A stretch of 64,000 nucleotides of DNA. Source: Streptomyces sp. NBC_01304. Lineage in GTDB: Bacteria; Actinomycetota; Actinomycetes; Streptomycetales; Streptomycetaceae. The stretch lies in the NCBI RefSeq assembly GCF_035975855.1, contig NZ_CP109055.1, forward strand, positions 682,001 to 746,000. The letters are read 5' to 3'. The translations under genes and the position numbers were made by a program. Positions 1 through 64,000 of the stretch are shown here, piece after piece (the first letter of the stretch is position 1; each line of letters opens with the position of its first letter). The notes beneath the pieces are model-generated. The model saw nothing but the letters and a program-made list of their open reading frames with translations. It had not been told where the DNA came from and made no database searches.

Positions 1-218
1 TCGACGACCTCGCCGGAGATCAGCATGGCCATGCTCCACACGCCCATCAAAACGGGGGCGAGGAGTGCGTAGGCGAGGAGTTCGGGCCGGTCGTTGTGCC
101 GGATCAGCAGCAGGAAGACGGCGGCGAGCAGCGGGGTGCGCACCAGGTCGATGAGGTAGTCGCGGTGGGTCAGGACGAGACGGCCCTGGAACTTTCCGGC
201 CGCGAGGAGCAGACTCAC
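1..218 (-). CDS. ABC-2 type transporter permease, N-terminal part (cut by window edge)
   Basis: Only the first 72 codons are in the window. The protein begins VSLLLAAGKFQGRLVLTHRD and then has a hydrophobic stretch (LLAAVFLLLIRH), a second one around LLAPVLMGVWSMAML, and runs off the edge. Its GTG start overlaps the stop of the ATPase gene by four bases (GTGA), which is typical of translationally coupled ABC subunits. By family it would form the membrane channel for the ATPase next door. The substrate is unknown; the setting next to a peptide gene suggests export of a small product, which is inference. Confidence 0.75.
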   Translation of the reverse strand, partial: MSLLLAAGKFQGRLVLTHRDYLIDLVRTPLLAAVFLLLIRHNDRPELLAYALLAPVLMGVWSMAMLISGEVV

Positions 219-1207
219 CGATTCACCACGCTGCGCGTCTCGTTGCGGTGGACGAGGCGGAGGTAGACCTCTTCGAGGCCGGGCAGTTCGGTACGGACCT
301 CGGTGACGCCCGCCTCGACCACGAAGGCCAGCACCCGGCCCACCGCCTCCTTGTCTTCGACGGAGACGATCGCCGCTCCGTCGTCGGCCTGTTCGACGCC
401 GAGCACCCCGGGCAGTTGCCCTACCCGGTCTGTCAGCTCCGGCTCGGCGCGTACGCGGATGCGTTCCTGCTGGGAGACCAGACGGGCCAGCGTCTTCGGC
501 GCCTCCGCGGCGACGACCCGGCCGTGGTTAATCATCGTGACGCGGTCGCAGAGGAGTTCCGCCTCGGCCAGGTCGTGCGTGGCGAGCAGGATCGTGCGGC
601 CCTCGCTCGCCAAGCGCGTGATCAGCTCCCGCAGTTGGCGAGCGGCCAGCGGGTCGAGGCCGTTGGTGGGCTCGTCGAGCAGCAGGATCCGCGGGTCCCC
701 GATGATCCCGCGGGCCAGGTGGAGGCGCTGGCGCATGCCCACGGAGTACGTTTCCACCCGGTCGTCGGCGCGCTCGGCCAGACCGAGCTCGTCGAGGAGC
801 GCCGCACTGCGCGCACGTCCCGCCTTGGCGGACATGCCGTACAAGGCGGCCCAGTAGCCCAGATTCTGACGTGCCGTCAGCCGTGGGTAGAGGCCGCGTT
901 CACCGCCGAAGACGATGCCCAGCAAGGGGCGGATGCGCCGGTGGTCGACCGCCAGGTCATGGCCGAGGACGCGGCCCGTTCCCGACGTCGGCAGCAGCAC
1001 CGTGGAGAGGATCTTCATCAGGGTGCTCTTGCCTGCCCCGTTCGGGCCGAGCAGCCCGTGCACCTCGCCCTGCTCCACCTCCATCGTGACGTCGTCCAGC
1101 GCGACGATCGGGGCGCCGCGTCGCGCACGGTACTCCCGCCGCAACCGGCTTGTCGCGATCGCGAGTTCGCCGCGCCCCGCACCCGCCGCACCGCCGGTGT
1201 CGCCCAT
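215..1207 (-). CDS. ABC transporter ATP-binding protein (drug/peptide exporter type)
   Basis: The 330-residue protein has every ABC ATPase motif: Walker A GPNGAGKST, the signature YSVGMRQR, Walker B ILLLDEPTNGLD and the switch His in LLATHDL. A C-terminal extension of about 90 residues matches the DrrA/CcmA-type exporters that pair with ABC-2 permeases. The start is ATG at 1207 (MGDTGG); an upstream reading of the same frame runs antisense-like through the preceding gene and looks spurious. It follows the nucleotidyltransferase gene by 43 bases and overlaps the permease gene, so the three form one leftward operon with the 16-codon peptide gene. Substrate unknown. Confidence 0.9.
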   Translation of the reverse strand: MGDTGGAAGAGRGELAIATSRLRREYRARRGAPIVALDDVTMEVEQGEVHGLLGPNGAGKSTLMKILSTVLLPTSGTGRVLGHDLAVDHRRIRPLLGIVFGGERGLYPRLTARQNLGYWAALYGMSAKAGRARSAALLDELGLAERADDRVETYSVGMRQRLHLARGIIGDPRILLLDEPTNGLDPLAARQLRELITRLASEGRTILLATHDLAEAELLCDRVTMINHGRVVAAEAPKTLARLVSQQERIRVRAEPELTDRVGQLPGVLGVEQADDGAAIVSVEDKEAVGRVLAFVVEAGVTEVRTELPGLEEVYLRLVHRNETRSVVNR

Positions 1208-1250
1208 CAATCGCCTCCCACATCGGCCGTCAGGCACGGCAGCGGTTCCC

Positions 1251-2543
1251 TCACGCGACGCCCTCCGCCGACACCTCGTCCAGCCACTCCTGCCGGGCGG
1301 CGCCGGACACCAGCAGGAAGGAGCCCAGCGGCGTACGGGCGACCAGGTGGGTGCCCACGTCGTCGAGTCGTAGCCCGTCGGCGGATACGCCGTCGAGTCG
1401 TAGCCCGTCGGCGGGTACACCGTCGAGGGGCACGCCGAACAGCGGCACGCCCCGTCGCAGCAGCAGTCGCGCACCGATCCGGCGGTGCACGAGGTCGGAG
1501 GCCGCGTCCGCGAGACGGCCGCCCTCGCCTTCGACCCCGGACTGCGCGACGAACGCGGCCACACGCGCCGGGCTGCTCCAACGGACCGCGGTGCGCACCG
1601 CCCGCGTCAGCCGGGCACGCCCCGCCGCGATCCGGGTGCGCGGCAGCCCGGCCACCGGCGGCCCTCCCAGTCGGCCCGTCCCGCGCATCGCCGCCCGCCA
1701 TTCCGGCCAGAGGCCGGTCCTGTCGAGATCGTCCCTCAGTTGACGCAGACCGTCGTCGTCGAGGTGGCGCAGCAGGAGTGCCATGTCGAGGAAGTCCCGC
1801 GAGCGAAAGGGCCGTTCCCACCGCTCCGCCACCAGGGCGAGCGCGCAGGCGGCCGGCACGGAGAACCCCGGGCGGGCCAGCTGCCAGGCCGGCCCTCGGA
1901 TGTCGGTCACGATCTCCGCCGTGGCCAGCCCGACCGCGTAGGGATCGGGGGACCCCTCGGGAGCGGGGCTGCGGAACTCCGCGCCCAGGTACAGGGGGGT
2001 GCCTTGCCCGCCCCGAGCGGGTCCGACGGTCAGGGCCGCCAACTCCCAGCCGGTTTCGGCCAGTCGGCGGGCGCAGGCCCACAGGTCCCCGGGATCGTGG
2101 CAGATGACGTCGAGGTCGCCGGCCGCACGGAGCACCCCCGGCGGGTAGAGGGCGGCGATCGTCATGCCTTTGAGGAGGTAGGCGTCGGGCGCCACGTCCT
2201 GGAGCTCCGCCCAGACATCGCGGTAGTGGTCGATGCGTTCCCGGTTCTGGACCAGTTCGGTCTGCGCCGCCCCGGTGAGCCGATCGCCCCTTGCCGCCCA
2301 CAGGCTCAGCAGGGTCGCGGCGAGCTTGTGGCGGCCTTCGCGGGCCGTCCGCAGCACGTCCTCCCGGGGAGTGGCGGCATCCGCGCCGAGCAGGGCGAGC
2401 ACCGTCGCGACGCAGACCTCGGCCCCGGCGGTCCTCCCGGTCGAGGCATCACCCGACACCGGTTTCGGACGTGCGAAAGGCAGTGGACGCGACCAGGACC
2501 GCCGGGACGAACGGAACAGCCCGAGGCCGATTCCTGATCGCAT
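1251..2543 (-). CDS. nucleotidyltransferase-family protein (NTP_transf_5-like)
   Basis: This 430-aa protein resembles the NTP_transf_5 (PF14907) nucleotidyltransferase family. Residues 145-175 carry the typical core: LLKGM, then RAAGDLDVICHDP, whose DLD supplies metal-binding acidic residues. A VxRWxxPF-like segment follows (ALVAERWERPF). Homologues occur beside some lasso-peptide and other RiPP genes, where they are thought to transfer a nucleotide or phosphosugar to the product; that role here is inference. The ATG start lies 12 bases after the stop of the 16-codon peptide gene. Near the C-terminus is an imperfect tandem repeat (DGLRLDGVSA-type ten-residue units, about 1355-1435), unusual for the family and possibly a linker expansion. 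Confidence 0.7.
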   Translation of the reverse strand: MRSGIGLGLFRSSRRSWSRPLPFARPKPVSGDASTGRTAGAEVCVATVLALLGADAATPREDVLRTAREGRHKLAATLLSLWAARGDRLTGAAQTELVQNRERIDHYRDVWAELQDVAPDAYLLKGMTIAALYPPGVLRAAGDLDVICHDPGDLWACARRLAETGWELAALTVGPARGGQGTPLYLGAEFRSPAPEGSPDPYAVGLATAEIVTDIRGPAWQLARPGFSVPAACALALVAERWERPFRSRDFLDMALLLRHLDDDGLRQLRDDLDRTGLWPEWRAAMRGTGRLGGPPVAGLPRTRIAAGRARLTRAVRTAVRWSSPARVAAFVAQSGVEGEGGRLADAASDLVHRRIGARLLLRRGVPLFGVPLDGVPADGLRLDGVSADGLRLDDVGTHLVARTPLGSFLLVSGAARQEWLDEVSAEGVA

Positions 2544-2555
2544 CCTCGTCGTCGG

Positions 2556-2606
2556 TTACTTGCCCGGCTTCGGACGGACGACGACCTTCTTGAAGCTCAC
2601 ACTCAT
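2556..2606 (-). CDS. 16-aa peptide gene (MSVSFKKVVVRPKPGK)
   Basis: The frame encodes MSVSFKKVVVRPKPGK and stops with TAA. A near-perfect Shine-Dalgarno AAGGAGGG sits five to six bases before the ATG, the strongest in this region, so translation is likely. It is the first gene of the leftward operon, 12 bases before the nucleotidyltransferase. The peptide is highly basic (K/R at six positions) with no acidic residue, and ends in a Pro/Gly-rich tail. It could be a very short precursor for a modified peptide exported by the adjacent ABC system, or a leader peptide that couples or attenuates translation. No homologue is recognised. Confidence 0.55.
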   Translation of the reverse strand: MSVSFKKVVVRPKPGK

Positions 2607-2756
2607 GGAACCCTCCTTGATGTGTTGGGTCATGGAACGTAGCCTCAGCGTATGGTCTCGATAGGTCCATGACAACACGCCAACTGGGCCCGCACCCACG
2701 TGACTTGCCGCGCCCGGCACGGGGATCACAGGTGGACGCGTGCACGCCGGAGGAAC
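2607..2756. promoter_or_regulatory. divergent promoter region
   Basis: These 150 bases separate the leftward peptide/nucleotidyltransferase/ABC operon from the rightward NDK-like operon, so both promoters must lie here. Both flanking genes have good ribosome binding sites (GGAGGAAC before 2757 and AAGGAGGG before 2606). No confident -35/-10 pair was identified. Confidence 0.55.
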
Positions 2757-3659
2757 ATGGCTGTTCACAGCTGGTTGAAACCCCCCTGCACCCACGACCC
2801 CGTACGGCGCACCACTTACCCCGACGACGTCTACTTCCGCGAGATGGCCGTCGTACTGGACCGCCGGGACCCGGCTGAGACGGACCGGGCACTGCTGCAC
2901 TCCACGTTCGTCATGTTCAAGCCGGACGCGGTGGTCGGACGCCGCGTCGAACCGGCGCTCGCGTTCCTGGCGGGCCGCGGGTTCGAGCCGCTGGGCGCCC
3001 TGGCCGTCCGGGTCGACGCGCGGGTCTGCCGCGAGCTGTGGCGCTACCAGATCAACGCGGCGCCGCTGGCCGTCATCCGGGCCGTGGACATGATCCTCGA
3101 GTCCGGACCCCCCTGCCTCTTCGTGGCGCTGCGGGACACCTGGGGCCCGGAACGCACCGGGACGACCGCGGCCCAGCGGCTGGCCGCATTGAAGGGGTCC
3201 TCCAAGAACCGCGCGGAACAAGCGGATTCGCTGCGCGGCGCGCTCGGCTGCGAGCTGATGTGCCTCAACTTCCTGCACTCCCCCGACGACCCCGCCGACC
3301 TGATCCGCGAGGTGGGAGTCCTGCTGCCCGGGCGGCGCGAGGAGGCCCTGACCATGCTGGCGGGCGAGGTGTCGTCACCGCGTGCCGCCGAACCGGCGGC
3401 CATGGCGCGCAGGCTCTACGCCGCCCATCCACCGCATCCTTTGACCCCGGCCGCACCCATCGGCCCACGCCGTCAACCCGTCGACTCCACGGCGCTGTTG
3501 ACCCAGGTGGCGGAACTCGCGGCGGACGACCACGGGCTCCCCCTCTGGGACCGTATCGTCATCGCCGCACAGCTCGTGGAAGGCCTCCCCTCCGAAGGGC
3601 GCCCCCTGATCGGAGCGCCGCCCGGGACAGAAAGGCACCGATGGCAGACGACGTCCTGA
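2757..3659 (+). CDS. nucleoside-diphosphate-kinase-like protein with extra C-terminal domain
   Basis: Residues about 45-190 of this 300-aa protein follow the NDP kinase fold. FVMFKPDAVVGRRVEP corresponds to the N-terminal KPD motif and CELMCLNFLHSPDDPAD to the active-site segment, with His174 in the position of the phosphorylated histidine. True NDKs are about 140-150 aa; this one has a 45-residue N-terminal extension and about 110 unassigned C-terminal residues. It may transfer a phosphate to or from a non-nucleotide intermediate. ATG at 2757 is chosen because GGAGGAAC precedes it. The 3' end overlaps the phosphoesterase gene by 19 bases, so the two are coupled. Confidence 0.7.
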   Translation: MAVHSWLKPPCTHDPVRRTTYPDDVYFREMAVVLDRRDPAETDRALLHSTFVMFKPDAVVGRRVEPALAFLAGRGFEPLGALAVRVDARVCRELWRYQINAAPLAVIRAVDMILESGPPCLFVALRDTWGPERTGTTAAQRLAALKGSSKNRAEQADSLRGALGCELMCLNFLHSPDDPADLIREVGVLLPGRREEALTMLAGEVSSPRAAEPAAMARRLYAAHPPHPLTPAAPIGPRRQPVDSTALLTQVAELAADDHGLPLWDRIVIAAQLVEGLPSEGRPLIGAPPGTERHRWQTTS

Positions 3660-4450
3660 TGTACGGACCGGCCGGCTGGGAAGGACCGCCGCAGCGGTAC
3701 GGTCCGGCGGCGCGGGTAGCCGTGCTGTCCGACCTGCACGCCAACATCCCGGCGCTCGACGCTGTACTCGCCGAACCGGACGTGGCCGCGGCCGACCTGG
3801 TGGTCCTCTGCGGCGACCTGACCTGGGGTCCGCAGCCGCAGGAGACCTACGAGCGGATCGCCGCCCTGGGCGAACGCGTCCTGTGCGTGCGCGGCAACGG
3901 CGACCGCTTCGCCTCCTGGCTCGCCGCCACCGCGGACGCCACTGCCACCGCTCGCCAGTCGTGGATCACCGCACAGCACTCCCCCGAGGCCATCGCGTTC
4001 CTCAACCGGGTTCCCTTCGGCGTCGTCGTCGAGATCGACGGGTTGGGGCCGGTGCACTTCTGTCACGGTTCTCCGCGCAGCGACCACGAGTTGGTGACGC
4101 CGGGGACACCGGCCGAGCGGTTCGCGGAACTGTCCGCCTCCCTCGACGTGGGGGTTCTGGTCACCGGACACTCCCACCTCCAGTTCGCCCGCGAAGTGGG
4201 AGGCCTGCGCAGCGTCAACCCCGGGAGCGTCGGCCTCCCGTACCACACGGGCCAACCAGGCACCGCCCACTGGGCGTTGCTCGGCCCCGACGTCCAGCTG
4301 AGAACCACGCATTACGACGTCGCGGACGCCGTGGCCCGCGCGCATCGGGCCGGCGATCCGGGGGCGGAGCAGTACGCGGAGACGTTGCTGAGCCCGCCGG
4401 ATCCCGCGTCGGTGGTCGTGGACGCGGAGACGCGGATCTTCGTCAACTGA
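3641..4450 (+). CDS. calcineurin-like metallophosphoesterase
   Basis: The 269-aa protein shows the ordered metal motifs of the YfcE/MPP class: SDLHAN (Asp31, His33), CGDLTWGP, RGNGDR in place of GNHD, FCHGSP, and GHSHLQF followed by NPGSVGLP. These enzymes hydrolyse phosphomono- or diesters with two metal ions. The substrate is unknown, but pairing with an NDP-kinase-like gene and a second phosphohydrolase downstream suggests that phosphorylated or nucleotidylated intermediates are processed. The start codon lies inside the end of the NDK-like gene. No signal peptide is seen, so it is probably cytoplasmic. Confidence 0.88.
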   Translation: MADDVLMYGPAGWEGPPQRYGPAARVAVLSDLHANIPALDAVLAEPDVAAADLVVLCGDLTWGPQPQETYERIAALGERVLCVRGNGDRFASWLAATADATATARQSWITAQHSPEAIAFLNRVPFGVVVEIDGLGPVHFCHGSPRSDHELVTPGTPAERFAELSASLDVGVLVTGHSHLQFAREVGGLRSVNPGSVGLPYHTGQPGTAHWALLGPDVQLRTTHYDVADAVARAHRAGDPGAEQYAETLLSPPDPASVVVDAETRIFVN

Positions 4451-4583
4451 CGCCCACCGCACGGGACATGGGCAGTTTCGGAGCACGGTGTTGACAGCCG
4501 AAGTCACGCCATGTTGACCTGTTCACGCAAAATCGCAGGTCGTTTGACGCGTTTCCCCAGCTCCGTTCAAGCAGGAGGAATCC
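4451..4583 (+). promoter_or_regulatory. leader and probable promoter of the peptide-precursor operon
   Basis: This 133-base gap precedes the 57-aa peptide gene. It contains TTGAC three times (4491-4495, extended to TTGACA, 4514-4518 and 4544-4548), locally more AT-rich sequence (CAAAATC), and a good ribosome binding site (GGAGGA) before the ATG. TTGACA could serve as a -35 box, but no clear -10 lies at the usual distance. The triple motif might instead bind a regulator. Confidence 0.4.
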
Positions 4584-4757
4584 ATGCAAACCGCCCCGCC
4601 CAGCACCACCAAAACCACGGCCGAGGCCGTGAGCACGTCGACTCCGGCCCCCGTCATGCTCCTGCCACGCCTGGTAGAGCGCATGATCACGGACCGTCAG
4701 GCCGCGCATGTGGCCAAGTTCCGCACCACCTGCACTGACTGCGTGCCGAACTTCTGA
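4584..4757 (+). CDS. 57-aa peptide, candidate RiPP precursor (core TTCTDCVPNF)
   Basis: The reading frame encodes 57 residues behind GCAGGAGGA. The N-terminal half is Ser/Thr/Ala/Pro-rich (TKTTAEAVSTSTPAPV). A charged amphipathic stretch follows (LPRLVERMITDRQAAHVAKF), and the peptide ends in TTCTDCVPNF with two cysteines, three threonines and an Asp. Length, leader-like middle and short polar Cys-containing tail match a ribosomal precursor peptide. It is the first gene of a run of closely spaced or overlapping enzymes that includes an ATP-dependent PP-loop protein, a methyltransferase-aminotransferase and a peptidase. No YcaO, LanM/LanKC, lasso or radical-SAM enzyme is nearby, so the modification class cannot be named. 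It is too short to resemble an enzyme. Confidence 0.65.
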   Translation: MQTAPPSTTKTTAEAVSTSTPAPVMLLPRLVERMITDRQAAHVAKFRTTCTDCVPNF

Positions 4758-4807
4758 GCACAAAGTCGCGTGTCGGCGGACGAGCGACAGCGTCCGCCGA
4801 CCTGCGC

Positions 4808-5884
4808 GTGATACCCGAAGTCGTCGAACGGTGCCTGCGCACCGCTTCCCGTGGACTGTGTGTCCTGGCCGTGGACGGCTTGTCGCACGACGTGGCTGCT
4901 TCCTCGTTCGCCCACGCACAGACCCACGCCTTGCGTTCCACCTTCCCGAGCACGTCGACCACCGCCTGGCTGACCGCCGTCACCGGCATGGATCCCGCCG
5001 AGCACGGCGCCATCGGCATGGTCTACCGGGCACCCGGAGCCGACAGCGTCACCCACCTCGTCACCGGGCAGGCCTACGGGTTCGGCGCCGCTCCCCCGAC
5101 CGACGGCGCGCTGCTGCACGGCGGTCCGACGCTCTTCGACCGCGCGGTGGCCTCGGGGCGGCCCGCGTACGTGGTCGGCGCCGAGCTCGAGGGGCTCTCC
5201 GGTGCCTGGGTGACCGCCCTGCTGCAGGGCGCGCACGTCGTCCCGTCAACGGCCCCCGACCAGGCCGGCATCGATCCCGTCAAGGTCGTCCGGCGCGTCG
5301 TGCGCGACGTCGAGGCCGTCCTGGCGATGCCCACCGACGTACCCCCGTTGATCTGGGCGTACGTGAACCTCGACGACCACATCCACCAGGCCGGCTACGA
5401 CGCCGCCCTGCGCGAGTCGCTGCGCCTGCTCGACACCGCGGCCGACCGCTGGGCCGACGCCGGCTGGAGCGTCCTGGCCCACGCCGACCACGGCCAGGTG
5501 CCGGTGAGTCCGCGAGCGGACCTCGTCGAGGCATGGGCCCGCCTCGACACTCCCGCGCACTGCCGGATGCCGGCCGGCGGCGCCGGCCGCGTCCGCTGGC
5601 TGTATCCCCTGGCGGGAAAGGAGGAGGCCGTGGCCCGTTCGCTGCGTCACGCGCTGGGCGAGCACGCCCTCGTCCTGACCCCCGACGACCTGGACGGACG
5701 CGGGCTCCTGGCGGCGACCCCGGTGGTCCGCGACCGCATCGGCGCCGTCGTGGCCCTGGCCACGACCCCCCAATTCCCCGTGCCCGACGCCACCGTGGCC
5801 TGGGAACACGGATCGATCTCCGACGGCGAGACGCTCGTACCACTCGCCGCCTGGAACCCCCCGCTCGCCACAGTCCTGCCCTGA
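4808..5884 (+). CDS. alkaline-phosphatase-superfamily phosphodiesterase/nucleotide pyrophosphatase
   Basis: This 358-aa protein belongs to the type I phosphodiesterase family (PF01663-like). It has LAVDGLSHD (first metal Asp), STFPSTSTTAWL with the probable nucleophile Thr49, TGMDPAEHGAIG, VNLDDHIHQAGYD and HADHGQV, in the order expected for the two-zinc site. No signal peptide is present, unlike secreted phosphatases, so it probably acts in the cytosol on a pathway intermediate such as a nucleotide adduct. GTG at 4808 is the start, 50 bases after the precursor gene. It ends 36 bases before the PP-loop gene, within the same operon. Confidence 0.85.
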   Translation: MIPEVVERCLRTASRGLCVLAVDGLSHDVAASSFAHAQTHALRSTFPSTSTTAWLTAVTGMDPAEHGAIGMVYRAPGADSVTHLVTGQAYGFGAAPPTDGALLHGGPTLFDRAVASGRPAYVVGAELEGLSGAWVTALLQGAHVVPSTAPDQAGIDPVKVVRRVVRDVEAVLAMPTDVPPLIWAYVNLDDHIHQAGYDAALRESLRLLDTAADRWADAGWSVLAHADHGQVPVSPRADLVEAWARLDTPAHCRMPAGGAGRVRWLYPLAGKEEAVARSLRHALGEHALVLTPDDLDGRGLLAATPVVRDRIGAVVALATTPQFPVPDATVAWEHGSISDGETLVPLAAWNPPLATVLP

Positions 5885-5920
5885 CCGACGGATCGCTCGT
5901 CACGACACCTAGGAGAGCCC

Positions 5921-7141
5921 GTGAGCACGGTCGTGTTCCGCAACAAGACAGGTGGTTCGGAGACGTTGCACGCGAGACCGGGACAGAGCCTGCTCGACGT
6001 GCTGCGCGCGCACGGCATCCCGGCCAACGCCGTGCTCGCCCACCGCAACGGCACGATCGTGCCCGAGGCGACCTGCGTCGTCGGACCCGACGACGTGATC
6101 GAGGTCCGCCAGGTACGCCACTACGACCTCGACGTGCTGCGCCGCCCCAAGGAGCAGGTGTACGCCGCTCCGGACCCGGTCTACACCAAGAGCGTCCTCT
6201 TCGACCACGGCGGCACCCTGGAACGGCGCACCGAGCAGTTCACGGCGGAGACGTTCGTGAGCTATGTCGAGGAGACCTTCCTGCAGAGCATCACCGCGGG
6301 AGCCACCATGCGGGCCGGCGACCGCGTCGTCATCGGCCTCTCCGGCGGCCGGGACAGCGTCGCGTACCTCAAACTCCTCGAGCGCACCCGCGGCCGGTGG
6401 CCCGAGTCCGACATCACCGCCGTGACCATCACCGGACTGCCCGACTGGGACGAGCCGGCGACCTTCCAGACCGCCCTGGACGCCTGCGCGGGACTGGGCG
6501 TGGACCACGTGATCGTCACCGCGGACGACGTCGCCGAACTGTTCCAGCTGCGCGAGTCCTTCGTCGACACCATGAACCGTGTCGTCGCCGGCGAGCACCG
6601 CAACATGAACATGGTGATCGGGCACCAAGTCCTGCGCCGCATGCTCGAACAGGAGGCGGAGCGCCGGGGCGCCTCCGTCGTCGCGTTCGGCTTCAACGCC
6701 GACGACCTGGTCGCCAGCATGGTCACCTGGTTCACCACCGGCTACCGGATGGGCGGCATACCGGTCAGGGAACTGGGCTCCCTTCGGTACGTCTTCCCGC
6801 TCTACCGCATCACCAAGAAGGAACTGACCCTGTACCTGGAGCTCATCGCACCCGAGCTCAACCGGCAGGGCGCACCGGGCCGGTTCACCACCGGCTCGGA
6901 CGAACGCTCACTCGCCTACGCGACGGCCGACCACCTCTACGATCTGTGGCCCGGCATCGACTACTACGTCTTCAACGCCTTCGAGAACGTGCAGCGCACG
7001 CTGCTGCCGCTGGTCGACGACGTGTGCCGGGTGTGCGGCGGACGCTACGTGCTGCAGGAGGGCGTGCCCAACCCGGCGGCACTGTGCGACGTGTGCGGAT
7101 TCCTGCACCGGCAGGAGGCGCTGCGGGCGGACGCCGTATGA
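5921..7141 (+). CDS. TGS/ThiS-like domain fused to PP-loop ATP pyrophosphatase with C-terminal zinc ribbon
   Basis: Residues 1-70 form a beta-grasp domain of ThiS/TGS type, with no free Gly-Gly tail. Residues 130-330 form an adenine-nucleotide alpha-hydrolase domain with the PP-loop SGGRDS (141-146) and a FGFNADDL segment in place of the GHNLDD of TtcA/TtuA. Four cysteines at 369, 372, 389 and 392 (CRVC, CDVC) look like a zinc ribbon. TtcA and TtuA thiolate tRNA using an Fe-S cluster held by extra cysteines; those mid-domain cysteines are missing here. The enzyme may therefore activate a carboxylate or amide by adenylation rather than thiolate tRNA. GTG start follows AGGAGAG. The stop overlaps the next start (ATGA). 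Confidence 0.8.
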   Translation: MSTVVFRNKTGGSETLHARPGQSLLDVLRAHGIPANAVLAHRNGTIVPEATCVVGPDDVIEVRQVRHYDLDVLRRPKEQVYAAPDPVYTKSVLFDHGGTLERRTEQFTAETFVSYVEETFLQSITAGATMRAGDRVVIGLSGGRDSVAYLKLLERTRGRWPESDITAVTITGLPDWDEPATFQTALDACAGLGVDHVIVTADDVAELFQLRESFVDTMNRVVAGEHRNMNMVIGHQVLRRMLEQEAERRGASVVAFGFNADDLVASMVTWFTTGYRMGGIPVRELGSLRYVFPLYRITKKELTLYLELIAPELNRQGAPGRFTTGSDERSLAYATADHLYDLWPGIDYYVFNAFENVQRTLLPLVDDVCRVCGGRYVLQEGVPNPAALCDVCGFLHRQEALRADAV

Positions 7142-8946
7142 GCGGTGCTCAGGACCGCACCGGTGGCCCCTGGTACGAGCGGTTCTTCGGCCCGGAGTTC
7201 TGGGCCGTGGCCGCACACGAGTACACGGCCGAGCGCACCGCCGCGGAAGCCGAGTACCTCGCCGCCGTCCTGGAGGCCTCGGCCCCGGGACGGCGCGTCC
7301 TCGACCTGGGCTGCGGCACCGGACGCCATGCGATCGCGCTGGCGCGGCGCGGGTTCGAGGTCACGGGCGTCGACGTCGGGGCCTGGGCGCTGAAGGAGGC
7401 CGAGGCCGCCGCCAGTGCCTCGGGCGTACCGGTGCAGTGGCAGCACCAAGATCTCCTGCGGGAACTGCCCTGGTCCCTGGGCGTGTTCGACGCGATCGTG
7501 TGCGTGCAGTCCTTCGGCTGGGGCAGCGACGACCAGCAGGTGCGCCTCCTGCAGGAGGCCCGCCGGAGTCTCGTCCCGGGCGGCCTGCTGATCCTGGACC
7601 ACTCCAACGTGCTCTGCATCGCCGGGCAGTACGTCCCCGAGGCCACCTTCCAGGTCGAGGGTCTGCGGGCGGACTTCCGCCGCGCCTATCGCATGGTTCC
7701 CGGCCGCAGTACCGGTGAGATCGAGGTACAGCGGGGCGACGCGGAGCCGGTGACCATCCACGACGACGTACGGATGTACCAGCCCGCCGAGGTGCGCGCA
7801 CTACTGACCCGCGCGGGGTTCGCCGTGGAACGCGTCGACACCGACTTCCTCGTGGGCCGCGAACCGGTCACGACGTCGCGGTACGTGCAGTTCGTCGCGC
7901 GCAGTCCACGACGTCCGGCGGGGGCGATCTCGTCGTGGGAGCTGCCGCAAGGCCGGCCCGAGGCGCTGGATCTGCGCTGGTCCCCGGACGAGATCGAGTG
8001 CGTCGCACCGGCGGTCGACGCGGCGTTCCGCGACGTGTACGAGGGCGGCTCCATCGCCGACCTGGCGCGCGACTACCCCGTAATGGACCCCTACGCGGCC
8101 GACCGGTCCGCGCCCGTCCTGTCCGAGCACTTCGGTGTCGACCTCTCGCCGAACATGGTGACGGCCGGGACGGGCGCCACCGGACTGCTGCACGCGTGCG
8201 CGGCACTGGCGGCGCCCGGGCCGGTGCTGCACCTCGCCGGCGCACACCCGGACCTGCCCCGCTGGGCCGCGCTGCTCGGCGCCGAGGCGGTCGTGACCCG
8301 GCTCGCCGCGCTGGCCGCCGACCTCGACCGGCACGCACCGTCGGTCCTCGTCCTGGACCGCCCCACGGCCTTGGGCACCATGCCGGACAGCTCGCTCCTG
8401 GACGAGGTCGTCGAGGCAGCTCGCGCGCACGGCACGATCGTGGTCCTCGACGAGGCGTACGCCGTCTATGCCGGGCCCGCGGCAAGCTTCGCGCCTGCCG
8501 TCACCGAGCACGACAACCTCGTCGTCGTACGCAGCATGTCCAAGGGCTACTGCTGCGGAGGCCTCAGGATCGGGTTCGCCCTCGCGGCGCCGGCCCTGAC
8601 CCGTCGGCTCAGGGAGTTCGCCCCGCCGCTCGGCGCGAACAGCGCGGGCCTCGCCGTGGCGCTCCGTCTGCTGGGCCAGGGCGACGTGTTCGCCGGTCTG
8701 AGGGCCAGGATCGCCGAGGTGAAGCCGATGGTCGCGGCGACGCTGCGGCGCAGCGGCCTGGAGGTGACCGAGGGGGCCGACTGCCTGCCGTGGGTGACGG
8801 CGCGCGGAGGGCCGGCGGCCAAGGACGTGCTGGCGAAGCACGGGCTGCGGGCCAAGGAGATCGACCCCGCCGTCCTGAAGATCGCCGTGCCGCTCTCGGC
8901 GGCCCGACTGGCCTCCTTCCGGGCCGCGTTCGCCCATGACGGATGA
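7138..8946 (+). CDS. SAM methyltransferase-class I/II aminotransferase fusion
   Basis: The 602-aa protein joins two enzymes. Residues 1-255 are a class I methyltransferase, with motif I VLDLGCGTGRHA (from Val54) and the DAIVCVQSF and LVPGGLLILD segments. Residues about 270-602 are a HisC-like PLP aminotransferase: TAGTGATGLLHA, VLDEAYAVYAG (Asp438, which would contact the pyridine nitrogen) and MSKGYCCGGLRIG (Lys469, which would form the Schiff base). The two active sites suggest linked methylation and transamination of the same intermediate. The gene overlaps the PP-loop gene by four bases and the peptidase gene by eleven. Such a fusion is not one I recognise from a named pathway. Confidence 0.88.
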   Translation: MSGAQDRTGGPWYERFFGPEFWAVAAHEYTAERTAAEAEYLAAVLEASAPGRRVLDLGCGTGRHAIALARRGFEVTGVDVGAWALKEAEAAASASGVPVQWQHQDLLRELPWSLGVFDAIVCVQSFGWGSDDQQVRLLQEARRSLVPGGLLILDHSNVLCIAGQYVPEATFQVEGLRADFRRAYRMVPGRSTGEIEVQRGDAEPVTIHDDVRMYQPAEVRALLTRAGFAVERVDTDFLVGREPVTTSRYVQFVARSPRRPAGAISSWELPQGRPEALDLRWSPDEIECVAPAVDAAFRDVYEGGSIADLARDYPVMDPYAADRSAPVLSEHFGVDLSPNMVTAGTGATGLLHACAALAAPGPVLHLAGAHPDLPRWAALLGAEAVVTRLAALAADLDRHAPSVLVLDRPTALGTMPDSSLLDEVVEAARAHGTIVVLDEAYAVYAGPAASFAPAVTEHDNLVVVRSMSKGYCCGGLRIGFALAAPALTRRLREFAPPLGANSAGLAVALRLLGQGDVFAGLRARIAEVKPMVAATLRRSGLEVTEGADCLPWVTARGGPAAKDVLAKHGLRAKEIDPAVLKIAVPLSAARLASFRAAFAHDG

Positions 8947-10798
8947 TCTGGCCGGCCTCGTCCGCCACGTCCATGACGGCATCGATCCCGACGAGGCGAT
9001 GCGCCGGGTCGCCCGGCTCGTCGAGTGGGACCGCCACCAGGGCTCGGCGGGCATCGCCGCCGCGGCCGACTTCGTGGCGGGCGAGGCCGAACGCGTGGGC
9101 CTGGCCGACGTCGAGGTGCTGAGCCTGCCGGCCGACGGACGCACCGCGTGGTGGACGTTCACCGCGCCCAGCCCGTGGACCGCACGAGCGGCCCACCTGT
9201 CCGTGGGCGCGGGCCCACGGCTGGTCGACTACGCCGCGCAGCCCTACGCCCTGGCCGTCAACTCCACGGCCACGGACGCCGAGTTGTCCCTCGCACACCT
9301 GCAGGACGACGCATGGCCGCCGGGCGCGGTGGTCCTCGTCCCATCGGCGGGCGACCTCGACGGGCGGCTGCTCGCCCGCCTGCGCGACAGGCGGGCCGGC
9401 GGGTTCTGCGTGACGGCCCGCCCGGACCTCCCCGACCACTCCGGGCGGCTCGAACTCCCCGCCGACTCCGGGCTGTTCGCATTCAGCGTGCTCCCGGCCC
9501 AGCTGGACGAGCTGCACCGCACATACCGCCTGGGCGGGCGCGTACGGGTCGTGGTCGACGTCGACACCACCCCGGCGCGGATGCCGGTGGTGGTCGCCCG
9601 TACACCGACGCGCCCGGCCACGGGGCGCGGCGCCTCGTCCGCGCGGGACGCCTGCCTGATCGCCGCCCACCTCTGCCACCCCGCGCCCAGCGCCAACGAC
9701 AACGCCTCCGGTGTCGCGGCGGCCCTCGCCGCGGGGCGGGCGCTCGCCGAGCTCCCGCTGCGGCGCCCCGTCCGCTTCGTCTGGGGGCCCGAGTTCGTGG
9801 GCCTGGCCGCGTACGTCCACCGGTCCGCCGAGGAGGGCAGGCCGCTGCCGACGATGGCGGTCAACCTCGACATGGCGGGTGAGGACCAGCGGCGCTGCGG
9901 CGGCCCGCTGATCGTCGAGCGGAGCCCCGAATACCTCCCGCACTTCGCCAACGCCGTGGTCGAGGCCTGCGTGCGGGCGCTGCCGCCCGCCGCGCGCTCC
10001 TACAGCGGAGCGGTGGACTGCGATGTCTGGGCCTGGCGCGCGACCCCGTTCGTCGGCGCCTCCGACCACGCGATCCTGGCCGACCGCGCGATCGGGTGCC
10101 CCGCCGTCCAACTGGGCCACTGGCCGGACCGGTTCAACCACTCGGGCGCCGACACCCTGGACAAGGTCGACCCTCAGGAGCTGCGCAGATCCGCCGCGAT
10201 CGCCGCGTCCGCCGCGGCCGTCGTGGCGACCGCGGGCCCCCGGGACGCCGACCGCATCGCCCGCCACCTGACCAGGTGGACGGCCCACCGGATGACCGCC
10301 TGCCTGCCCCCGAGCACGGACCCGCTGGCCACCGAACGACTCACCAGGCACTGGCAGTTCGGCCGCGACGCCCTGCCGACGCTGCGGCAGCTCGGCGCGG
10401 GCGAGGACGTTCTCGATCGGCAGACACGTCTCCTCGCCGACCTGCACCGGACCCTCACGGCCGCCTGTGACCGTCCGCCCGTCCCACCGCCGCGGGGTGG
10501 TCCGGTGCTGCGGCGGACGTGGCCCGGCCCGTTCAACCTCCGGGCCCTCATGGGAGCCGTCGATGAGGCCGACCGCGCGTGGCTGCAGCGCCGACTGACG
10601 GTGGACCGCGGCGGGTTCTACGCCACGGCGATGGCCCTGGCGCAGAGCATCGACGGCGTCTCGGACACCGCCCGGGTGATCCGCACCGCTCAACTCGACA
10701 GCGGGCTCGAGTGGGAGCGCGACGTCGGGGAGCGGTTCCTGACGGCGCTGGCGGGGGCGGGCTGGGTGGAAGAGACGGAACAGAAGGGCATGGGATGA
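8936..10798 (+). CDS. M28-family zinc aminopeptidase of DUF4910 type
   Basis: Candidate zinc ligands are in the expected order in this 620-aa protein: AAHLCHP (His245/His248), NDNASG (Asp255), WGPEFVG (Glu286), NLDMAGED (Asp312) and RFNHSGADT (His402). The Pro-Glu in place of the usual Glu-Glu, and the NHSGADTLDK motif, match the DUF4910/aminopeptidase-like branch rather than classical secreted M28 enzymes. The C-terminal 170 residues probably form a winged-helix-like tail seen in that branch. No signal peptide is present. In this operon it could remove the leader of the 57-aa peptide stepwise or trim the product, which is inference. It overlaps both neighbours (11 and 4 bases). Confidence 0.8.
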   Translation: MTDDLAGLVRHVHDGIDPDEAMRRVARLVEWDRHQGSAGIAAAADFVAGEAERVGLADVEVLSLPADGRTAWWTFTAPSPWTARAAHLSVGAGPRLVDYAAQPYALAVNSTATDAELSLAHLQDDAWPPGAVVLVPSAGDLDGRLLARLRDRRAGGFCVTARPDLPDHSGRLELPADSGLFAFSVLPAQLDELHRTYRLGGRVRVVVDVDTTPARMPVVVARTPTRPATGRGASSARDACLIAAHLCHPAPSANDNASGVAAALAAGRALAELPLRRPVRFVWGPEFVGLAAYVHRSAEEGRPLPTMAVNLDMAGEDQRRCGGPLIVERSPEYLPHFANAVVEACVRALPPAARSYSGAVDCDVWAWRATPFVGASDHAILADRAIGCPAVQLGHWPDRFNHSGADTLDKVDPQELRRSAAIAASAAAVVATAGPRDADRIARHLTRWTAHRMTACLPPSTDPLATERLTRHWQFGRDALPTLRQLGAGEDVLDRQTRLLADLHRTLTAACDRPPVPPPRGGPVLRRTWPGPFNLRALMGAVDEADRAWLQRRLTVDRGGFYATAMALAQSIDGVSDTARVIRTAQLDSGLEWERDVGERFLTALAGAGWVEETEQKGMG

Positions 10799-11844
10799 AC
10801 GGGCCGTACGTCACGCTCGCCGACTCCGTCGACGACGTCGACGCCACCGCGTGGGAGCGAGTCGCCGCCGATGCCGGCGCTCCCGTCCACTACTCCCCCG
10901 CCTACCTGCGGGCGTACGAGACAAGCCCGTTGAGCCCGTACGTCTCGGTCCACTACCTCTCGGCCGTCGACGCCGGCCGCACCGTGGGCCTGCTGCCGTG
11001 CTACCTCCAGAAGCAGGGCGACCCCTACGGCTTCCTGCGCGCCGTCGGCGTCCCGGACACGGACGGTCCGGCGCTCCTCGGCCACAACTGGTACTGCTAC
11101 GACACCCGGATCCCGGTGCGGGCGAGCTCCCCCGAGCGGCGCGACCGGATCCTCGACACGGTCCTCGACGCCCTGGTGGACCTGGCCGCCTCCGCGGGCG
11201 CACCGGTCGCGGGGCTGGTGAGCGTGGCGGAAGGCGACCCGGTCCTCGCCGTGGCGCGTCGCAAGGGATGGCGGGTGGCGCCCATCGTGACGCGCTTCCA
11301 ACTCCCCCTGCGGAACCTCGCCCAGCACGACCCGTACGACATGTACGACGCCTACCTCGCGACCCTGGGCGCCCGGACCCGGCGCACCATCCGCCAGTAC
11401 ACGCGACGCGCGGCCGAGGCCGGCGTCACCACCGCGGTCGAGGCCCCCCACCCGCGCTTCCTGCGGACGGTGTGCGAGCTGACCCGCCGCACCGCGGCCA
11501 AGCACGGCAGCGCCGACATGTACCCAGAGAGCGCCTTCATCGACTTCGTGATGGCCCTGGGCGAGCGGGCCCGCGTGGTCAGGGTCGACCAGGAGGACCG
11601 CACCCTGGCCGCCGCGGTGGTCCTCCTGGACGAGGAACGCCTGCACATGTGGGTGGGCGGGACCAGCCACGCGACCGTCGACAGTTTCAGCCCCAACTAC
11701 CTGCTGTGGGCCGCGGAGATCCGGCACGCCATCGACGCGGGCAAGCTGTGGGTGGAGGGCGGCCGCGCCAACCAGCCCATGAAGAGCAGACACGGGATGA
11801 CGCCCCTGCCTCTCTACGCCTGCATCGCCCCGCCCTCCTCCTGA
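10795..11844 (+). CDS. BioF2/FemAB-like GNAT-fold acyltransferase
   Basis: The 349-aa protein looks like an Acetyltransf_6 (BioF2-like) or FemAB-type acyltransferase. It has the N-terminal SPAYLRAYE and LLPCYLQK segments, a basic YLATLGARTRRTIRQYTRRA stretch, and the late YLLWAAEIRHAIDAGKLWVEGGR segment followed by MKSRHGM. Members transfer acyl or aminoacyl groups from CoA or tRNA to amines. It is the last gene of the operon, overlapping the peptidase stop (ATGA). A role in capping or extending the peptide product is plausible but inferred. Confidence 0.75.
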   Translation: MNGPYVTLADSVDDVDATAWERVAADAGAPVHYSPAYLRAYETSPLSPYVSVHYLSAVDAGRTVGLLPCYLQKQGDPYGFLRAVGVPDTDGPALLGHNWYCYDTRIPVRASSPERRDRILDTVLDALVDLAASAGAPVAGLVSVAEGDPVLAVARRKGWRVAPIVTRFQLPLRNLAQHDPYDMYDAYLATLGARTRRTIRQYTRRAAEAGVTTAVEAPHPRFLRTVCELTRRTAAKHGSADMYPESAFIDFVMALGERARVVRVDQEDRTLAAAVVLLDEERLHMWVGGTSHATVDSFSPNYLLWAAEIRHAIDAGKLWVEGGRANQPMKSRHGMTPLPLYACIAPPSS

Positions 11845-11959
11845 ACACCTTCCCCTCGTCGGAGGCCTCGAGTCACGCCGCATGATTCAGGCCACGCAAA
11901 GGGGGCACTCGCGTGCTGGCCGCAGGCATCAGCACCCATTCCGCTTCAGGAGAAGAACC

Positions 11960-12322
11960 GTGCTCCCCCATTACGCACTCGCCGACCACCGCGTGGTCAA
12001 AGTGTATGAAGTGATCGACATCGCCAATTGCACGCGCATCGAAAGTGAACTCTTCCCTCTCATCCGCGGCTGCCCCTCCCCGGGAATCGTGATCGACCTG
12101 CGTGCGCCACTGCTCACCTCCACCGGAATCGACCTGCTCATGACGGGCCGGGATCTCGCCGTGGAGCGCGAGCTGAGCTGGAGCGTTGCCGCCCATCACC
12201 CGGCCACGCGCAGGGTGGCCCGCCTCACCGGCACCACCACCGAACTGAGCCTGTCCGCCGACCTGGCCGGCGCGCTGCGTGCCGCACCGTGGCCAGGTGC
12301 TCCGGGCGAGCGCGGTGCGTGA
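11960..12322 (+). CDS. STAS-domain protein (anti-sigma factor antagonist-like)
   Basis: The 120-residue protein has an SpoIIAA/STAS-like layout. VIDLRAPLLTSTGIDLLM corresponds to the loop bearing the phosphorylatable Ser/Thr, here in TSTG. GTG at 11960 is the likely start, after CAGGAGAAG; an upstream extension of the frame adds an unlikely Arg/His-rich leader. It lies between the peptide cluster and the LAL regulator, 219 bases before the latter. A partner-switching role is likely by family. The partner anti-sigma factor is not visible here. Confidence 0.65.
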   Translation: MLPHYALADHRVVKVYEVIDIANCTRIESELFPLIRGCPSPGIVIDLRAPLLTSTGIDLLMTGRDLAVERELSWSVAAHHPATRRVARLTGTTTELSLSADLAGALRAAPWPGAPGERGA

Positions 12323-12541
12323 GCGGGGCCGGCAGCGAAGGCCTCGGACATCGACGCCCGGCGCGATGATCGAGGCACGGGCGCGAGTGCCCCGGGAAGG
12401 TGGCCGGATACCGCGGCCAAGTGCAGCCCCGAGATGGCTGGTTCGGGACGCGGCGGCACACCTGACGGCCCCCCTTGCCCGCTCTCGGCCCGGCCAGTAG
12501 GTTCGCGCCTCGACCTCTTCCGCCATGCCCCGGAGCCGCCC

Positions 12542-15421
<2,880 letters not shown>

Positions 15422-15665
15422 CCCCGGACGAGCCTGCGTCAAGCCTGCCGGACACCTATCCGTCCGGCGCTGCGCCTGCCCGCCCAAATACGTACCCCTA
15501 CCTATGGCCGTACGGATTGTTCCGCCCTGCCGTCCTCTCCCAAGGTGATCTCCGTTGCCACCTGGCCTGATCCGGCTCCCCCCGCCGGGCCGCGCGGCAA
15601 CCACCTGCGTCACACGCTGCCCCCGACGCGGTGTGCAGCGGATCTTCAACCGCAAGGAGCAGAGG

Positions 15666-17441
15666 ATGAGAGCAGGCAACAGACGGTTCGGCGCGCTGTG
15701 TCTGGGCGCCGTCACCACGACGGTGGTCGCCCTGTCGGCCGCCGGCACCGCCCAGGCCGCCCCGGCCCCCCAAGGAAACATCCAGGGTGCGGACCGGGCC
15801 GGCGCGATAGCCGGCCAGTACATCGTCGCGTTCGACGGGCAGCCGTCGGTGGCCGCCTCCGCCCGCGCCGATGTGCGCTCCCGCGCGGACGAGCTGGTAC
15901 GCGGCCACGGCGGGCAGGTACGTCAGGTGTACGCGGCCGCCTTCCGTGGCTTCGCCCTCAAGGCCACCGAGCAGCAGGCCCGGGAGATCGCGGCCGCCCC
16001 CGGCATCCGCTACGTCCAGGCCGACCAGGTCTTCAAGGCCGTCGGCAGCCAGCCGAACCCGCCGTCCTGGGGCATCGACCGCATCGACGGGCAGAAGGAC
16101 AGCACGTACAACTACCCGAACACCGGTGAGGGAGTCACGGCGTACATCGTCGACACCGGCCTGCACACCCAGCACTCCAACTTCGAAGGCAGGGCCAGTT
16201 CCGGCCACGACTTCATCGACAACGACAACGACTCCAGCGACTGCCACGGACACGGCACCCACGTCGCCGGCACCGTCGGCAGCAAGGACTACGGCGTCGC
16301 CAAGGCCGTCAAGCTGGTCGGCGTGCGCGTCCTCAACTGCCAGGGTTCGGGCAGCACTTCGCAGATCGTCGCCGGCATGGACTGGGTCACCAAGAACGCC
16401 GCCAAGCCCGCCGTCGCCAACATGAGCCTGGGCGGCGACAGCGACCAGGCCATGGACGACGCCGTCAAGGGCACCATCGACTCCGGGGTCCAGGTCGCCG
16501 TCGCGGCCGGCAACGACAGCAAGGACGCCTGCAGCACCAGCCCCGCCCGGCTGCCCGCGGCGATCACGCTGGGCTCCACGGACAGCAGTGACGCCCGCTC
16601 CAGCTTCTCCAACTACGGTTCGTGCCTGGACCTGTTCGCCCCCGGCAGCAGCATCGTCTCCACCAAGAACGGTGGCGGTACGGCGACGATGAGCGGCACC
16701 TCCATGGCCACCCCGCACACGGCCGGCGCCGCCGCCCTGTATCTGTCCGGGCACAAGGACGCCACCCCGCAGCAGGTCCGCGACGCCCTCGTGAACAACG
16801 CCCAGTCCGGTGTCGTCACCGGTCCGGGCAGCGGCTCCCCCAACAAGTTCCTGGACGTCTCCAAGCTGGGCGGCCCCACCAACCCCGGTGAGCCGACGGC
16901 CGACTTCACCGCCCAGTGTTCGAGCACGAACACCGACTGCGCCTTCGACGGCTCGGCCTCCAAGGACCCCGACGGCTCCATCGCCTCGTACGCCTGGGAC
17001 TTCGGTGACGGAGCGAGCGGCAAGGGCGACAAGCCCGCGCACAGCTACGCCAAGGCGGGAACGTACAGCGTCAAGCTGACCGTGACCGACAACGACGGGA
17101 AGACCGGCACCGTCACCAAGCAGGTGACGGCCGGGGCGGTCGAGCCGCCCACTGGTGAGGCACCGGACGCCTCGTTCACGGTGTCCTGCTGGTACGCGTC
17201 CTGCGACTTCGACGCTTCGGCCTCCAGTGACCCGGACAACGACATCGCGGGCTACGGCTGGAAGTTCGGCGACGGTCAGACCGCCACCGGCGCCACCGCC
17301 AAGCACGCCTACCCGGCAGGTCAGCGCACCTACACGGCGGAACTGACGGTCAGCGACAAGGCGGGCCACACCGACACCGCTTCGAAGCAGATCACCTGCT
17401 ACGACTTCGGCGCCGGCAACGCCTTCTGCTTCGCCGGCTGA
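15666..17441 (+). CDS. secreted S8 subtilisin-like protease with two PKD domains
   Basis: The 591-aa precursor starts with a Sec signal peptide (RRFG, then a hydrophobic core ending TAQAAPAP). An I9 propeptide follows (YIVAFDGQP to IRYVQADQ). The subtilase domain has the triad Asp163 (YIVDTGL), His196 (HGHGTHVAG) and Ser346 (GTSMATPH). From about residue 415 come two PKD domains (FDGSASKDPDGSI, WDFGDG; FDASASSDPDND, WKFGDG). It should be an extracellular serine endopeptidase whose PKD domains aid substrate binding. The ribosome binding site is AAGGAG. Two strong hairpins follow the stop codon. Confidence 0.95.
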   Translation: MRAGNRRFGALCLGAVTTTVVALSAAGTAQAAPAPQGNIQGADRAGAIAGQYIVAFDGQPSVAASARADVRSRADELVRGHGGQVRQVYAAAFRGFALKATEQQAREIAAAPGIRYVQADQVFKAVGSQPNPPSWGIDRIDGQKDSTYNYPNTGEGVTAYIVDTGLHTQHSNFEGRASSGHDFIDNDNDSSDCHGHGTHVAGTVGSKDYGVAKAVKLVGVRVLNCQGSGSTSQIVAGMDWVTKNAAKPAVANMSLGGDSDQAMDDAVKGTIDSGVQVAVAAGNDSKDACSTSPARLPAAITLGSTDSSDARSSFSNYGSCLDLFAPGSSIVSTKNGGGTATMSGTSMATPHTAGAAALYLSGHKDATPQQVRDALVNNAQSGVVTGPGSGSPNKFLDVSKLGGPTNPGEPTADFTAQCSSTNTDCAFDGSASKDPDGSIASYAWDFGDGASGKGDKPAHSYAKAGTYSVKLTVTDNDGKTGTVTKQVTAGAVEPPTGEAPDASFTVSCWYASCDFDASASSDPDNDIAGYGWKFGDGQTATGATAKHAYPAGQRTYTAELTVSDKAGHTDTASKQITCYDFGAGNAFCFAG

Positions 17442-17459
17442 TCCTGACCCCCTCCCCCA

Positions 17460-17499
17460 GCGGTGGGACGAGGGTGGCGGGGCACCCTCGTCCCACCGC
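17460..17499. terminator. terminator hairpin after the subtilase gene
   Basis: A perfect 17-base inverted repeat (arms 17460-17476 and 17483-17499) with a six-base loop starts 19 bases after the protease stop. It is GC-rich with no T-run, as is common in Streptomyces, and faces a convergent gene, so it may act in both directions. Confidence 0.85.
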
Positions 17500-17502
17500 A
17501 CA

Positions 17503-17542
17503 CAGGCGCGGACCCCGAGCACTCAGCCGGGGTCCGCGCCTG
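17503..17542. terminator. second terminator hairpin
   Basis: A second perfect 15-base inverted repeat (17503-17517 and 17528-17542, ten-base loop) follows three bases after the first. The pair sits between two convergent genes and probably insulates them. Confidence 0.8.
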
Positions 17543-17592
17543 CTGACGAGCGTTCGCGCCACCGCCACGGGTGCCCGTGTGCGGGCGTCGGC

Positions 17593-18234
17593 TCAGCCGC
17601 CCCCGCCCGACGAGGCCGCGAGGATCGCGGCCCGCGTACGCCGGACCGCCCGGCGCACCACGGGACCGACCCACTGACCCTCCGAGATCTCGTCCATCCG
17701 CTTCTTGACCTGCTTACGGTCCTGCCCGGGAAACGCCTTGCCCCACAGGCGCGCGCCGTTCAGCACGGCCACCAGCGCAGCCGTGCGCTCGTCCGGCTCC
17801 TCGCCCTGCAGTACCGCCGCGGACAACCGGTCACGGATCTCCCGCTCGGGCGCGGCATCGGCCTGCGGAAAGCGGGTGACGGGCAGCACGCCGAACGCTC
17901 TCCCCTTCTCCCGCTTCAGCACACCACGTGCGACCAGCGACTCGACGGCGCCATTGAGCGCACTCCGGTGGGCACGCCGCAGCAGCTTCCCCATCGAGGC
18001 ACCGTCCCCCTCCACGATCTTCGCCAGCTCCGCGTCCACGAACGCCGTGCCCGTCGGGCGCGCGTCGAGGACGGTCACCGCATCGTCCTCCTGCACGTCG
18101 ACTCGACCGGCAACGGCCAGCTCCACCAGCGTCAGCCCGGCAACCGCGTAGTCGACGCCCACTCTCGCCTTGCCCCCGCCGCTCTGATCGTCGAAGGCAA
18201 TCAGCACCAGCTCTTCCGGCAGCGTCAGCTTCAT
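17593..18234 (-). CDS. GOLPH3/VPS74-like (GPP34) protein
   Basis: The 213-aa protein begins MKLTLPEELVLIAFDD, then LAVAGRVDV, HRSALNGAVESLVARGVLKREKG and a C-terminal segment with WGKAFPGQDRK. This matches the GOLPH3/GPP34 family. Eukaryotic members bind phosphatidylinositol-4-phosphate at the Golgi. Actinobacteria often carry several paralogues of unknown function, sometimes near secondary-metabolism genes. ATG at 18234 is chosen because upstream sequence reads through a low-complexity region. Leftward, single gene, convergent with the protease. Confidence 0.85.
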   Translation of the reverse strand: MKLTLPEELVLIAFDDQSGGGKARVGVDYAVAGLTLVELAVAGRVDVQEDDAVTVLDARPTGTAFVDAELAKIVEGDGASMGKLLRRAHRSALNGAVESLVARGVLKREKGRAFGVLPVTRFPQADAAPEREIRDRLSAAVLQGEEPDERTAALVAVLNGARLWGKAFPGQDRKQVKKRMDEISEGQWVGPVVRRAVRRTRAAILAASSGGGG

Positions 18235-18286
18235 GTCAGCAGCCTCCCTTCCCCGCTCTACTGCGGCAAACGCACCGACGACCCGT

Positions 18287-19177
18287 TCACCTGTCGACGG
18301 CCGCCAGCGCCTGCGAGAAGGCGCGGATGCGGGCGCTCTCGCGATCCCGGTGCCATACGAGGCCCAGGTAGGAGTCGTCGAGACCGGTGACGGGCACGTA
18401 CGTGACGGCACGGCGGCCGTAATAGTCGGCCGTGGGGTGGCACAGCAGCATGGCGCCGCGGCCCGCCGCCACCAGGGCCAGTCCTTCCTGCAAGGTGCTC
18501 ACGGTCGGCCCGGCCGGGATCGCGAGGCCGCCCGGCGTGATGCGGGGAGCCTGGGCACGGCGCCAGTACTCGGGGGCGGCACCGTGGACGCTGATGAGCG
18601 GACAGCCGGCGAGGTCTTCTGCGCTCAGCGATGCGTGCTGCGCGAAGGGGTGGCCGGTGGAGACCGCGAGGGCCTGCGGCTGCTTGGAGAAGACCTGCCC
18701 CAGGACGAGTTCCTGCTCCTCCATAGGCAGCAGGACCACCGCTGTGTCGACCTCCCCGCTGTGCAGCGGGCCGAAGGGATCGGAGAAGGGAATCTCCACG
18801 ATCTCGGTGGCGCAGTCGGGATGCCGGTCGTGGAAGAGCGAAAGGGCATTCATGACATGGTCGTTGGCCGTGCCCTGAAAGCCGATCCGCAGCCGGCCGC
18901 CCACGCCTCGGGCCTCGGCCCGCGCGGTGTCGAGCGCAGTCTGCAGGCAGTTGTAGGCGGGGCGAAGGTCCGCGAGCAGGCGCTCGCCGAGCGGGGTGAG
19001 CCGGACACGGCGGCTGGTGCGCTCCACCAGGCGCGCGCCGACCCTGCTCTCCAAGGCGCGCAGCAGCTGGCTGACCCGGCTCTGCGAGACGTACAGGCGC
19101 TCGCCGGCCCGCCCGAAATGCAGTTCCTCGGCCACGGCGAGGAATGCCTCCACCTCGCGGATCTCCAGGCTGCTCAT
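18287..19177 (-). CDS. LysR-family transcriptional regulator
   Basis: The 296-aa protein has the typical N-terminal winged helix (FLAVAEELHFGRAGERLYVSQSRVSQLLRALESRVG, given in two parts: FLAVAEELHFGRAGERL and YVSQSRVSQLLRALE) and a LysR-substrate domain (GRLRIGFQG onward). It is divergent from an MFS transporter gene, with a palindrome in the 108-base gap. It probably senses a small molecule and controls the transporter and itself. Ligand unknown. Confidence 0.92.
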   Translation of the reverse strand: MSSLEIREVEAFLAVAEELHFGRAGERLYVSQSRVSQLLRALESRVGARLVERTSRRVRLTPLGERLLADLRPAYNCLQTALDTARAEARGVGGRLRIGFQGTANDHVMNALSLFHDRHPDCATEIVEIPFSDPFGPLHSGEVDTAVVLLPMEEQELVLGQVFSKQPQALAVSTGHPFAQHASLSAEDLAGCPLISVHGAAPEYWRRAQAPRITPGGLAIPAGPTVSTLQEGLALVAAGRGAMLLCHPTADYYGRRAVTYVPVTGLDDSYLGLVWHRDRESARIRAFSQALAAVDR

Positions 19178-19222
19178 GGGTCTCCCTCCCTGTCCAAGTC
19201 TCTGATCAGGGTCGACAAGCCC

Positions 19223-19242
19223 TGCTCATACAAGGATGAGCA
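19223..19242. promoter_or_regulatory. palindrome TGCTCAT-N6-ATGAGCA, candidate LysR operator
   Basis: Perfect seven-base arms separated by six bases, lying 45 bases before the LysR start and 43 bases before the MFS start. The interrupted symmetry fits the general LysR T-N11-A style of site. Confidence 0.55.
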
Positions 19243-19285
19243 CTTCGCCGTTGTTCCGGTACGCGGTGATCGCTTGGCTGGACGC

Positions 19286-20482
19286 ATGGCGCAAGTGGAA
19301 GAAGTGGAAGATAGCTCCCCAGCACGGGAGGGCTCGGCCCTGCGGGGCTGGTCGGGCGTGGTGGCGGTGGCCGTCGGGACGTTCACGGTGGTCACCTCCG
19401 AGATGTTGCCGGTCGGGTTGCTGACCCCGATCGGTGACTCCCTCAAGGTCACGGAGGGCCTGGCCGGGCTCACGCTGACGATCACGGGGTTGGTCGCCGC
19501 GGTGTCCGCGCCGCTGCTGACGTCCGTCCTGGGCCGCTTCGATCGGCGCGTGGTGCTGTGTGCGCTGATGACCGTCCTGGTGATCGGCAACCTGGGCGCC
19601 GCGTGGTCGCCGAACTTCGGTGTGATGGTCGCCGCGCGCGTGCTCGTCGGCATCGGCATGGGTGGCGTGTGGGCGATCGCGGCGGGCATCACGGTACGGC
19701 TGGTACCGGCAAGGTCGGTGGGAACGGCAACGTCCTTGGTGTTCAGCGGCATCGCACTGGCGTCGGTGCTCGGCATTCCGGCCGGCGCGTACGTCGGCGC
19801 CCTCGCCGGATGGCGCACGGCGTTCGTGGCCGCGGCCGGGCTCGCGCTGCTGACCACGGTGGCGATGGCGGCCCTGCTGCCGCGACTGCCGGCCGCGCAG
19901 GCCGTTCAACTGGGCGGGGTGATGCGGCTGTTCGGCAACCGTCGCCTGCGCATCGGCCTGATCGTCGTGGCGCTCCTGGTCACGGGGCATTTCGCCGCGT
20001 ACACCTACGTCCGACCCGTGCTCGAGGAGGTCTCCGGAGCCGGTTCGGGGATGATCGGCAGCTTGCTGCTCGTGTACGGAATCGCGGGCGTCGTGGGCAA
20101 TTTCCTGGCGGGTGCCGGTGCTGTCCGTTCACCGCGCAGGACCCTCCTCGCGATCAGCTCGGTGCTCGCCGCCACGGTGCTGTTGCTGCCCGCAGTGGGC
20201 GGATCCCTTTGGGTGGCGGGCGCGTTGATGGCCATGTGGGGACTCTCGTACGGCGGAGTGTCGGTGAGTACGCAGACCTGGATCCTGATGGCGGCGCCCG
20301 ATGCCCGCGAGGGGGCCTCCTCCTTGTTCGTGAGTGTCTTCAACGGCGCCATCGCCCTGGGTGCGTTGATCGGCGGTCGGGCGGCCGACGGGATCGGCAT
20401 CACTGCGGTGATGTGGCTGGGTGGCGGGCTCGCGCTGGCCGCCCTGGTGCCTGTCCGGCGGATCTTGCCGGACAGGTCCTAG
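19286..20482 (+). CDS. MFS transporter (drug/metabolite efflux type)
   Basis: The 398-aa, roughly 12-helix protein contains the loop motif GRFDRRVVL after helix 2 and GIPAGAYVGALAGWRTAF, as in DHA1-family exporters (AraJ/Cml-like). ATG at 19286 is taken because upstream in-frame sequence overlaps the divergent promoter and the LysR gene. Next to LysR it is likely a regulated efflux pump. Substrate unknown. Confidence 0.9.
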   Translation: MAQVEEVEDSSPAREGSALRGWSGVVAVAVGTFTVVTSEMLPVGLLTPIGDSLKVTEGLAGLTLTITGLVAAVSAPLLTSVLGRFDRRVVLCALMTVLVIGNLGAAWSPNFGVMVAARVLVGIGMGGVWAIAAGITVRLVPARSVGTATSLVFSGIALASVLGIPAGAYVGALAGWRTAFVAAAGLALLTTVAMAALLPRLPAAQAVQLGGVMRLFGNRRLRIGLIVVALLVTGHFAAYTYVRPVLEEVSGAGSGMIGSLLLVYGIAGVVGNFLAGAGAVRSPRRTLLAISSVLAATVLLLPAVGGSLWVAGALMAMWGLSYGGVSVSTQTWILMAAPDAREGASSLFVSVFNGAIALGALIGGRAADGIGITAVMWLGGGLALAALVPVRRILPDRS

Positions 20483-20814
20483 TTCGGGAAGCAGGACCGT
20501 CACCCCGCACACGTACGAGGCCGGTTGAGGGCACCATGCGCCCTGCCCAGGTCAAGATCTGCCAAGTCACGGATCTGTCCCAGCGGATGCCGGTCACGAA
20601 CAGGTGCGCGACTGCGACGGGAACCGCCGCCCTGGAGTGCTGACGGCGTGTGCGGCGCGCGATGCACCCGACTGTGCGTGTAACAGGAATGTATTAGCGG
20701 GTAGTTGGGCGGAACGGTTCACCGGCCGGGGCGACTCTTGGTGCTCGGAAACGCTCGCTCGTACCGACTCGAACCGAGCACTACGCACGCCCAACCGATA
20801 CTGAGGAAACAACG
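20483..20814. other. 332-base gap without a recognised gene
   Basis: Between the MFS gene and the DUF4232 lipoprotein gene. No plausible coding frame or strong hairpin was seen. The stretch just before the lipoprotein is less GC-rich (GTAACAGGAATGTATTAG, 20679-20696) and probably holds its promoter. A GAGGAAAC-type ribosome binding site precedes 20815. Confidence 0.5.
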
Positions 20815-21480
20815 ATGCGCGTTCACAAGGTCACCTTCGCCGCCCTGGCCGTTGCCGCGAGTCTCTCGCTCACGGCCTGCAACAACGGTGACGACGCGGC
20901 ACAGAACGACCCATCGTCCTCGTCGTCCACCGCGGCTTCGTCGGGTGGCGGTTCGGGCTCGGGCAGTTCGGATCAGGACGGCGGGAAGGGCTCGGGCGGG
21001 AAGGACTCCGGCGGGCAGGGATCCGCCGCCGGGACCGGCTCCGGCGAGGGCAGCAAGCTCGGCAAGTGCCGCACCGACGACCTGGACATCACGGCGCAGG
21101 ACAGCACCATCGACGGCGACACCGCAGGCACCGTCGCGGTGACGATGAAGAACGGCGGCGGCCGGGACTGTGCGATGTCCGGGTACCCCGGAGTCGACCT
21201 GAAGACCAGCGCGGGCTCGCTGTCCGCAACGCGCACCGGCGAGAAGGCTCCCTCGATCACCCTCAAGGACGGGGAGTCGACTTCCTTCGGCATCAGCTAC
21301 CCGATGAACGACTCGGGCGGCTCCGGTGTCAGCATCACGGGCCTGGTGGTGACCCCGCCGAACGAGACCAAGTCGTTCGCCCTCGAGTGGCCGGGGGGCG
21401 CCTCGCTGCCCGTCACGGAGGACGGCGCCGGCTCCACGGTGAAGGTCGGACCGATCGGCAGCGCCGGTCAGGGCGGCTGA
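20815..21480 (+). CDS. DUF4232 lipoprotein
   Basis: The 221-aa precursor starts with a lipoprotein signal peptide and lipobox (SLSLTAC), followed by a Ser/Gly-rich linker of about 60 residues. A DUF4232 domain follows (CRTDDLDITAQ, AVTMKNGGGRDCAMSGYPGVDL, FALEWPGG). DUF4232 proteins are common cell-surface proteins in Streptomyces with unknown function. The mature protein should be anchored outside the membrane at Cys22. Confidence 0.88.
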   Translation: MRVHKVTFAALAVAASLSLTACNNGDDAAQNDPSSSSSTAASSGGGSGSGSSDQDGGKGSGGKDSGGQGSAAGTGSGEGSKLGKCRTDDLDITAQDSTIDGDTAGTVAVTMKNGGGRDCAMSGYPGVDLKTSAGSLSATRTGEKAPSITLKDGESTSFGISYPMNDSGGSGVSITGLVVTPPNETKSFALEWPGGASLPVTEDGAGSTVKVGPIGSAGQGG

Positions 21481-21533
21481 GCCGGACCCCCAACTGCACG
21501 GACCCGCAGGGTTGTTGACTCGGGCGATGGGTG

Positions 21534-21562
21534 GCGTGGCCGGGGACCACCCCCGGCCACGC
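21534..21562. terminator. bidirectional terminator hairpin
   Basis: A perfect 12-base stem (21534-21545 with 21551-21562) and five-base loop lies between the rightward lipoprotein gene and the leftward dehydrogenase gene. Confidence 0.75.
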
Positions 21563-21665
21563 TCCTGGCCGGGCCAAGCCGCCACGACGTCGCGGAAGTC
21601 GGCAAAGCGGGGGCCAGGAACCGACTCGCGGACCGGCTGACCGTTCAGCCAGCGGCGGCTCCGCG

Positions 21666-22616
21666 CTAGCGAAAGCCGAGGTGCGGATCGGTGCCGACCA
21701 GCTCACCGCTGAGGGCCCACAGGCGACTGGCGACGTCCGGGTCGGCCATGTGAGAGGGGACGGGCTCACGCCGTGGCGTACCGCGCAGGCCGAAGACCCT
21801 CGGTCCCCACAGCTGCCCGCCCTGCACCTCCGGGTCGAGGACGGCACGGACGACGGGCCATGCGCCGGCGTCCTTGCCCTGCACCAACAGCCCGGCGGGC
21901 AAGGCCCGTAGCCGCTCGCCACGGGTGGTCACACATACCGGCGGCCGGGGCGGAGTGAGGGAGTCCAGTGCCCCGCCGGGGTGGGCCACCACACTGAGCA
22001 CCGTGCTGCCGACGGCACGCAGGCGACGGTCGAGTGCGAAGCCGAAGCACATCTGCGCCAGCTTCGACCGGCCGTAGGTGCGCTTGGGCCGGTAGTCCCG
22101 GGTCGACTGCAGATCGTCCAGGTCCAGTCGCTCGGACCGCGCCGCGAAGCTTCCCACCGTCACGACGCGCCCCGCCGGCGCCGCGGACAGCAGCGGGGCC
22201 AGACACTGGGTGAGCGCCAAGTGCCCGAGGTGGTTGGTGCCGAACATCAGCTCGTGGCCGTCCCGCGTCTCCCGACGCGGCGGGTCGTCGAGCGCGACCC
22301 CTGCGTTGTGGACCACCGCGTCGAGACGACCGACGTCCAGCCCCTCCACGGCCGTCTTCAGGGACGACAGGTCGGCGAGGTCCAGCGGCAGGTACCGCAC
22401 CCGCGCGCCGGGCACACGCGAGCGGATCGAGACCATGGCGGCGTCGGCCTTCGCGGCGTCCCGGCTGCCGAGCACGACCACGGCGCCGGTGGCGGCGAGC
22501 TGCTCCGCGACGAAGTAGCCGATCCCGGCGTTCCCTCCGGTGACCAGGAAGGTCCTGCCCTCGGCAGACGGCAGCCGGTGAACGTCCCACGGTCGGCTCC
22601 GGGGTACGGAAGTCAC
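21666..22616 (-). CDS. short-chain dehydrogenase/reductase
   Basis: This is a classical SDR of 316 aa: TGGNAGIGYFVA for NAD(P) binding, DLADLSSL, VHNAGVA (the NAG motif), and TYGRSKLAQ carrying the catalytic Tyr-x3-Lys. It resembles retinol-dehydrogenase/WW-domain-oxidoreductase-like SDRs. The GTG start at 22616 is preferred because AAGGAG precedes it. Substrate unknown. Leftward, unlinked to rph by a 157-base gap. Confidence 0.88.
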   Translation of the reverse strand: MTSVPRSRPWDVHRLPSAEGRTFLVTGGNAGIGYFVAEQLAATGAVVVLGSRDAAKADAAMVSIRSRVPGARVRYLPLDLADLSSLKTAVEGLDVGRLDAVVHNAGVALDDPPRRETRDGHELMFGTNHLGHLALTQCLAPLLSAAPAGRVVTVGSFAARSERLDLDDLQSTRDYRPKRTYGRSKLAQMCFGFALDRRLRAVGSTVLSVVAHPGGALDSLTPPRPPVCVTTRGERLRALPAGLLVQGKDAGAWPVVRAVLDPEVQGGQLWGPRVFGLRGTPRREPVPSHMADPDVASRLWALSGELVGTDPHLGFR

Positions 22617-22773
22617 GATGACGGGCTCCTTGCGCTCTGGGGCAGCGTGCTCACGGGGAGCACCAACCCGTCCAAGGTCGCAACCCCCACCGACAGACCA
22701 CCGACAGATCACGGTCACCGCCCACAGACCGCCGACACCTACTCCCCCACGGACACGTACGGGAGTGGTCGGG

Positions 22774-25380
22774 TCAGGACAGAATCTCGATGTACCCGTC
22801 GGTTCCGTGTACGCGGATCCGCTGGCCGTCCCGGATCAGGCGGGTGGCCCGCTCCACGCCCACGACGGCCGGCAGGCCGTACTCCCGGGCGATCACCGCG
22901 CCATGCGTCATCAGGCCGCCGACCTCCGTGACCAGCCCCGCGATCCCGACGAACAACGGCGACCAGCTGGGGTCCGTGAAGGCCGTGACCAGGATGTCGC
23001 CCGCTTCGAGATCGGCCTCCGCCATGTCCAGGATGACGCGGGCCCTGCCCTCGACGGTCCCGGCGGACACCGGCAGGCCGACCAGGGCGCCGTCCGGCAC
23101 GTCGTCTCGCCGGTACGCTCCGGAGACGGCCTCACCGTCGGAAGTGAGCACCCGGGGCGGGGTGAGCGCCTGGTGGGACCGGAACGTGTCCTTGCGCTCC
23201 TTGATCAGCTCGCCGTCCACCTGGTGCGAGCGCACGACGTCGTGGAGTTCCTGGAACGTGAGGTAGAAGATGTCCTCCTTCTCAGGAAGCACGCCTGCCT
23301 GGACGAGGCGCTCGGCCTCCCCCATCAGGGCCTGCTTGTAGACGAAGTAGCGGCAGACGATGCTGTACTTCGGGTACTCCCGGTACCCGATGAAGGCTCT
23401 GATCTGGTCGATCATCCGCTTGGTGTCGTCGGCCTTCCGGTCGCCGTCCGGCTGGGCCCGCAGGCGTGACAGCACCTCCTGTTCCTTCTTCTGTGCCTTT
23501 TGGCGTCCTTGCTCGAAGCGCTGCCCGGCGGCGCCCGGCTCGAAGTTCCTGACGTTGTCGAGGATCGCGGGCGCCAGCGTGGTGGGGCGCTCGCTCCAAC
23601 GCGGCCTCGTGATGTCGATCTCGCCGACGCAGCGCATGCCGTACCGGTCGAGGTAGGCCTCGATGGCGTCGCGCGCTTCGGTGCCGCCCGCGACCTTCGC
23701 CAGCTCGTCCAGGAAGTCCTCGTCCTCGACGTGCTCGACGCCCTGCAGGAACGCCACCACCTCCCGATGCGGGCGGATCACGTCCGCGACGTCGAGCAGC
23801 GCGAGGCCCATCTCCGACGTGATGTTGTCGGGGGCGGACAGCGTCAGCGTGTCAGCCGCGTTCTTCTCGCCCAGCCAGTCCTGAAGGTTGTCGTTGAGCC
23901 ACCAGGTGGCCTCCATGCCCGCCATGATCGCCTGCATGCTCTGCGGGTCACCGAGCACGCGCTTGTGCTCGTCGAAGGCCTCCAGGAGGAAGTCGAACAG
24001 CTCCGGTCCGGTCTTCGTCCGGATGCCGTGTTCCAGGGCGGCGACGGACGTCCGGCTGCGCTCGATCAGCTCGGCGACGATCGCCGGATCGGGCTCGGCC
24101 GGGGCGGACGCACCGCCGGCCGGACGACCGGCGGCACCCGCGTCCGGGAGCAGCGGGACGAAGCCGTCGCGGTCGAGGACAGTCTCCAGCGCGTCCCTGA
24201 CCAGCGGGTCGCCCCTGCCCATGAGGTCCAGGAGCCCGGCGCGACTCGCGGGCGCGGCCAGGCGCGGGGTGACGTCGACGAAGAGCCTTCCGCCGGCCTC
24301 GTGCATCTCCACCATGGCCATCAACTGCCACATCGAGAAGCCCAGGGGCTTCATGGCATCCGTCATCATCTGCTGATGCCCGACGGAGACGTAGACGCGA
24401 TTCTCCTGGTCGCTGCGCTCGGGAAGGGGGAACAGCGTGGTGATCGGCCGGCTCTGAACGATCTGGAAGCCGTCGTCGGCCAGGCACCATTCGATGTCCT
24501 GCGGACGCCCGAAGTGCGCCTCGATCCGCCGCCCGAGCTCTACGAGCCGTACGACCTGCGCGTCCGTCAGCGACGGCTGCTCCTGCCGCTGCGCGTCGAT
24601 CGTCACTTCCTGCGTGCCACCGGCCGGCAGGGCCTCAACGGCCCGCTCCTTGGCAGCGATCGTCTTGCCGACGACTTCGCCGTCGCGCACCTTGAAGACA
24701 TCGGGGTTCACCAGGCCGGAGACCAGGGCCTCGCCGAGGCCGAAGCCCGCGTCCACCGTCGCGACCTTCCGGTTGCCGGTGACGGGGTCGGCCGTGAACA
24801 GGATGCCGGCCGCATCCGGGAAGACCATCTGCTGTACGACCACGGCCATTTGGACCGTACGGTGGTCGATGCCGTTCTGCTTGCGGTAGGTCACGGCCCG
24901 CTCGGTGAACAGCGACGCCCAGCACCGGCTGATGTGTTGGAGGAGCGCCGTCGCTCCCACGATGTTCAGGTAGGTGTCCTGCTGGCCGGCGAAGGAGGCC
25001 GTCGGCAGGTCCTCCGCCGTCGCGCTGGAGCGGACGGCGTAGGCGGCCTGCTCGCCGTGCCGGGCGTGCGCGCGGGTGATCGCCGCCGCGAGATCGCCCG
25101 GGATGGCGATCCCTTCGATGGTCCGGCGGATCTGGGCGCTGAGCGTGCGGATCGCTTCCCGGTCATCCGGGTTCAGGCGCGACAACTCATCGAGCCGCTC
25201 GTCGATCGACGGCTCTTGCGCCATGGTCCGCAGGAAGGCGTCCGTCGTCACACAGAAGCCGCCCGGTACGCGGATGCCTTCGATCCGCGCCAGCGCGCCC
25301 AGGTGCGCGCCCTTGCCGCCGACGACCGCGAGCTGCGTCTCGTCGATTTCCTGCAGGTCCCACACGTACTGCTCAGTCAC
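22774..25380 (-). CDS. rph: rifampin phosphotransferase
   Basis: The 868-aa protein closely follows the known Rph family from end to end (family length about 867). The ATP-grasp half has VVGGKGAHLG, YAVRSSATAEDLP, GILFTADPVTGN and IEWCLADDGFQIVQSRP. The rifampin-binding middle includes YVSVGHQQMMTDAMKP and GYREYPKY. The C-terminal swivelling domain has the phosphate-carrying histidine in GGLMTHGAV (His826, equivalent to His825 of Listeria). The enzyme transfers the beta-phosphate of ATP to the C21 hydroxyl of rifamycins and inactivates them. GTG at 25380 is the start (TEQYVWDL follows). A rifamycin-associated element lies about 100 bases upstream, so expression is probably rifamycin-induced. 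Confidence 0.96.
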   Translation of the reverse strand: MTEQYVWDLQEIDETQLAVVGGKGAHLGALARIEGIRVPGGFCVTTDAFLRTMAQEPSIDERLDELSRLNPDDREAIRTLSAQIRRTIEGIAIPGDLAAAITRAHARHGEQAAYAVRSSATAEDLPTASFAGQQDTYLNIVGATALLQHISRCWASLFTERAVTYRKQNGIDHRTVQMAVVVQQMVFPDAAGILFTADPVTGNRKVATVDAGFGLGEALVSGLVNPDVFKVRDGEVVGKTIAAKERAVEALPAGGTQEVTIDAQRQEQPSLTDAQVVRLVELGRRIEAHFGRPQDIEWCLADDGFQIVQSRPITTLFPLPERSDQENRVYVSVGHQQMMTDAMKPLGFSMWQLMAMVEMHEAGGRLFVDVTPRLAAPASRAGLLDLMGRGDPLVRDALETVLDRDGFVPLLPDAGAAGRPAGGASAPAEPDPAIVAELIERSRTSVAALEHGIRTKTGPELFDFLLEAFDEHKRVLGDPQSMQAIMAGMEATWWLNDNLQDWLGEKNAADTLTLSAPDNITSEMGLALLDVADVIRPHREVVAFLQGVEHVEDEDFLDELAKVAGGTEARDAIEAYLDRYGMRCVGEIDITRPRWSERPTTLAPAILDNVRNFEPGAAGQRFEQGRQKAQKKEQEVLSRLRAQPDGDRKADDTKRMIDQIRAFIGYREYPKYSIVCRYFVYKQALMGEAERLVQAGVLPEKEDIFYLTFQELHDVVRSHQVDGELIKERKDTFRSHQALTPPRVLTSDGEAVSGAYRRDDVPDGALVGLPVSAGTVEGRARVILDMAEADLEAGDILVTAFTDPSWSPLFVGIAGLVTEVGGLMTHGAVIAREYGLPAVVGVERATRLIRDGQRIRVHGTDGYIEILS

Positions 25381-25480
25381 TGCGACGTCCTCATCCCTGG
25401 TTGCCTTGCCCGTCACACGCCACGTCGTGGTCGCATCTCCGCAGGTTGTGGCCTCGGCCGAGGATTCTGCGCCAAGACCC

Positions 25481-25499
25481 GGGGCTTGCGGCAAGCCCC
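25481..25499. promoter_or_regulatory. rifamycin-associated element (RAE)
   Basis: The sequence GGGGCTTGCGGCAAGCCCC is a perfectly symmetric 19-base inverted repeat. It matches the known RAE found upstream of rifamycin-inactivation genes in actinomycetes and needed for their induction. It lies 100 bases before the rph start, with a TTATAG -10-like hexamer just upstream on the rph strand. Confidence 0.93.
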
Positions 25500-25522
25500 C
25501 CTGCGCGCTATAAGTTGAAAGT

Positions 25523-25546
25523 GGCAAGGAGAGAGCTCTCCTTGCC
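25523..25546 (-). terminator. terminator hairpin between VOC gene and rph promoter
   Basis: Perfect 11-base arms (25523-25533, 25536-25546) with a two-base loop, followed on the minus strand by ACTTTCAACTT. It sits 13 bases past the VOC stop and would isolate rph from upstream transcription. Confidence 0.65.
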
Positions 25547-25559
25547 TTTCCTTTTGGGG

Positions 25560-25943
25560 TTACGCAGTCATGGCGGCCCGGTCCGACTCACTGCGCAGGA
25601 CACAGAATTCGTTGCCTTCGGGGTCGGCGAGGACCGCCCAGCCCGATCCATCGGGATTCCGGTGATCGGAGACGAAGGTGGCGCCGAGGCCAAGGAGCCG
25701 GTCCACCTCCTGATCGCGCGAGGTCTCAGGGCGCAGGCACAGATGGATCCGGTTCTTGACCGTCTTGCCCTCGGGAACCTGGTTGAAGTACAGCACCGGC
25801 CCCTCCGCAAGCAGCACCTGCGTCTCCCGGGCGCCCGGACCGTCCTCCGGATCCAGCGGACGGCCCGTCACACCGCTCCAGAACCGAGCCAGCTCATAGG
25901 CATCCGCACAGTCGATCGCCACGTTCTGCAATATCGAAACCAT
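25560..25943 (-). CDS. VOC (glyoxalase/bleomycin-resistance-like) domain protein
   Basis: A single VOC module of 127 aa: NVAIDCADAYELARFWSGVTGRP, an inner strand VLYFNQVPEGKTVKNRIHLCL and the C-terminal WAVLADPEGNEFCVL. This is the 'glyoxalase-like' subgroup in which metal binding is often lost. Function unknown. It directly precedes the rph promoter on the same strand but is separated from it by a hairpin. Confidence 0.85.
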   Translation of the reverse strand: MVSILQNVAIDCADAYELARFWSGVTGRPLDPEDGPGARETQVLLAEGPVLYFNQVPEGKTVKNRIHLCLRPETSRDQEVDRLLGLGATFVSDHRNPDGSGWAVLADPEGNEFCVLRSESDRAAMTA

Positions 25944-26011
25944 GCGCGCGAGCTTTCCTGATCTTCACGGCGAACGCCACCGAGCGGCGTTCCGTCGGCA
26001 CGCAGGGGGAG

Positions 26012-26923
26012 TCAGGCTCGCTTGATGTCCGGTTCGAGATAGATGACGCAGTGCACCGGGAGCGCCGCCCGTACGCGTGCCTCGGCAAGGTCGATGGCCT
26101 CGGCGACCTCGGTGACCGAGTCGTGGTGGTCGACGCGGACACGGGCGGCGATCAACAGGTCGTCCGGACCCACGTACATGGTCTGCAGTCCCAGCACACC
26201 GGTCAGGGTGTCGCCGTCCACCAGGGCGTCGTGGATGGTGGCGGTGTCCTGTTCGCTGACGCCCTCGCCGAGCAGCAGGCTCTTCGTCTCGATGGCCAGG
26301 ATCACGGCGATGACGACGAGGAGCACGCCGATGCACAGGGTGCCGATACCGTCCCAGATGCCGTTGCCGGTCAACAGGGCGATGCCCACGCCGATCAGGG
26401 CGAGGATGAGGCCCAGGATCGCGCCCAGGTCCTCCAGCAGGATGACCGGCAGCTCGGGCGCCTTCGAGTGGCGGACGAACTGCCACCAACTCTGGTCCCC
26501 GCGAATCTCGTTGGACTCCTTCACCGCGGTACGCAGGGCGAACGCCTCGGCCACGATGGCGAAGAGCAGCACGCCGACGGGCCAGTACCAGTGCTCGATC
26601 GCGTGCGGATCACTGATCTTGTGCCAGCCCTCGTACAGGGCGAACAGGCCGCCCAGCGAGAACAGCACGATGGCCACGACGAAGCTGTAGAAGTACCGCT
26701 CCCGCCCGTAGCCGAACTGATGCAGCGGAGTCGCGGCCCGCTGGGCACGCTTGCCGCCGATGAGCAGCAGTGCCTGGTTGCTGGAGTCGGCGATCGAGTG
26801 AATGCCCTCGGCCAGCATCGACGACGATCCGCTGAACACCCAGGCCACGAGTTTCGCCACCGCGATGGTGAGATTGGCGCACAGCGCCGTCACGACCGCC
26901 TTCGTACCGCCGCCAGCCGCCAT
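26012..26923 (-). CDS. cation diffusion facilitator transporter
   Basis: The 303-aa membrane protein has about five to six helices with the CDF features: LVAWVFSGSSSMLAEGIHSIADSSNQ (helix 2, read as SSSMLAEGIHSIADS with the metal-site H/D pair), YGRERYFYS, and a later ILLEDLGAILGL segment holding the second Asp. A cytoplasmic C-terminal domain follows. Such proteins export Zn2+, Fe2+, Mn2+ or Co2+ in exchange for protons. ATG at 26923 follows GAGGAG; an upstream TTG in frame is less likely. Metal not predictable. Confidence 0.9.
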   Translation of the reverse strand: MAAGGGTKAVVTALCANLTIAVAKLVAWVFSGSSSMLAEGIHSIADSSNQALLLIGGKRAQRAATPLHQFGYGRERYFYSFVVAIVLFSLGGLFALYEGWHKISDPHAIEHWYWPVGVLLFAIVAEAFALRTAVKESNEIRGDQSWWQFVRHSKAPELPVILLEDLGAILGLILALIGVGIALLTGNGIWDGIGTLCIGVLLVVIAVILAIETKSLLLGEGVSEQDTATIHDALVDGDTLTGVLGLQTMYVGPDDLLIAARVRVDHHDSVTEVAEAIDLAEARVRAALPVHCVIYLEPDIKRA

Positions 26924-27109
26924 CTTGAGGCCACTCCTCGCTCGCAAGGCGCGGGGTCACGAGGCCCGCGCATCCCGCTCCTCAGGCGATCCTCGCTGCT
27001 CACACCGGGTCCCGCACGCCGACTCATGGCGCCTTGGGATTCGGGGTCGACCGCGAGCGGGCGGTAGGGCTTCCCTCTGTGCCGACGGCTCGGCCATACC
27101 CTTTCGGGT

Positions 27110-27916
27110 ATGAGTTCCGAAATGTCCTTCGCCTGGGACGGCCGGCCGGATGCGGACAAGCATGTGCTCGTGGAGCAGTACGCAGATATCGGTGAGCCCG
27201 CGCCCGACCTCTCCGACGGTGCGGACCGCCCCTTTACCGTCGGCGCGGTCACGGCCCGGCATGACCGCGCGCTGCTGGGCTGGGGATGGGTGTACGAGGA
27301 CCATGACGGCGCCGCACGAGTACAGACCACGTACGTGCCACGTTTTGCCCGACGCATCAAAACGGGCCACTACGACCTGCTCCCGCCGTCTGCCGAGGAG
27401 TTCGAAGTGATGGAGGGCCTGTACCGGCGGGCGGTCCAGGGGGCCCGTACCGCCGGCTACCGGACCTTGCGCTGGAGCGGCCCGGACACCGGTCCCGACG
27501 GACACGCCGCGACCGCTTTGAAGGCCCAGGGCCACACCGAATACGCCCGCACCTGGAGCGCCGAACCGGCCACGTGGCAGCCCTCTGCCGGCCTGCCCGA
27601 AGTGCAGGTCGAGCAACTTCCCGAACCGGGCCTCACCCTGGCGACGGAAAACGCCGAAGTCTCAGCCCGCATCGACGGGCCCACGGCCTACATCAACGCC
27701 GGCGAAGCGATCCACCACCACGCCGAACCGCCCGCGCTCGCCGCACTCCTCGCGGAGCTCGTCACCCGCCTGCAAAGGAAGCACCCCGAGGTCACCGCAC
27801 TGACCATCTGGGAATTCGACGACGCCGACACCGGCCTGCGCCAAGCGCTGTCCTTGGCCGGCCTGCGCATCACCGCACGCCACATGACGTACGAGCTCCC
27901 ACTCGCATCGCCCTGA
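27110..27916 (+). CDS. protein of unknown function, possibly tandem GNAT-like
   Basis: The 268-aa protein is not confidently recognised. Its C-terminal part (LLAELVTRLQRKHPEVTALTIW, then TGLRQALSLAGLRITARHMTYEL) has the helix-strand spacing of a GNAT acetyltransferase ending. The N-terminal half (WGWVYEDHDGAARVQTTYV, LYRRAVQGARTAGYRTLRW) could be a second, degenerate copy. It is free-standing, with GGGT before ATG at 27110, and ends before a hairpin. Acyltransferase activity is only a suggestion. Confidence 0.6.
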   Translation: MSSEMSFAWDGRPDADKHVLVEQYADIGEPAPDLSDGADRPFTVGAVTARHDRALLGWGWVYEDHDGAARVQTTYVPRFARRIKTGHYDLLPPSAEEFEVMEGLYRRAVQGARTAGYRTLRWSGPDTGPDGHAATALKAQGHTEYARTWSAEPATWQPSAGLPEVQVEQLPEPGLTLATENAEVSARIDGPTAYINAGEAIHHHAEPPALAALLAELVTRLQRKHPEVTALTIWEFDDADTGLRQALSLAGLRITARHMTYELPLASP

Positions 27917-27933
27917 CCCGACAGGGCCTGCCC

Positions 27934-27971
27934 CTCGTGCGCCTCCGGCAAGTCCTGCCGGAGGCGACGAG
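27934..27971. terminator. terminator hairpin
   Basis: An 11-base perfect stem (27940-27950 with 27956-27966, loop AGTCC) is extended by five more pairs across a one-base bulge. It lies 18 bases past the 27110-27916 gene and just before the convergent RidA gene. Confidence 0.75.
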
Positions 27972-27977
27972 CCGCCC

Positions 27978-28373
27978 CTACGCGACAGCGGTGCCTTCGA
28001 GCTCGACCATCAGGTCGGGGACCGCCAGCCGTGTCACCCCGAGCATCGTCGTGGCAGGCGCCACCGCGGCCGCGCCCAACCGCGACGCCAGTACGCCGTA
28101 GTGCTGGAAGAGCAGATCCACGTCGGTGGTGTGGACATTGAGGCGGACCAGGTTCGCGAGGGACATGCCTGCCTCGCCGAGGACGGCCTCCAGGTTGTCG
28201 ATGCTCAGCGCCAACTGCGCCGCCATGTCACCGGCATGCTGGGGCTTGCCCTCGTCGCTCATCGCGGTCTGCCCCGAGCAGTACAGGGTCCGGGTGTGCC
28301 CGGAGACGATCTCCCCCTGGTTGAATCCCATCTCCACGGACCAGGTCCACGGGTTGACCGCTGTTCGCTCCAT
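27978..28373 (-). CDS. RidA/YjgF/YER057c/UK114-family protein
   Basis: The 131-aa protein has the Rid core: TLYCSGQTAMSDEG, AQLALSIDNLEAVLGEAGMSLANLVRLNVHTTD, and PATTMLGVTRLAVPDLMVELEGTAV. Classical RidA deaminates reactive enamine/imine intermediates with a C-terminal Arg (RNxKVE-type); here that position reads TRLAVPDLMVE, so it may belong to another Rid subgroup. ATG at 28373 is preferred over an upstream start within the divergent promoter. Divergent from a WYL regulator. Confidence 0.88.
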   Translation of the reverse strand: MERTAVNPWTWSVEMGFNQGEIVSGHTRTLYCSGQTAMSDEGKPQHAGDMAAQLALSIDNLEAVLGEAGMSLANLVRLNVHTTDVDLLFQHYGVLASRLGAAAVAPATTMLGVTRLAVPDLMVELEGTAVA

Positions 28374-28446
28374 CGCCACACCAGCTCCATTCGGTTCGTC
28401 GACCATCGACAGCACGTGCGTCAATTGCCTTGGTAGCCGCGGCCTT

Positions 28447-28486
28447 TGACGTCGTGTGGAAAGCCTCCCAACGAATCACGACATCA
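28447..28486. promoter_or_regulatory. inverted repeat between ridA-like gene and WYL regulator
   Basis: TGACGTCGTG (28447-28456) and CACGACATCA (28477-28486) pair with one mismatch across 20 bases. This is a candidate binding site for the adjacent WYL regulator in the 142-base divergent gap. Confidence 0.45.
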
Positions 28487-28515
28487 ACTGTCATGTATGC
28501 CAGTAGGGTTCTGGG

Positions 28516-29490
28516 ATGCGCGCCGACCGACTGGTCTCCCTGGTGCTGTTGCTGCGTCGGCACGGCCGGTTGACCGCGCCCGCGCTGGCCCGCGAGCTCG
28601 AGGTGTCCACGCGCACCGTGCTGCGCGACATCGAGGCGCTGTCCGCGGCCGGCGTCCCGGTCTACGCCGAGCGCGGTCGGCACGGCGGTTTCGCGCTGTT
28701 GCCCGGATTCCAGACCGAGCTCACCGGGCTGAACCACGACGAGGCGCTTGCCCTGCTGGTCGCAGCATCACGGCGCGGCGCGCAGGTGTTCGGCCTCGGT
28801 TCGGCGCTCGCCTCGGCCATGCTCAAGGTGGTCGACGCGCTGCCCGAGAGCTATCGGAGCACCGCGAACGACGCGGCCCAGCGATGGCTGATCGACCCGG
28901 AGACCGACCTCCTCTCACGCCCACTGCTCGCCGAGGAGGTGCCCGACGCCGTCATGACCGAGGTCCGGCGCGCGGTGCTCGCCGGACACAAGCTGCGTAT
29001 CCGGTACGCGGCCGTGGACCAGGCCCCGAAGTGGCGCACGGTGGACCCGATCGGCCTGGTCGCCGTGCGCGACCAGGCCTACTTGTTGGCCAAGCGGTCC
29101 GGCGCGGACCGCACCTACAAGCTGTCCCGGGTGTCGGCCGCCGAGGAACTCCCCGAACCCGCACAGCGACCGGAGCAGGTCGACCTTGACCGGACCTGGC
29201 AGGAGCGCAGCACGCGGTTCCGGACCGGCGGCGACCAGGTCACCGTGCTGGTACGGATGAACCCGGCGCGACGGGAGGAGCTGGTGCGCACCGCGCTGGC
29301 CATCCTCGCCGAAGAGGCCGACGCGGATGGCTGGTTGCGGCTGGAGGTCACCTTCCAGGATGCGCGTCACGCCGAGTGGGCGCTGTGGCAGCTCGCCACG
29401 AGCGCGGAAGCCCTGGCCCCGCAGTGGTTGCGCGCCTCCCTGCGCGAGCGCGCCGCCGAGATCGCCGGCTGGTACGGAGAGCCGTCCTGA
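28516..29490 (+). CDS. YafY/DeoR-type HTH regulator with WYL domain
   Basis: The 324-aa protein has an N-terminal HTH (RLTAPALARELEVSTRTVLRDIEALSAAGVPVYAERGRHGGF, key parts ELEVSTRTVLRDIEAL), a linker, and a WYL domain (LRIRYAAVDQAPKWRTVDPIGLVAVRDQAYLLA). A WCX-like C-terminus follows. WYL proteins sense small ligands or nucleic-acid damage signals. It is divergent from the Rid gene, which is its likeliest target. Confidence 0.9.
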   Translation: MRADRLVSLVLLLRRHGRLTAPALARELEVSTRTVLRDIEALSAAGVPVYAERGRHGGFALLPGFQTELTGLNHDEALALLVAASRRGAQVFGLGSALASAMLKVVDALPESYRSTANDAAQRWLIDPETDLLSRPLLAEEVPDAVMTEVRRAVLAGHKLRIRYAAVDQAPKWRTVDPIGLVAVRDQAYLLAKRSGADRTYKLSRVSAAEELPEPAQRPEQVDLDRTWQERSTRFRTGGDQVTVLVRMNPARREELVRTALAILAEEADADGWLRLEVTFQDARHAEWALWQLATSAEALAPQWLRASLRERAAEIAGWYGEPS

Positions 29491-29555
29491 GAAGAGCCGC
29501 GTGGCGCGGACCGCAGCCTTCGTGACGCGGACAAGCGTCCCGCCCCCGTTCCCCG

Positions 29556-30293
29556 TCAGCCCCAGGCAAGGACGCAGAAGACGTTGCCCTCCGGGTCGGC
29601 GAGCACCGTCCACGGGACGTCACCCTGGCCGAGGTCGACGTCCGTGGCGCCGAGCGCCCGCAGCCGGGCCACCTCCGCCGCCCTGTCGTCACCGCGGTGC
29701 GGCGCGACGTCGAGGTGGACGCGGTTCCGCGCGGTCAGCACACCGGGGGTGCGAAGAAACTCCAGGTAGGGGCCGACGCCTTGGGCGGAGTGCAGCTGCG
29801 CGTAATCGTCGGTCACCTCGTGCGGGGTCCAGTCCAACGCCTCGCCCCAGAAGCGGGCAAGGGCCCGCGGCTCCGCGCAGTCGACGACCACTGCGGCGAT
29901 CGGCCCCGTGTCCCGGTAGACCTCCCGCGGCTCCAGGACGCAGAAGACGTTGCCCTCCGGGTCGGCAAGCACCGTCCAGGGGACATCGCCCTGGCCCACA
30001 TCGGCGGGCGTCGCGCCGAGATCCTTCAGACGCGCGACCAACTCCGCCTGATGCGCCGCAGAGGTGGTGGCGAGATCGAGGTGCACGCGGCATGTCGCCG
30101 TTTCGGGGTCCGGCACCGTGACGACATCGACACAAATGGCTCCGGACTCCGGAAAGGCAAAGCCCTCGGGTCGCACGCGGGTCACACCGGGAGTCCCGCC
30201 GGAAGCACCCCAGCCGAGCGCCTCCGCCCAGAACCGGCCGAGCACGGCGTTGTCGCCGGCCTTGAAGTTCACCTGAAGCAGTCCCAGCGCCAT
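29556..30293 (-). CDS. double VOC-domain protein
   Basis: The 245 residues form two VOC modules, each ending in the same string GQGDVPWTVLADPEGNVFCVL (at about residues 104-124 and 222-242, shown here in full as a motif of about 20). The N-terminal half of each (ALGLLQVNFKAGDNAVLGRFWAEALGW; AAVVVDCAEPRALARFWGEALDW) also matches, so an internal duplication is clear. The nearly identical ends suggest a recent or gene-converted duplication. ATG at 30293 is used. Function unknown; some such proteins bind antibiotics. Confidence 0.85.
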   Translation of the reverse strand: MALGLLQVNFKAGDNAVLGRFWAEALGWGASGGTPGVTRVRPEGFAFPESGAICVDVVTVPDPETATCRVHLDLATTSAAHQAELVARLKDLGATPADVGQGDVPWTVLADPEGNVFCVLEPREVYRDTGPIAAVVVDCAEPRALARFWGEALDWTPHEVTDDYAQLHSAQGVGPYLEFLRTPGVLTARNRVHLDVAPHRGDDRAAEVARLRALGATDVDLGQGDVPWTVLADPEGNVFCVLAWG

Positions 30294-30462
30294 GCCGCCA
30301 ACCCTATGCCGGGGTGGATCGAGGGTGCCGCGCGGAACGATGCGCCACGGATGTGGAACTGTCGTGTGAGGATTCCGCATGCCGAAACCGTAGGGCGCCA
30401 CGTCCGTTGGGCCGGGGAGAGGTTCCCCCGCGTTCGGTCCCTTGTACTGACGGAGTGAGGCC

Positions 30463-31671
30463 ATGGCCGCGCCCAACGACTCTCTGCTGAGCCTGATCCG
30501 TGAAGCGGGCTGGACGTATGAAGCCCTGGCACGTCGCGTCAACGAGGGCGCCCGGCAGCGCGCGCTGGACACCACGTACGACCGTACGGCGGTGGCGCAC
30601 TGGGTCCGCGGCTCTCGGCCCCGCCGCCCCGTCCCGGACCTGCTCTGCGAACTCTTCACCCAACGCCTCGGGCGGTTGGTCGAGCCGGTGCACCTGGGGC
30701 TGGCCGATGCGCGGCCCCCAGCACTCGAAGGCGCGGCATCGCTGCTCGCCGCCATCCCCGGTCTCGAGCCGAACAGCATGCAAAGCGGGGGCTCCTCCCA
30801 TACCCGCGTACCCGAACAGCGTGGACGCCCGGGACAGACCGTGCCGGCCTCGCGGGCGCAGGTGTGGCGCGGCGCCGAGCGGTTCTTCGTGCAGCAGACG
30901 AGGGCGCTCGGCGGAAGACACACCGAGCCGGTGCTGTCGGCCTACCTGCGCTCCACGTTCGGCCTCGCGGACGGAGCGCTGCGTACGGAGGCGGAGGCAC
31001 GCGTGGGACTGGTCCATGCCGCGCGCACCGCCGTGCTCCTGGCCGGCAGCTACACCGACGCCTGCCGCACCCGGGAGGCGCAGGACGCCTTGATCGCCGC
31101 CGAGGCGCTGGCCGACTACGCGCAGGACCGCTCCGTCCAAGCCATCGCGCTGCGGCAGTTGAGCGAGAACGCCCTGCAACAGGGCGGGACGGCGCGCGCG
31201 GCGGCCTATCTCCACCGCGCCCTGGAAGTCTCCGACCGCACCCCCGGCCCGGTACGCGCGTACGTCGCCACGCAGGCCGCCCGAGTATGTGCGGCCCGCG
31301 CCGAGCGGCGCCAGGCCCTGGAGTGGTTGCAGACCGCGTTCCGGCTGCTGCCCCAGCACAGCGAGGGCGAGGATCCCTTCGCCGTCTACCCGGCGGCCGC
31401 CCTGCACTACCAGCAGGCTGCCGTCCTGCTCCGCCTCGGCGAACCGCGCGAGGCCCATGCCGCGCTCACCGCCTCGTTCGACGAGCGGCCGACCCAGGAA
31501 GCACGATCGATCCTGTTCACCCTGCTCGCCAGGGGCTGGCTGCATCACGCCGAGGGGCGCCGGGCAGAAGCCGCCGAGAGCGCGGACGCCGCCGAGGAAA
31601 TGAACGCCACCATCGCTTCGACAAGAGCGGCCCGCGACATTGCACGGATCCGCTCCGCCCAACACCCATGA
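30463..31671 (+). CDS. TPR-type transcriptional-regulator-like protein
   Basis: The 402-aa protein begins with an atypical HTH-like region (SLIREAGWTYEALARRVN, AVAHWVRGSRPRRPVPDLLCELF), then an alpha-helical region of TPR-like repeats from about residue 165 (ARTAVLLAGSYTDA, ALRQLSENALQQGG, AHALT-type helices). Such proteins are abundant in Streptomyces and resemble NsdA/BldD-associated sporulation regulators; the family has no single assigned function. It starts with ATG at 30463 and is followed by a long gap. Confidence 0.7.
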   Translation: MAAPNDSLLSLIREAGWTYEALARRVNEGARQRALDTTYDRTAVAHWVRGSRPRRPVPDLLCELFTQRLGRLVEPVHLGLADARPPALEGAASLLAAIPGLEPNSMQSGGSSHTRVPEQRGRPGQTVPASRAQVWRGAERFFVQQTRALGGRHTEPVLSAYLRSTFGLADGALRTEAEARVGLVHAARTAVLLAGSYTDACRTREAQDALIAAEALADYAQDRSVQAIALRQLSENALQQGGTARAAAYLHRALEVSDRTPGPVRAYVATQAARVCAARAERRQALEWLQTAFRLLPQHSEGEDPFAVYPAAALHYQQAAVLLRLGEPREAHAALTASFDERPTQEARSILFTLLARGWLHHAEGRRAEAAESADAAEEMNATIASTRAARDIARIRSAQHP

Positions 31672-32330
31672 GCAACGCTCCCCGCGTTGGCGCGAACATG
31701 CGCACGTCGCACAGATCATCGAGCATGAAGACATGAATGATCCCTGGCTCGTCGCAGAGCTCCTACACGCCCACAGCCCCCACTCGCCCACCACCCCGAC
31801 GCCGTTGCGTCCCGGATCCGGTGCGGACAGCGCTCGCCACGGACGGACACAGAAGCTTCGCTCCCCGAATTCAACACGTTCAACAACGGCCCGGGGCGTG
31901 GCGACCGCCTTGCCGGACAGGCCAGTTATTGACTGACCCGGCGAAGGGAACGACTGGGGCTTTTCGACCCCCCTCCCCCTCGTCATCCCGGCGCCACAAT
32001 GGCGGCAAATCTTCACCCCTTGGCGTGACTCTCTTTCAGCGCAGCGGCCGTAACGTTTCCGCCAGAAGCCCCTTTGAGCTGCGCGATCGCCTCCGCTTCC
32101 CATTTCTAGGTTCTTCGTTCGAAGAACAGCCTGTTCTCCCCAAGATCCTTTGCGGCCTTATGGTCATGCCGATTCCAGCAGGACGTGATCTTGGGTGAGG
32201 TGTGGGTGTCTGGCGAACTCTTGTGCTGCGCCGCAGAGTTGAGGCTCTGTGGTGCAGCGGGGCGAAGTCCGCGACCCGAGGCTTTGGCGCTGTCCCGGCG
32301 GGCCCTGGGCCGGGACAGGGCCGCCCGGTG
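31672..32330. other. 659-base intergenic region before the ketosynthase cluster
   Basis: No convincing coding frame was found. The right half is less GC-rich than its surroundings (for example 32081-32175) and should hold the promoter of the ketosynthase operon. It contains one perfect palindrome at 32110-32127. The first 250 bases hold nothing identifiable. Confidence 0.5.
32110..32127. promoter_or_regulatory. palindrome GTTCTTC-GTTC-GAAGAAC
   Basis: Perfect seven-base arms around a four-base centre, about 200 bases before the first ketosynthase gene. It could be an operator or a small RNA hairpin; the absence of an upstream gene nearby makes a terminator less likely. Confidence 0.45.
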
Positions 32331-33413
32331 ATGCTCCCTCTCGGATCCGGCCCGGCCGGGCAGCGGGCAGCCGTGCTCGAAGGTCTCGCCGGGATGGTGC
32401 CGCCGCGCGCGGTCACCAACGACGAGCTGCCGCCCGGCTGGGGCACCGACGACGCATGGGTACGCCGGCGCACCGGCATCGGGACACGGCATTGGGTCGC
32501 CCCGGGGGTCTCGACCGGGGACCTGGCCGTCGAGGCCGCACAACGCGCCCTCGACTCGGCAGCACTCGACCCGGCAGCCGCCGCGCCGATCGACGCGGTC
32601 ATCGTGGCCACGTCGACTCCGGACCGGCCGATGCCCGCCATGGCACCGCAGCTGGCGCACCGGCTCGGGCTCGGCGAGGTGGCGGCGTGGGACGTCGCCG
32701 CCGCGTGCAGCGGTTTCGTGTACGCCCTCGCCACCGCCGCCGGGGTGATCGGAGCAGGCATCGCCCACCGGGTGCTCGTCGTCGCCGCCGAGGTGTACTC
32801 CACCCTGATCGCCCCGGACGACCGCAGCGCGGGCGTCGTCTTCGCGGACGGTGCGGGCGCGGTGCTGCTGCGCCGGGGCGAGCACGGCGAACCCGGCAGC
32901 GTCCTGGGCTTCGACCTCGGCAGTGACGGCTCCGGACACGAGCTGATCGAAGTACCGGGCGGCGGTGCACTCGCCCGGTCCGCGCCCCACCGGTACACCC
33001 GGGCGGACCTGCATTTCCGGATGCGGGGACGCGACGTCTTCCAGCACGCCGTCACCCGCATGACCCTGTCCTCACAACTTCTGCTCAAGAACGTCGGCTG
33101 GTCGGTGGACGACGTCGACCGGTTCGTCGCGCACCAGGCCAACGCCCGCATCCTGAGCGCCGTCGGCGAACGCATCCCCGTCCCCGCCGACCGACACGTC
33201 GCCAACATCGACAAGGTCGGCAACACCGGGGCGGCCTCCATTCCGCTGGCGCTCGCCGACGCCGCCGCAAGCGGCCGGCTCCGCGCCGGGGACCGCGTCC
33301 TGCTCACCTCCTTCGGCGCCGGACTCACCTGGGGCTCCGCAGCCCTGCTGTGGCCCGACCTCGGCCCGGTCCCGCCGGTCGACCACGCCGACGGTCCACC
33401 GCGCTCCGCCTGA
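32331..33413 (+). CDS. 3-oxoacyl-ACP synthase III (FabH-like)
   Basis: The 360-aa protein is a KAS III with a complete catalytic triad: Cys126 in AAACSGFVYAL, His268 in VAHQANARIL and Asn298 in KVGNTGAASIP. RRTGIGTRHW near the N-terminus is also typical of FabH. It would condense a CoA-linked starter with malonyl-ACP to give a beta-ketoacyl-ACP. The start is ATG at 32331, or GTG three bases earlier. It opens a six-gene operon with its own ACP 73 bases downstream, so it probably serves a dedicated pathway rather than bulk fatty-acid synthesis. Confidence 0.92.
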   Translation: MLPLGSGPAGQRAAVLEGLAGMVPPRAVTNDELPPGWGTDDAWVRRRTGIGTRHWVAPGVSTGDLAVEAAQRALDSAALDPAAAAPIDAVIVATSTPDRPMPAMAPQLAHRLGLGEVAAWDVAAACSGFVYALATAAGVIGAGIAHRVLVVAAEVYSTLIAPDDRSAGVVFADGAGAVLLRRGEHGEPGSVLGFDLGSDGSGHELIEVPGGGALARSAPHRYTRADLHFRMRGRDVFQHAVTRMTLSSQLLLKNVGWSVDDVDRFVAHQANARILSAVGERIPVPADRHVANIDKVGNTGAASIPLALADAAASGRLRAGDRVLLTSFGAGLTWGSAALLWPDLGPVPPVDHADGPPRSA

Positions 33414-33486
33414 GCGGCAGTTCCGCTCCCGCCCCGCAGTCCTTCCCCCGCAATTTCCCGTTCCACCCCACTGAAAGGGCACCGCC

Positions 33487-33735
33487 ATGTCTGCGATCGA
33501 CAGCGCGATCCACTCCGTACTGACCGGAAAGTTCGAGGTCGCACAGGACCACATCCGGCCCGAGGCCACACTGGAAAGCCTCGACCTCGACTCGCTCGCC
33601 CTGGCCGAACTCGCCCTGGCCCTGCAGGAGGAGCTGGGCGTGGAGGTGCACGAGCACGAGGCGACGAAGAGCACCACGGTCGGCGAACTCACCGCCACCC
33701 TGGCCGCCAAGCGCACCGCGGCAGGGGTGCTGTGA
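33487..33735 (+). CDS. acyl carrier protein
   Basis: The 82-aa acidic protein has the phosphopantetheine site LDLDSLALAEL with Ser36 and the rest of the four-helix fold (LQEELGVEVHEHEATKSTTVGEL). It carries acyl intermediates for the surrounding ketosynthases. AAAGGGC precedes the ATG. Its stop codon overlaps the GTG start of the FabF-type gene. Confidence 0.92.
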   Translation: MSAIDSAIHSVLTGKFEVAQDHIRPEATLESLDLDSLALAELALALQEELGVEVHEHEATKSTTVGELTATLAAKRTAAGVL

Positions 33736-34961
33736 CGGCTTCTCGCCGCGCGGTCGCCATCACCGGTCTGGGGCTCATCACCCCGGCCGGTGTCGGTCGC
33801 GAGGAAACCTGGACCGGCGTACTGCGCGGCGAGTCCACGGCAGCCCACGACCCCCTGCTCAAAGAGCTTCCCGTCGACTTCTCCTGCCGCATTCCCACGA
33901 TGACGCCGCAACAGGGCCGGATCGGCGGCGGCAAGGCGTGGCGGATGGGACGGTTCTCCCAGCTCGCCGTGCTCGCCGCGCGCGAGGCCGTCGCCGACGC
34001 CGGTCTCGACCCGACGAGCTGGGACGGCGGCCGCGTGGCGGTCGTCATCGGCTCCGGGCTGGCCGGCGCCGCCCATCTGGAGGAACAGACGCTGCGCCTG
34101 CAGTCCGGCCCCGACCTCGTCTCCCCCGTCCTGATCCCGATGCTGATCTCCAACATGGCCGCCGGTGAGGTCCTCCTCGACCTGGGTGCGCGCGGCCCGT
34201 CCCTCGCGACGGAGACCGCGTGCGCCTCGGGGGCCAGCGCCCTGGCGGTCGCCCGTGACCTGCTGCTCTCCGGCGCCTGCGACATCGCGGTGGCCGGCGG
34301 CACCGAGGCGGCGATCAGCCCCGCGGTCACCGCCGGGTTCCAACGCATGGGCGCCCTGTCTACGCGTACCGCGGACCCTGCGGCCGCCTCCCGGCCGTTC
34401 GCCGCCGACCGCGACGGCTTCGTCATCTCCGAGGGCGCGGCCATCCTCGTGCTGGAGCGGGCCGAGGACGCGCACGCCCGTGGCCGACGAGGTTACGCCC
34501 ACCTTGCGGGCGTCGGCCTCAGCTCGGACGCCCACCACCCCACCGCTCCCGCCCCCGGCGGCACCGTGGCGGAGGTGGCGCTGCGCGCGGCGATCCACGA
34601 GGCCGGTCTCACGCCCGCGGACGTCGACCACGTGAACTCCCATGGCACATCGACCCCGTTGAACGATCAGACCGAGGGCGAGCTCATCGCACGGGTCCTG
34701 CCCCACCGGCCCACGGTGACCTCCGCCAAGGGCGTGCTCGGGCACAGTCTCGGTGCGGCCGGCGCCATCGAGGCGGCCCTGACGGCCCTGTCGATCCACC
34801 ACGCCACCGTCCCGCCCATCGCCAACCTCACCGCGGACACGCTCGCGTTCCCCCTGGACTGCGTGCTGGACCGGCCTCGGCGGCAGGCCGTACGGGCCGC
34901 GGCCAGCCATTCATTCGGGTTCGGCGGACACAACGTCGTGCTCGTCCTGTGCGCTGCCTGA
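33732..34961 (+). CDS. 3-oxoacyl-ACP synthase II (FabF-like)
   Basis: A full-length beta-ketoacyl synthase of 409 aa with Cys164 (TACASGASALA), His304 (NSHGTSTPLND) and His338 (VLGHSLGAAGAIE), plus the late FGFGGHN motif. It would elongate an acyl-ACP with malonyl-ACP. No chain-length factor (KS-beta) follows, so this is not a classical aromatic type II PKS. The GTG start overlaps the ACP stop (GTGA). Confidence 0.92.
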   Translation: MTASRRAVAITGLGLITPAGVGREETWTGVLRGESTAAHDPLLKELPVDFSCRIPTMTPQQGRIGGGKAWRMGRFSQLAVLAAREAVADAGLDPTSWDGGRVAVVIGSGLAGAAHLEEQTLRLQSGPDLVSPVLIPMLISNMAAGEVLLDLGARGPSLATETACASGASALAVARDLLLSGACDIAVAGGTEAAISPAVTAGFQRMGALSTRTADPAAASRPFAADRDGFVISEGAAILVLERAEDAHARGRRGYAHLAGVGLSSDAHHPTAPAPGGTVAEVALRAAIHEAGLTPADVDHVNSHGTSTPLNDQTEGELIARVLPHRPTVTSAKGVLGHSLGAAGAIEAALTALSIHHATVPPIANLTADTLAFPLDCVLDRPRRQAVRAAASHSFGFGGHNVVLVLCAA

Positions 34962-35007
34962 CCGCGACCACGCCGTCCCCGCCCCCCTTCAGGAAGTCAC
35001 CTCCCCT

Positions 35008-36003
35008 GTGACCGTGCACAGCGCGCTCGCCCACGCGAGCGTCCACATCCCACCCGGCCGCCAGACCGTGGCCGAGGCCGAGGACCGCTTCCGGGCCCAC
35101 AACCCCGGCATCACCCTGTCCCCCGGTGTCCTGCGGCACATGTACGGCCTCCTCGAGCGCACCGTGGCGCCCGCCGACGAGCAGCCCTCCGATCTCGCCG
35201 CCCACGCCGCGCGCACCTTGCTCGAAGAACACGGCACGGACCCCTCCGACATCGACCTGCTGCTGTTCGCCGGCATCCTCGCCGACATGGAGGAGCCGGC
35301 GACGGCCCACGTCGTCGCTGCCAAGCTGGGACTGGGGTGTCCCGTCTTCGACCTCAAGAACGCCTGCAACGGCGTCCTCAACGCCCTGGAGGTCGCCGAC
35401 TCGTTCATCAAGTCCGGCCAGTACCGGCGCATCCTGGTCACCACCGCCGAGGTCAGCACCCGCGAGAGCCGCTGGTCGGTGGACGAGCCCGCCGACGTCC
35501 TGCACGCGCTGCCGAGTCTGAGCACCGGCGACATGGGCTCGGCCGTCCTGGTCGAGGCGGCCGAGCGGCCCGGCATCCTCGGCAGCCGCTTCTTCGCCAA
35601 CTCGTGGGGCTGGCAGGCGGCGACACTGCCCAACCCGTACGCCCAGCACCGCACGCTCGGCCATCTGCGCATCGACTCGGCCGAGTTGCTGGCCTCCTTC
35701 GACGGCATGCCGGAACGGGTACGTGGCGCCCTTCACGACCTCGGGGTCAAACCCGACGACCTGGACCTCGCCTGCATCCACCAGCCGTCCGTCGCGTTCA
35801 CCAAGGTCGCCTGCGAGTGGGTCGGCGTGGAGCAGGAGCAGATCCTGGCGACCTTCCCCCAGCACGGCAACGTCGCCACCAACACCATCCCCCTGCAGCT
35901 GGCCACCGCCCTGCGCACCGGGCGCCTGCAACGCGGCGACCTGGTCGGCCTGTTCGGCTTCGCCAGCGGCGCCAGCAGCGGCCTGATGCTGTGCGAATGG
36001 TGA
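35008..36003 (+). CDS. second KAS III-like enzyme (divergent FabH homologue)
   Basis: At 331 aa this is a diverged thiolase-fold KAS III with an intact triad: Cys120 (LKNACNGVLNAL), His258 (ACIHQPSVAF) and Asn288 (QHGNVATNTIP). The N-terminal region is unlike that of the first KAS III, and the RTGI motif is missing (MYGLLERTVAP instead). Enzymes of this branch include acyltransferases and ketosynthases that join two acyl units, as in CerJ-, PqsD- or pyrone-forming types. It could therefore release or cyclise the product made by the first KAS. The GTG start follows 46 bases after the FabF-type gene. Confidence 0.87.
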   Translation: MTVHSALAHASVHIPPGRQTVAEAEDRFRAHNPGITLSPGVLRHMYGLLERTVAPADEQPSDLAAHAARTLLEEHGTDPSDIDLLLFAGILADMEEPATAHVVAAKLGLGCPVFDLKNACNGVLNALEVADSFIKSGQYRRILVTTAEVSTRESRWSVDEPADVLHALPSLSTGDMGSAVLVEAAERPGILGSRFFANSWGWQAATLPNPYAQHRTLGHLRIDSAELLASFDGMPERVRGALHDLGVKPDDLDLACIHQPSVAFTKVACEWVGVEQEQILATFPQHGNVATNTIPLQLATALRTGRLQRGDLVGLFGFASGASSGLMLCEW

Positions 36004-36052
36004 GCCCGTGCCCCACGCCCACCCGGCCGATCCCTCACTTCGGAGTCACCCG

Positions 36053-36883
36053 ATGCCCCTCCCCTCCCCCGCGCCAACCACTTCACAGGGCCCCGGTGAG
36101 GCAGCGCCCCGTATCGCTCCCGTGCCACCGGAGCAGTGGCCCGAGGCCCTGCACTCGGTCCTCGACGCGTCCCGCAAGGACGGGCCCGGCCGGACCAACC
36201 TCTTCGGCACGCTCGCCCACCATCTGCCGCTGGCCCAGGCCTGGTTGGCGCTCGCCCGCGTACTGACGCACGACGGCGCCCTGTCCGCACGCGACCGCGA
36301 ACTGGTCATCCTGCGCACCGCGCACCGGCTCGACTGTGCCTTCGTCCACGACCGCCACACGGGCCAAGCGCGGCACGCCGGGCTGGGGCCCGACGAGACG
36401 GCGGCGACCGCGGCGCCTCTTTCCGCACACGTCTGGTCCTCTGACGATCTGTCACTCCTGCAGACGGTCGACGCGCTGGCCGACCACACCGACGTACCGG
36501 ATGACTTGTGGGAGCGGCTGGCCGGGCGCCTGCACCCCGACCAGCTGGTCGAGTTCCTGCTCCTTGCCGGGCAGACGGCGACGATGTGCATGACGCTGCG
36601 CACCCTGCGCACGCCACCCGACACTCCCAGCCCCACCGGGCCGCCGTCCGCTCGGGCCTGCGATGCCGTCCCGCACCAGGCGTTCGACGTACGCATCGAC
36701 CGCGAGCGGTGCTGCAGCTCGGGCCAGTGCGTCGGCACCGCCCCCGACGTCTTCGAGCAGAACGACGAGGACGGACTGGTGATGCTCCGCCCCGGGCACC
36801 GGGCAGCCACCGTGCAGGGCGCGGTCCGGCTGGCGGCCGCGCTGTGCCCCGGTGGAGCGATCACCGTCACCCCGAAGCCCTGA
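36053..36883 (+). CDS. carboxymuconolactone decarboxylase-like domain fused to [3Fe-4S] ferredoxin
   Basis: Residues about 25-175 form a CMD/AhpD-like helical domain (LSARDRELVILRTAHRLDCAFVHDRHTGQARHAGL, key part LDCAFVHDRHTG). Residues 205-276 form a P450-type ferredoxin with Cys220 (RCCSSGQC), Cys226 and distal Cys265 (ALCPGGAI) as cluster ligands, consistent with [3Fe-4S]. The ferredoxin half surely serves the P450 gene 35 bases downstream. The CMD half, more usually a separate protein, may act on the acyl product. ATG at 36053 is taken (GGAG eight bases before); a GTG 45 bases upstream is possible. Confidence 0.82.
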   Translation: MPLPSPAPTTSQGPGEAAPRIAPVPPEQWPEALHSVLDASRKDGPGRTNLFGTLAHHLPLAQAWLALARVLTHDGALSARDRELVILRTAHRLDCAFVHDRHTGQARHAGLGPDETAATAAPLSAHVWSSDDLSLLQTVDALADHTDVPDDLWERLAGRLHPDQLVEFLLLAGQTATMCMTLRTLRTPPDTPSPTGPPSARACDAVPHQAFDVRIDRERCCSSGQCVGTAPDVFEQNDEDGLVMLRPGHRAATVQGAVRLAAALCPGGAITVTPKP

Positions 36884-36918
36884 GCAGCCCTTCCCCGCCA
36901 CCGGAAAGACCCCTCCCC

Positions 36919-38133
36919 ATGCCTCTCACCTCGGCCGCGCCCACCCTCACCCTCCCGGCCGCGTACGGCACTTGCCCCTACGACCCGCCGCCCGCCTACC
37001 TGCAGGCCGCGGCCGAAGAACCCCTCACCCGCACCACGCTGCCGGACGGCTCACCGTGCTGGCTGATCACCGGGTATCAGGAGGTCAGGGCCGTCCTGGC
37101 CGACTCCCGCTTCAGCGCCGACGCCCGCACCCCGGGCTTCCCCTTCCTGTCCCCGGGACAGCGCCAACTGGCCACCGCCAAGCCGAGCTTCATCCGCATG
37201 GACGACCCCGAACACGCCCGGCTGCGGCGCATGGTCACCAAGGACTTCCTGGTGAAGCGCATCGACGCGCTGCGGCCCGGCATCCAGCGCATCGTCGACG
37301 AGGCGATCGACCGCATGGTCGCCAAGGGAGCCCCGGCCGATCTGGTCTCCGACTTCGCCCTGCCGGTGCCCTCGCTGGTGATCTGCCTGATGCTGGGCGT
37401 CCCGTACGAGGACCACGACCTCTTCCAGTCGCTGAGCCGCACCCTGCTCGACAACAACACCACCCACGAGCAGGCCACCCACGCCCACCACGAGCTCATG
37501 TCGTACCTGGCCGAACTCGCCGCCCGCAAACAGGAAGAGCCCGGCGACGACATCCTCAGCCGGCTCGTGGCCCGCGACGACCTCACCCCGCAGGAGACGG
37601 CCTCCCTGGGCTTCCTGCTCCTGGTCACCGGCCACGAGAGCACGGCCAACATGAGCGCGATCGCCACGCTGGCGCTGCTCCGGGACACGCAGCAGGCGGC
37701 ACTGCTGCGCGAGGACCCGGAGCGAATTCCGGCGGCCGTCGAAGAGTTGCTGCGCCACCTGACCATCATCCATCTCGGTCTGGCACGAGTGGCGAAGGAG
37801 CCGGTCACCCTCGCGGGAAGGTCCATCGCCGCCGGCGACGGAGTGATCTGCATGCTGTCCACCGCCAACCGCGACATGGAACTCTTCGCTCCGGAGGGCT
37901 GCGCCCACCCTTCCCAACTCGACCTCACACGCGATGCACGCCGCCATCTCGCCTTCGGCTTCGGCGTCCACCAATGCCTCGGACAGCCCCTCGCTCGCGC
38001 CGAGTTGCAGATCATCCTGGGCACGCTGCTGCGCCGCCTGCCGATGCTGCGACTCGCGGTCCCCGAGGATGAGCTCGAGTTCAGCAGCAAGAGCATTGTG
38101 TACGGAGTGAGGGCGCTGCCCGTTTCCTGGTGA
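36919..38133 (+). CDS. cytochrome P450
   Basis: The 404-aa soluble bacterial P450 has TGHESTANM in the I-helix, EELLRHLTIIHLGLAR (ExxR-type), and the heme loop FGFGVHQCLGQPLARAEL with ligand Cys353. It probably oxidises the chain made by the ketosynthases, using electrons from the adjacent ferredoxin fusion. The I-helix reads GHES where GHET is usual, a tolerated change. Last gene of the operon. Confidence 0.95.
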   Translation: MPLTSAAPTLTLPAAYGTCPYDPPPAYLQAAAEEPLTRTTLPDGSPCWLITGYQEVRAVLADSRFSADARTPGFPFLSPGQRQLATAKPSFIRMDDPEHARLRRMVTKDFLVKRIDALRPGIQRIVDEAIDRMVAKGAPADLVSDFALPVPSLVICLMLGVPYEDHDLFQSLSRTLLDNNTTHEQATHAHHELMSYLAELAARKQEEPGDDILSRLVARDDLTPQETASLGFLLLVTGHESTANMSAIATLALLRDTQQAALLREDPERIPAAVEELLRHLTIIHLGLARVAKEPVTLAGRSIAAGDGVICMLSTANRDMELFAPEGCAHPSQLDLTRDARRHLAFGFGVHQCLGQPLARAELQIILGTLLRRLPMLRLAVPEDELEFSSKSIVYGVRALPVSW

Positions 38134-38240
38134 TCCCGTAATCAGGTCCGGTCAGGACGTGGCACCCAGGACTCAGACCGCATCAAGGCGGCCCTGCCCA
38201 GCCTCTTGGTGATCAGTCGGCCGTCTGCTTGACTGCGCGG

Positions 38241-38666
38241 ATGATTACGGGGCTCTGCGTTCTCGGCGGCGTGCTGATGGGGTCGTTCATCGTGGCATGG
38301 CGAGCGCGGCGGATCGCCGCTCGGGCCGAGGCGGGTAAGGCAGCCACCCTCCAGGTCGGCGCCAACCGGCCGGACGCCGGGCGGCGATACAGCCTGGGCC
38401 GGGTGCGATCCGATCAGGAGTTCCGATGGGAGCCGCGCTGGTCGTGGAGTCGGCAGCGTGAGCTCCCGGCAGAACTGCGCTACGTCCGGACACGCAAGCT
38501 GACGGCCGGTGAAGTGTGGCGGCTCCCGGCCGGCGTGATGCTGATCGAGTGCGAATCGGCCGAGGGACCGGTACGGCTGTGGGTCCGTGAGGCGTACGCC
38601 GCGCACGTCGCGGAGATGATCCGCCGCGCAGGCGCCACGGACCTGCCGGAGCCCCAGACGATGTGA
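38241..38666 (+). CDS. small membrane protein of unknown function
   Basis: The 141-aa protein starts with one hydrophobic segment (ITGLCVLGGVLMGSFIVAW). A soluble part rich in Arg/Trp follows (RWEPRWSWSRQRELP), then VWRLPAGVMLIECESAEGPVRLWV. Its size and single-anchor layout recall the actinobacterial DUF2550 type, but the match is not certain. ATG at 38241 is used; a TTG 12 bases upstream is also in frame. It sits 107 bases after the P450 gene and may be unrelated to that operon. Confidence 0.6.
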   Translation: MITGLCVLGGVLMGSFIVAWRARRIAARAEAGKAATLQVGANRPDAGRRYSLGRVRSDQEFRWEPRWSWSRQRELPAELRYVRTRKLTAGEVWRLPAGVMLIECESAEGPVRLWVREAYAAHVAEMIRRAGATDLPEPQTM

Positions 38667-38742
38667 CGCGGAGCATCGGGGACAGGCATGAGGCCCTTCT
38701 GATGTTCACCGATGGAAGCCGCGTGCTGTGTCATACGAGGTT

Positions 38743-38787
38743 GCCCGCCCGGCCGAGGACCGCGAAGTCCCCGGCCGGACGGGCGGG
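38743..38787. terminator. bidirectional terminator hairpin
   Basis: A long GC-rich stem with arms CCCGCCCGGCCGAGGAC (38744-38760) and the complementary 38767-38787, interrupted by a four-base bulge and one mismatch, with a six-base loop. It lies between the convergent 38241-38666 gene and the fasciclin gene. Confidence 0.65.
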
Positions 38788-38809
38788 TTGGGCTTGAACC
38801 CCGTGGGGG

Positions 38810-39457
38810 CTACATCTTCGGCATCAGGACAGTGTCGACGATGTAGACCGTCGCGTTGGCCGTCGGGACGTTGCCGCAGACGACCTTGGAGGAGTCGTTG
38901 ACGGTGTAGGCCTCACCCGAGCCCGCGGTGGTGAGCTTGCTCTTCTCGAGCGTGTCGTAGGAGCCGTTCTCGAGCTGCTGCGGGGTGAGCTTCTGGCCCA
39001 CGACGTGGTACGTCAGGATCTTGGTGAGCTGCTCCTTGTCGGCCAGGACCTTGTCGAGGTCGGCCTTGGGGATCTTGGAGAAGGCGTCGTTGGTGGGCGC
39101 GAACACCGTGATGTTCTCGGCGTTGTTGAGGGTGTCGACCAGGCCGGCCTTCTTCACCGCGGTGACCAGGGTGGACAAGGCGGGGTTGTTCGAGGCGGCG
39201 GTGGCGACGGGGTCCTTGGCCATGCCGGCGAAGCTGCCGGCGCCGTCCTTCGGGACGGTGGCGCAGGCCGGGCCGAACGGGCCGGACATGGGGTCGGCGC
39301 TCGACTTCTCCTCGGTACTCTTCGTCGCGCTGGGGCTCTTGTCCGCGGCCTGGTCGGTGCTCTTGCTGTCGTCGGAACAGGCGGCAAGCGAGAACGGCAG
39401 GACGAGCGCGGCGGTGGCGGCCACGGTGATGCGGCGCAGACGGCGGGTGGCGTTCAT
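38810..39457 (-). CDS. fasciclin-domain lipoprotein
   Basis: The 215-aa precursor has a lipoprotein signal with lipobox FSLAAC and an acidic, Ser/Lys-rich linker. A single fasciclin (FAS1) domain follows (PALSTLVTAVKKAGLVDTL, ITVFAPTNDAFSKIP, ILTYHVVGQKLTP, and the final NATVYIVDTVLMP). It resembles mycobacterial MPT83/MPT70. In mycobacteria such genes are controlled by SigK, and here an RskA gene and a SigK-like gene lie in the same leftward set, so the same control is likely. The protein should be surface-anchored. Confidence 0.92.
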   Translation of the reverse strand: MNATRRLRRITVAATAALVLPFSLAACSDDSKSTDQAADKSPSATKSTEEKSSADPMSGPFGPACATVPKDGAGSFAGMAKDPVATAASNNPALSTLVTAVKKAGLVDTLNNAENITVFAPTNDAFSKIPKADLDKVLADKEQLTKILTYHVVGQKLTPQQLENGSYDTLEKSKLTTAGSGEAYTVNDSSKVVCGNVPTANATVYIVDTVLMPKM

Positions 39458-39532
39458 GGTGTTCTCCTAGGGCTTGGGCCTGCGGTGTGCGGACCCTGGT
39501 GTACGGGGGGGTGTGGGAGGGCGGTTGCGGGG

Positions 39533-41140
39533 TCAGGTCACGTTGACCACCACCGAGTGCCGGCCGGAGGCGCCGTCCGGGATGGTCCGGGTGCGCCTGT
39601 CGGTCTGTGTGGTGCCGGTGCGGTCGGTGGCGCGGACCTGGAGGGTGTGCGAGCCGGCCGTGGCGGGCCACTGCCAACTCCACTGCCGCCAGGTGTCCAA
39701 GGGGCCCTCGGCCGCCAACTCGGCCTCCTGCCAGGGCTCGTCGTCTACGCGGACTTCGACGCGGTCGATGCCCGTGTGCTGGGCCCAGGCGACGCCCGCC
39801 ACGACAACCCGGCCCGCTGCCGGGCGGGCGAAGGGCTTGGGGGTGTCGATGCGGGACTGGGTCTTGATGGGTGCCTCGCGGGCCCAGTCGCGCTGGACCC
39901 AGTAGGCGTCGTAGTCGTCGAACGTGGTCAGTTCGAGGTCCTGGATCCACTTGCAGGCCGAGACGTAGCCGTACAGCCCGGGCACGAGCATCCGGACCGG
40001 GAAGCCGTGGTCGAAGGGCAGCGGCTCGCCGTTCATGCCGACGGCGAGCATCGCGTCCCGGCCGTCCATGACGGTCTCCACCGGGCTGCCGATGGTCATC
40101 CCGTCCACCGAGCGCGCCACCAGCTGGTCAGCCGGGCCGCCCTGGGACGGCGGTCGCACGCCTGCCTCTTCCAGAAGGTCCTTCAGGCGTACGCCGAGCC
40201 AGCGCGCGGAGCTGACGTACGGGCCGCCGACCTCGTTCGAGACGCAGGTCATGGTGATGTCGCGCTCGATGAGGTCGCGCTGCAGCAGATCCCGGAAGTC
40301 GAGGGCGAGCGGTTCGCCAACTCCCTTGCCGTGTAAGCGCATCCGCCATCGATCGGCGTCCATGCGGGGCACCTTGAGGGCGGTGTCGACGCGGTAGAAG
40401 TCGCGGTTCGGTGTGGTGAACGGGGCCACGTCGCGGATCCGCAGGTCAACTCCGCGGGCCGGCGTGGGGGCCGGTGAGGAGGGAGTTGGCAGCCGGACCG
40501 CCGCCCGGGACGCCTCGGCCTCCGCGGCGGTGGTCGCGTTCAATCGGCGGCCGGTCAGTCCGGCCGCTGTGGAGGCCACGGCCACGCCCGCCGTGGCCAG
40601 GACGAAGCCTCTGCGGTTCGGGCCCTCGGTGCTTCCGCGTTGTGGGCCCCCGGTGGCTGCGGCGCCGACTTCCGCAGCCACCGGGGTGCTCAGGAACCCG
40701 GACAGCAGGTACAGGGCGCCGGCACCGCAGAGCGCCCCGACCAGGGAGGGCACGGCGTCGACGGAGCCGGTGGAATCCGGACGCGACACCGCAGCCAGCG
40801 CACCGACCAGGCCGAAGGCGAACACACCCGCCGTAGCTGTGCGCCGCCTGTGCAACGCGAGTACCCCCATCGCCACGGCGAACACCGCGAGCACCGCGAG
40901 AATCCCCAGTTGCAGCACCAGCTTGTCGTTGGTCCCGAACTGCCGGATCGCCCAGTCCTTCACCCCGGAGGGGGTGCGGTCGATGGCCGCGCCACCGACC
41001 GCCGTGACCGGGCCCGCCTCGGGGCGTACGGCCACGGACACAAGTTCCGCGACGCCCAGCGCCACGTACCCGGCCACCAGGCCGCTCAGCGCGGGCAGCG
41101 TTCCGGTGATGGCGGACTTGCCTCGTGTGCTCACAGCCAT
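39533..41140 (-). CDS. sulfite-oxidase-type molybdopterin oxidoreductase with membrane anchor
   Basis: The 535-aa protein starts with about four to five transmembrane helices (to about residue 165). A twin-Arg-like segment follows (NRRGFVLATAGVAVASTAAG), then a molybdopterin domain (about 235-430) with TMTCVSNEVGG, whose Cys is the expected Mo ligand, and GFPVRMLVPGLYGYVSACKW. The C-terminal dimerisation domain runs from about residue 430 (VVVAGVAWAQHTGIDRVEV). Oxidised substrate unknown. The gene lies 75 bases before the fasciclin gene, matching the SigK-regulon gene order in other actinobacteria. Start at ATG 41140. Confidence 0.9.
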   Translation of the reverse strand: MAVSTRGKSAITGTLPALSGLVAGYVALGVAELVSVAVRPEAGPVTAVGGAAIDRTPSGVKDWAIRQFGTNDKLVLQLGILAVLAVFAVAMGVLALHRRRTATAGVFAFGLVGALAAVSRPDSTGSVDAVPSLVGALCGAGALYLLSGFLSTPVAAEVGAAATGGPQRGSTEGPNRRGFVLATAGVAVASTAAGLTGRRLNATTAAEAEASRAAVRLPTPSSPAPTPARGVDLRIRDVAPFTTPNRDFYRVDTALKVPRMDADRWRMRLHGKGVGEPLALDFRDLLQRDLIERDITMTCVSNEVGGPYVSSARWLGVRLKDLLEEAGVRPPSQGGPADQLVARSVDGMTIGSPVETVMDGRDAMLAVGMNGEPLPFDHGFPVRMLVPGLYGYVSACKWIQDLELTTFDDYDAYWVQRDWAREAPIKTQSRIDTPKPFARPAAGRVVVAGVAWAQHTGIDRVEVRVDDEPWQEAELAAEGPLDTWRQWSWQWPATAGSHTLQVRATDRTGTTQTDRRTRTIPDGASGRHSVVVNVT

Positions 41141-41359
41141 GATTCGGAGCAACAGGGGCAACGGGCTTGGTCATTCACCCCATCGGGTCACGCGCTTCTC
41201 TGTCTACGCAGGTCACGGAAGTCCGACCAAGCCACATCGGCGTCGGCTCCGAATAGCTCTTGCGGGGACGGCGTCGCCTCCGGATCCGTAGGGCCCGAAC
41301 CGTCCTCATGAGACGCGGGTTCTACGGAGCGGCCACGGAAGAGGGCTCCGCGGCCGACG

Positions 41360-43339
41360 TCAACCGGCCGGTGAGCCCCCCACCGGTGCCAGGCGCGAGC
41401 CGTCGGAGAGCCTTGCCCGCACCTCGACCCGGGCGCCTTCGGGGGCCTCGCGGGCCAGGGTCCGGCCCTGCACCGACGCGTCCACCGCGCCAGATGCCTC
41501 GATCGCGGTGACCTCCCGGCTGCCCGCGGCGAGCAGGAACCGATCGCCGGACGGCGCCTTCCACTGGGTGGCCGCGAGGACGTGCTGCCCGAACCGGCTG
41601 CAGGCGGCGGTCGATCGGGCCCGGCCCACCACCGGCGCGTCCGCCGAAGCCGATCGGGCCGGCGCCTTGAACTGCAGCAGGACGTGGCCCGGTCCGCGCC
41701 AGGTGGTGGCCCGGGTGCAGGACCACACGGCACGTCCGGCGTTCTGCGGCAGCTGCTGGGCGGCGAAGTCCCAGACGTTCACGGCCCGTACGCCGTCGTC
41801 GCGGAACTCGTCGAGTCGGCAGGCCGTACGGGCCCAACTGACCAGTGCGGTCGAGCTGGTGGCCTCACGGGGCTGTCGGGCCGGCACCCCGTTGCCGGGC
41901 AGTGGCGTGTAGCTCAGGTGCGCCGGTGTGAGGCCGCCGAGATCGGTGACCAGGAAGGCGTGCTTCTCCACGATGCGCTCGGAGGAACGCAGTTGGAGCA
42001 CCGGCCAGGTGTCGCAGCCACCGGCCGACGGTGTGCGTACCGCCTCGGTGAGGCCGTCCTCGGTCACGTCGAGGGGGCGGCCGGGGGTGTCGGGGTGCAG
42101 CAGATCGCGGCGCTGCGACTCCGCGATCCACGGCGCCAGAAGATAGCGGGTTCCCTTACCGCCGTTGAAGAGTGCGATCGCGGCGGCCGTGGTGACATTG
42201 GCGTCGTCGGCGCGTGCGAGGGCGAGCGTGACGTCCGTACCGGCTGCCGTCTCGCTGTAGCGGACCAGGCGCTGCCCGTCGTGGAGCACCACGACGGCAT
42301 GGGCGTCCACGTCACCGGCGTACAGCAACTGCGGTGTGCTGCCGGGTGGTTCCGCGCGGGTGCCGGGACTGCGGGTGATCCGGGTTCCCTTCGGCGGCGC
42401 GGCCCAGGTGGCCAGGGCTCGGGTGAGCAGGTCACGATCGTCGGTGCGGTCGCCCCGGGCGGGCCAGGCGGTGAAGTCGACACGTGAGGTGTCGGCCCAG
42501 TCGTCGCCCGGCACCCGGCGCAGGTCATCGGGCCCCGGGGCCGAAGCAGGGAGGGCGGGCCGGGCGACGTGCTGCGGTACGTCGCTCCCGGAGCCAAGGG
42601 TGATCGTCACCACGAGAACGGCCGTGGCCACCAGCGCGGTGACGGCCCAAGCCAGCTGGAAGCGGTGCCTGCGCCGCAGCAGATCGGTGGGGCGGGTCTG
42701 CACCGAGCAGGCGTCGAACTCCTGTGATCGCAGAAGCGTTTCGGCCGGTGGGCCAGCCGTGGCGTCCAGCGTGCGCGCGGTCCGCAGGGCCGACCCGGGA
42801 TGCGGCTGCCCCGCGGCCCGCAGCAGCTCCAGGACCTCCCTGTCGGCGAGCCCGTCCAGGCGCCGGAGCACGAAGGCGGCGCGGGCCGCGGCCGGCACCT
42901 GCGCCAGCGCATGACTGAGGGCGATCTCCTCGGCGCCGCCCGCCCGCGGGAACAGCCGCAGCCCCCACACCACCGGCAACGACATCGTCAGGGCGCGCGG
43001 CGGCGGCAGCAGGGCCGGCCAACCGCGCGGACGCCGCTCGTAGGCCAGCGCCGCCGACAGCACCCGGACCCGCAGCCAGGCGGCCACGGCCTGGTCACCG
43101 GGGCTGCGCTGCGCGGGCACCCGGGTCGCACGGCCGGCCCGGAACCCCGCATAGCCGGGCAGGGCGCGCTGCACCAGACTGTGTGCGACGAGGACGCGTC
43201 GGTGCCGGGTCAAGGTGGCGGGCAGCGTCAGATACGCCAGGCTCACCAGGCGCGTGTACTGGTCGACCAGGGTGGCCTCGGCCTGATCGAGCGGCATCGC
43301 CTGGGCGCCGGAATCGGCGCGGCGGCGGGATGTGAGCAC
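41360..43339 (-). CDS. large single-pass protein with sigma-70 region-4-like N-terminus
   Basis: The 659-aa protein is not assigned to a named family. Residues 1-200 are helical and look like a degenerate sigma/HTH-type region (AFVLRRLDGLADREVLELLRAAG, key LADREVLELLRA). One transmembrane helix at about 240-262 (AWAVTALVATAVLVVTITLG) is followed by a secreted-side region of about 400 residues with VVVLHDGQRLVRYSE and ATQWKAPSGDRFLLAAG. The layout suggests a membrane-bound regulator or sensor. GTG at 43339 (GGAAGG upstream) is preferred; ATG at 43297 is an alternative. The role in the sigma-factor neighbourhood is unknown. Confidence 0.6.
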   Translation of the reverse strand: MLTSRRRADSGAQAMPLDQAEATLVDQYTRLVSLAYLTLPATLTRHRRVLVAHSLVQRALPGYAGFRAGRATRVPAQRSPGDQAVAAWLRVRVLSAALAYERRPRGWPALLPPPRALTMSLPVVWGLRLFPRAGGAEEIALSHALAQVPAAARAAFVLRRLDGLADREVLELLRAAGQPHPGSALRTARTLDATAGPPAETLLRSQEFDACSVQTRPTDLLRRRHRFQLAWAVTALVATAVLVVTITLGSGSDVPQHVARPALPASAPGPDDLRRVPGDDWADTSRVDFTAWPARGDRTDDRDLLTRALATWAAPPKGTRITRSPGTRAEPPGSTPQLLYAGDVDAHAVVVLHDGQRLVRYSETAAGTDVTLALARADDANVTTAAAIALFNGGKGTRYLLAPWIAESQRRDLLHPDTPGRPLDVTEDGLTEAVRTPSAGGCDTWPVLQLRSSERIVEKHAFLVTDLGGLTPAHLSYTPLPGNGVPARQPREATSSTALVSWARTACRLDEFRDDGVRAVNVWDFAAQQLPQNAGRAVWSCTRATTWRGPGHVLLQFKAPARSASADAPVVGRARSTAACSRFGQHVLAATQWKAPSGDRFLLAAGSREVTAIEASGAVDASVQGRTLAREAPEGARVEVRARLSDGSRLAPVGGSPAG

Positions 43340-43473
43340 GGGACAGGCTGCCTTCCGAGACGCGTCACGCTGGACTGATTCCACTCCACCAAACGAGTGA
43401 GTCAGGTGATGGTCACAGCAGCGGCCCGTCGAACTGGCGATCCGCACTCGCCACTCCGACGGGCGGGGCGGCG

Positions 43474-43538
43474 GCCGGCATCCCGCATCCGTATCCCGTA
43501 TCCGGCATCCGGCATCCGGCATCCGGCATCCGGCATCC
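43474..43538. repeat. heptanucleotide tandem repeat (ATCCGGC)n
   Basis: Five perfect copies of the seven-base unit ATCCGGC plus a partial copy cover 43500-43538. Degenerate copies extend left to about 43474. It lies in the gap just after the photolyase stop at 43546 (leftward genes) and is not coding. Confidence 0.85.
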
Positions 43539-43545
43539 GCCGGAC

Positions 43546-44910
43546 TTAGTCCAACGAGCGCGCCTGCTTGAACCGGGCCAGCCCGTCGGGGAGTTCGACC
43601 AGCGGGTCCGGATAGTCGTGGCGGGCCCGCTCCAGCCCGGGCAGCTTCCACGGCTCGTGGACCGCCGCCCCTTCGAGCCCGGCGAGTTCGGGCACCCACT
43701 GGCGTACGTAGTCGCCTTGCGGGTCGTGGCGTTTGGCCTGGGTGACCGGATTGAGGACCCGGTTGGGGCGCGTGTCGGTGCCGGTGCCCGCCACCCACTG
43801 CCAGTTGAGCTGGTTGTTCGCCACGTCTCCGTCCACCAGGAGGTCGAGGAAGTGCCGGGCCCCGATCCGCCAGTCCAGATAGAGGGTCTTGGCGAGGAAG
43901 CTCGCGGTCAGCATGCGGGCCCGGCCGGGCATCCATCCCTCGTGGCGCAGCTGGCGCATCGCGGCGTCGATCACCGGGTAGCCGGTGCGGCCCGTGCGCC
44001 AGGCCTCGGCCTCCTCGTCGTCGTGGCGCCAGTGGTCGTGCCGGGTGCGGTAGTCGGCCACCGCGGCGCGTGGCCGGGCCGCGAGGACCTGGTGATGGAA
44101 GTCCCGCCAGGCCAGCTGGCGAATGAACGCCTCCGCGCCCGGTCCGCCGACTGCCCCTGCCCGGTGCACGAGTTCGGTCGCGGACAGGGAGCCGAAGTGC
44201 ACGTGTCCCGAGAGCCGGGACGTGCCGTCGGCGGCCAGCTCCGACTGCTGATCGGCGTACTGGTGCAGCCCCTTGTGCAGCCAGTCGACGAGCAGCGACC
44301 GACCGGCCCGTTCCCCGCCCCGGGCAAGGCCCGCAGAGACGCCCGTGATCTTCGCGGGCTCGGGAAGCGGTCCGGATCCGACGTCCTCCGGTACGCGCAC
44401 GGCGCGCGGGGCCGGTGCCACGTTGCGCATGGCGTGGGCCTGCCACCGCCGGAAGTACGGCGTGAACACCGCGAAGTGATCGCTGCTCTGCGGAACCTCG
44501 GCGCCCGGCGCGACCACCGTGACCACCGCATCGTGTACGTGCAGGGAGCAGCCCACGGCGCCCAGGGCCGTACGCAGCTTCGCCTCGCGGCGCTGTGCGT
44601 ACGCGCTGGAGCCCGCGGCCAGGTGCACCTGCTGTGCTCCGGTCCGCGCGACGAGCGCGCAGACCTCGTCCACGACCTTCCCGGCGCGCACCACGAGTCG
44701 GCCGCCGCGCTCGCGCAGCCCGGCATCCAGGTCGGCCAGACAATCGGCGAGGAAGGCCCGCCGGTTGGGGGCGTCGAAGCCCGCCGCATGGACGCCCTCA
44801 TCCAGGACGAACAGCGGCACCACATGGTCGCCGGCACGTACCGCGGCGGTCAGCACCGGGTTGTCGTGCAGCCGTAGGTCGGCGGTGAACAGACAGACAG
44901 AAACGGTCAA
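43546..44910 (-). CDS. phr: deoxyribodipyrimidine photolyase (cryptochrome/photolyase family)
   Basis: The 454-aa protein has the N-terminal photolyase alpha/beta domain (VCLFTADLRLHDNPVL) and the FAD-binding helical domain: RLSGHVHFGSLS, FIRQLAWRDFHHQV, GYPVIDAAMRQLRHEGWMPGRARM, VANNQLNWQWVAGTGTD. The tryptophans and the NxxN-type FAD contacts are present. It repairs UV pyrimidine dimers with light. The start is TTG at 44910, preceded by AGGAG, ten bases after the RskA stop. SigK-linked photolyases fit a light or oxidative-stress regulon. Confidence 0.94.
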   Translation of the reverse strand: MTVSVCLFTADLRLHDNPVLTAAVRAGDHVVPLFVLDEGVHAAGFDAPNRRAFLADCLADLDAGLRERGGRLVVRAGKVVDEVCALVARTGAQQVHLAAGSSAYAQRREAKLRTALGAVGCSLHVHDAVVTVVAPGAEVPQSSDHFAVFTPYFRRWQAHAMRNVAPAPRAVRVPEDVGSGPLPEPAKITGVSAGLARGGERAGRSLLVDWLHKGLHQYADQQSELAADGTSRLSGHVHFGSLSATELVHRAGAVGGPGAEAFIRQLAWRDFHHQVLAARPRAAVADYRTRHDHWRHDDEEAEAWRTGRTGYPVIDAAMRQLRHEGWMPGRARMLTASFLAKTLYLDWRIGARHFLDLLVDGDVANNQLNWQWVAGTGTDTRPNRVLNPVTQAKRHDPQGDYVRQWVPELAGLEGAAVHEPWKLPGLERARHDYPDPLVELPDGLARFKQARSLD

Positions 44911-44920
44911 CGCCGCACTC

Positions 44921-45664
44921 CTAAACGGGAAATGACATGAGGCCGAGCGGTTCGGTCGTGGGCTGCGGTGAGCCGCCCGCGGGTTCGACGGTGATGCCCA
45001 TGCCGGTCGCGTCACCGATCCTGCCGTCCAGCAGGACGGTGCGCTGGATGCCTTGGCCGCTGAGCAGACCGGCCGGCCGCATGGCGTCGCCGTCGTCGAA
45101 CCACAGTTGGTACACCTTGCCGTCCGTCAGTCTCGGCAGGCCGGCGGCGATGAACGCGGCGCGGTCCCGGGACCGCGAGACGATCACGGTGCCGCGTGCG
45201 CCGTCACGGAGGTTGCCGACGGTGACTTCGGCGTCCGGTGCGGCCAGCACGTCGGCCATGTCGGCGGCCCGCTGCCGGTCCTCGCGCGCCTGCGAGCGGG
45301 CTTCCTCGGCGGACTGGTGCTGCCACACCGCGATCCCGCCGAACGCGGCCGCGGCGGCCAAGCCGGCCGCCAGCGCCAGGCGGGGCAGCGTCCGCTTCCA
45401 CGCACGAGCGGTGCCGCGCGCCGTGACCTGCGGGGGTTCCTGCCGCACGGTGACGATGCGCTGCAGGACCTGTTCCCGCATGCGCTCGGGCGGCTCTGCG
45501 GACACGGCCAGGCCCAGCCGGGCGGCCGTCGCGGCGAGTTCCCGGACCTCTTGGTTGCACGCCTCGCACACCACCAGATGACGCTCGAACTCCGTGCGCT
45601 CGGCCTCGGACAGCGCGTGCAGGACGTAGGCCCCTGTCGCGGTGTGCAGGTCGGCGGTGCTCAT
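44921..45664 (-). CDS. rskA: anti-sigma-K factor RskA
   Basis: The 247-aa protein has the N-terminal zinc anti-sigma motif HLVVCEACN (HX3CX2C), a helix that would bind the sigma factor, one transmembrane segment ([22 protein letters not shown]) and an extracellular RskA domain ([30 protein letters not shown], ending [10 protein letters not shown]). It should hold the sigma factor at the membrane until its outer domain is cut by regulated proteolysis. Its ATG overlaps the stop of the sigma gene (ATGA). Confidence 0.93.
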
Positions 45665-46252
45665 GCGCTCACCCCCAGGCAGTCGCGCAGCCGGATCAGT
45701 CCGTCGCGCAGGCGGGTCTTGACCGTTCCCAGGGGGAGCGTCAGCAGTTGGGCGACTTCGCGATAGGTCAACCCGCGATAGTAGGCAAGGGTCACGGCCT
45801 CACGCTGCAGTGTGGTGAGGGCGCCCAGACAGCGGCGTACCCGCTGCTGCTCCAGTCGGGTCTCGACCTGCTCGGTGACCTCGTCGTACGCGGGTGTCCG
45901 CGCCAGCAACGCGGCCTTGTGCTCCCGCTCGGCGGCGGCCTGCGCGGAGCGCACCCGCGTCCACCGCGCGCCGGTGCGCGAGCGTCATCACCCACGTCAT
46001 GGCACTGCCCTTCTCCGGCCGGAACCGGGCAGCGGTCCGCCAGACATCCACCAGCACTTCCTGAGCAACCTCCTCGGACTGTGCAGGATCACGCAGCACA
46101 CTGCGCACCAGACCGAGCACAGGACCGCTCACCAGGTCGTAGACCTGCGCGAACGCCTCCTGGTCACCGCGCGCCACCTCCATCAGGGATGCCGCCAGGT
46201 CCGGCCCGGACGGTGGGGTCGGAGTGGAATCGGCACTGTGCGCAGCCCTCAC
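45661..46252 (-). pseudogene. sigK: ECF sigma factor SigK-like gene split by a one-base frameshift
   Basis: The first frame, from GTG 46252, encodes region 2 (QEAFAQVYDLVSGPVLGLV, SEEVAQEVLVDVWRTAARF) up to AHRRAVDAG. It then shifts into nonsense and stops at 45800. The second frame supplies the missing part ([46 protein letters not shown]). Removing one base near 45957-45959 (GAC GCGGG read as GAC CGG) restores RAVDRVRSAQ and a normal 196-aa ECF factor. So this is a recent disruption, a programmed shift or a sequencing error. The rest of the gene is fully conserved and the coupled rskA is intact, which favours an error or a very recent event. Confidence 0.85.
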
Positions 46253-46753
46253 AGGACTCCCTTGTCGACCATCCGTGTGGCCTTCCTCATTGCATGGCGG
46301 TCCCGATCAGAGACGGCCCGGTGGACACCGTGTCACCAGTTGTTCGGAGCGGTGCCGTCCGCGGATTGGTCTTGGCGGGACAGGTGATCGAGCTGTCCGA
46401 GGACCACTGACACGCACGGCCGACATTTCTGTGACGAAGGGGACCCGTCCGCAAGCCCCACGGCTCCGAATAGGGTCTGGTGGCCTGGTGGCCACGGAAT
46501 GCCACAGGACCCGACCTACACAGAAGGGCAGTGATTCGTGCTGCTGTGGGACGACGCCCCCGGTCCCCACTCGTGCTGACTCACGGCGCCGCGTCGCCCG
46601 TCGCGGCCGTCCTCTTTCTCCACGGTGGGCGCGAGTTCGGTACGAAGAGGCCTCCCCCATGGAACCTGCCGGGGCTGCGGATGCGGCCCTTCGCCCGGTC
46701 CCTCATCCGGGCGACGGGCGGTCACCGCATCGCGGTCGCACGGGTCCGCCCGG
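46253..46753. other. 501-base gap between the sigma gene and the GNAT gene
   Basis: No gene is supported. On the plus strand CCGTCC (46445-46450) and CCGAATA (46466-46472) stand 15 bases apart and resemble the -35/-10 of mycobacterial SigK promoters, but they point away from the sigma operon toward sequence with no gene. The sigma gene's own promoter must lie near 46253-46350 on the minus strand and was not recognised. Confidence 0.45.
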
Positions 46754-47305
46754 TCACTTCCCCAGGGCTCGCCACTCCGGTCCAAGGACCGCCCAGACCT
46801 GCTTGTCGTAGCGCGTGCCCTCGTACGGCCACGCCTCGCGGCGCACACCCTCCAGCGTCATGCCGAGCCGCTTGGCCACCGCCGAGCTGCGATCGTTGTC
46901 GGCCCGGCAGTGCCACTCGGCCCGGTGCAGTCCCCGGGTCGTGAGCGCCCAGTCCAGCAGCGCACCGCACGCCTGGGTGATCAGACCGTGGCCCTCGCCG
47001 GACGGCTCCAGCCAGCACCCGATCTCGCACGAGCCGAAAGCGGCGTCGAAATCGGTGAACATCACGCCGCCGACCAGTACGCCATCCCGCCGGATGCCGT
47101 ACAGGCGGGCGCCGTCGGCGGCCTGGCGTTCGGCGTACCGCTGAAGCGTGGCCCGCGCTCCGTCCACGTCGTCGGTGACGAATCCGGCCCCGACCCACGG
47201 CCGGATGTGCTCGCGGGCCCGGTCCAGATGGGCTGCGAACTCCTCGGCGTGCCAGACCTCCAGCGGTGCGAGGCAAGCACCGTCGCGCAGAGCCAACGAG
47301 AACAT
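46754..47305 (-). CDS. GNAT N-acetyltransferase, RimJ/RimL type
   Basis: The 183-aa protein matches the RimJ/RimL acetyltransferases: GGVMFTDFDAAFGSCEIGCWLEPSGEGHGLITQACGALLDWA (key GEGHGLITQACGALL, CoA loop), HRAEWHCRADNDRSSAVAKRLGM and EGVRREA. It may acetylate a protein N-terminus or a small amine. ATG at 47305 is chosen since AGGAGGGG lies five bases before it; the upstream ATG overlaps that site. Divergent from a TetR gene. Confidence 0.9.
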   Translation of the reverse strand: MFSLALRDGACLAPLEVWHAEEFAAHLDRAREHIRPWVGAGFVTDDVDGARATLQRYAERQAADGARLYGIRRDGVLVGGVMFTDFDAAFGSCEIGCWLEPSGEGHGLITQACGALLDWALTTRGLHRAEWHCRADNDRSSAVAKRLGMTLEGVRREAWPYEGTRYDKQVWAVLGPEWRALGK

Positions 47306-47322
47306 CAGACCCCTCCTCATTC

Positions 47323-47340
47323 ACATAACAGGTGTTACGT
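47323..47340. promoter_or_regulatory. palindrome ACATAACAGGTGTTACGT, candidate TetR operator
   Basis: An 18-base inverted repeat with one mismatched pair (perfect core TAACA-GG-TGTTA), centred between the divergent GNAT and TetR genes and 18 bases from the TetR start. Placement and size fit TetR autoregulation. Confidence 0.7.
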
Positions 47341-47357
47341 CAATGTAGCGTGGTGGC

Positions 47358-47978
47358 ATGCCACGTACCAAGGGAGATCACGAGGCCCGCCGACGCGACG
47401 TCTCCGAAGCCGTCTGGCAGGTCATGGCCACACGCGGTTTCGCCGGCCTGACCCTGCGCGCCGTCGCCACCGAACTCGGCGCGACCACCGGACTGCTCAC
47501 GCATTACTTCCCCACCAAGCGCGCCCTGGTGGAGTACGCCCTTGACCTGCTGGAGCAGCGCACCCTCTCCCGCCCCCGTCGCCAGGCGGGCAAGGGCCTG
47601 GCGGCCCTCAGGGCCGCGCTCCTCGACATCCTGCCGCTAACCCCAGAGGCCACCGACAGCAACCGCATCTGGGTCTCCTCCTGGGACGCCGCGCTCTCCG
47701 ACGCCGACCTGAGCGCCGACTACGCCCGCAAGTACGCCCAGAGCCGGGACCGGCTGTGCGACCGGGTGGCCGCGGCCCAGGAGCTCGGCGAGCTGCCTCC
47801 TGGAAACCCCGCAGACATCGCGGCCGGCGCCCAGTCCTTCACCCTCGGCCTGGTCGTCCAGGCCCTGTTCGCCCCGGCGGCATTCACGCCACAGCGCCAG
47901 GTCGAGCTCCTGGACGACTACTTGGCCGCCCTCGCCGCCCCGTCCTCCGCCGAGAACGACGACTCGACAGGATCCTGA
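47358..47978 (+). CDS. TetR-family regulator
   Basis: The 206-aa protein has the N-terminal HTH (FAGLTLRAVATELGATTGLLTHYFPTKRALVEYAL, key AVATELGATTGLLTHYF) and a BetI-like C-terminal ligand domain. It probably represses itself and the divergent acetyltransferase by binding the palindrome between them. Ligand unknown. Confidence 0.92.
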   Translation: MPRTKGDHEARRRDVSEAVWQVMATRGFAGLTLRAVATELGATTGLLTHYFPTKRALVEYALDLLEQRTLSRPRRQAGKGLAALRAALLDILPLTPEATDSNRIWVSSWDAALSDADLSADYARKYAQSRDRLCDRVAAAQELGELPPGNPADIAAGAQSFTLGLVVQALFAPAAFTPQRQVELLDDYLAALAAPSSAENDDSTGS

Positions 47979-48095
47979 CGGCAGGGCGCGGCCCCGACGC
48001 CTGACTCCGGGCGCCCCGACCGATGAGTCTCTCCGTGGCGGCCGGTCTGTATCCCTGGAACGAGATCAACCGCACTCGCATTCAAGGAGACCACC

Positions 48096-48674
48096 ATGAC
48101 CGCCACCTACACCTTCGACGTCTTCTCCAGCCTCGACGGCTTCGGCGCCGCCAGTGGCGACTGGACCGGCTACTGGGGCAAGCAGGGCCCCGAGCTCCTC
48201 GACCACCGCCTCGGCCTGTACGCCGAGGAGCAGCGGATGGTCTTCGGGGCCAACACCCATCGGGCGTTCGCGCAGATGCTGGCGTCGAGCACCGAGGAGT
48301 CCGAGGTGCGCGACCCGTGGGTCACCCGGATGGTGAACCTGCCCGCGACGGTGGTGTCGTCGACCCTGGAAGGCCCCCTCGACTGGCCGGACGCGACCGT
48401 CGTCAGCGGCGACGCCGTGGACGTCATCGCTCAGCTCAAGGAGAAGTCCGAAGTACCGCTGCGCTCGCACGGCAGCCTGTCGATGAACCGGGCACTGATG
48501 GCCGCCGGTCTGGTCGACCGCGTCCAGGTGACGCTCTTCCCGGTGATCACCGGTCGGACCGGACTGGACCCGATCTTCCACGGGGCGGCCGACTTCGACC
48601 TCGAACTGCTCGAGCACCGCACGCTCGACGGCGACATCCAAGAGCTCGTCTACCGGCCCACCCTGCATCCCTGA
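48096..48674 (+). CDS. dihydrofolate-reductase-like (RibD C-terminal) protein
   Basis: The 192-aa protein has the DHFR/RibD fold features: YTFDVFSSLDGFGAA, MVFGANTHRAF, and LRSHGSLSMNRALMAAGLVDRVQVTLFPVITGRTG. Actinobacterial genomes carry many such reductase-like proteins; most are not true DHFRs. NAD(P)H-dependent reduction of an unknown substrate is likely by family. AAGGAGA precedes ATG 48096. Confidence 0.88.
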   Translation: MTATYTFDVFSSLDGFGAASGDWTGYWGKQGPELLDHRLGLYAEEQRMVFGANTHRAFAQMLASSTEESEVRDPWVTRMVNLPATVVSSTLEGPLDWPDATVVSGDAVDVIAQLKEKSEVPLRSHGSLSMNRALMAAGLVDRVQVTLFPVITGRTGLDPIFHGAADFDLELLEHRTLDGDIQELVYRPTLHP

Positions 48675-48739
48675 GCCGGACGCCGAGGCGCGTCGGTGGA
48701 TGATCCCGTCCTCGAATCGCCTCCTGGAACGACCACCAC

Positions 48740-48776
48740 AATGTAATATGCACTACCATTGGGCGCCTATTACATT
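48740..48776. promoter_or_regulatory. AT-rich inverted repeat AATGTAATA-N19-TATTACATT
   Basis: Perfect nine-base arms at 48740-48748 and 48768-48776, strikingly AT-rich for this DNA, 71 bases before the purB-like start. Likely an operator bound by a regulator dimer across two helical turns. Confidence 0.65.
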
Positions 48777-48847
48777 CAGTGAGGCGCGGTCAGTCCGGCG
48801 GGCGACACCGATCTGGGCGAACCAGCAGGCAGAGAAGGGCTCCAGCC

Positions 48848-50155
48848 TTGATCGACAGGTATGCGCGACCCGAGATGGCCGCCCTGTGGACCGACGAGCA
48901 CAAGTACGCGACCTGGGTCCGGGTCGAGGTGCTGGCCAGTGCGGCCCAGGCGGAGATCGGAGTGGTCCCGGCCGAGGCGCTGACGGACATCCGGCGCGCG
49001 CCGGTGCCGTCGGTCGAGCGGGTCCGGGAGTGCGAGCGCACCCGGGACCACGAGATTCTGGCCTTCCTCGCCGCCTATACGGAGACCATGCCGGCCGACT
49101 CCGCCCGCTGGGTGCACCACGGGATGACCAGCTACGACCTGGTCGACACCGCGCTCGGCCACCTGCTGGCCCGCTCGTGCGACCTGGTCATCGACGCGGC
49201 ACGCGACTTCGCCCGGCTGCTGGCCGAGCGGGCCCTGGAGCACTGGGACACCCCGTGCATCGCCCGTACGCACGGGATCCACGCGGAGCCGACGACGTTC
49301 GGGCAGAAGCTGGCCGGGCACGCCCATGCCATGCACCGCTGCCTGTCCCGGCTCACGGCTGCCCGCGCATCGGTGGCCGTGGGCACGATCTCCGGCCCGG
49401 TCGGCACGTACTCCCACATCTCCGAGCAGGTCGAGGCCCGGGTATGCGCCGAGCTCGGCCTGGGCATCGAGCCGATCCCGACGCAGGTCGTCGCCCGCGA
49501 CCGGCACGCCGAGCTGCTGTCGGCGCTGGCGGTCACGGGGGCCGTCGTCGAGCAATTCGCCCTGGAGATGCGCCTGTTGCAGCGCACCGAGGTCGGCGAG
49601 GTCGAGGAACCCCGCACCAGCGCCTACCAGGGCTCCAGCGCCATGCCGCACAAGCGCAACCCGACCACGAGTGAGCGGTTGTGCGGTCTGGCGCGGCTGC
49701 TGCGCGCCAACGCGGGTGCCGCGTACGAGAACGTCGCCCTGTGGCACGAGCGGGACCTCGCCCACTCGTCCAGCGAACGGATCATCCTGCCCGACAGCCT
49801 GACCGTCGCCCACTACCAACTCACCGGCGCCGCCGACCTGTTGCGCGGCCTGCGGATCTTCCCCGAGCGCATGGCCCGCAACATCGACTTCACCGATGGG
49901 CTGATCTATTCCTCCGAGGTCTTCCTCGACCTCGTGGCCGCCGGCACCGACCGCGAGGAGGCCTACCGCCTGGTGCAGGCCGCGGCGACCGACGCCTGGT
50001 CCAACGGCACCAGCCTGAGCGGTGCGTTGACCGAGCGGGGCGTGGCGGTCGACGCCGACCGGCTGCGGCCGGACCGGTTCCTGGGCAACCGCGCCCACCT
50101 CAAGTCCCGACTCGAAGAGCTGAGCAAGGAGTTGCATCACCCTGTGGACCTGTGA
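48848..50155 (+). CDS. purB: adenylosuccinate lyase
   Basis: The 435-aa protein aligns with bacterial Pur[20 protein letters not shown] at the start, [30 protein letters not shown] with the catalytic His, and the fumarase-superfamily signature [11 protein letters not shown]. It cleaves adenylosuccinate to AMP and fumarate, and SAICAR in purine synthesis. The start is TTG at 48848, giving the usual family N-terminus (IDRYARPEM). No purine genes adjoin it and it has a private AT-rich operator, so it could be a second copy with a specialised role; I cannot see the rest of the genome. Confidence 0.9.
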
Positions 50156-50283
50156 GCTCGCCGTCGGCGACGACATGGACGTCCAGGACGCAGCGGGTTG
50201 AACCGGGTACCGGCGATCGACCGCTGAGGACCTTCAGCCACCCCGACCGGCCCTCTCTGTGACGCGCCGCACCCAGCCATGAC

Positions 50284-50532
50284 GACTTTCCTGCCGCACT
50301 CAGCCTCACCGTTGGTCTCGTGGTGGCGCGCCTGGAGCACCGCTGTTGCGGCCTGGCGCAGCAACCATGTTCCGGCGAGGACGACCAGAGCCATGGCGCC
50401 CAACTGGCTTACCGTGAGCTGCTCGTGCAGGACGAGGAAGCCGATTCCCGCTCCTGCGGCGGGGCCCAGCGCGAGCAGCACCCCGAAGGCGCGCGTGCCG
50501 ATGCGCCGCAGGAGCGTCATGTCCAGGACGTC
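50284..50532 (-). pseudogene. EamA/RhtA-type transporter, C-terminal remnant
   Basis: A leftward frame reads DMTLLRRIGTRAFGVLLALG, GFLVLHEQLTVSQLGAMALV and then GTWLLRQAA. This is the end of an EamA (DMT superfamily) exporter of the RhtA type. The family's first nine helices are missing upstream, where the sequence abuts the 50832 gene's leader. The remnant lies between purB and that gene and probably marks an old deletion or insertion. Confidence 0.7.
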
Positions 50533-50831
50533 CGCAGTGGTCGATGCTGACGGCCGGATGCCGATCCGCATCTGACGGCTCCCGGTGCGGTGCGCCGACG
50601 ACTCGCCGCGCAAGCGCCATCCCTTTCAAGCCAACCTGGGGCCGCGGCCCCCGCCCGCGCCGAAGCCGTTGTCGACAAGTCGGGCCGGTGCCAGACTCCA
50701 TGGCCCGGCACCGGCTTGCGCGCACACCGGTTTCGCGAGGCGACCTGCTCCGCGCCGCCCGGCCTGCCGTCACGCACGTGGTCTCTCCCCCCACTCTCCT
50801 GCATTTCTGCGAGCTGAAGGCGAGGCCACTG

Positions 50832-53800
50832 ATGAGGCCCACCGAGCACCGCACGCTGCACTACGACTTCTCCCATCTGAGCGGGAAGCGCGAGTACACC
50901 TTCCACCACGGCGCTCTGGCGGTGCCGTTGCGGCGACACACGGCGGCGACGCTGACCGCGGCACGCAAGGCCGTTCCCCTGCTGCGGCTCGTTCCGGACC
51001 GGCATCTGACGCACTTCGTCGAGGCAGACCTCTTCACCGACGCCATCGGCATGAACTCGGTGACGATCCGCAAGCGCCTCGGGAGCCGCCAGATCGATCA
51101 TGTGGTGCACATGGCCGTCAACGTCCCCACCGCGGGCCGGGAGGCAGGACGCGCCAGGCTCCTGCGCAGGTGGCGCAAGGAGAGCGGCAGGGGTACGCCC
51201 TTCGGCCGCGCCAAGCCGGCCGTCCACCCCAAGCTTGCGCAGTACGACGTCACGCCCCAGCGGGTGCGTCAAGTCCTCGGCAACAGTGCGCTGCCCGAGT
51301 TCCCGGACCACATCTACGACATCAACGACGCCATCGACGCGGCCACCGCCCTGCTCTACCACCACAGCGACCTGGTCAACCTCAACACCGACGACGGCGG
51401 CAGCATCCCGGCGATCATCATCGAGGACTGCATCACGCCCGCCGTGAGCAGCACCATGGAACTCCCCCTGGAGATCCTCGACGAGGGCGACGCGTGGATG
51501 ATCACCACGCAGATCGACGGCAGCAACGCCCTCAGCTCCACCCCCAGCCCCGACGTCCAGGACATGACCACCGGCCCGCTCCAGGCCGCGCTGATCAGCG
51601 CCCAGAACCATCCGGACCTCGAGGGACAGCAGTGGAGTTACGAGTACGGGACCACGGCGTCGGACTATGACAGCACGAGCGGCTCCGTCCCCCCGGCGGA
51701 CCTGCTCCGCTCGGACGCGGGCAGTTGGGCGGCCCGCAACCTCACCCCGTCCAACGGGCTGAGCATCGACGCCGGCAGCGTCTCGTACACCGAGCCGCCG
51801 ACCACCACGGTGTGGACGGGCAAGGGCACCTGGTCCAGCAACGACGCCGTGCCGCTGCCCTCACAGACCATCGCGTCCCTGCTCGCCCAGGGGCAGGTCT
51901 CCCTCGTCGTCAGCTCGGCCGATCACCCCACCGGGCTGCTCACCGGCACACCCGACGCGGCGGGCGCGGATCCCGACACTGCCATGCAGCAGTACACCGT
52001 GGCCCTCACCGGTCCCGACACCGCCGTCACGGGCAGCGCGACCTGCACCCTCAACACCGGGGCATCCGGACTCAGTTACGACATCCGGATCGACCTCGGC
52101 AGCAAGAGCACCACCCTCGCCGCCGGGTTCACCTATCCCGACAAGAGCCAGCCGACGGGCCTCGTCACCGCCCCGATCGCGCTCACCGACGCGACCGGCT
52201 ACGGCACGCTGTCCTTCGAGTGCACCAACAAGTGGCTGCGCCATCTGTCGGTCGGCGTGCAGTACTTGGGCCCCGGCGGAACCGTCCTGTCCCCGCCGGC
52301 CGGCTGGAACGACCAGATCCCCGAGTATCTGCGCGGCGCCTTCGAGCCCGATCCGAACACACCGTTCCTCGCACTGCTGCAGCCGGTCACCACCGTGTTC
52401 GGCGTCCCCATTCCGAACAAGCCGGTGCGACTCTCCGTCCCCGTCTGGGACGACGTGGCCGCCGTGCGCTTCCGCTGCGGCGGCCTCGGCACGGGGACGT
52501 ACGACACCGCGGTGTGCCCGATCGGTCTGACGGTGACCTGTCTGGCCGAACTCGCCCTGCCGGTCTTCCTGATGTGGGCGTCCGCGGCCGTGATGGAGAC
52601 CGACACCGTGAAGTCGATCATGGCGGACAAGGAGGTGCTGTTCGCCGTCTGCACCGCCGGGGCGTTCCTCGTATCCGGACCGACCGCCGCGTACATCGGA
52701 ACCTCGCAGGATCCCGGCGCGGCCGCTGCGGGACTGGCCGAGAAGTTCGGGCCGCTGCTCCTTGACCCGGCGACCTCGCTGGGCAAATGGGTGCTCGCGC
52801 AGCTCCTCGGCGCCGCCGCCGAGGACGCCATTCCGTTCATCGACACCGCCCTCGCGGTGCTCAACAAGGCCGTCACCGCCGCCCAACTCGCCGAAACCAC
52901 CGCCGAAGTGCTGCAGTCGCCGTTCGTGTACGAGACGGACCTGGTGCGCTCGGTGGAGCTCGACGTCACGCTCAAGCCCGACCCCGGCTACAACAAGTTC
53001 CCCGACTACCACGACCACTACACGGTCACCGTGTCCTACGACGTGGGCACCACCCTGCCCGTCGTGACCAACTACCTGGACGACGACCACCCGGTCAGCG
53101 ATGCGATCGTGGTGAAGTTCCCGGCCGTGCCCTCCGGCGGCAACCTCAAGGTCCTGGTCGTCTTCTACGCCGAGGACGGCTGGCAGTCCGGTCAAGGCCA
53201 GACCGACTGGATCGACAGCGTGGTCGAGAAGGGCCAGCTGAGTGTCGAGGTGGTGGTCACCACGAACGAGCCCACGCTGAACGACCAGAGCGTCTATCTG
53301 CACAAGTGCAAGATCGGGCAGCTGTCCTCCGGGGACCTGGGCTGGCTGGACTACCCGGGCAAGCCGCCGACGGCCACCGTCACCACGCCCTCGCCGTACG
53401 CGAGCAAGGGCAAGGCGCTGGTGCAATGGGCCGACCTCACCGTCGCCCAGTCCCCCGAGATGATCGGCTACTGCTGGCAGGCCACAGGGCTCTCGGTGCC
53501 GCCCGATCAGCCCGACCGTCCCGTCTCGAACGACGCGCTGTGGATGCTGCAGAACCTCTCCGTCCTGGAGCACCCGCAGGCCGGGCTCTCGTACCCGAAG
53601 GTCGGCTTCACCGGCCAGCCGCTGATGGCGTACGACCTGGCCAGCTCCGACGACGGCAAGGGCGCGAACTTCTTCGTCGACCCCACCCGCGGCGCCTTCG
53701 ACCCGAAATCCAACCCCGCCGGCGGCTACCATCTGCGCCGGCTCACTCTCAGCCACGCAGGCCCCGGACCGGTTTTCGGTGTCGGCAGCAACCAGAGCTA

Positions 53801-54464
53801 CGGACGCTTCCCGCTGCCGATGGATCACTGCGTGTACCACTCGCAGGGCTTCGTGTTCGGCATCAACAGCGCCACCCACAAGATCTTCAAGCTGGACGTC
53901 CTGGACAGCTATGTCGCCGACCAGGACGCCCCGATGGCGACCCAGGCCGCGGGCAAGGGCACCCGGGACGGGCTGATCTACCAGCCCGTCGCGATCGCCG
54001 CCGCCCTCGACGGCAGGGTCCTGGTCCTGGAGGCGGGCAACCAGCGGGTGCAGGCCTTCGACACATGCGGCAAACCGGTCAAGTACTTCGCCGACCCCGA
54101 CAACCCCGGTGACCCCAACGCCAAGATCGCGACGATGGCCCTGGTCAAACGCTCACAGACGCACCTGCTCGACCTGGCGACCGAGGCCCAGGGGTACCTG
54201 TACGTCCTGTCCTACACCGGGGACGGCAGCAAGCCGACGCAGTACCAGATGGACCTGTACAACCCCGACGGATCGCTGCTCGTCTCCACCCCGAAGGTAC
54301 CGGCGGCCCGGATGACGGTGGACATCCTGCGCTCCATGTACACCCTCAACTTCGAGGTCATCGTGGACGCGTACGGGCGCCCCCAGCCCTCCGTCAGCCA
54401 GTGGCTGCCGCCCGCCCCGCCGCCCGGCCTGTCGGGGCGCAAACCGAGGCGGGGGCGGCGATGA
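50832..54464 (+). CDS. large protein of unknown function with C-terminal NHL/beta-propeller-like region
   Basis: The 1210-aa protein is not recognised as a whole. Residues 1-170 are basic (LLRRWRKESGRGTPFGRAKP). Residues 170-560 are acidic and rich in Ser/Thr/Gly with beta-type sequence. Two hydrophobic stretches at about 566-585 and 600-620 (CLAELALPVFLMWASAAVM; FAVCTAGAFLVSGPTAA) may form membrane helices. From about residue 1000 an NHL-like beta-propeller part appears (YQPVAIAAALDGRVLVLEAGN, QRVQAFDTCGKPVKYF). No signal peptide is seen. The ATG at 50832 gives the first sensible start; the frame extends upstream through the EamA remnant. It is coupled by ATGA to a pentapeptide-repeat gene, so the two products probably work together. 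Confidence 0.75.
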   Translation: MRPTEHRTLHYDFSHLSGKREYTFHHGALAVPLRRHTAATLTAARKAVPLLRLVPDRHLTHFVEADLFTDAIGMNSVTIRKRLGSRQIDHVVHMAVNVPTAGREAGRARLLRRWRKESGRGTPFGRAKPAVHPKLAQYDVTPQRVRQVLGNSALPEFPDHIYDINDAIDAATALLYHHSDLVNLNTDDGGSIPAIIIEDCITPAVSSTMELPLEILDEGDAWMITTQIDGSNALSSTPSPDVQDMTTGPLQAALISAQNHPDLEGQQWSYEYGTTASDYDSTSGSVPPADLLRSDAGSWAARNLTPSNGLSIDAGSVSYTEPPTTTVWTGKGTWSSNDAVPLPSQTIASLLAQGQVSLVVSSADHPTGLLTGTPDAAGADPDTAMQQYTVALTGPDTAVTGSATCTLNTGASGLSYDIRIDLGSKSTTLAAGFTYPDKSQPTGLVTAPIALTDATGYGTLSFECTNKWLRHLSVGVQYLGPGGTVLSPPAGWNDQIPEYLRGAFEPDPNTPFLALLQPVTTVFGVPIPNKPVRLSVPVWDDVAAVRFRCGGLGTGTYDTAVCPIGLTVTCLAELALPVFLMWASAAVMETDTVKSIMADKEVLFAVCTAGAFLVSGPTAAYIGTSQDPGAAAAGLAEKFGPLLLDPATSLGKWVLAQLLGAAAEDAIPFIDTALAVLNKAVTAAQLAETTAEVLQSPFVYETDLVRSVELDVTLKPDPGYNKFPDYHDHYTVTVSYDVGTTLPVVTNYLDDDHPVSDAIVVKFPAVPSGGNLKVLVVFYAEDGWQSGQGQTDWIDSVVEKGQLSVEVVVTTNEPTLNDQSVYLHKCKIGQLSSGDLGWLDYPGKPPTATVTTPSPYASKGKALVQWADLTVAQSPEMIGYCWQATGLSVPPDQPDRPVSNDALWMLQNLSVLEHPQAGLSYPKVGFTGQPLMAYDLASSDDGKGANFFVDPTRGAFDPKSNPAGGYHLRRLTLSHAGPGPVFGVGSNQSYGRFPLPMDHCVYHSQGFVFGINSATHKIFKLDVLDSYVADQDAPMATQAAGKGTRDGLIYQPVAIAAALDGRVLVLEAGNQRVQAFDTCGKPVKYFADPDNPGDPNAKIATMALVKRSQTHLLDLATEAQGYLYVLSYTGDGSKPTQYQMDLYNPDGSLLVSTPKVPAARMTVDILRSMYTLNFEVIVDAYGRPQPSVSQWLPPAPPPGLSGRKPRRGRR

Positions 54465-56443
54465 GCGTCAAGTCCCCCTTCTACGGCAAGCTCCAGGTCC
54501 TCGACACCACCGCAGGCATCGTCTGGGGCATCAACGGCGTCCTCGGCTCCGGCACCCAGATCCTGGTGTACAAGGCGCCGACGCCCAGCCCGGTGCCCGG
54601 ATACAGGCTGGTCACCGGCCAGTTGGAGAGCGCCACCGCCCAGCCGACCCGGCCGGGCGGGCTCTGGGAGTCCTATCTCGCGCCCTCCCCCATCAGCGCG
54701 GTGGCGCAGAACGCCAACGGCGTCGGCAGCAACACCCCCGGTGGCATCAAACCCACCCAGTTCCTGTACAAGGAGACACCGAACGCCCAGGGCCCACCGA
54801 CCGTCTCCTTCATGGCGTACGACGGGCCGCCCGGCGGAACCTTCGGCCTGTGGGCGCTGTCCACCGGAGGCAAGTTCTGGGGCTGGAGCACCGCGCCCAC
54901 GCCGCCCGCGAAGTTCCCGTACGCGATGGGCGTCTCCGCACCCTCGGCCGCGTACGCCCGCACGTATCTGTCCGGCGCCTGCCCGCCAGGCTGCGACTAC
55001 ACCTGGTGCGACCTGAGCGAGGAGGACTGGAGCGGGCTGCGGCTGCCCGGCGCCCGCTTCGCCGGCGCCGACCTGAGCGGCACCGACCTCGGCGGCTGCG
55101 ATCTGACCGGAGCCGACTTCCGCGGTGTGGCCGCCCTGGCCGGCGCCGACCTCACCAACACCGTGCTCACCAATGCCCGGTTCGACGGGGTCGACCTGAC
55201 CGGCATGGACTTCAGCGGCGCCCAGCTGCAGGGTGCCGGGTTCACCGGGGCCACACTGACGAACGCGGTCTTCCTCGACACGAGCAGCAGGAAAGCGGAT
55301 CTGACCGGGCTGGACTTCGCGGCCTCGGCCGGCGTCCGCGGGGCGCGCTTCGGCACCTCGCTGTCCGGCGTGGACTTCACGGCCTGCGACCTGACCGGAG
55401 TGGACTTCAGCGGCGCGGTGATGAAAGGCACCGTCTTCCACCGCTGCGATCTGCGCCCGGCCGTGTTCTCCTCCCCGCCGGTGTTCTCCGACGACCCGAA
55501 GTACCTCACCGATCTGTCCCAGGCCGTCGTCGACTTCACCCAGATCGGCAAGAACTGGTCGTTCATGAACCTCACGGACACCCAGATCCTGTCGCTCCCC
55601 GTCGACCTCAGCGGCCTCACCGCCCGCTCCTCGCTCATGACCAACTGGGTTCTGTCCAACCACAAGTTGTACGGAGCTGTCCTCGCCGGAGCCGATCTGC
55701 GCGGCGCCACCCTCTCCGAGTGCGATCTCACCAAGGCCGACCTCAGCAGCACCCAACTGCAGGCGGACAGCGACTACCGGGCCGCGATCCTGTCCGGCTC
55801 ACAGATGGAGAACGCCACCCTCGCCGACGCCAACCTGACCGGGACGTCACTGAGCGGTGTGTATCTGTGGGGCACACAGGCGAGCGTGGCCAAGGCGCTG
55901 ATACGCAACACCTCCTTCTCCGGCGCCTACTTGACCGGCATCAGCTTCGTGTCGGTGTCGCAGAACGGCTGCAAGGGCGCCGACTTCTCCTACGCCTGCC
56001 TGGTCAACGCCGACTTCACGGGCACCGATCTGACCGACCTGGACGGCCAGCCGGTCCGCATGTTCAAGGCCTGCCTGCAGGGGGCCAACTTCACCAACGC
56101 CCATCTGGACGGCGCGGATCTCACCGCGGCGGCCGTGGACGAGAACCCGGGCGTCCTGCCGGTGACGATCCAGAACGGCTGGCCGGCAGGGAACACCGTC
56201 TGCCTGAAGATCAGCTATCCGCAGGGCACGACCGGCATCGAGAAGGCCACCACACACGCCACCACCTGCCCGGCGGGCAGTCTGGGCCCGTGCACGGGCG
56301 ACGCCCTGCTCTCACCACAGGCTCCGACGTCGTGGCCCTCCTCGGCGATGGGCTCGGGAAAGAAGCCGGGAGGGCCGCAGCACAAGCCGGGTAAGCCAGG
56401 TAAGCCTGGACAGCGGGGGGACGGACACGGGCGTCGGGAGTAG
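54461..56443 (+). CDS. pentapeptide-repeat protein
   Basis: The 660-aa protein has about 185 N-terminal residues of unassigned sequence (GTFGLWALSTGGKFWGWS). About 75 pentapeptide units of the A(D/N)LxG type follow, in two blocks (GADLSGTDLGGCDLTGADF; GADLRGATLSECDLTKADL). A basic Gly/Pro/Lys tail closes it (GKKPGGPQHKPGKPGKPGQ). The repeats should fold as a right-handed quadrilateral beta-helix. Some such proteins mimic DNA to protect gyrase; most have unknown roles. Its start overlaps the stop of the preceding large gene (ATGA). Confidence 0.85.
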   Translation: MSVKSPFYGKLQVLDTTAGIVWGINGVLGSGTQILVYKAPTPSPVPGYRLVTGQLESATAQPTRPGGLWESYLAPSPISAVAQNANGVGSNTPGGIKPTQFLYKETPNAQGPPTVSFMAYDGPPGGTFGLWALSTGGKFWGWSTAPTPPAKFPYAMGVSAPSAAYARTYLSGACPPGCDYTWCDLSEEDWSGLRLPGARFAGADLSGTDLGGCDLTGADFRGVAALAGADLTNTVLTNARFDGVDLTGMDFSGAQLQGAGFTGATLTNAVFLDTSSRKADLTGLDFAASAGVRGARFGTSLSGVDFTACDLTGVDFSGAVMKGTVFHRCDLRPAVFSSPPVFSDDPKYLTDLSQAVVDFTQIGKNWSFMNLTDTQILSLPVDLSGLTARSSLMTNWVLSNHKLYGAVLAGADLRGATLSECDLTKADLSSTQLQADSDYRAAILSGSQMENATLADANLTGTSLSGVYLWGTQASVAKALIRNTSFSGAYLTGISFVSVSQNGCKGADFSYACLVNADFTGTDLTDLDGQPVRMFKACLQGANFTNAHLDGADLTAAAVDENPGVLPVTIQNGWPAGNTVCLKISYPQGTTGIEKATTHATTCPAGSLGPCTGDALLSPQAPTSWPSSAMGSGKKPGGPQHKPGKPGKPGQRGDGHGRRE

Positions 56444-56457
56444 CTGGGAAACAGGCC

Positions 56458-56636
56458 CTAGGGCGTGTCTTCAAACTCCCGTCTGCCCCGCGACGCCCGG
56501 CACGCACTCTCGCCGCACCGGGCGAAAGCCCAAGTACGTCCAGTACGAGGACTTCCACCCGGCACGCCGAGAGCACGCACCAGACGCCGCAAGGCCGCCC
56601 TTCGGGCGACGACGGGAGTTTGAAGACACGCCCTAG
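56458..56636. mobile_element. MITE-like element with 22-bp perfect inverted ends and CTAG target duplication
   Basis: Ends GGGCGTGTCTTCAAACTCCC at the left (56462-56481) and its complement at the right (56613-56632) are perfectly inverted, extending to GTC/GAC (to 56483 and from 56611). Outside lies CTAG at 56458-56461 and 56633-56636, the likely target duplication. The interior (about 130 bases) is GC-rich with further self-complementarity and encodes nothing. It has the size and form of a non-autonomous (MITE) element mobilised by a related transposase elsewhere. Confidence 0.85.
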
Positions 56637-57127
56637 TCCCACTGCTGGGTGGCGAGGGAGGTGACCGGCTGGGGCTTGCCGATGACGGCCAGCGCGATGA
56701 AGAAGTTGATCTGGCCGATCGCGATGGTGAGCGTGGCCAGCGCCTTGTCGTCATAGTGCTTGGCGACCTCGGCATACAGCTCGTCACCCACCCGCTCCTT
56801 GCCTTGCGGGGCGGGCTGGAGGGTGGCCTCCACCAAGGCGAGGGCGGCACGCTCGGCGTCGGTGAAGTACGGAGCGTCCTGCCACGAGGAAACGGCCGTG
56901 ATGCGCTCCTCGGACACCCCGGCCTTCCGCAGGAAGCTCGTGTTCAGAATGGTCAGATAGGTGTTGTGCACGATCTGCCCGGCACGCAGGTGAACAAGGC
57001 TCATCGTGGTGCGCGGCACCGACTGGTTGCCCGTGGCCCGGAAGAGAGCCGCGCTGATGTCGGCCAGCTCGGGCACGAACTCGCCAGGGTTGGGCATCCG
57101 GGAAATGGAGGTGTTGGTGTTCGTCAT
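56633..57127 (-). CDS. carboxymuconolactone decarboxylase (AhpD-like) family protein lacking CxxC
   Basis: The 164-aa protein fits the AhpD/CMD helical family (TTMSLVHLRAGQIVHN, SSWQDAPYFTDAERAALALVEATL). The AhpD active-site CxxC is missing: the segment after LRAGQ reads IVHNTYLTILNTS, with no cysteine. Peroxidase activity is therefore unlikely, and the protein may be a structural or alternative-activity member. Its TAG stop codon is made from the CTAG at the right end of the MITE, so the C-terminus may have been trimmed. Confidence 0.85.
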   Translation of the reverse strand: MTNTNTSISRMPNPGEFVPELADISAALFRATGNQSVPRTTMSLVHLRAGQIVHNTYLTILNTSFLRKAGVSEERITAVSSWQDAPYFTDAERAALALVEATLQPAPQGKERVGDELYAEVAKHYDDKALATLTIAIGQINFFIALAVIGKPQPVTSLATQQWD

Positions 57128-57276
57128 GGCTGCTCTCCTTGCATCGGGATCGGCCTCATCGGCGTCTTCACAGCCCTGACGGATGCCGGCGCGAAGATGT
57201 GACCGGAACCCGGAAAGTTCTTTCCCGGCCTGCTCCCGGACCGTGGCAGCCCCAGCGACGGCGGACGTGACCGCAC

Positions 57277-57447
57277 CTACCTGATGGGACGTCGGCCGGC
57301 CCGGTGGGACCAGCGCAGCACACCGAGCGCCACGTCCACCACCAGCAACACGATGCCCAGGACCAGCAGAAGCCCCAGGCCCTTGACGACGGCGCCCACG
57401 ATGCCCAGCGCGACCGCGATCAGGATGACGAGCAAGAAGATCGTCAC
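57277..57447 (-). CDS. 56-aa hydrophobic membrane protein
   Basis: A short frame with GTG at 57447 encodes TIFLLVILIAVALGIVGAVV, then LGLLLVLGIVLLVVDVALGV and a basic tail RWSHRAGRRPIR. It has two membrane segments and a positive-inside end, as in the small hydrophobic proteins often found next to PRC-barrel genes in Streptomyces. The gap to the PRC stop is 27 bases, so the two are probably one leftward operon. Confidence 0.7.
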   Translation of the reverse strand: MTIFLLVILIAVALGIVGAVVKGLGLLLVLGIVLLVVDVALGVLRWSHRAGRRPIR

Positions 57448-57474
57448 AGCAACACCCTTTGTGGCGACAGGTCT

Positions 57475-57831
57475 TCAGCGGCGGGCGAGTTGTCGTTCGC
57501 CGCCGAGGCCAGGTTTGTAGGTCATGCCGTAGTGGTGATAGATCCCTTCCTCCTGATCCGCCGGCAGGACGTCGTCCGTGCCGATCGAAGGAGCCTTCTT
57601 CACCAGCGACTTGGGGTACGCGACCTTGACGTAGCCCGGCCCGACGACGGCTTCGGTCAGGGGGACGAAGAGCAATCGGTGACGCGTGGGGAGCCCGGCC
57701 CGTACGGTCGCCATGGCCGGCTCGTCGGTGGCCGTGTGCACGTAGACCGCTTCCAGCACTCCGATCTTGTGCCCGTCCGGGTCGACGACGTCATGGTTCC
57801 GCCATTCCCGTACATCGGCTGCCTGGATCAT
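57475..57831 (-). CDS. PRC-barrel domain protein
   Basis: The 118-aa protein has DVVDPDGHKIGVLEAVYV and LLFVPLTEAVVGPGYVKVAYPKSLVKKAPSI, the strands and loop of a PRC-barrel. Such small proteins are common in actinobacteria and are often stress-induced; the role is unknown. Co-directional with the 56-aa membrane protein. Confidence 0.88.
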   Translation of the reverse strand: MIQAADVREWRNHDVVDPDGHKIGVLEAVYVHTATDEPAMATVRAGLPTRHRLLFVPLTEAVVGPGYVKVAYPKSLVKKAPSIGTDDVLPADQEEGIYHHYGMTYKPGLGGERQLARR

Positions 57832-57860
57832 TGGCCACTCCCCTCATCGCCGGAACGTCG

Positions 57861-57872
57861 CCCCCCCCCCCC
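57861..57872. repeat. poly-C tract (12 C)
   Basis: A run of 12 consecutive C between the PRC gene start and the deaminase stop. Such tracts are prone to slippage or sequencing error. It lies outside any coding frame recognised here. Confidence 0.9.
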
Positions 57873-57960
57873 ACGTCGGAGTACCCCGACCCGGCGGATG
57901 CAGCCCCGGCGAAGTTCTGGGCGTCCGGTCTGCCCTGGCCCAGGCATCAGGAACGGGCAG

Positions 57961-58389
57961 TCAGGGGTAGTAGCCCTCGACCACGGCCCGCACCTCGTCG
58001 AGCAGCGCGGGGCCGTCCTGCAGCACCGGGGATCGGACGGGGGCCGGCCTGATGTCCAGGAGCTGTTCGTCGGACAGGGCGAACACCACACGTCGCAGCC
58101 CCGCCCACTGGATGACGGACGCGCACATGCCGCACGGCTGGCAGCTGGTGTACATCGTGGTGCCCGCCGCCGTGTCCGGGTCCAGCTCTCGCGCGGCCCA
58201 CCGCGCCAGCTTCAGTTCCGGGTGCGCGGTGATGTCCCTGTCGGTGAGGGTCGTGTTGCGCTCCTCGGCCAGGACCGTCCCGTCCGGTCCCGCCAGCAGC
58301 GACCCGAACGGCGGGTTGCCGCTCTCGCGTGCTTCGGCCGCGAGCGCGATGGCCCGGCGCAGGAGGCTGTGGTCGTCGGGTGTGGTCAT
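57961..58389 (-). CDS. nucleoside deaminase (CMP/dCMP deaminase superfamily)
   Basis: The 142-aa protein has the zinc deaminase motifs: HPELK in place of HAE, with Glu as proton shuttle, and SCQPCGMCASVI with the two zinc cysteines. It resembles guanine/tRNA-adenosine deaminases by size and by FGSLLAGPDGTVLAEERN. It probably hydrolyses a purine or pyrimidine amine. The start ATG at 58389 overlaps the stop of the LLM gene (ATGA). Confidence 0.9.
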   Translation of the reverse strand: MTTPDDHSLLRRAIALAAEARESGNPPFGSLLAGPDGTVLAEERNTTLTDRDITAHPELKLARWAARELDPDTAAGTTMYTSCQPCGMCASVIQWAGLRRVVFALSDEQLLDIRPAPVRSPVLQDGPALLDEVRAVVEGYYP

Positions 58390-59249
58390 GGCTGTTCCGT
58401 TCCGGTGAGGGGCGCGGAGAAGTGGGCGGCCACCGTGGCGAGGGCCTGCCAGGCCGCCTGCGGGTGGCACGTCTCGCGGGGGTCACCCTGGTAGGTGTCG
58501 AGGACCACGGACTCGGCGCCGAGGAGCCGCAGTTGGTCGAGGTCGTCCATGATCTGGTCGATGGTGCCCTCACCGGCGAGCCGTTCCGGTCCGTCGACCG
58601 GTGCGGAGGTGAGCCGGAGGGCGATCCGTGGGGCCAGGGCGGGCACGGGGAGGTGGTCCCCGGCCGCGTACGCCTCCAGCCTGGGCATGGCTTCGCGCAG
58701 CCACGGCAGCGTGGGGCGCAGTGGATGCCAGGCGTCGCCGAGGCGTACGGCCCGGCGCAGTCCCGCGTCGCTGTTGCCGCCGACCCACACCGGGATCTTC
58801 CGGTCTCCAAGGGAAGCGGTGTCCGTCCAGGCCGTCCGCATGTCCCGTACGTGCTCGTCGGTCAGCCGTCCGCGCTGTGCGAACGGGATGCCGAGCGCGG
58901 CGAACTCCTGCCGTGCCCAGCCCACCCCCACGCCGAGGACCAGCCTGCCGCCGCTCAGTTCATTCAGGTTGGCCGCCATCCGGGCGGTGAGCAGCGGGTG
59001 CCGGTAGGGGGCGACGAGGACCGTCGTGCCGAGCCGGATCCGGGTGGTGAGGCCGGCCAGCCAGGACAAGGTGGTGAAGGGCTCGTAGAACGGTGCCGGA
59101 TAGCGCTCGGCGACATCCGGCGTGATGGCTATGTGGTCCGAGATCATCAGTAGGTCGAAGCCCAGACCCTCCACGGCCTGGGCCCAGTTCCGCAGGACGC
59201 CGGGGTCGGCTCCGGGGCCGAAGTTGAGGACGTTGACGCCGATCTTCAT
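58386..59249 (-). CDS. LLM-class F420-dependent oxidoreductase
   Basis: The 287-aa protein is a luciferase-like TIM barrel: KIGVNVLNFGPGADPG, LMISDHIAI, TRIRLGTTVLVAPYRHPLL, RLVLGVGVGWARQEF and IPVWVGGNSDAGLRRAV, as in F420-dependent enzymes of actinobacteria. The substrate is unknown. It begins at ATG 59249 and is coupled to the deaminase. It is divergent from the Lrp gene. Confidence 0.9.
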   Translation of the reverse strand: MKIGVNVLNFGPGADPGVLRNWAQAVEGLGFDLLMISDHIAITPDVAERYPAPFYEPFTTLSWLAGLTTRIRLGTTVLVAPYRHPLLTARMAANLNELSGGRLVLGVGVGWARQEFAALGIPFAQRGRLTDEHVRDMRTAWTDTASLGDRKIPVWVGGNSDAGLRRAVRLGDAWHPLRPTLPWLREAMPRLEAYAAGDHLPVPALAPRIALRLTSAPVDGPERLAGEGTIDQIMDDLDQLRLLGAESVVLDTYQGDPRETCHPQAAWQALATVAAHFSAPLTGTEQP

Positions 59250-59343
59250 GCAGTCGAGCCTAGTCAGGCAGGAAGGGCCGCCAGAAGGGATTCCTGCCTG
59301 TTCACACGCCACTTGGCCGTGGATGTGCCGGTAATCTCACTGG

Positions 59344-59823
59344 ATGACCGAGAGTCTTGATACGACGGACTGGGCGATCCTGGATGAGCTCCAGCGGGAC
59401 GGGCGGATCCCGTTCACGGAACTGGCGCGGCGGGTGAACCTGAGCACCTCGGCGACGACGGAGCGGGTACGGCGCCTCGAGTCCGCCGGGGTGATCACGG
59501 GGTACCAGGCCAAGGTCGACCTGGAGCGGACCGGACACCCGGTCCTTGCGGTGGTCCGGCTCAAGTACCCGGGGCCGGGGACCCGGCACGAGCCGCTGCG
59601 GCGGCTGCTCGGGGAGCGCCCGGAGATCCTGGAGTGCCTGCGCACCACCGGGGACGACTGCTACGTGATGAAGGTGGCGGCCACGTCGATGGCTCACCTG
59701 GAGGAGATCGTCGACGAGTTGGCCGAGTTCGGGAGCACGACCACCAACCTCGTCCTCAGCCGGACGCTCCCGTTCCGTGGCCCGGGGGTCCCCCGGGAGC
59801 GTTCGGAAGCCCCCCGCCTTTGA
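59344..59823 (+). CDS. Lrp/AsnC-family regulator
   Basis: The 159-aa protein has the N-terminal HTH (DELQRDGRIPFTELARRVNLSTSATTERVRRLE, key ELARRVNLSTSATTERV) and a RAM ligand domain (ILECLRTTGDDCYVMKV). It is likely a feast/famine-type regulator of the divergent LLM-deaminase operon. Two hairpins follow it. Confidence 0.92.
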   Translation: MTESLDTTDWAILDELQRDGRIPFTELARRVNLSTSATTERVRRLESAGVITGYQAKVDLERTGHPVLAVVRLKYPGPGTRHEPLRRLLGERPEILECLRTTGDDCYVMKVAATSMAHLEEIVDELAEFGSTTTNLVLSRTLPFRGPGVPRERSEAPRL

Positions 59824-59828
59824 TGATG

Positions 59829-59858
59829 TCCGTACGGCACCACGGGGTGCCGTACGGA
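59829..59858 (+). terminator. terminator hairpin after the Lrp gene
   Basis: A perfect 13-base stem (59829-59841 with 59846-59858) and loop ACGG begins five bases past the stop codon. Confidence 0.8.
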
Positions 59859-59966
59859 CGAAGGTGGCCGCTACTCGGGGGAGGGAGGGCCACCTTCCCT
59901 CAGCAGCACCGACTCCGCTGAGGTGGACGGGGTCCTGGTCGACCGTCACCGGGAGCTGCCTTCGGA

Positions 59967-60004
59967 CGATGGCGGGGCCGGGGGGATCGATCACCCCGCC
60001 ATCG
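59967..60004. other. hairpin upstream of the MerR regulator
   Basis: Perfect 11-base arms CGATGGCGGGG / CCCCGCCATCG (59967-59977, 59994-60004) around a 16-base loop, 73 bases before the MerR start. It could be a second terminator or an operator/leader structure. Confidence 0.5.
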
Positions 60005-60077
60005 TGCGCTGTGCCAATGGTTTGCCCACTGCCATGAAGTAGCAACCTGCATCGTTTGTGCGCCGTATCGTGGCCGT

Positions 60078-61097
60078 GTGGACGAAGAGGCACCTCCCCC
60101 GCCCGAGGCCGTCGGGATCACGACCGGTGCCGTGGCACGGCAGTTGGGCATCTCCCCCGTCACGCTGCGCTCCTGGGACAAGCGGTACGGCATCGGGCCC
60201 GGCCGGCGGGTGCAGGGCCGGCACCGTCGGTGGGGCGAGCAGGACATCGCCGTACTGCGCGAGATGTGCCGACTGACCGCGACCGGCGTGCCACCCGCCG
60301 AAGCCGCCCGCGCAGCCCACGCAACCCGCACAACCCTCGCCGGCAACGCCCCGGTGTCCGGTCCGGAGGCCGGGCAGCAGCGATCCGCCGTACCCGCTCC
60401 GCGCCGCTCGGACGGCGGGCTGCCGCTCGCCGACGTACGCCAGGAGTGCCGTGGTCTCGGACGGGCCGCCGTACGCCTGGACGCACCCGCCGTGGACGCC
60501 CTGCTCAGCACGTTCGTCGCGCGGCACGGCCTGGTCGTGGCCTGGGAAGAGGTCATGGCGCCCGCCCTGCGCGCGGTGGGCCGCAAGTGGGCCTCGGCGG
60601 GCGACCGTTACGTGGAGGTCGAGCACCTGCTGTCCTGGCATGTGTCGACCGCGCTGCGCTGCGCCCCGGCCACGCTGCCGACCCCGGTGGACCGCCCGCC
60701 CCTGGTACTGGCCTGTGTACCGGGCGAGCAGCACTCCCTCGCCCTCGAGGCGCTGGTCGCGGCCCTGGCCCAACGGGGCCTGCCGGTGCGGATGTTCGGC
60801 CCTGCCGTACCACCCGAGGCCCTGGATGCGGCGGTCAGCAGGCTCGGCCCCACGGCGGTCGTGCTGTGGTCCCAGACCCGCTCCACCGCGAGCCGCCCCC
60901 TGGCCCAGCACATCGCCTCGCACACCTGGGGCGTCAAGGGCGCCCGCGGCCGGCCCGCGCTGATGACGGCCGGCCCCGGCTGGGCGGGCCGCGCCATGCC
61001 CGCGATGCTCCGCCCCGGCACGCTCAGCGAAGCGCTCGCCCTCCTTGAACCACTGTTCGGGACGCCTCCGCAAACCCCGGTCACCTCCCCCGCCTGA
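60078..61097 (+). CDS. MerR-type regulator with B12-binding-like C-terminus
   Basis: The 339-aa protein has an N-terminal MerR HTH (TTGAVARQLGISPVTLRSWDKRYGI; key VARQLGISPVTLRSW). The C-terminal half resembles the helical and Rossmann parts of CarH/LitR: RKWASAGDRYVEVEHLLS, then VPGEQHSLALEALVA with His219 in the position of the lower axial B12 ligand. CarH/LitR proteins sense light through adenosylcobalamin; the DxHxxG motif is altered here (GEQHSL), so B12 binding is uncertain. GTG at 60078 is the start. Confidence 0.78.
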   Translation: MDEEAPPPPEAVGITTGAVARQLGISPVTLRSWDKRYGIGPGRRVQGRHRRWGEQDIAVLREMCRLTATGVPPAEAARAAHATRTTLAGNAPVSGPEAGQQRSAVPAPRRSDGGLPLADVRQECRGLGRAAVRLDAPAVDALLSTFVARHGLVVAWEEVMAPALRAVGRKWASAGDRYVEVEHLLSWHVSTALRCAPATLPTPVDRPPLVLACVPGEQHSLALEALVAALAQRGLPVRMFGPAVPPEALDAAVSRLGPTAVVLWSQTRSTASRPLAQHIASHTWGVKGARGRPALMTAGPGWAGRAMPAMLRPGTLSEALALLEPLFGTPPQTPVTSPA

Positions 61098-61249
61098 CCC
61101 TGCTCGCCATGAAGAACGAATAGCTCGCACCGGCCCGGGCAGCGACGCGCACGTCGACCGGGCTCGCGCGCACGGAGATCGGACACGCCGGTCGCCCGCC
61201 GGGCGGGCCGGTGTCGGCCGGGCACCGACCACGCTGCATGATCTAGATC

Positions 61250-62500
61250 ATGTTCGTGGAATGCCTTTCGGTGGCGGCGCTGGCCGTGGTTCTGGTCTGC
61301 GCCGTGGTCCGCCCCTTCCGGTGGCCCGAGGCGGCCTTCGCCGTCCCGGCCGCTGGTGTGGTCATCGCGACCGGGGCGATCCCGCTGCAGGACGTACAGC
61401 AGGAGGCCGGACGGCTCGGCCCGGTGATCGGATTCCTCGCCGCGATTCTCGTGCTCGCCAAACTCTGCGACGCCGAAGGCCTCTTCCACGCCTGCGGCGC
61501 CTGGATGGCACGCTGGGCGGCCGGTCGCCCACGGCGGCTGCTCGGGGCCGTCTTCGCGCTTGCCTCGGTCATCACCGCCGCGTTGAGTCTGGACGCCACC
61601 GTGGTCCTGCTCACCCCGGTGGTGTTCGCGACGGCCGCCAGGATGGGCACCCGGCCACGACCGCACGTCTACGCCGGAGCCCACCTGTCCAACACGGCGT
61701 CGCTCCTGTCGCCCGTCTCCAACCTGACGAACCTGCTGGCGTTCACCGCGACAGGGCTGTCCTTCACGCGCTTCGCCTTGCTGATGCTGTTGCCCTGGCT
61801 GGTCGCCATCGCCGTCGAATACGCCGTGTTCCTGCGCTTCTTCGCCGCGGACCTCGATGCCCCTGCTCGCGGCGCCGACGACGTGACGGAACCGCCGGAG
61901 CTTCCGGTGTTCGCCCTGGTGACGGTGGCGGCCACGCTCGTCGGATTCGGCGTGGCCTCCGCGCTGGGCATCGATCCGGCCTGGGCTGCCGCAGCCGGCG
62001 CGCTCGTCATGGCCGCGCGGGCCCTCGCCCGCCGCCACATCACACCGGCCCGGATCGTGAAGGCTGCCTCGCTGCCCTTCCTGGCCTTCGTCCTGGCCCT
62101 CGGCATCGTCGTCCGGGCCGTCATCGACAACGGCCTCGGCGACGCTCTGGGCCGGGTCGTGCCCGACGGCGCTTCGCTGCCTGCCCTGCTCGGCACCGCC
62201 GCGGTGGCCGCGGTCCTCGCCAACCTGATCAACAACCTGCCTGCCGTACTGGCGTTGACTCCCCTGGCAGCCCCCTCGGGCCCGGGAGCCGTCCTCGCCG
62301 TACTCCTCGGCGTGAACATCGGCCCCAACCTCACCTACGCCGGATCCCTGGCCACGCTCCTGTGGCGGCACATCGCCCACCAGCACGACCACGACGTCCG
62401 CCTCAAGGAGTTCACCCGCCTCGGCCTGCTCACCACCCCGGCGGCGCTGGCCCTTTCCACCCTCGCGCTCTGGGCATCTCTGCAGGTCCTGGGCCCTTGA
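61250..62500 (+). CDS. SLC13/ArsB-type anion permease
   Basis: The 416-aa protein has about ten to eleven membrane helices. Features are LSLDATVVLLTPVVFATAAR, GAHLSNTASLLSPVSNLTNLL and NLINNLPAVLALTPLA, the paired hairpin motifs of the ion-transporter superfamily that includes ArsB and SLC13 carriers. It probably exports arsenite or moves another anion; no ars genes are nearby. ATG at 61250. Confidence 0.85.
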   Translation: MFVECLSVAALAVVLVCAVVRPFRWPEAAFAVPAAGVVIATGAIPLQDVQQEAGRLGPVIGFLAAILVLAKLCDAEGLFHACGAWMARWAAGRPRRLLGAVFALASVITAALSLDATVVLLTPVVFATAARMGTRPRPHVYAGAHLSNTASLLSPVSNLTNLLAFTATGLSFTRFALLMLLPWLVAIAVEYAVFLRFFAADLDAPARGADDVTEPPELPVFALVTVAATLVGFGVASALGIDPAWAAAAGALVMAARALARRHITPARIVKAASLPFLAFVLALGIVVRAVIDNGLGDALGRVVPDGASLPALLGTAAVAAVLANLINNLPAVLALTPLAAPSGPGAVLAVLLGVNIGPNLTYAGSLATLLWRHIAHQHDHDVRLKEFTRLGLLTTPAALALSTLALWASLQVLGP

Positions 62501-62509
62501 GGCTTCCCC

Positions 62510-62561
62510 TTGAGCCTTCCCCCTCGACTCGCCCTCTGGAGTCTTCATGGGGAAGGCTCAA
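62510..62561. terminator. bidirectional terminator hairpin
   Basis: Perfect 13-base arms TTGAGCCTTCCCC / GGGGAAGGCTCAA (62510-62522, 62549-62561) with a 26-base loop between the permease gene and the convergent DUF1801 gene. Confidence 0.65.
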
Positions 62562-62635
62562 CTCCGTTGCTCCGACGCCGAGTTCCTTGCCGTACTGCCA
62601 CCTGTCCCACGGGCGATGCGGGACCGGTCCGCGCC

Positions 62636-63088
62636 TCAGCTCACCGCCTGCTTCACGAGTGCGGCGATCCGCGCCTCCACCTCGGCCGTCACCTCGGTCA
62701 GGGCGAAGACGGCCGGCCACATCGGGCCGTCGTCCAGCTGCGCCTGGTCGCTGAAGCCGAGCGTCGCGTAGCGCGCCTTGAACTTCTCCGCGCACTGGAA
62801 GTAGCAGACGACCTTGCCGTCCAGTGCGTAGGCGGGCATCCCGTACCAGAGCTTCGGCGCGAGGACCGGGGCGGTGGCGGTGACGACGGCGTGGACGCGC
62901 TCGGCCATGATCCGGTCCGTGTCCTGCATCTCGGCGATCTTCGCCAGCACGTCCTGTGCCTCCTGCGCCGCCTTGTCCGCCTTCGAGCTGCGGCGCGCCG
63001 CCCTCTTGAGTTCCTGCGCGTGGTCCTTCATCGCGGCACGCTCTTCGGCCGTGAATCCCTCGTGTGCGCGGGTCGTGGTGCTGCTCAT
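62636..63088 (-). CDS. DUF1801-family (iron-chaperone-like) protein
   Basis: The 150-aa protein has the DUF1801/YdhG-like C-terminus ([33 protein letters not shown]) preceded by a Lys/Arg/Ala-rich helix. Frataxin-like fold members are sometimes called iron chaperones, but most are uncharacterised. ATG at 63088. Confidence 0.85.
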
Positions 63089-63163
63089 GGTGGATCTCCC
63101 TCTTGACGTTCTGGATGTGTGGATCTTGAAGTGGGGCCTTACGGACCCGGACCGGGCGCGGCG

Positions 63164-63616
63164 TCAGACCAGCCAGCGACCGTCGCGCATCAGCTCTCGG
63201 CCGGTCAGCTCGTTCTCCTCCCGCCAGGCCCTGATGCGGTGCGGAGTGATGCGGAACCAGCAGTACCGGGTGGTCAGGGAGCGCGGGTCGAAGCCGCTGC
63301 GTGCGGCGAACCGGTCACCCAGGTCCGGCGCCAGTGCGTCGATGGCGAGCACCTCGACATGGCCCTCGATCATGGCGACGTCGCGGGTGTGGCCGAGGGC
63401 GAGCTGAGCGGTCCCGGTGGCGGCCAGGTTCCGGCCGGTGGGGCTCGCTGCCGGAGTGGCCACCAAGAGCGCCTCGCCGTCCCAGTCGAAGGACAGCGGT
63501 ACCAGGTGGGGGGCGCCGTCCGGCGAGGCGCTGGCCACCCAGACGTCGATGTCGTGGCCGAGCCGGTGCTCGGTGTCGCGCCGGCGCTCTGCACGGGCGC
63601 GGGGTGGGGTACTCAT
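63164..63616 (-). CDS. pyridoxamine 5'-phosphate oxidase-like flavin/F420-binding protein
   Basis: The 150-aa split-barrel protein has VWVASASPDGAPHLVPLSFDWDGEALLVAT, GTAQLALGHTRDVAMIEGHVEVLA and YCWFRITPHRIRAW. It belongs to the PPOX/F420-reductase superfamily. Cofactor not predictable. Its ATG overlaps the VOC stop codon by one base (TGATG), so the two are coupled. Confidence 0.88.
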   Translation of the reverse strand: MSTPPRARAERRRDTEHRLGHDIDVWVASASPDGAPHLVPLSFDWDGEALLVATPAASPTGRNLAATGTAQLALGHTRDVAMIEGHVEVLAIDALAPDLGDRFAARSGFDPRSLTTRYCWFRITPHRIRAWREENELTGRELMRDGRWLV

Positions 63617-63975
63617 CAGTCCTGCACCAGTCCGATGAGGTTGCCGTCGGGGTCGATGACGGTGGCCACCAGGCGGCCGCCGCCGACGTCGTGCGCGGGC
63701 TCCTTCAAGGTGGCGCCCGCGGCGGTCAGTTCGGCGAGCTTCGCCTCGATGTCCGAGACGTGCCAGTAGGCCAGCGACGAGGTCAGGCCCTGCGGTCCGC
63801 CGCCCGGGAGAAGGCCGACGTGCTGGCCTGCGGCCTCGAAGCCGACGTAGTGGGGCCCGTCGGTCTGCGGCGCGACACCGAGCAGCGCGGCGTACACCGC
63901 CTTGGCCTGGGCGAGGTCGGACACGGGGTGCAGCACGGTCTGCATTCCCTGGGTGGAAGAGCTGGTCACGGTCAC
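63616..63975 (-). CDS. VOC-family protein
   Basis: The 119-aa single VOC module has VLHPVSDLAQAKAVYAALLGVAP, GPHYVGFEAAGQHVGLLPGG, AYWHVSDIEAKLAEL and LVATVIDPDGNLIGLVQD. The His and Glu metal ligands of glyoxalase I are not clearly preserved. Start at GTG 63975. It may also be the second gene of an operon that begins outside the window. Confidence 0.88.
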   Translation of the reverse strand: MTVTSSSTQGMQTVLHPVSDLAQAKAVYAALLGVAPQTDGPHYVGFEAAGQHVGLLPGGGPQGLTSSLAYWHVSDIEAKLAELTAAGATLKEPAHDVGGGRLVATVIDPDGNLIGLVQD

Positions 63976-64000
63976 TCCTGACGTTGCGGAACCGATCGGC

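Follow-up and report, generated by a model that had tools for sequence, protein, structure and literature searches.

Does the divergent gene cluster at the left end of the window (the whole 64,000-nucleotide stretch analysed, to which all coordinates refer) encode a peptide pathway of an undescribed class, and which genes define it? The initial annotation had placed the cluster at 2556-11844. All genes that it named are present and the cluster is real, but the minus-strand nucleotidyltransferase, ABC ATPase and permease lie to its left, and the cluster spans approximately 1-11844. On the minus strand are located the 3' part of an ABC-2 type permease at the window's left edge (1-218; PF01061, 5.7e-14; the remainder is at 9451-10218 of L058, the window's locus), an ABC transporter ATPase (215-1180; PF00005, 5.3e-31) with relatives at 80-83% in L002, L003, L004 and L050, and an NTP_transf_5 nucleotidyltransferase (1251-2543; PF14907, 9.5e-10). 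The plus strand codes for a 300-aa NDK-like protein (2757-3659; PF00334, 1.9e-6), a YfcE-type calcineurin-like phosphoesterase (3641-4450; PF12850, 8e-20; TIGR00040, 68.4 bits, cut-off 56.25; profile scan from 3650), a 57-aa precursor-like peptide recognised by homologue conservation and ending in KFR-TTCTDCVPNF (4584-4757), a type I phosphodiesterase/nucleotide pyrophosphatase family protein (4808-5884; PF01663, 5.7e-12), a PP-loop enzyme (5921-7141), a fusion protein (7138-8946) consisting of a SAM methyltransferase domain (7138-7932; PF13649, 7e-23) and a CobD/HisC-like PLP class I/II domain (7933-8946; PF00155, 1.3e-20), an M28/DUF4910 metallopeptidase (8936-10798; PF04389, 6.8e-12; PF16254, 3.8e-9) and a GNAT/FemAB-like acyl- or aminoacyltransferase (10795-11844; PF13480, 3.2e-14; PF04339, 4.1e-11). 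From 4584 onward the genes are as tightly spaced as had been described, with gaps of 50 and 36 bases followed by overlaps of 4, 11 and 4 bases.

The annotation had named absence of the 57-aa frame from beside the enzymes in related genomes as evidence against a peptide pathway. Wherever the PP-loop relative was a closer one (at least 56% identity; 15 loci), the frame was present near the enzymes. Its N-terminus varied and its last ten residues were nearly fixed (TTCTDCVPN followed by F, Y, W, M or L), TNCSDCVPNL being the variant in one of these loci. FRTTCTDCVPN was invariant among 43 homologues, the window's peptide included. The L049 peptide is a more distant type-A variant. The pN/pS ratio, estimated from 14 sequences by pooled pairwise counts that are not independent, was approximately 0.06 for the last 13 codons and 0.55 for the preceding 20. 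Judged by these comparisons, the gene for the 57-aa peptide is conserved, and its recurrence is more than chance.

When co-occurrence of the PP-loop protein and the peptide was checked, as had been proposed, a small peptide gene, belonging to one of several types, accompanied the PP-loop gene in 33 of 33 loci. These derive from actinomycete genomes and from plasmids of Geobacillus, Pantoea, Xenorhabdus and Paenarthrobacter. The two genes are separated by at most 175 bases in 18 loci and by 1-7 kb in 14, all of the window's own type; in L067, where the enzyme frame is split, 667 bases separate the peptide from its longer part. Outside the 33 are L020 and L021, whose frames have 843-849 aa and whose PP-loop matches are weak (E 2.9e-5 and 6e-4), and a phage record with a match that is weak too (E 4e-6). 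Relatives of the PP-loop protein numbered at least 219 among the matches listed, many from metagenome sources. Some of the sources label the enzyme TilS/MesJ or ThiS, as would suit a tRNA-modifying enzyme standing beside a small frame by chance. This explanation is hardly credible: it is already contradicted by the co-occurrence in every locus, across three phyla, and the patchy spread (within the window's genus, for instance, 5 genomes out of 392 have a match at E<=1e-15) is unlike that of a housekeeping enzyme. As far as sequence can tell, the PP-loop enzyme and its small peptide are a superfamily, and the recurrence of the pair in distant bacteria points to undescribed modified-peptide biosynthesis.

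Every peptide of the 33 loci has a short motif followed by a ten-residue tail. The motif is [KR]FR in types A, B and Geo and [GR][LVI]E-x-hydrophobic in types C-F; the tail motif was defined after the peptides had been seen, the A/B/Geo motif differs, and Xenorhabdus matches only the loose form. One tail scan demanded ten residues and was to that extent circular; other lengths and the background were then tested too. L061 fell outside the tail-pattern scan through its distance filter, and its peptide was found in other scans.

The PP-loop enzyme consists of a fused N-terminal domain predicted to be ubiquitin-like/ThiS-like, a PP-loop domain with an intact SGGRDS motif and, in types A, B and Geo, C-terminal Zn-ribbon-like Cys pairs. 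A TtuA/NcsA fold is predicted over residues 78-406 (structure-match rows mostly cover 80-388). The CSFCG and PCPYSC segments of NcsA align with Cys-free residues, and the enzyme alignment contained no invariant Cys beyond the four C-terminal ones. The enzyme thus appears from the alignment to be devoid of the TtuA/NcsA cysteines that we take to be iron-sulfur ligands. Because these are absent, sulfur transfer onto the peptide (thioamide formation) was rejected as first choice. The TtuA-like fold and the ThiS-like fused domain could also mean that the peptide, instead of being a precursor, carries sulfur in the manner of TtuB/ThiS or serves the enzyme as a regulatory subunit. Such carriers end in Gly-Gly, however, as does none of the 17 distinct tails of the tail-pattern scan; the enzyme lacks the iron-sulfur site, and the peptide gene is surrounded by peptidases and tailoring enzymes. 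A carrier or subunit role is very unlikely.

The reading that we favour, with a probability of roughly 0.65, is an undescribed class of RiPP-like pathway defined by the PP-loop enzyme and its small peptide. An undescribed ribosomal peptide pathway had been suggested initially, and the constant pairing lends support to it. As in RiPPs, the cluster encodes a short precursor-like peptide in which a leader-like part and a core-like part can be told apart, with selection on the tail, and the peptide gene is co-conserved with a putative modifying enzyme in all 33 loci. No RRE/PqqD-type Pfam match was obtained in nine window proteins; divergent RREs can escape Pfam. By analogy with TtuA and its ubiquitin-like partner TtuB, whose tail TtuA receives, the PP-loop enzyme would dock the short motif and draw the ten-residue tail into its active site. 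There it would adenylate a carbonyl of the tail, and a nucleophile would capture the adenylated tail. The C-terminal carboxylate is tentatively the likeliest site, at somewhat less than even odds, since the tails keep a constant length up to the C-terminus while Cys is not universal. Acidic side chains were rejected as the site of activation, as none occurs in the tail of type D, type E or Xenorhabdus.

Alternatively, the enzyme could activate an amide, yielding a thiazoline, or the C-terminus, yielding a thiolactone, upon attack by the thiol of a tail Cys. Such cyclisation would agree with the Cys found in the tails of 31 of the 33 peptides and with carbonyl activation by PP-loop enzymes, as described in PMC5372745. 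It is nevertheless doubtful, since the position of the Cys differs between types, from 1 to 6, and in type F (L066, L067) the Cys of type E is replaced by Ser or Ala, with ALTA retained. The L067 enzyme frame being split, L066 is the only clean Cys-free exception. A universal role of Cys was dropped on account of the type F tails.

Further steps of the RiPP-like pathway are speculative. In type A the PLP/methyltransferase fusion and the FemAB-like enzyme might tailor the product, which ABC or MFS proteins might then export; cleavage of the leader might fall to M28 peptidases, together with M16 in the Sphaerisporangium family. The nucleotidyltransferase, NDK-like protein and phosphodiesterase might attach phosphoryl or nucleotidyl groups and take them off again, possibly as a means of self-protection. 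Residues D143 and D145 of the nucleotidyltransferase (15/15 aligned sequences), His174 of the NDK-like protein (20/20) and D23, T49, D189, H193, D227, H228 and H334 of the phosphodiesterase (18/18) are conserved, which makes nucleotidylated or phosphorylated intermediates possible only. K204 of the PLP domain was kept in 18 of 18 sequences and H248 and D255 of the peptidase in 19 of 19. The PLP domain scored 107.6 bits with TIGR01140, under the cut-off of 290.55, and its best PDB sequence match was 4r2n (1.4e-13); a sequence search of solved structures gave no match for the phosphodiesterase or the FemAB-like protein.

Peptidases, exporters and tailoring enzymes co-occur with the pair, and M16 (Sphaerisporangium family) and a TldD-like peptidase are found in relatives. 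The set of partners common to the loci is not universal. The calcineurin-like phosphoesterase was found in five loci (the window's own, L002, L003, L004 and L050) and was undetected in L005 and the Sphaerisporangium-family loci. The stretches of L051 and L055 that were examined contained no phosphodiesterase, PLP enzyme or M28, and that of L064 contained M28 only; the distant relative cluster L051 has three radical-SAM enzymes. Type C neighbourhoods, with enolase, ClpX, NDK-like, Ppx/GppA and amidase genes, look odd for a RiPP.

Many RiPP cores diversify, whereas these tails are almost invariant within types, the tail SCETGAQ is common to Streptomycetaceae and Enterobacterales, and in 43 of 43 type-A homologues the last residue is the sole variable position of the tail. 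The near-invariant type A tail counts against the RiPP-like reading, fitting equally well a pearlin-like scaffold. In such a pathway the peptide would be a carrier and not itself the product: residues of its tail, or a small molecule attached to it, would undergo processing before M28 or amidase releases them. Enzymes of small-molecule type (PLP, phosphodiesterase, amidase, LLM oxidoreductase) are consistent with such a carrier. On the other hand, no LanB-type PEARL match was obtained in nine window proteins, and the exporters, M16 and TldD-like peptidase of the relatives suit a peptide product too. We regard the scaffold as the main rival, though an unlikely one.

A 16-aa basic mini-ORF (MSVSFKKVVVRPKPGK; 2556-2606, minus strand), which has a ribosome-binding-like site and adjoins the nucleotidyltransferase gene, was absent from the initial annotation. 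All five other Streptomycetaceae loci have a counterpart. In the Sphaerisporangium family, related mini-ORFs were found in 8 of the 9 type-A loci, the exception being L049. Sphaerisporangium relatives carry 2-10 diversified mini-ORFs (MDR-x5-RRP[KR]) adjoining the kinase gene. As many as ten consecutive genes of 17-20 aa, diversified in sequence, make up an array, as in the Sphaerisporangium array of ten, and the arrays of this family have low pN/pS. A conservation scan of types B-F (Geo, Xenorhabdus and type F excepted) revealed no mini-ORFs near the relevant genes, and a scan near the nucleotidyltransferase or NDK genes in types B-F no convincing one. It is conceivable, if improbable, that a tail adenylated at its C-terminus by the PP-loop enzyme is joined to members of a genome-encoded library of basic mini-peptides, represented by the 16-aa mini-ORF here and the ten of Sphaerisporangium, a two-peptide system making combinatorial conjugates from one warhead.

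To our knowledge, PP-loop ATPases are not known as primary peptide-modifying enzymes. Neither the peptide motifs (those of type F, Xenorhabdus and MDR excepted) nor a PP-loop RiPP was found in open-access PMC; novelty in print is not proven, because subscription papers and preprints lay outside this search. If the RiPP-like reading is true, the defining enzyme of the class would stem from PP-loop ATPases, its members would occur in Actinomycetota, Bacillota and Enterobacterales, and new members could easily be searched for by a PP-loop enzyme accompanied by a peptide whose end lies ten residues past a short motif.

How does the pathway compare with known systems? In agreement with the initial annotation, no YcaO (azoline/thioamide), lanthipeptide (LanM), lasso or radical-SAM enzyme was matched in the nine window proteins scanned, the radical-SAM enzymes of L051 belonging to a relative. 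Daptide clusters likewise combine a small peptide with a methyltransferase and a PLP enzyme, but the methyltransferase scored only 47.4 bits with NF041820, far under the model cut-off of 175, and the C-terminal residue of the peptide is not Thr. Microcin C7 and E1-like RiPPs share the ATP-dependent activation at the peptide C-terminus proposed here, although no ThiF/E1 match was found in nine window proteins. Pearlins, the products of peptide aminoacyl-tRNA ligase pathways, resemble the cluster in the small conserved peptide, the presumed C-terminal chemistry and the metallopeptidase; here an ATP-dependent PP-loop enzyme is found instead of a LanB-like PEARL. From TilS, the tRNA-Ile lysidine synthetase, the enzyme differs in its neighbourhood, its presumed peptide substrate and its fused ubiquitin-like domain. 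With the TtuA/NcsA tRNA 2-thiolases (TtuA-TtuB complex, 5gha) it shares the predicted fold, the PP-loop, the Zn-ribbon-like Cys pairs (types A/B/Geo) and a ubiquitin-like partner. In the cluster enzyme, however, this partner is fused, the iron-sulfur cysteines are missing, neither the fused domain nor the peptide has a Gly-Gly end, and the enzyme is paired with a small peptide in clusters of biosynthetic type.

Comparison of loci established that the 57-aa peptide (window 4584-4757, + strand) and the PP-loop enzyme (5921-7141, + strand) form a conserved pair with selection on the peptide tail, that the enzyme has a predicted TtuA/NcsA fold with its cofactor site (the iron-sulfur cysteines) absent, and that the active sites of the partner proteins are conserved. 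All genes named in the initial annotation were found in the window (G000:C1:682001-746000, from an 11 Mb genome in four contigs). The left side of the cluster contains a nucleotidyltransferase and an ABC ATPase/permease. The right side contains, in this order, an NDK-like protein, a phosphoesterase, the peptide, a phosphodiesterase, the PP-loop enzyme, a methyltransferase-PLP fusion, an M28/DUF4910 peptidase and a FemAB-like protein. The borders of the cluster were set on two grounds: the ABC-to-FemAB block is retained in loci L002-L004 and L050, and the next three genes beyond 11844 (a 146-aa frame, a LuxR-type gene and a subtilase gene) had no counterpart at E<=1e-3 in the five relatives compared. 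The LuxR-type regulator (12434-15421) is large and carries an AAA domain, and the subtilase (15660-17441) carries PKD domains. Farther along, at 33732-36003, two frames resemble ketosynthase-type enzymes by eye and perhaps represent a small fatty-acid or polyketide locus.

The initial annotation had made its ribosomal peptide pathway depend on conservation of the 57-aa frame beside the enzymes. The frame was present in all 15 closer loci, designated type A (the window, L002-L005, L050, L059, which is the same place as L006, and L042-L049). The phosphodiesterase, methyltransferase-PLP, M28, FemAB-like, nucleotidyltransferase and NDK-like genes were all found in 14 of them. The exception was L049, an additional locus from the same genome as L045, where the peptide, PP-loop, nucleotidyltransferase and FemAB-like genes were seen in the 14 kb compared. 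Type A loci of the Sphaerisporangium family (Streptosporangiaceae) have additional M16 and MFS genes, M16 being absent from L049. Since gene order and strands vary between these loci and those of Streptomycetaceae, the window's family, the co-occurrence is more than inherited synteny. A profile search with the peptide gave one match per genome in five relatives. A protein search yielded 43 homologues including that of the window, all ending in FRTTCTDCVPN plus one residue (F 22, W 9, Y 6, M 4, L 2). Pooled pairwise pN/pS of the peptide gene (14 sequences; L049 was excluded because its stop codon fell outside the sequence compared) was 0.06 over the last 13 codons versus 0.55 over the preceding 20.

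PP-loop matches were patchy. Within the window's family, 16 of 394 genomes had one at E<=1e-3, with an identity of at least 86% in five; within its genus, 5 of 392 genomes had one at E<=1e-15. The Sphaerisporangium album family gave 12 matches at E<=1e-40, spread over 11 of 230 genomes. The phylum (2/396) and class (2/296) samples both returned the window's genome and G048, the genome of L002. A protein search with 8,000 candidates scored gave at least 219 relatives; among the matches listed, many came from metagenome sources.

A small peptide accompanied the PP-loop gene in 33 of 33 loci, weaker matches included (the window's family supplied 14, out of 16 genomes with a match, the genus search three more, the Sphaerisporangium album family 12 and plasmids four), with PP-loop identity between types as low as 15%. 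Peptides were grouped by C-terminus: type A, KFR-TTCTDCVPNF; type B, RFR-TCCADPRAS[KR]; Geobacillus plasmid pGS18, RFR-TCATDPITSW; type C, GLEAI-TGGSCETGAQ (GIETI-CGASCETGAQ on a Pantoea agglomerans plasmid); type D, GLESV-SCCNSIIATG; type E, GVEFV-LCASALTAQV (also on a Paenarthrobacter plasmid); type F, RVEEM-LSVPALTAHI; and Xenorhabdus plasmid II, GEGDI-CGGSTRVVSG. Type F peptides (L066, L067) retain the tail pattern of type E but have Ser or Ala where type E has Cys; the L067 enzyme is broken into two frames in the draft genome. Among 72,556 plasmid records, types A, D and C as queries each picked out one and the same set of four, of which type E recovered three; the peptide was present on all four. 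Klebsiella, Serratia fonticola and Dickeya poaceiphila also have type C peptides; nine were found, and the eight examined all end in GASCETGAQ.

The tail has a fixed length. When distances of 5 to 16 residues before the C-terminus were compared, a loose motif was found at 10 alone, and there in each of the 14 peptides (types C-F, Xenorhabdus); a strict motif fits 13. At distance 10 the strict motif matched 24 of 12,950 frame ends across the loci compared, all of them these peptides (11 in duplicate loci). FRT-x3-D-x5-end gave 35 matches in 14,624 frames, every one an A, B or Geobacillus peptide or a duplicate. Both counts are a limited background control, the motifs having been composed after data inspection and the loci picked for PP-loop presence.

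The phosphodiesterase, PLP enzyme and M28 peptidase are common to type A, type B (L052, L053) and type C (L056, Pantoea). None of the three was found in the stretches compared of L051 (type B) or L055 (type C), and that of L064 had M28 only. At L051:5396-10540 the type B peptide and PP-loop enzyme adjoin three radical-SAM enzymes, two with SPASM; farther along come an M20 peptidase and an ATP-grasp protein. Here the pair is combined with other tailoring enzymes. Taken together, type C clusters also encode enolase or a PEP-binding protein, ClpX, Ppx/GppA, PhyH, an NDK-like or kinase-like protein, an amidase and an FAD protein; L055 has a TldD-like peptidase as well. The enolase, ClpX, NDK-like and Ppx/GppA-related genes of L055/L056 may be either copies for self-resistance or enzymes that were recruited. 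L054 (type D) has a methyltransferase, a nucleotidyltransferase, acyl-CoA dehydrogenases and ABC-2. Because active-site residues are retained in the aligned sequences, the partner proteins are probably enzymes rather than relics.

A 16-aa mini-ORF (2606-2556, - strand) with a good ribosome-binding-like site lies 12 bases ahead of the nucleotidyltransferase gene. Each of the five other loci from Streptomycetaceae has a counterpart in the same position (VRPKPGK in L002 and L004, VRPKPNKK in L005, KVRIRTK in L003 and L050). In the Sphaerisporangium family, rows of separate mini-ORFs of 16-20 aa are located between M16 and NDK. They read MDR-x5-RRP[KR]-basic with variable middle residues; one begins MER and one MNR. 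L059 has ten, L042 eight, L043 and L044 six each, L047 and L048 five each (one of the five without MDR), L045 three, L046 two and L049 none. Between most neighbours there is a gap of 2-3 bases or a 4-base overlap (2-9 bases or a 4-base overlap in L059:5571-6181), with wider gaps of 35-120 bases in L045, L047, L048 and L042. The rows behave as coding sequence (pS 0.095 and pN 0.004 for L043 versus L044; 0.122 and 0.016 for L047 versus L048). From position and basic R-P-K sequence we infer that the window mini-ORF is homologous to these rows. The mini-ORFs may encode second precursors, partners for ligation, or leaders that attenuate translation.

A search of open-access papers found no description of this system. 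In the proposed pathway the PP-loop enzyme would adenylate the peptide tail, likely at the C-terminus, the M28/M16 peptidases would cleave off the leader, and the product would be exported. What would make the system a RiPP is a modified peptide product; on sequence comparison it is labelled RiPP-like, with the peptide as its putative precursor.
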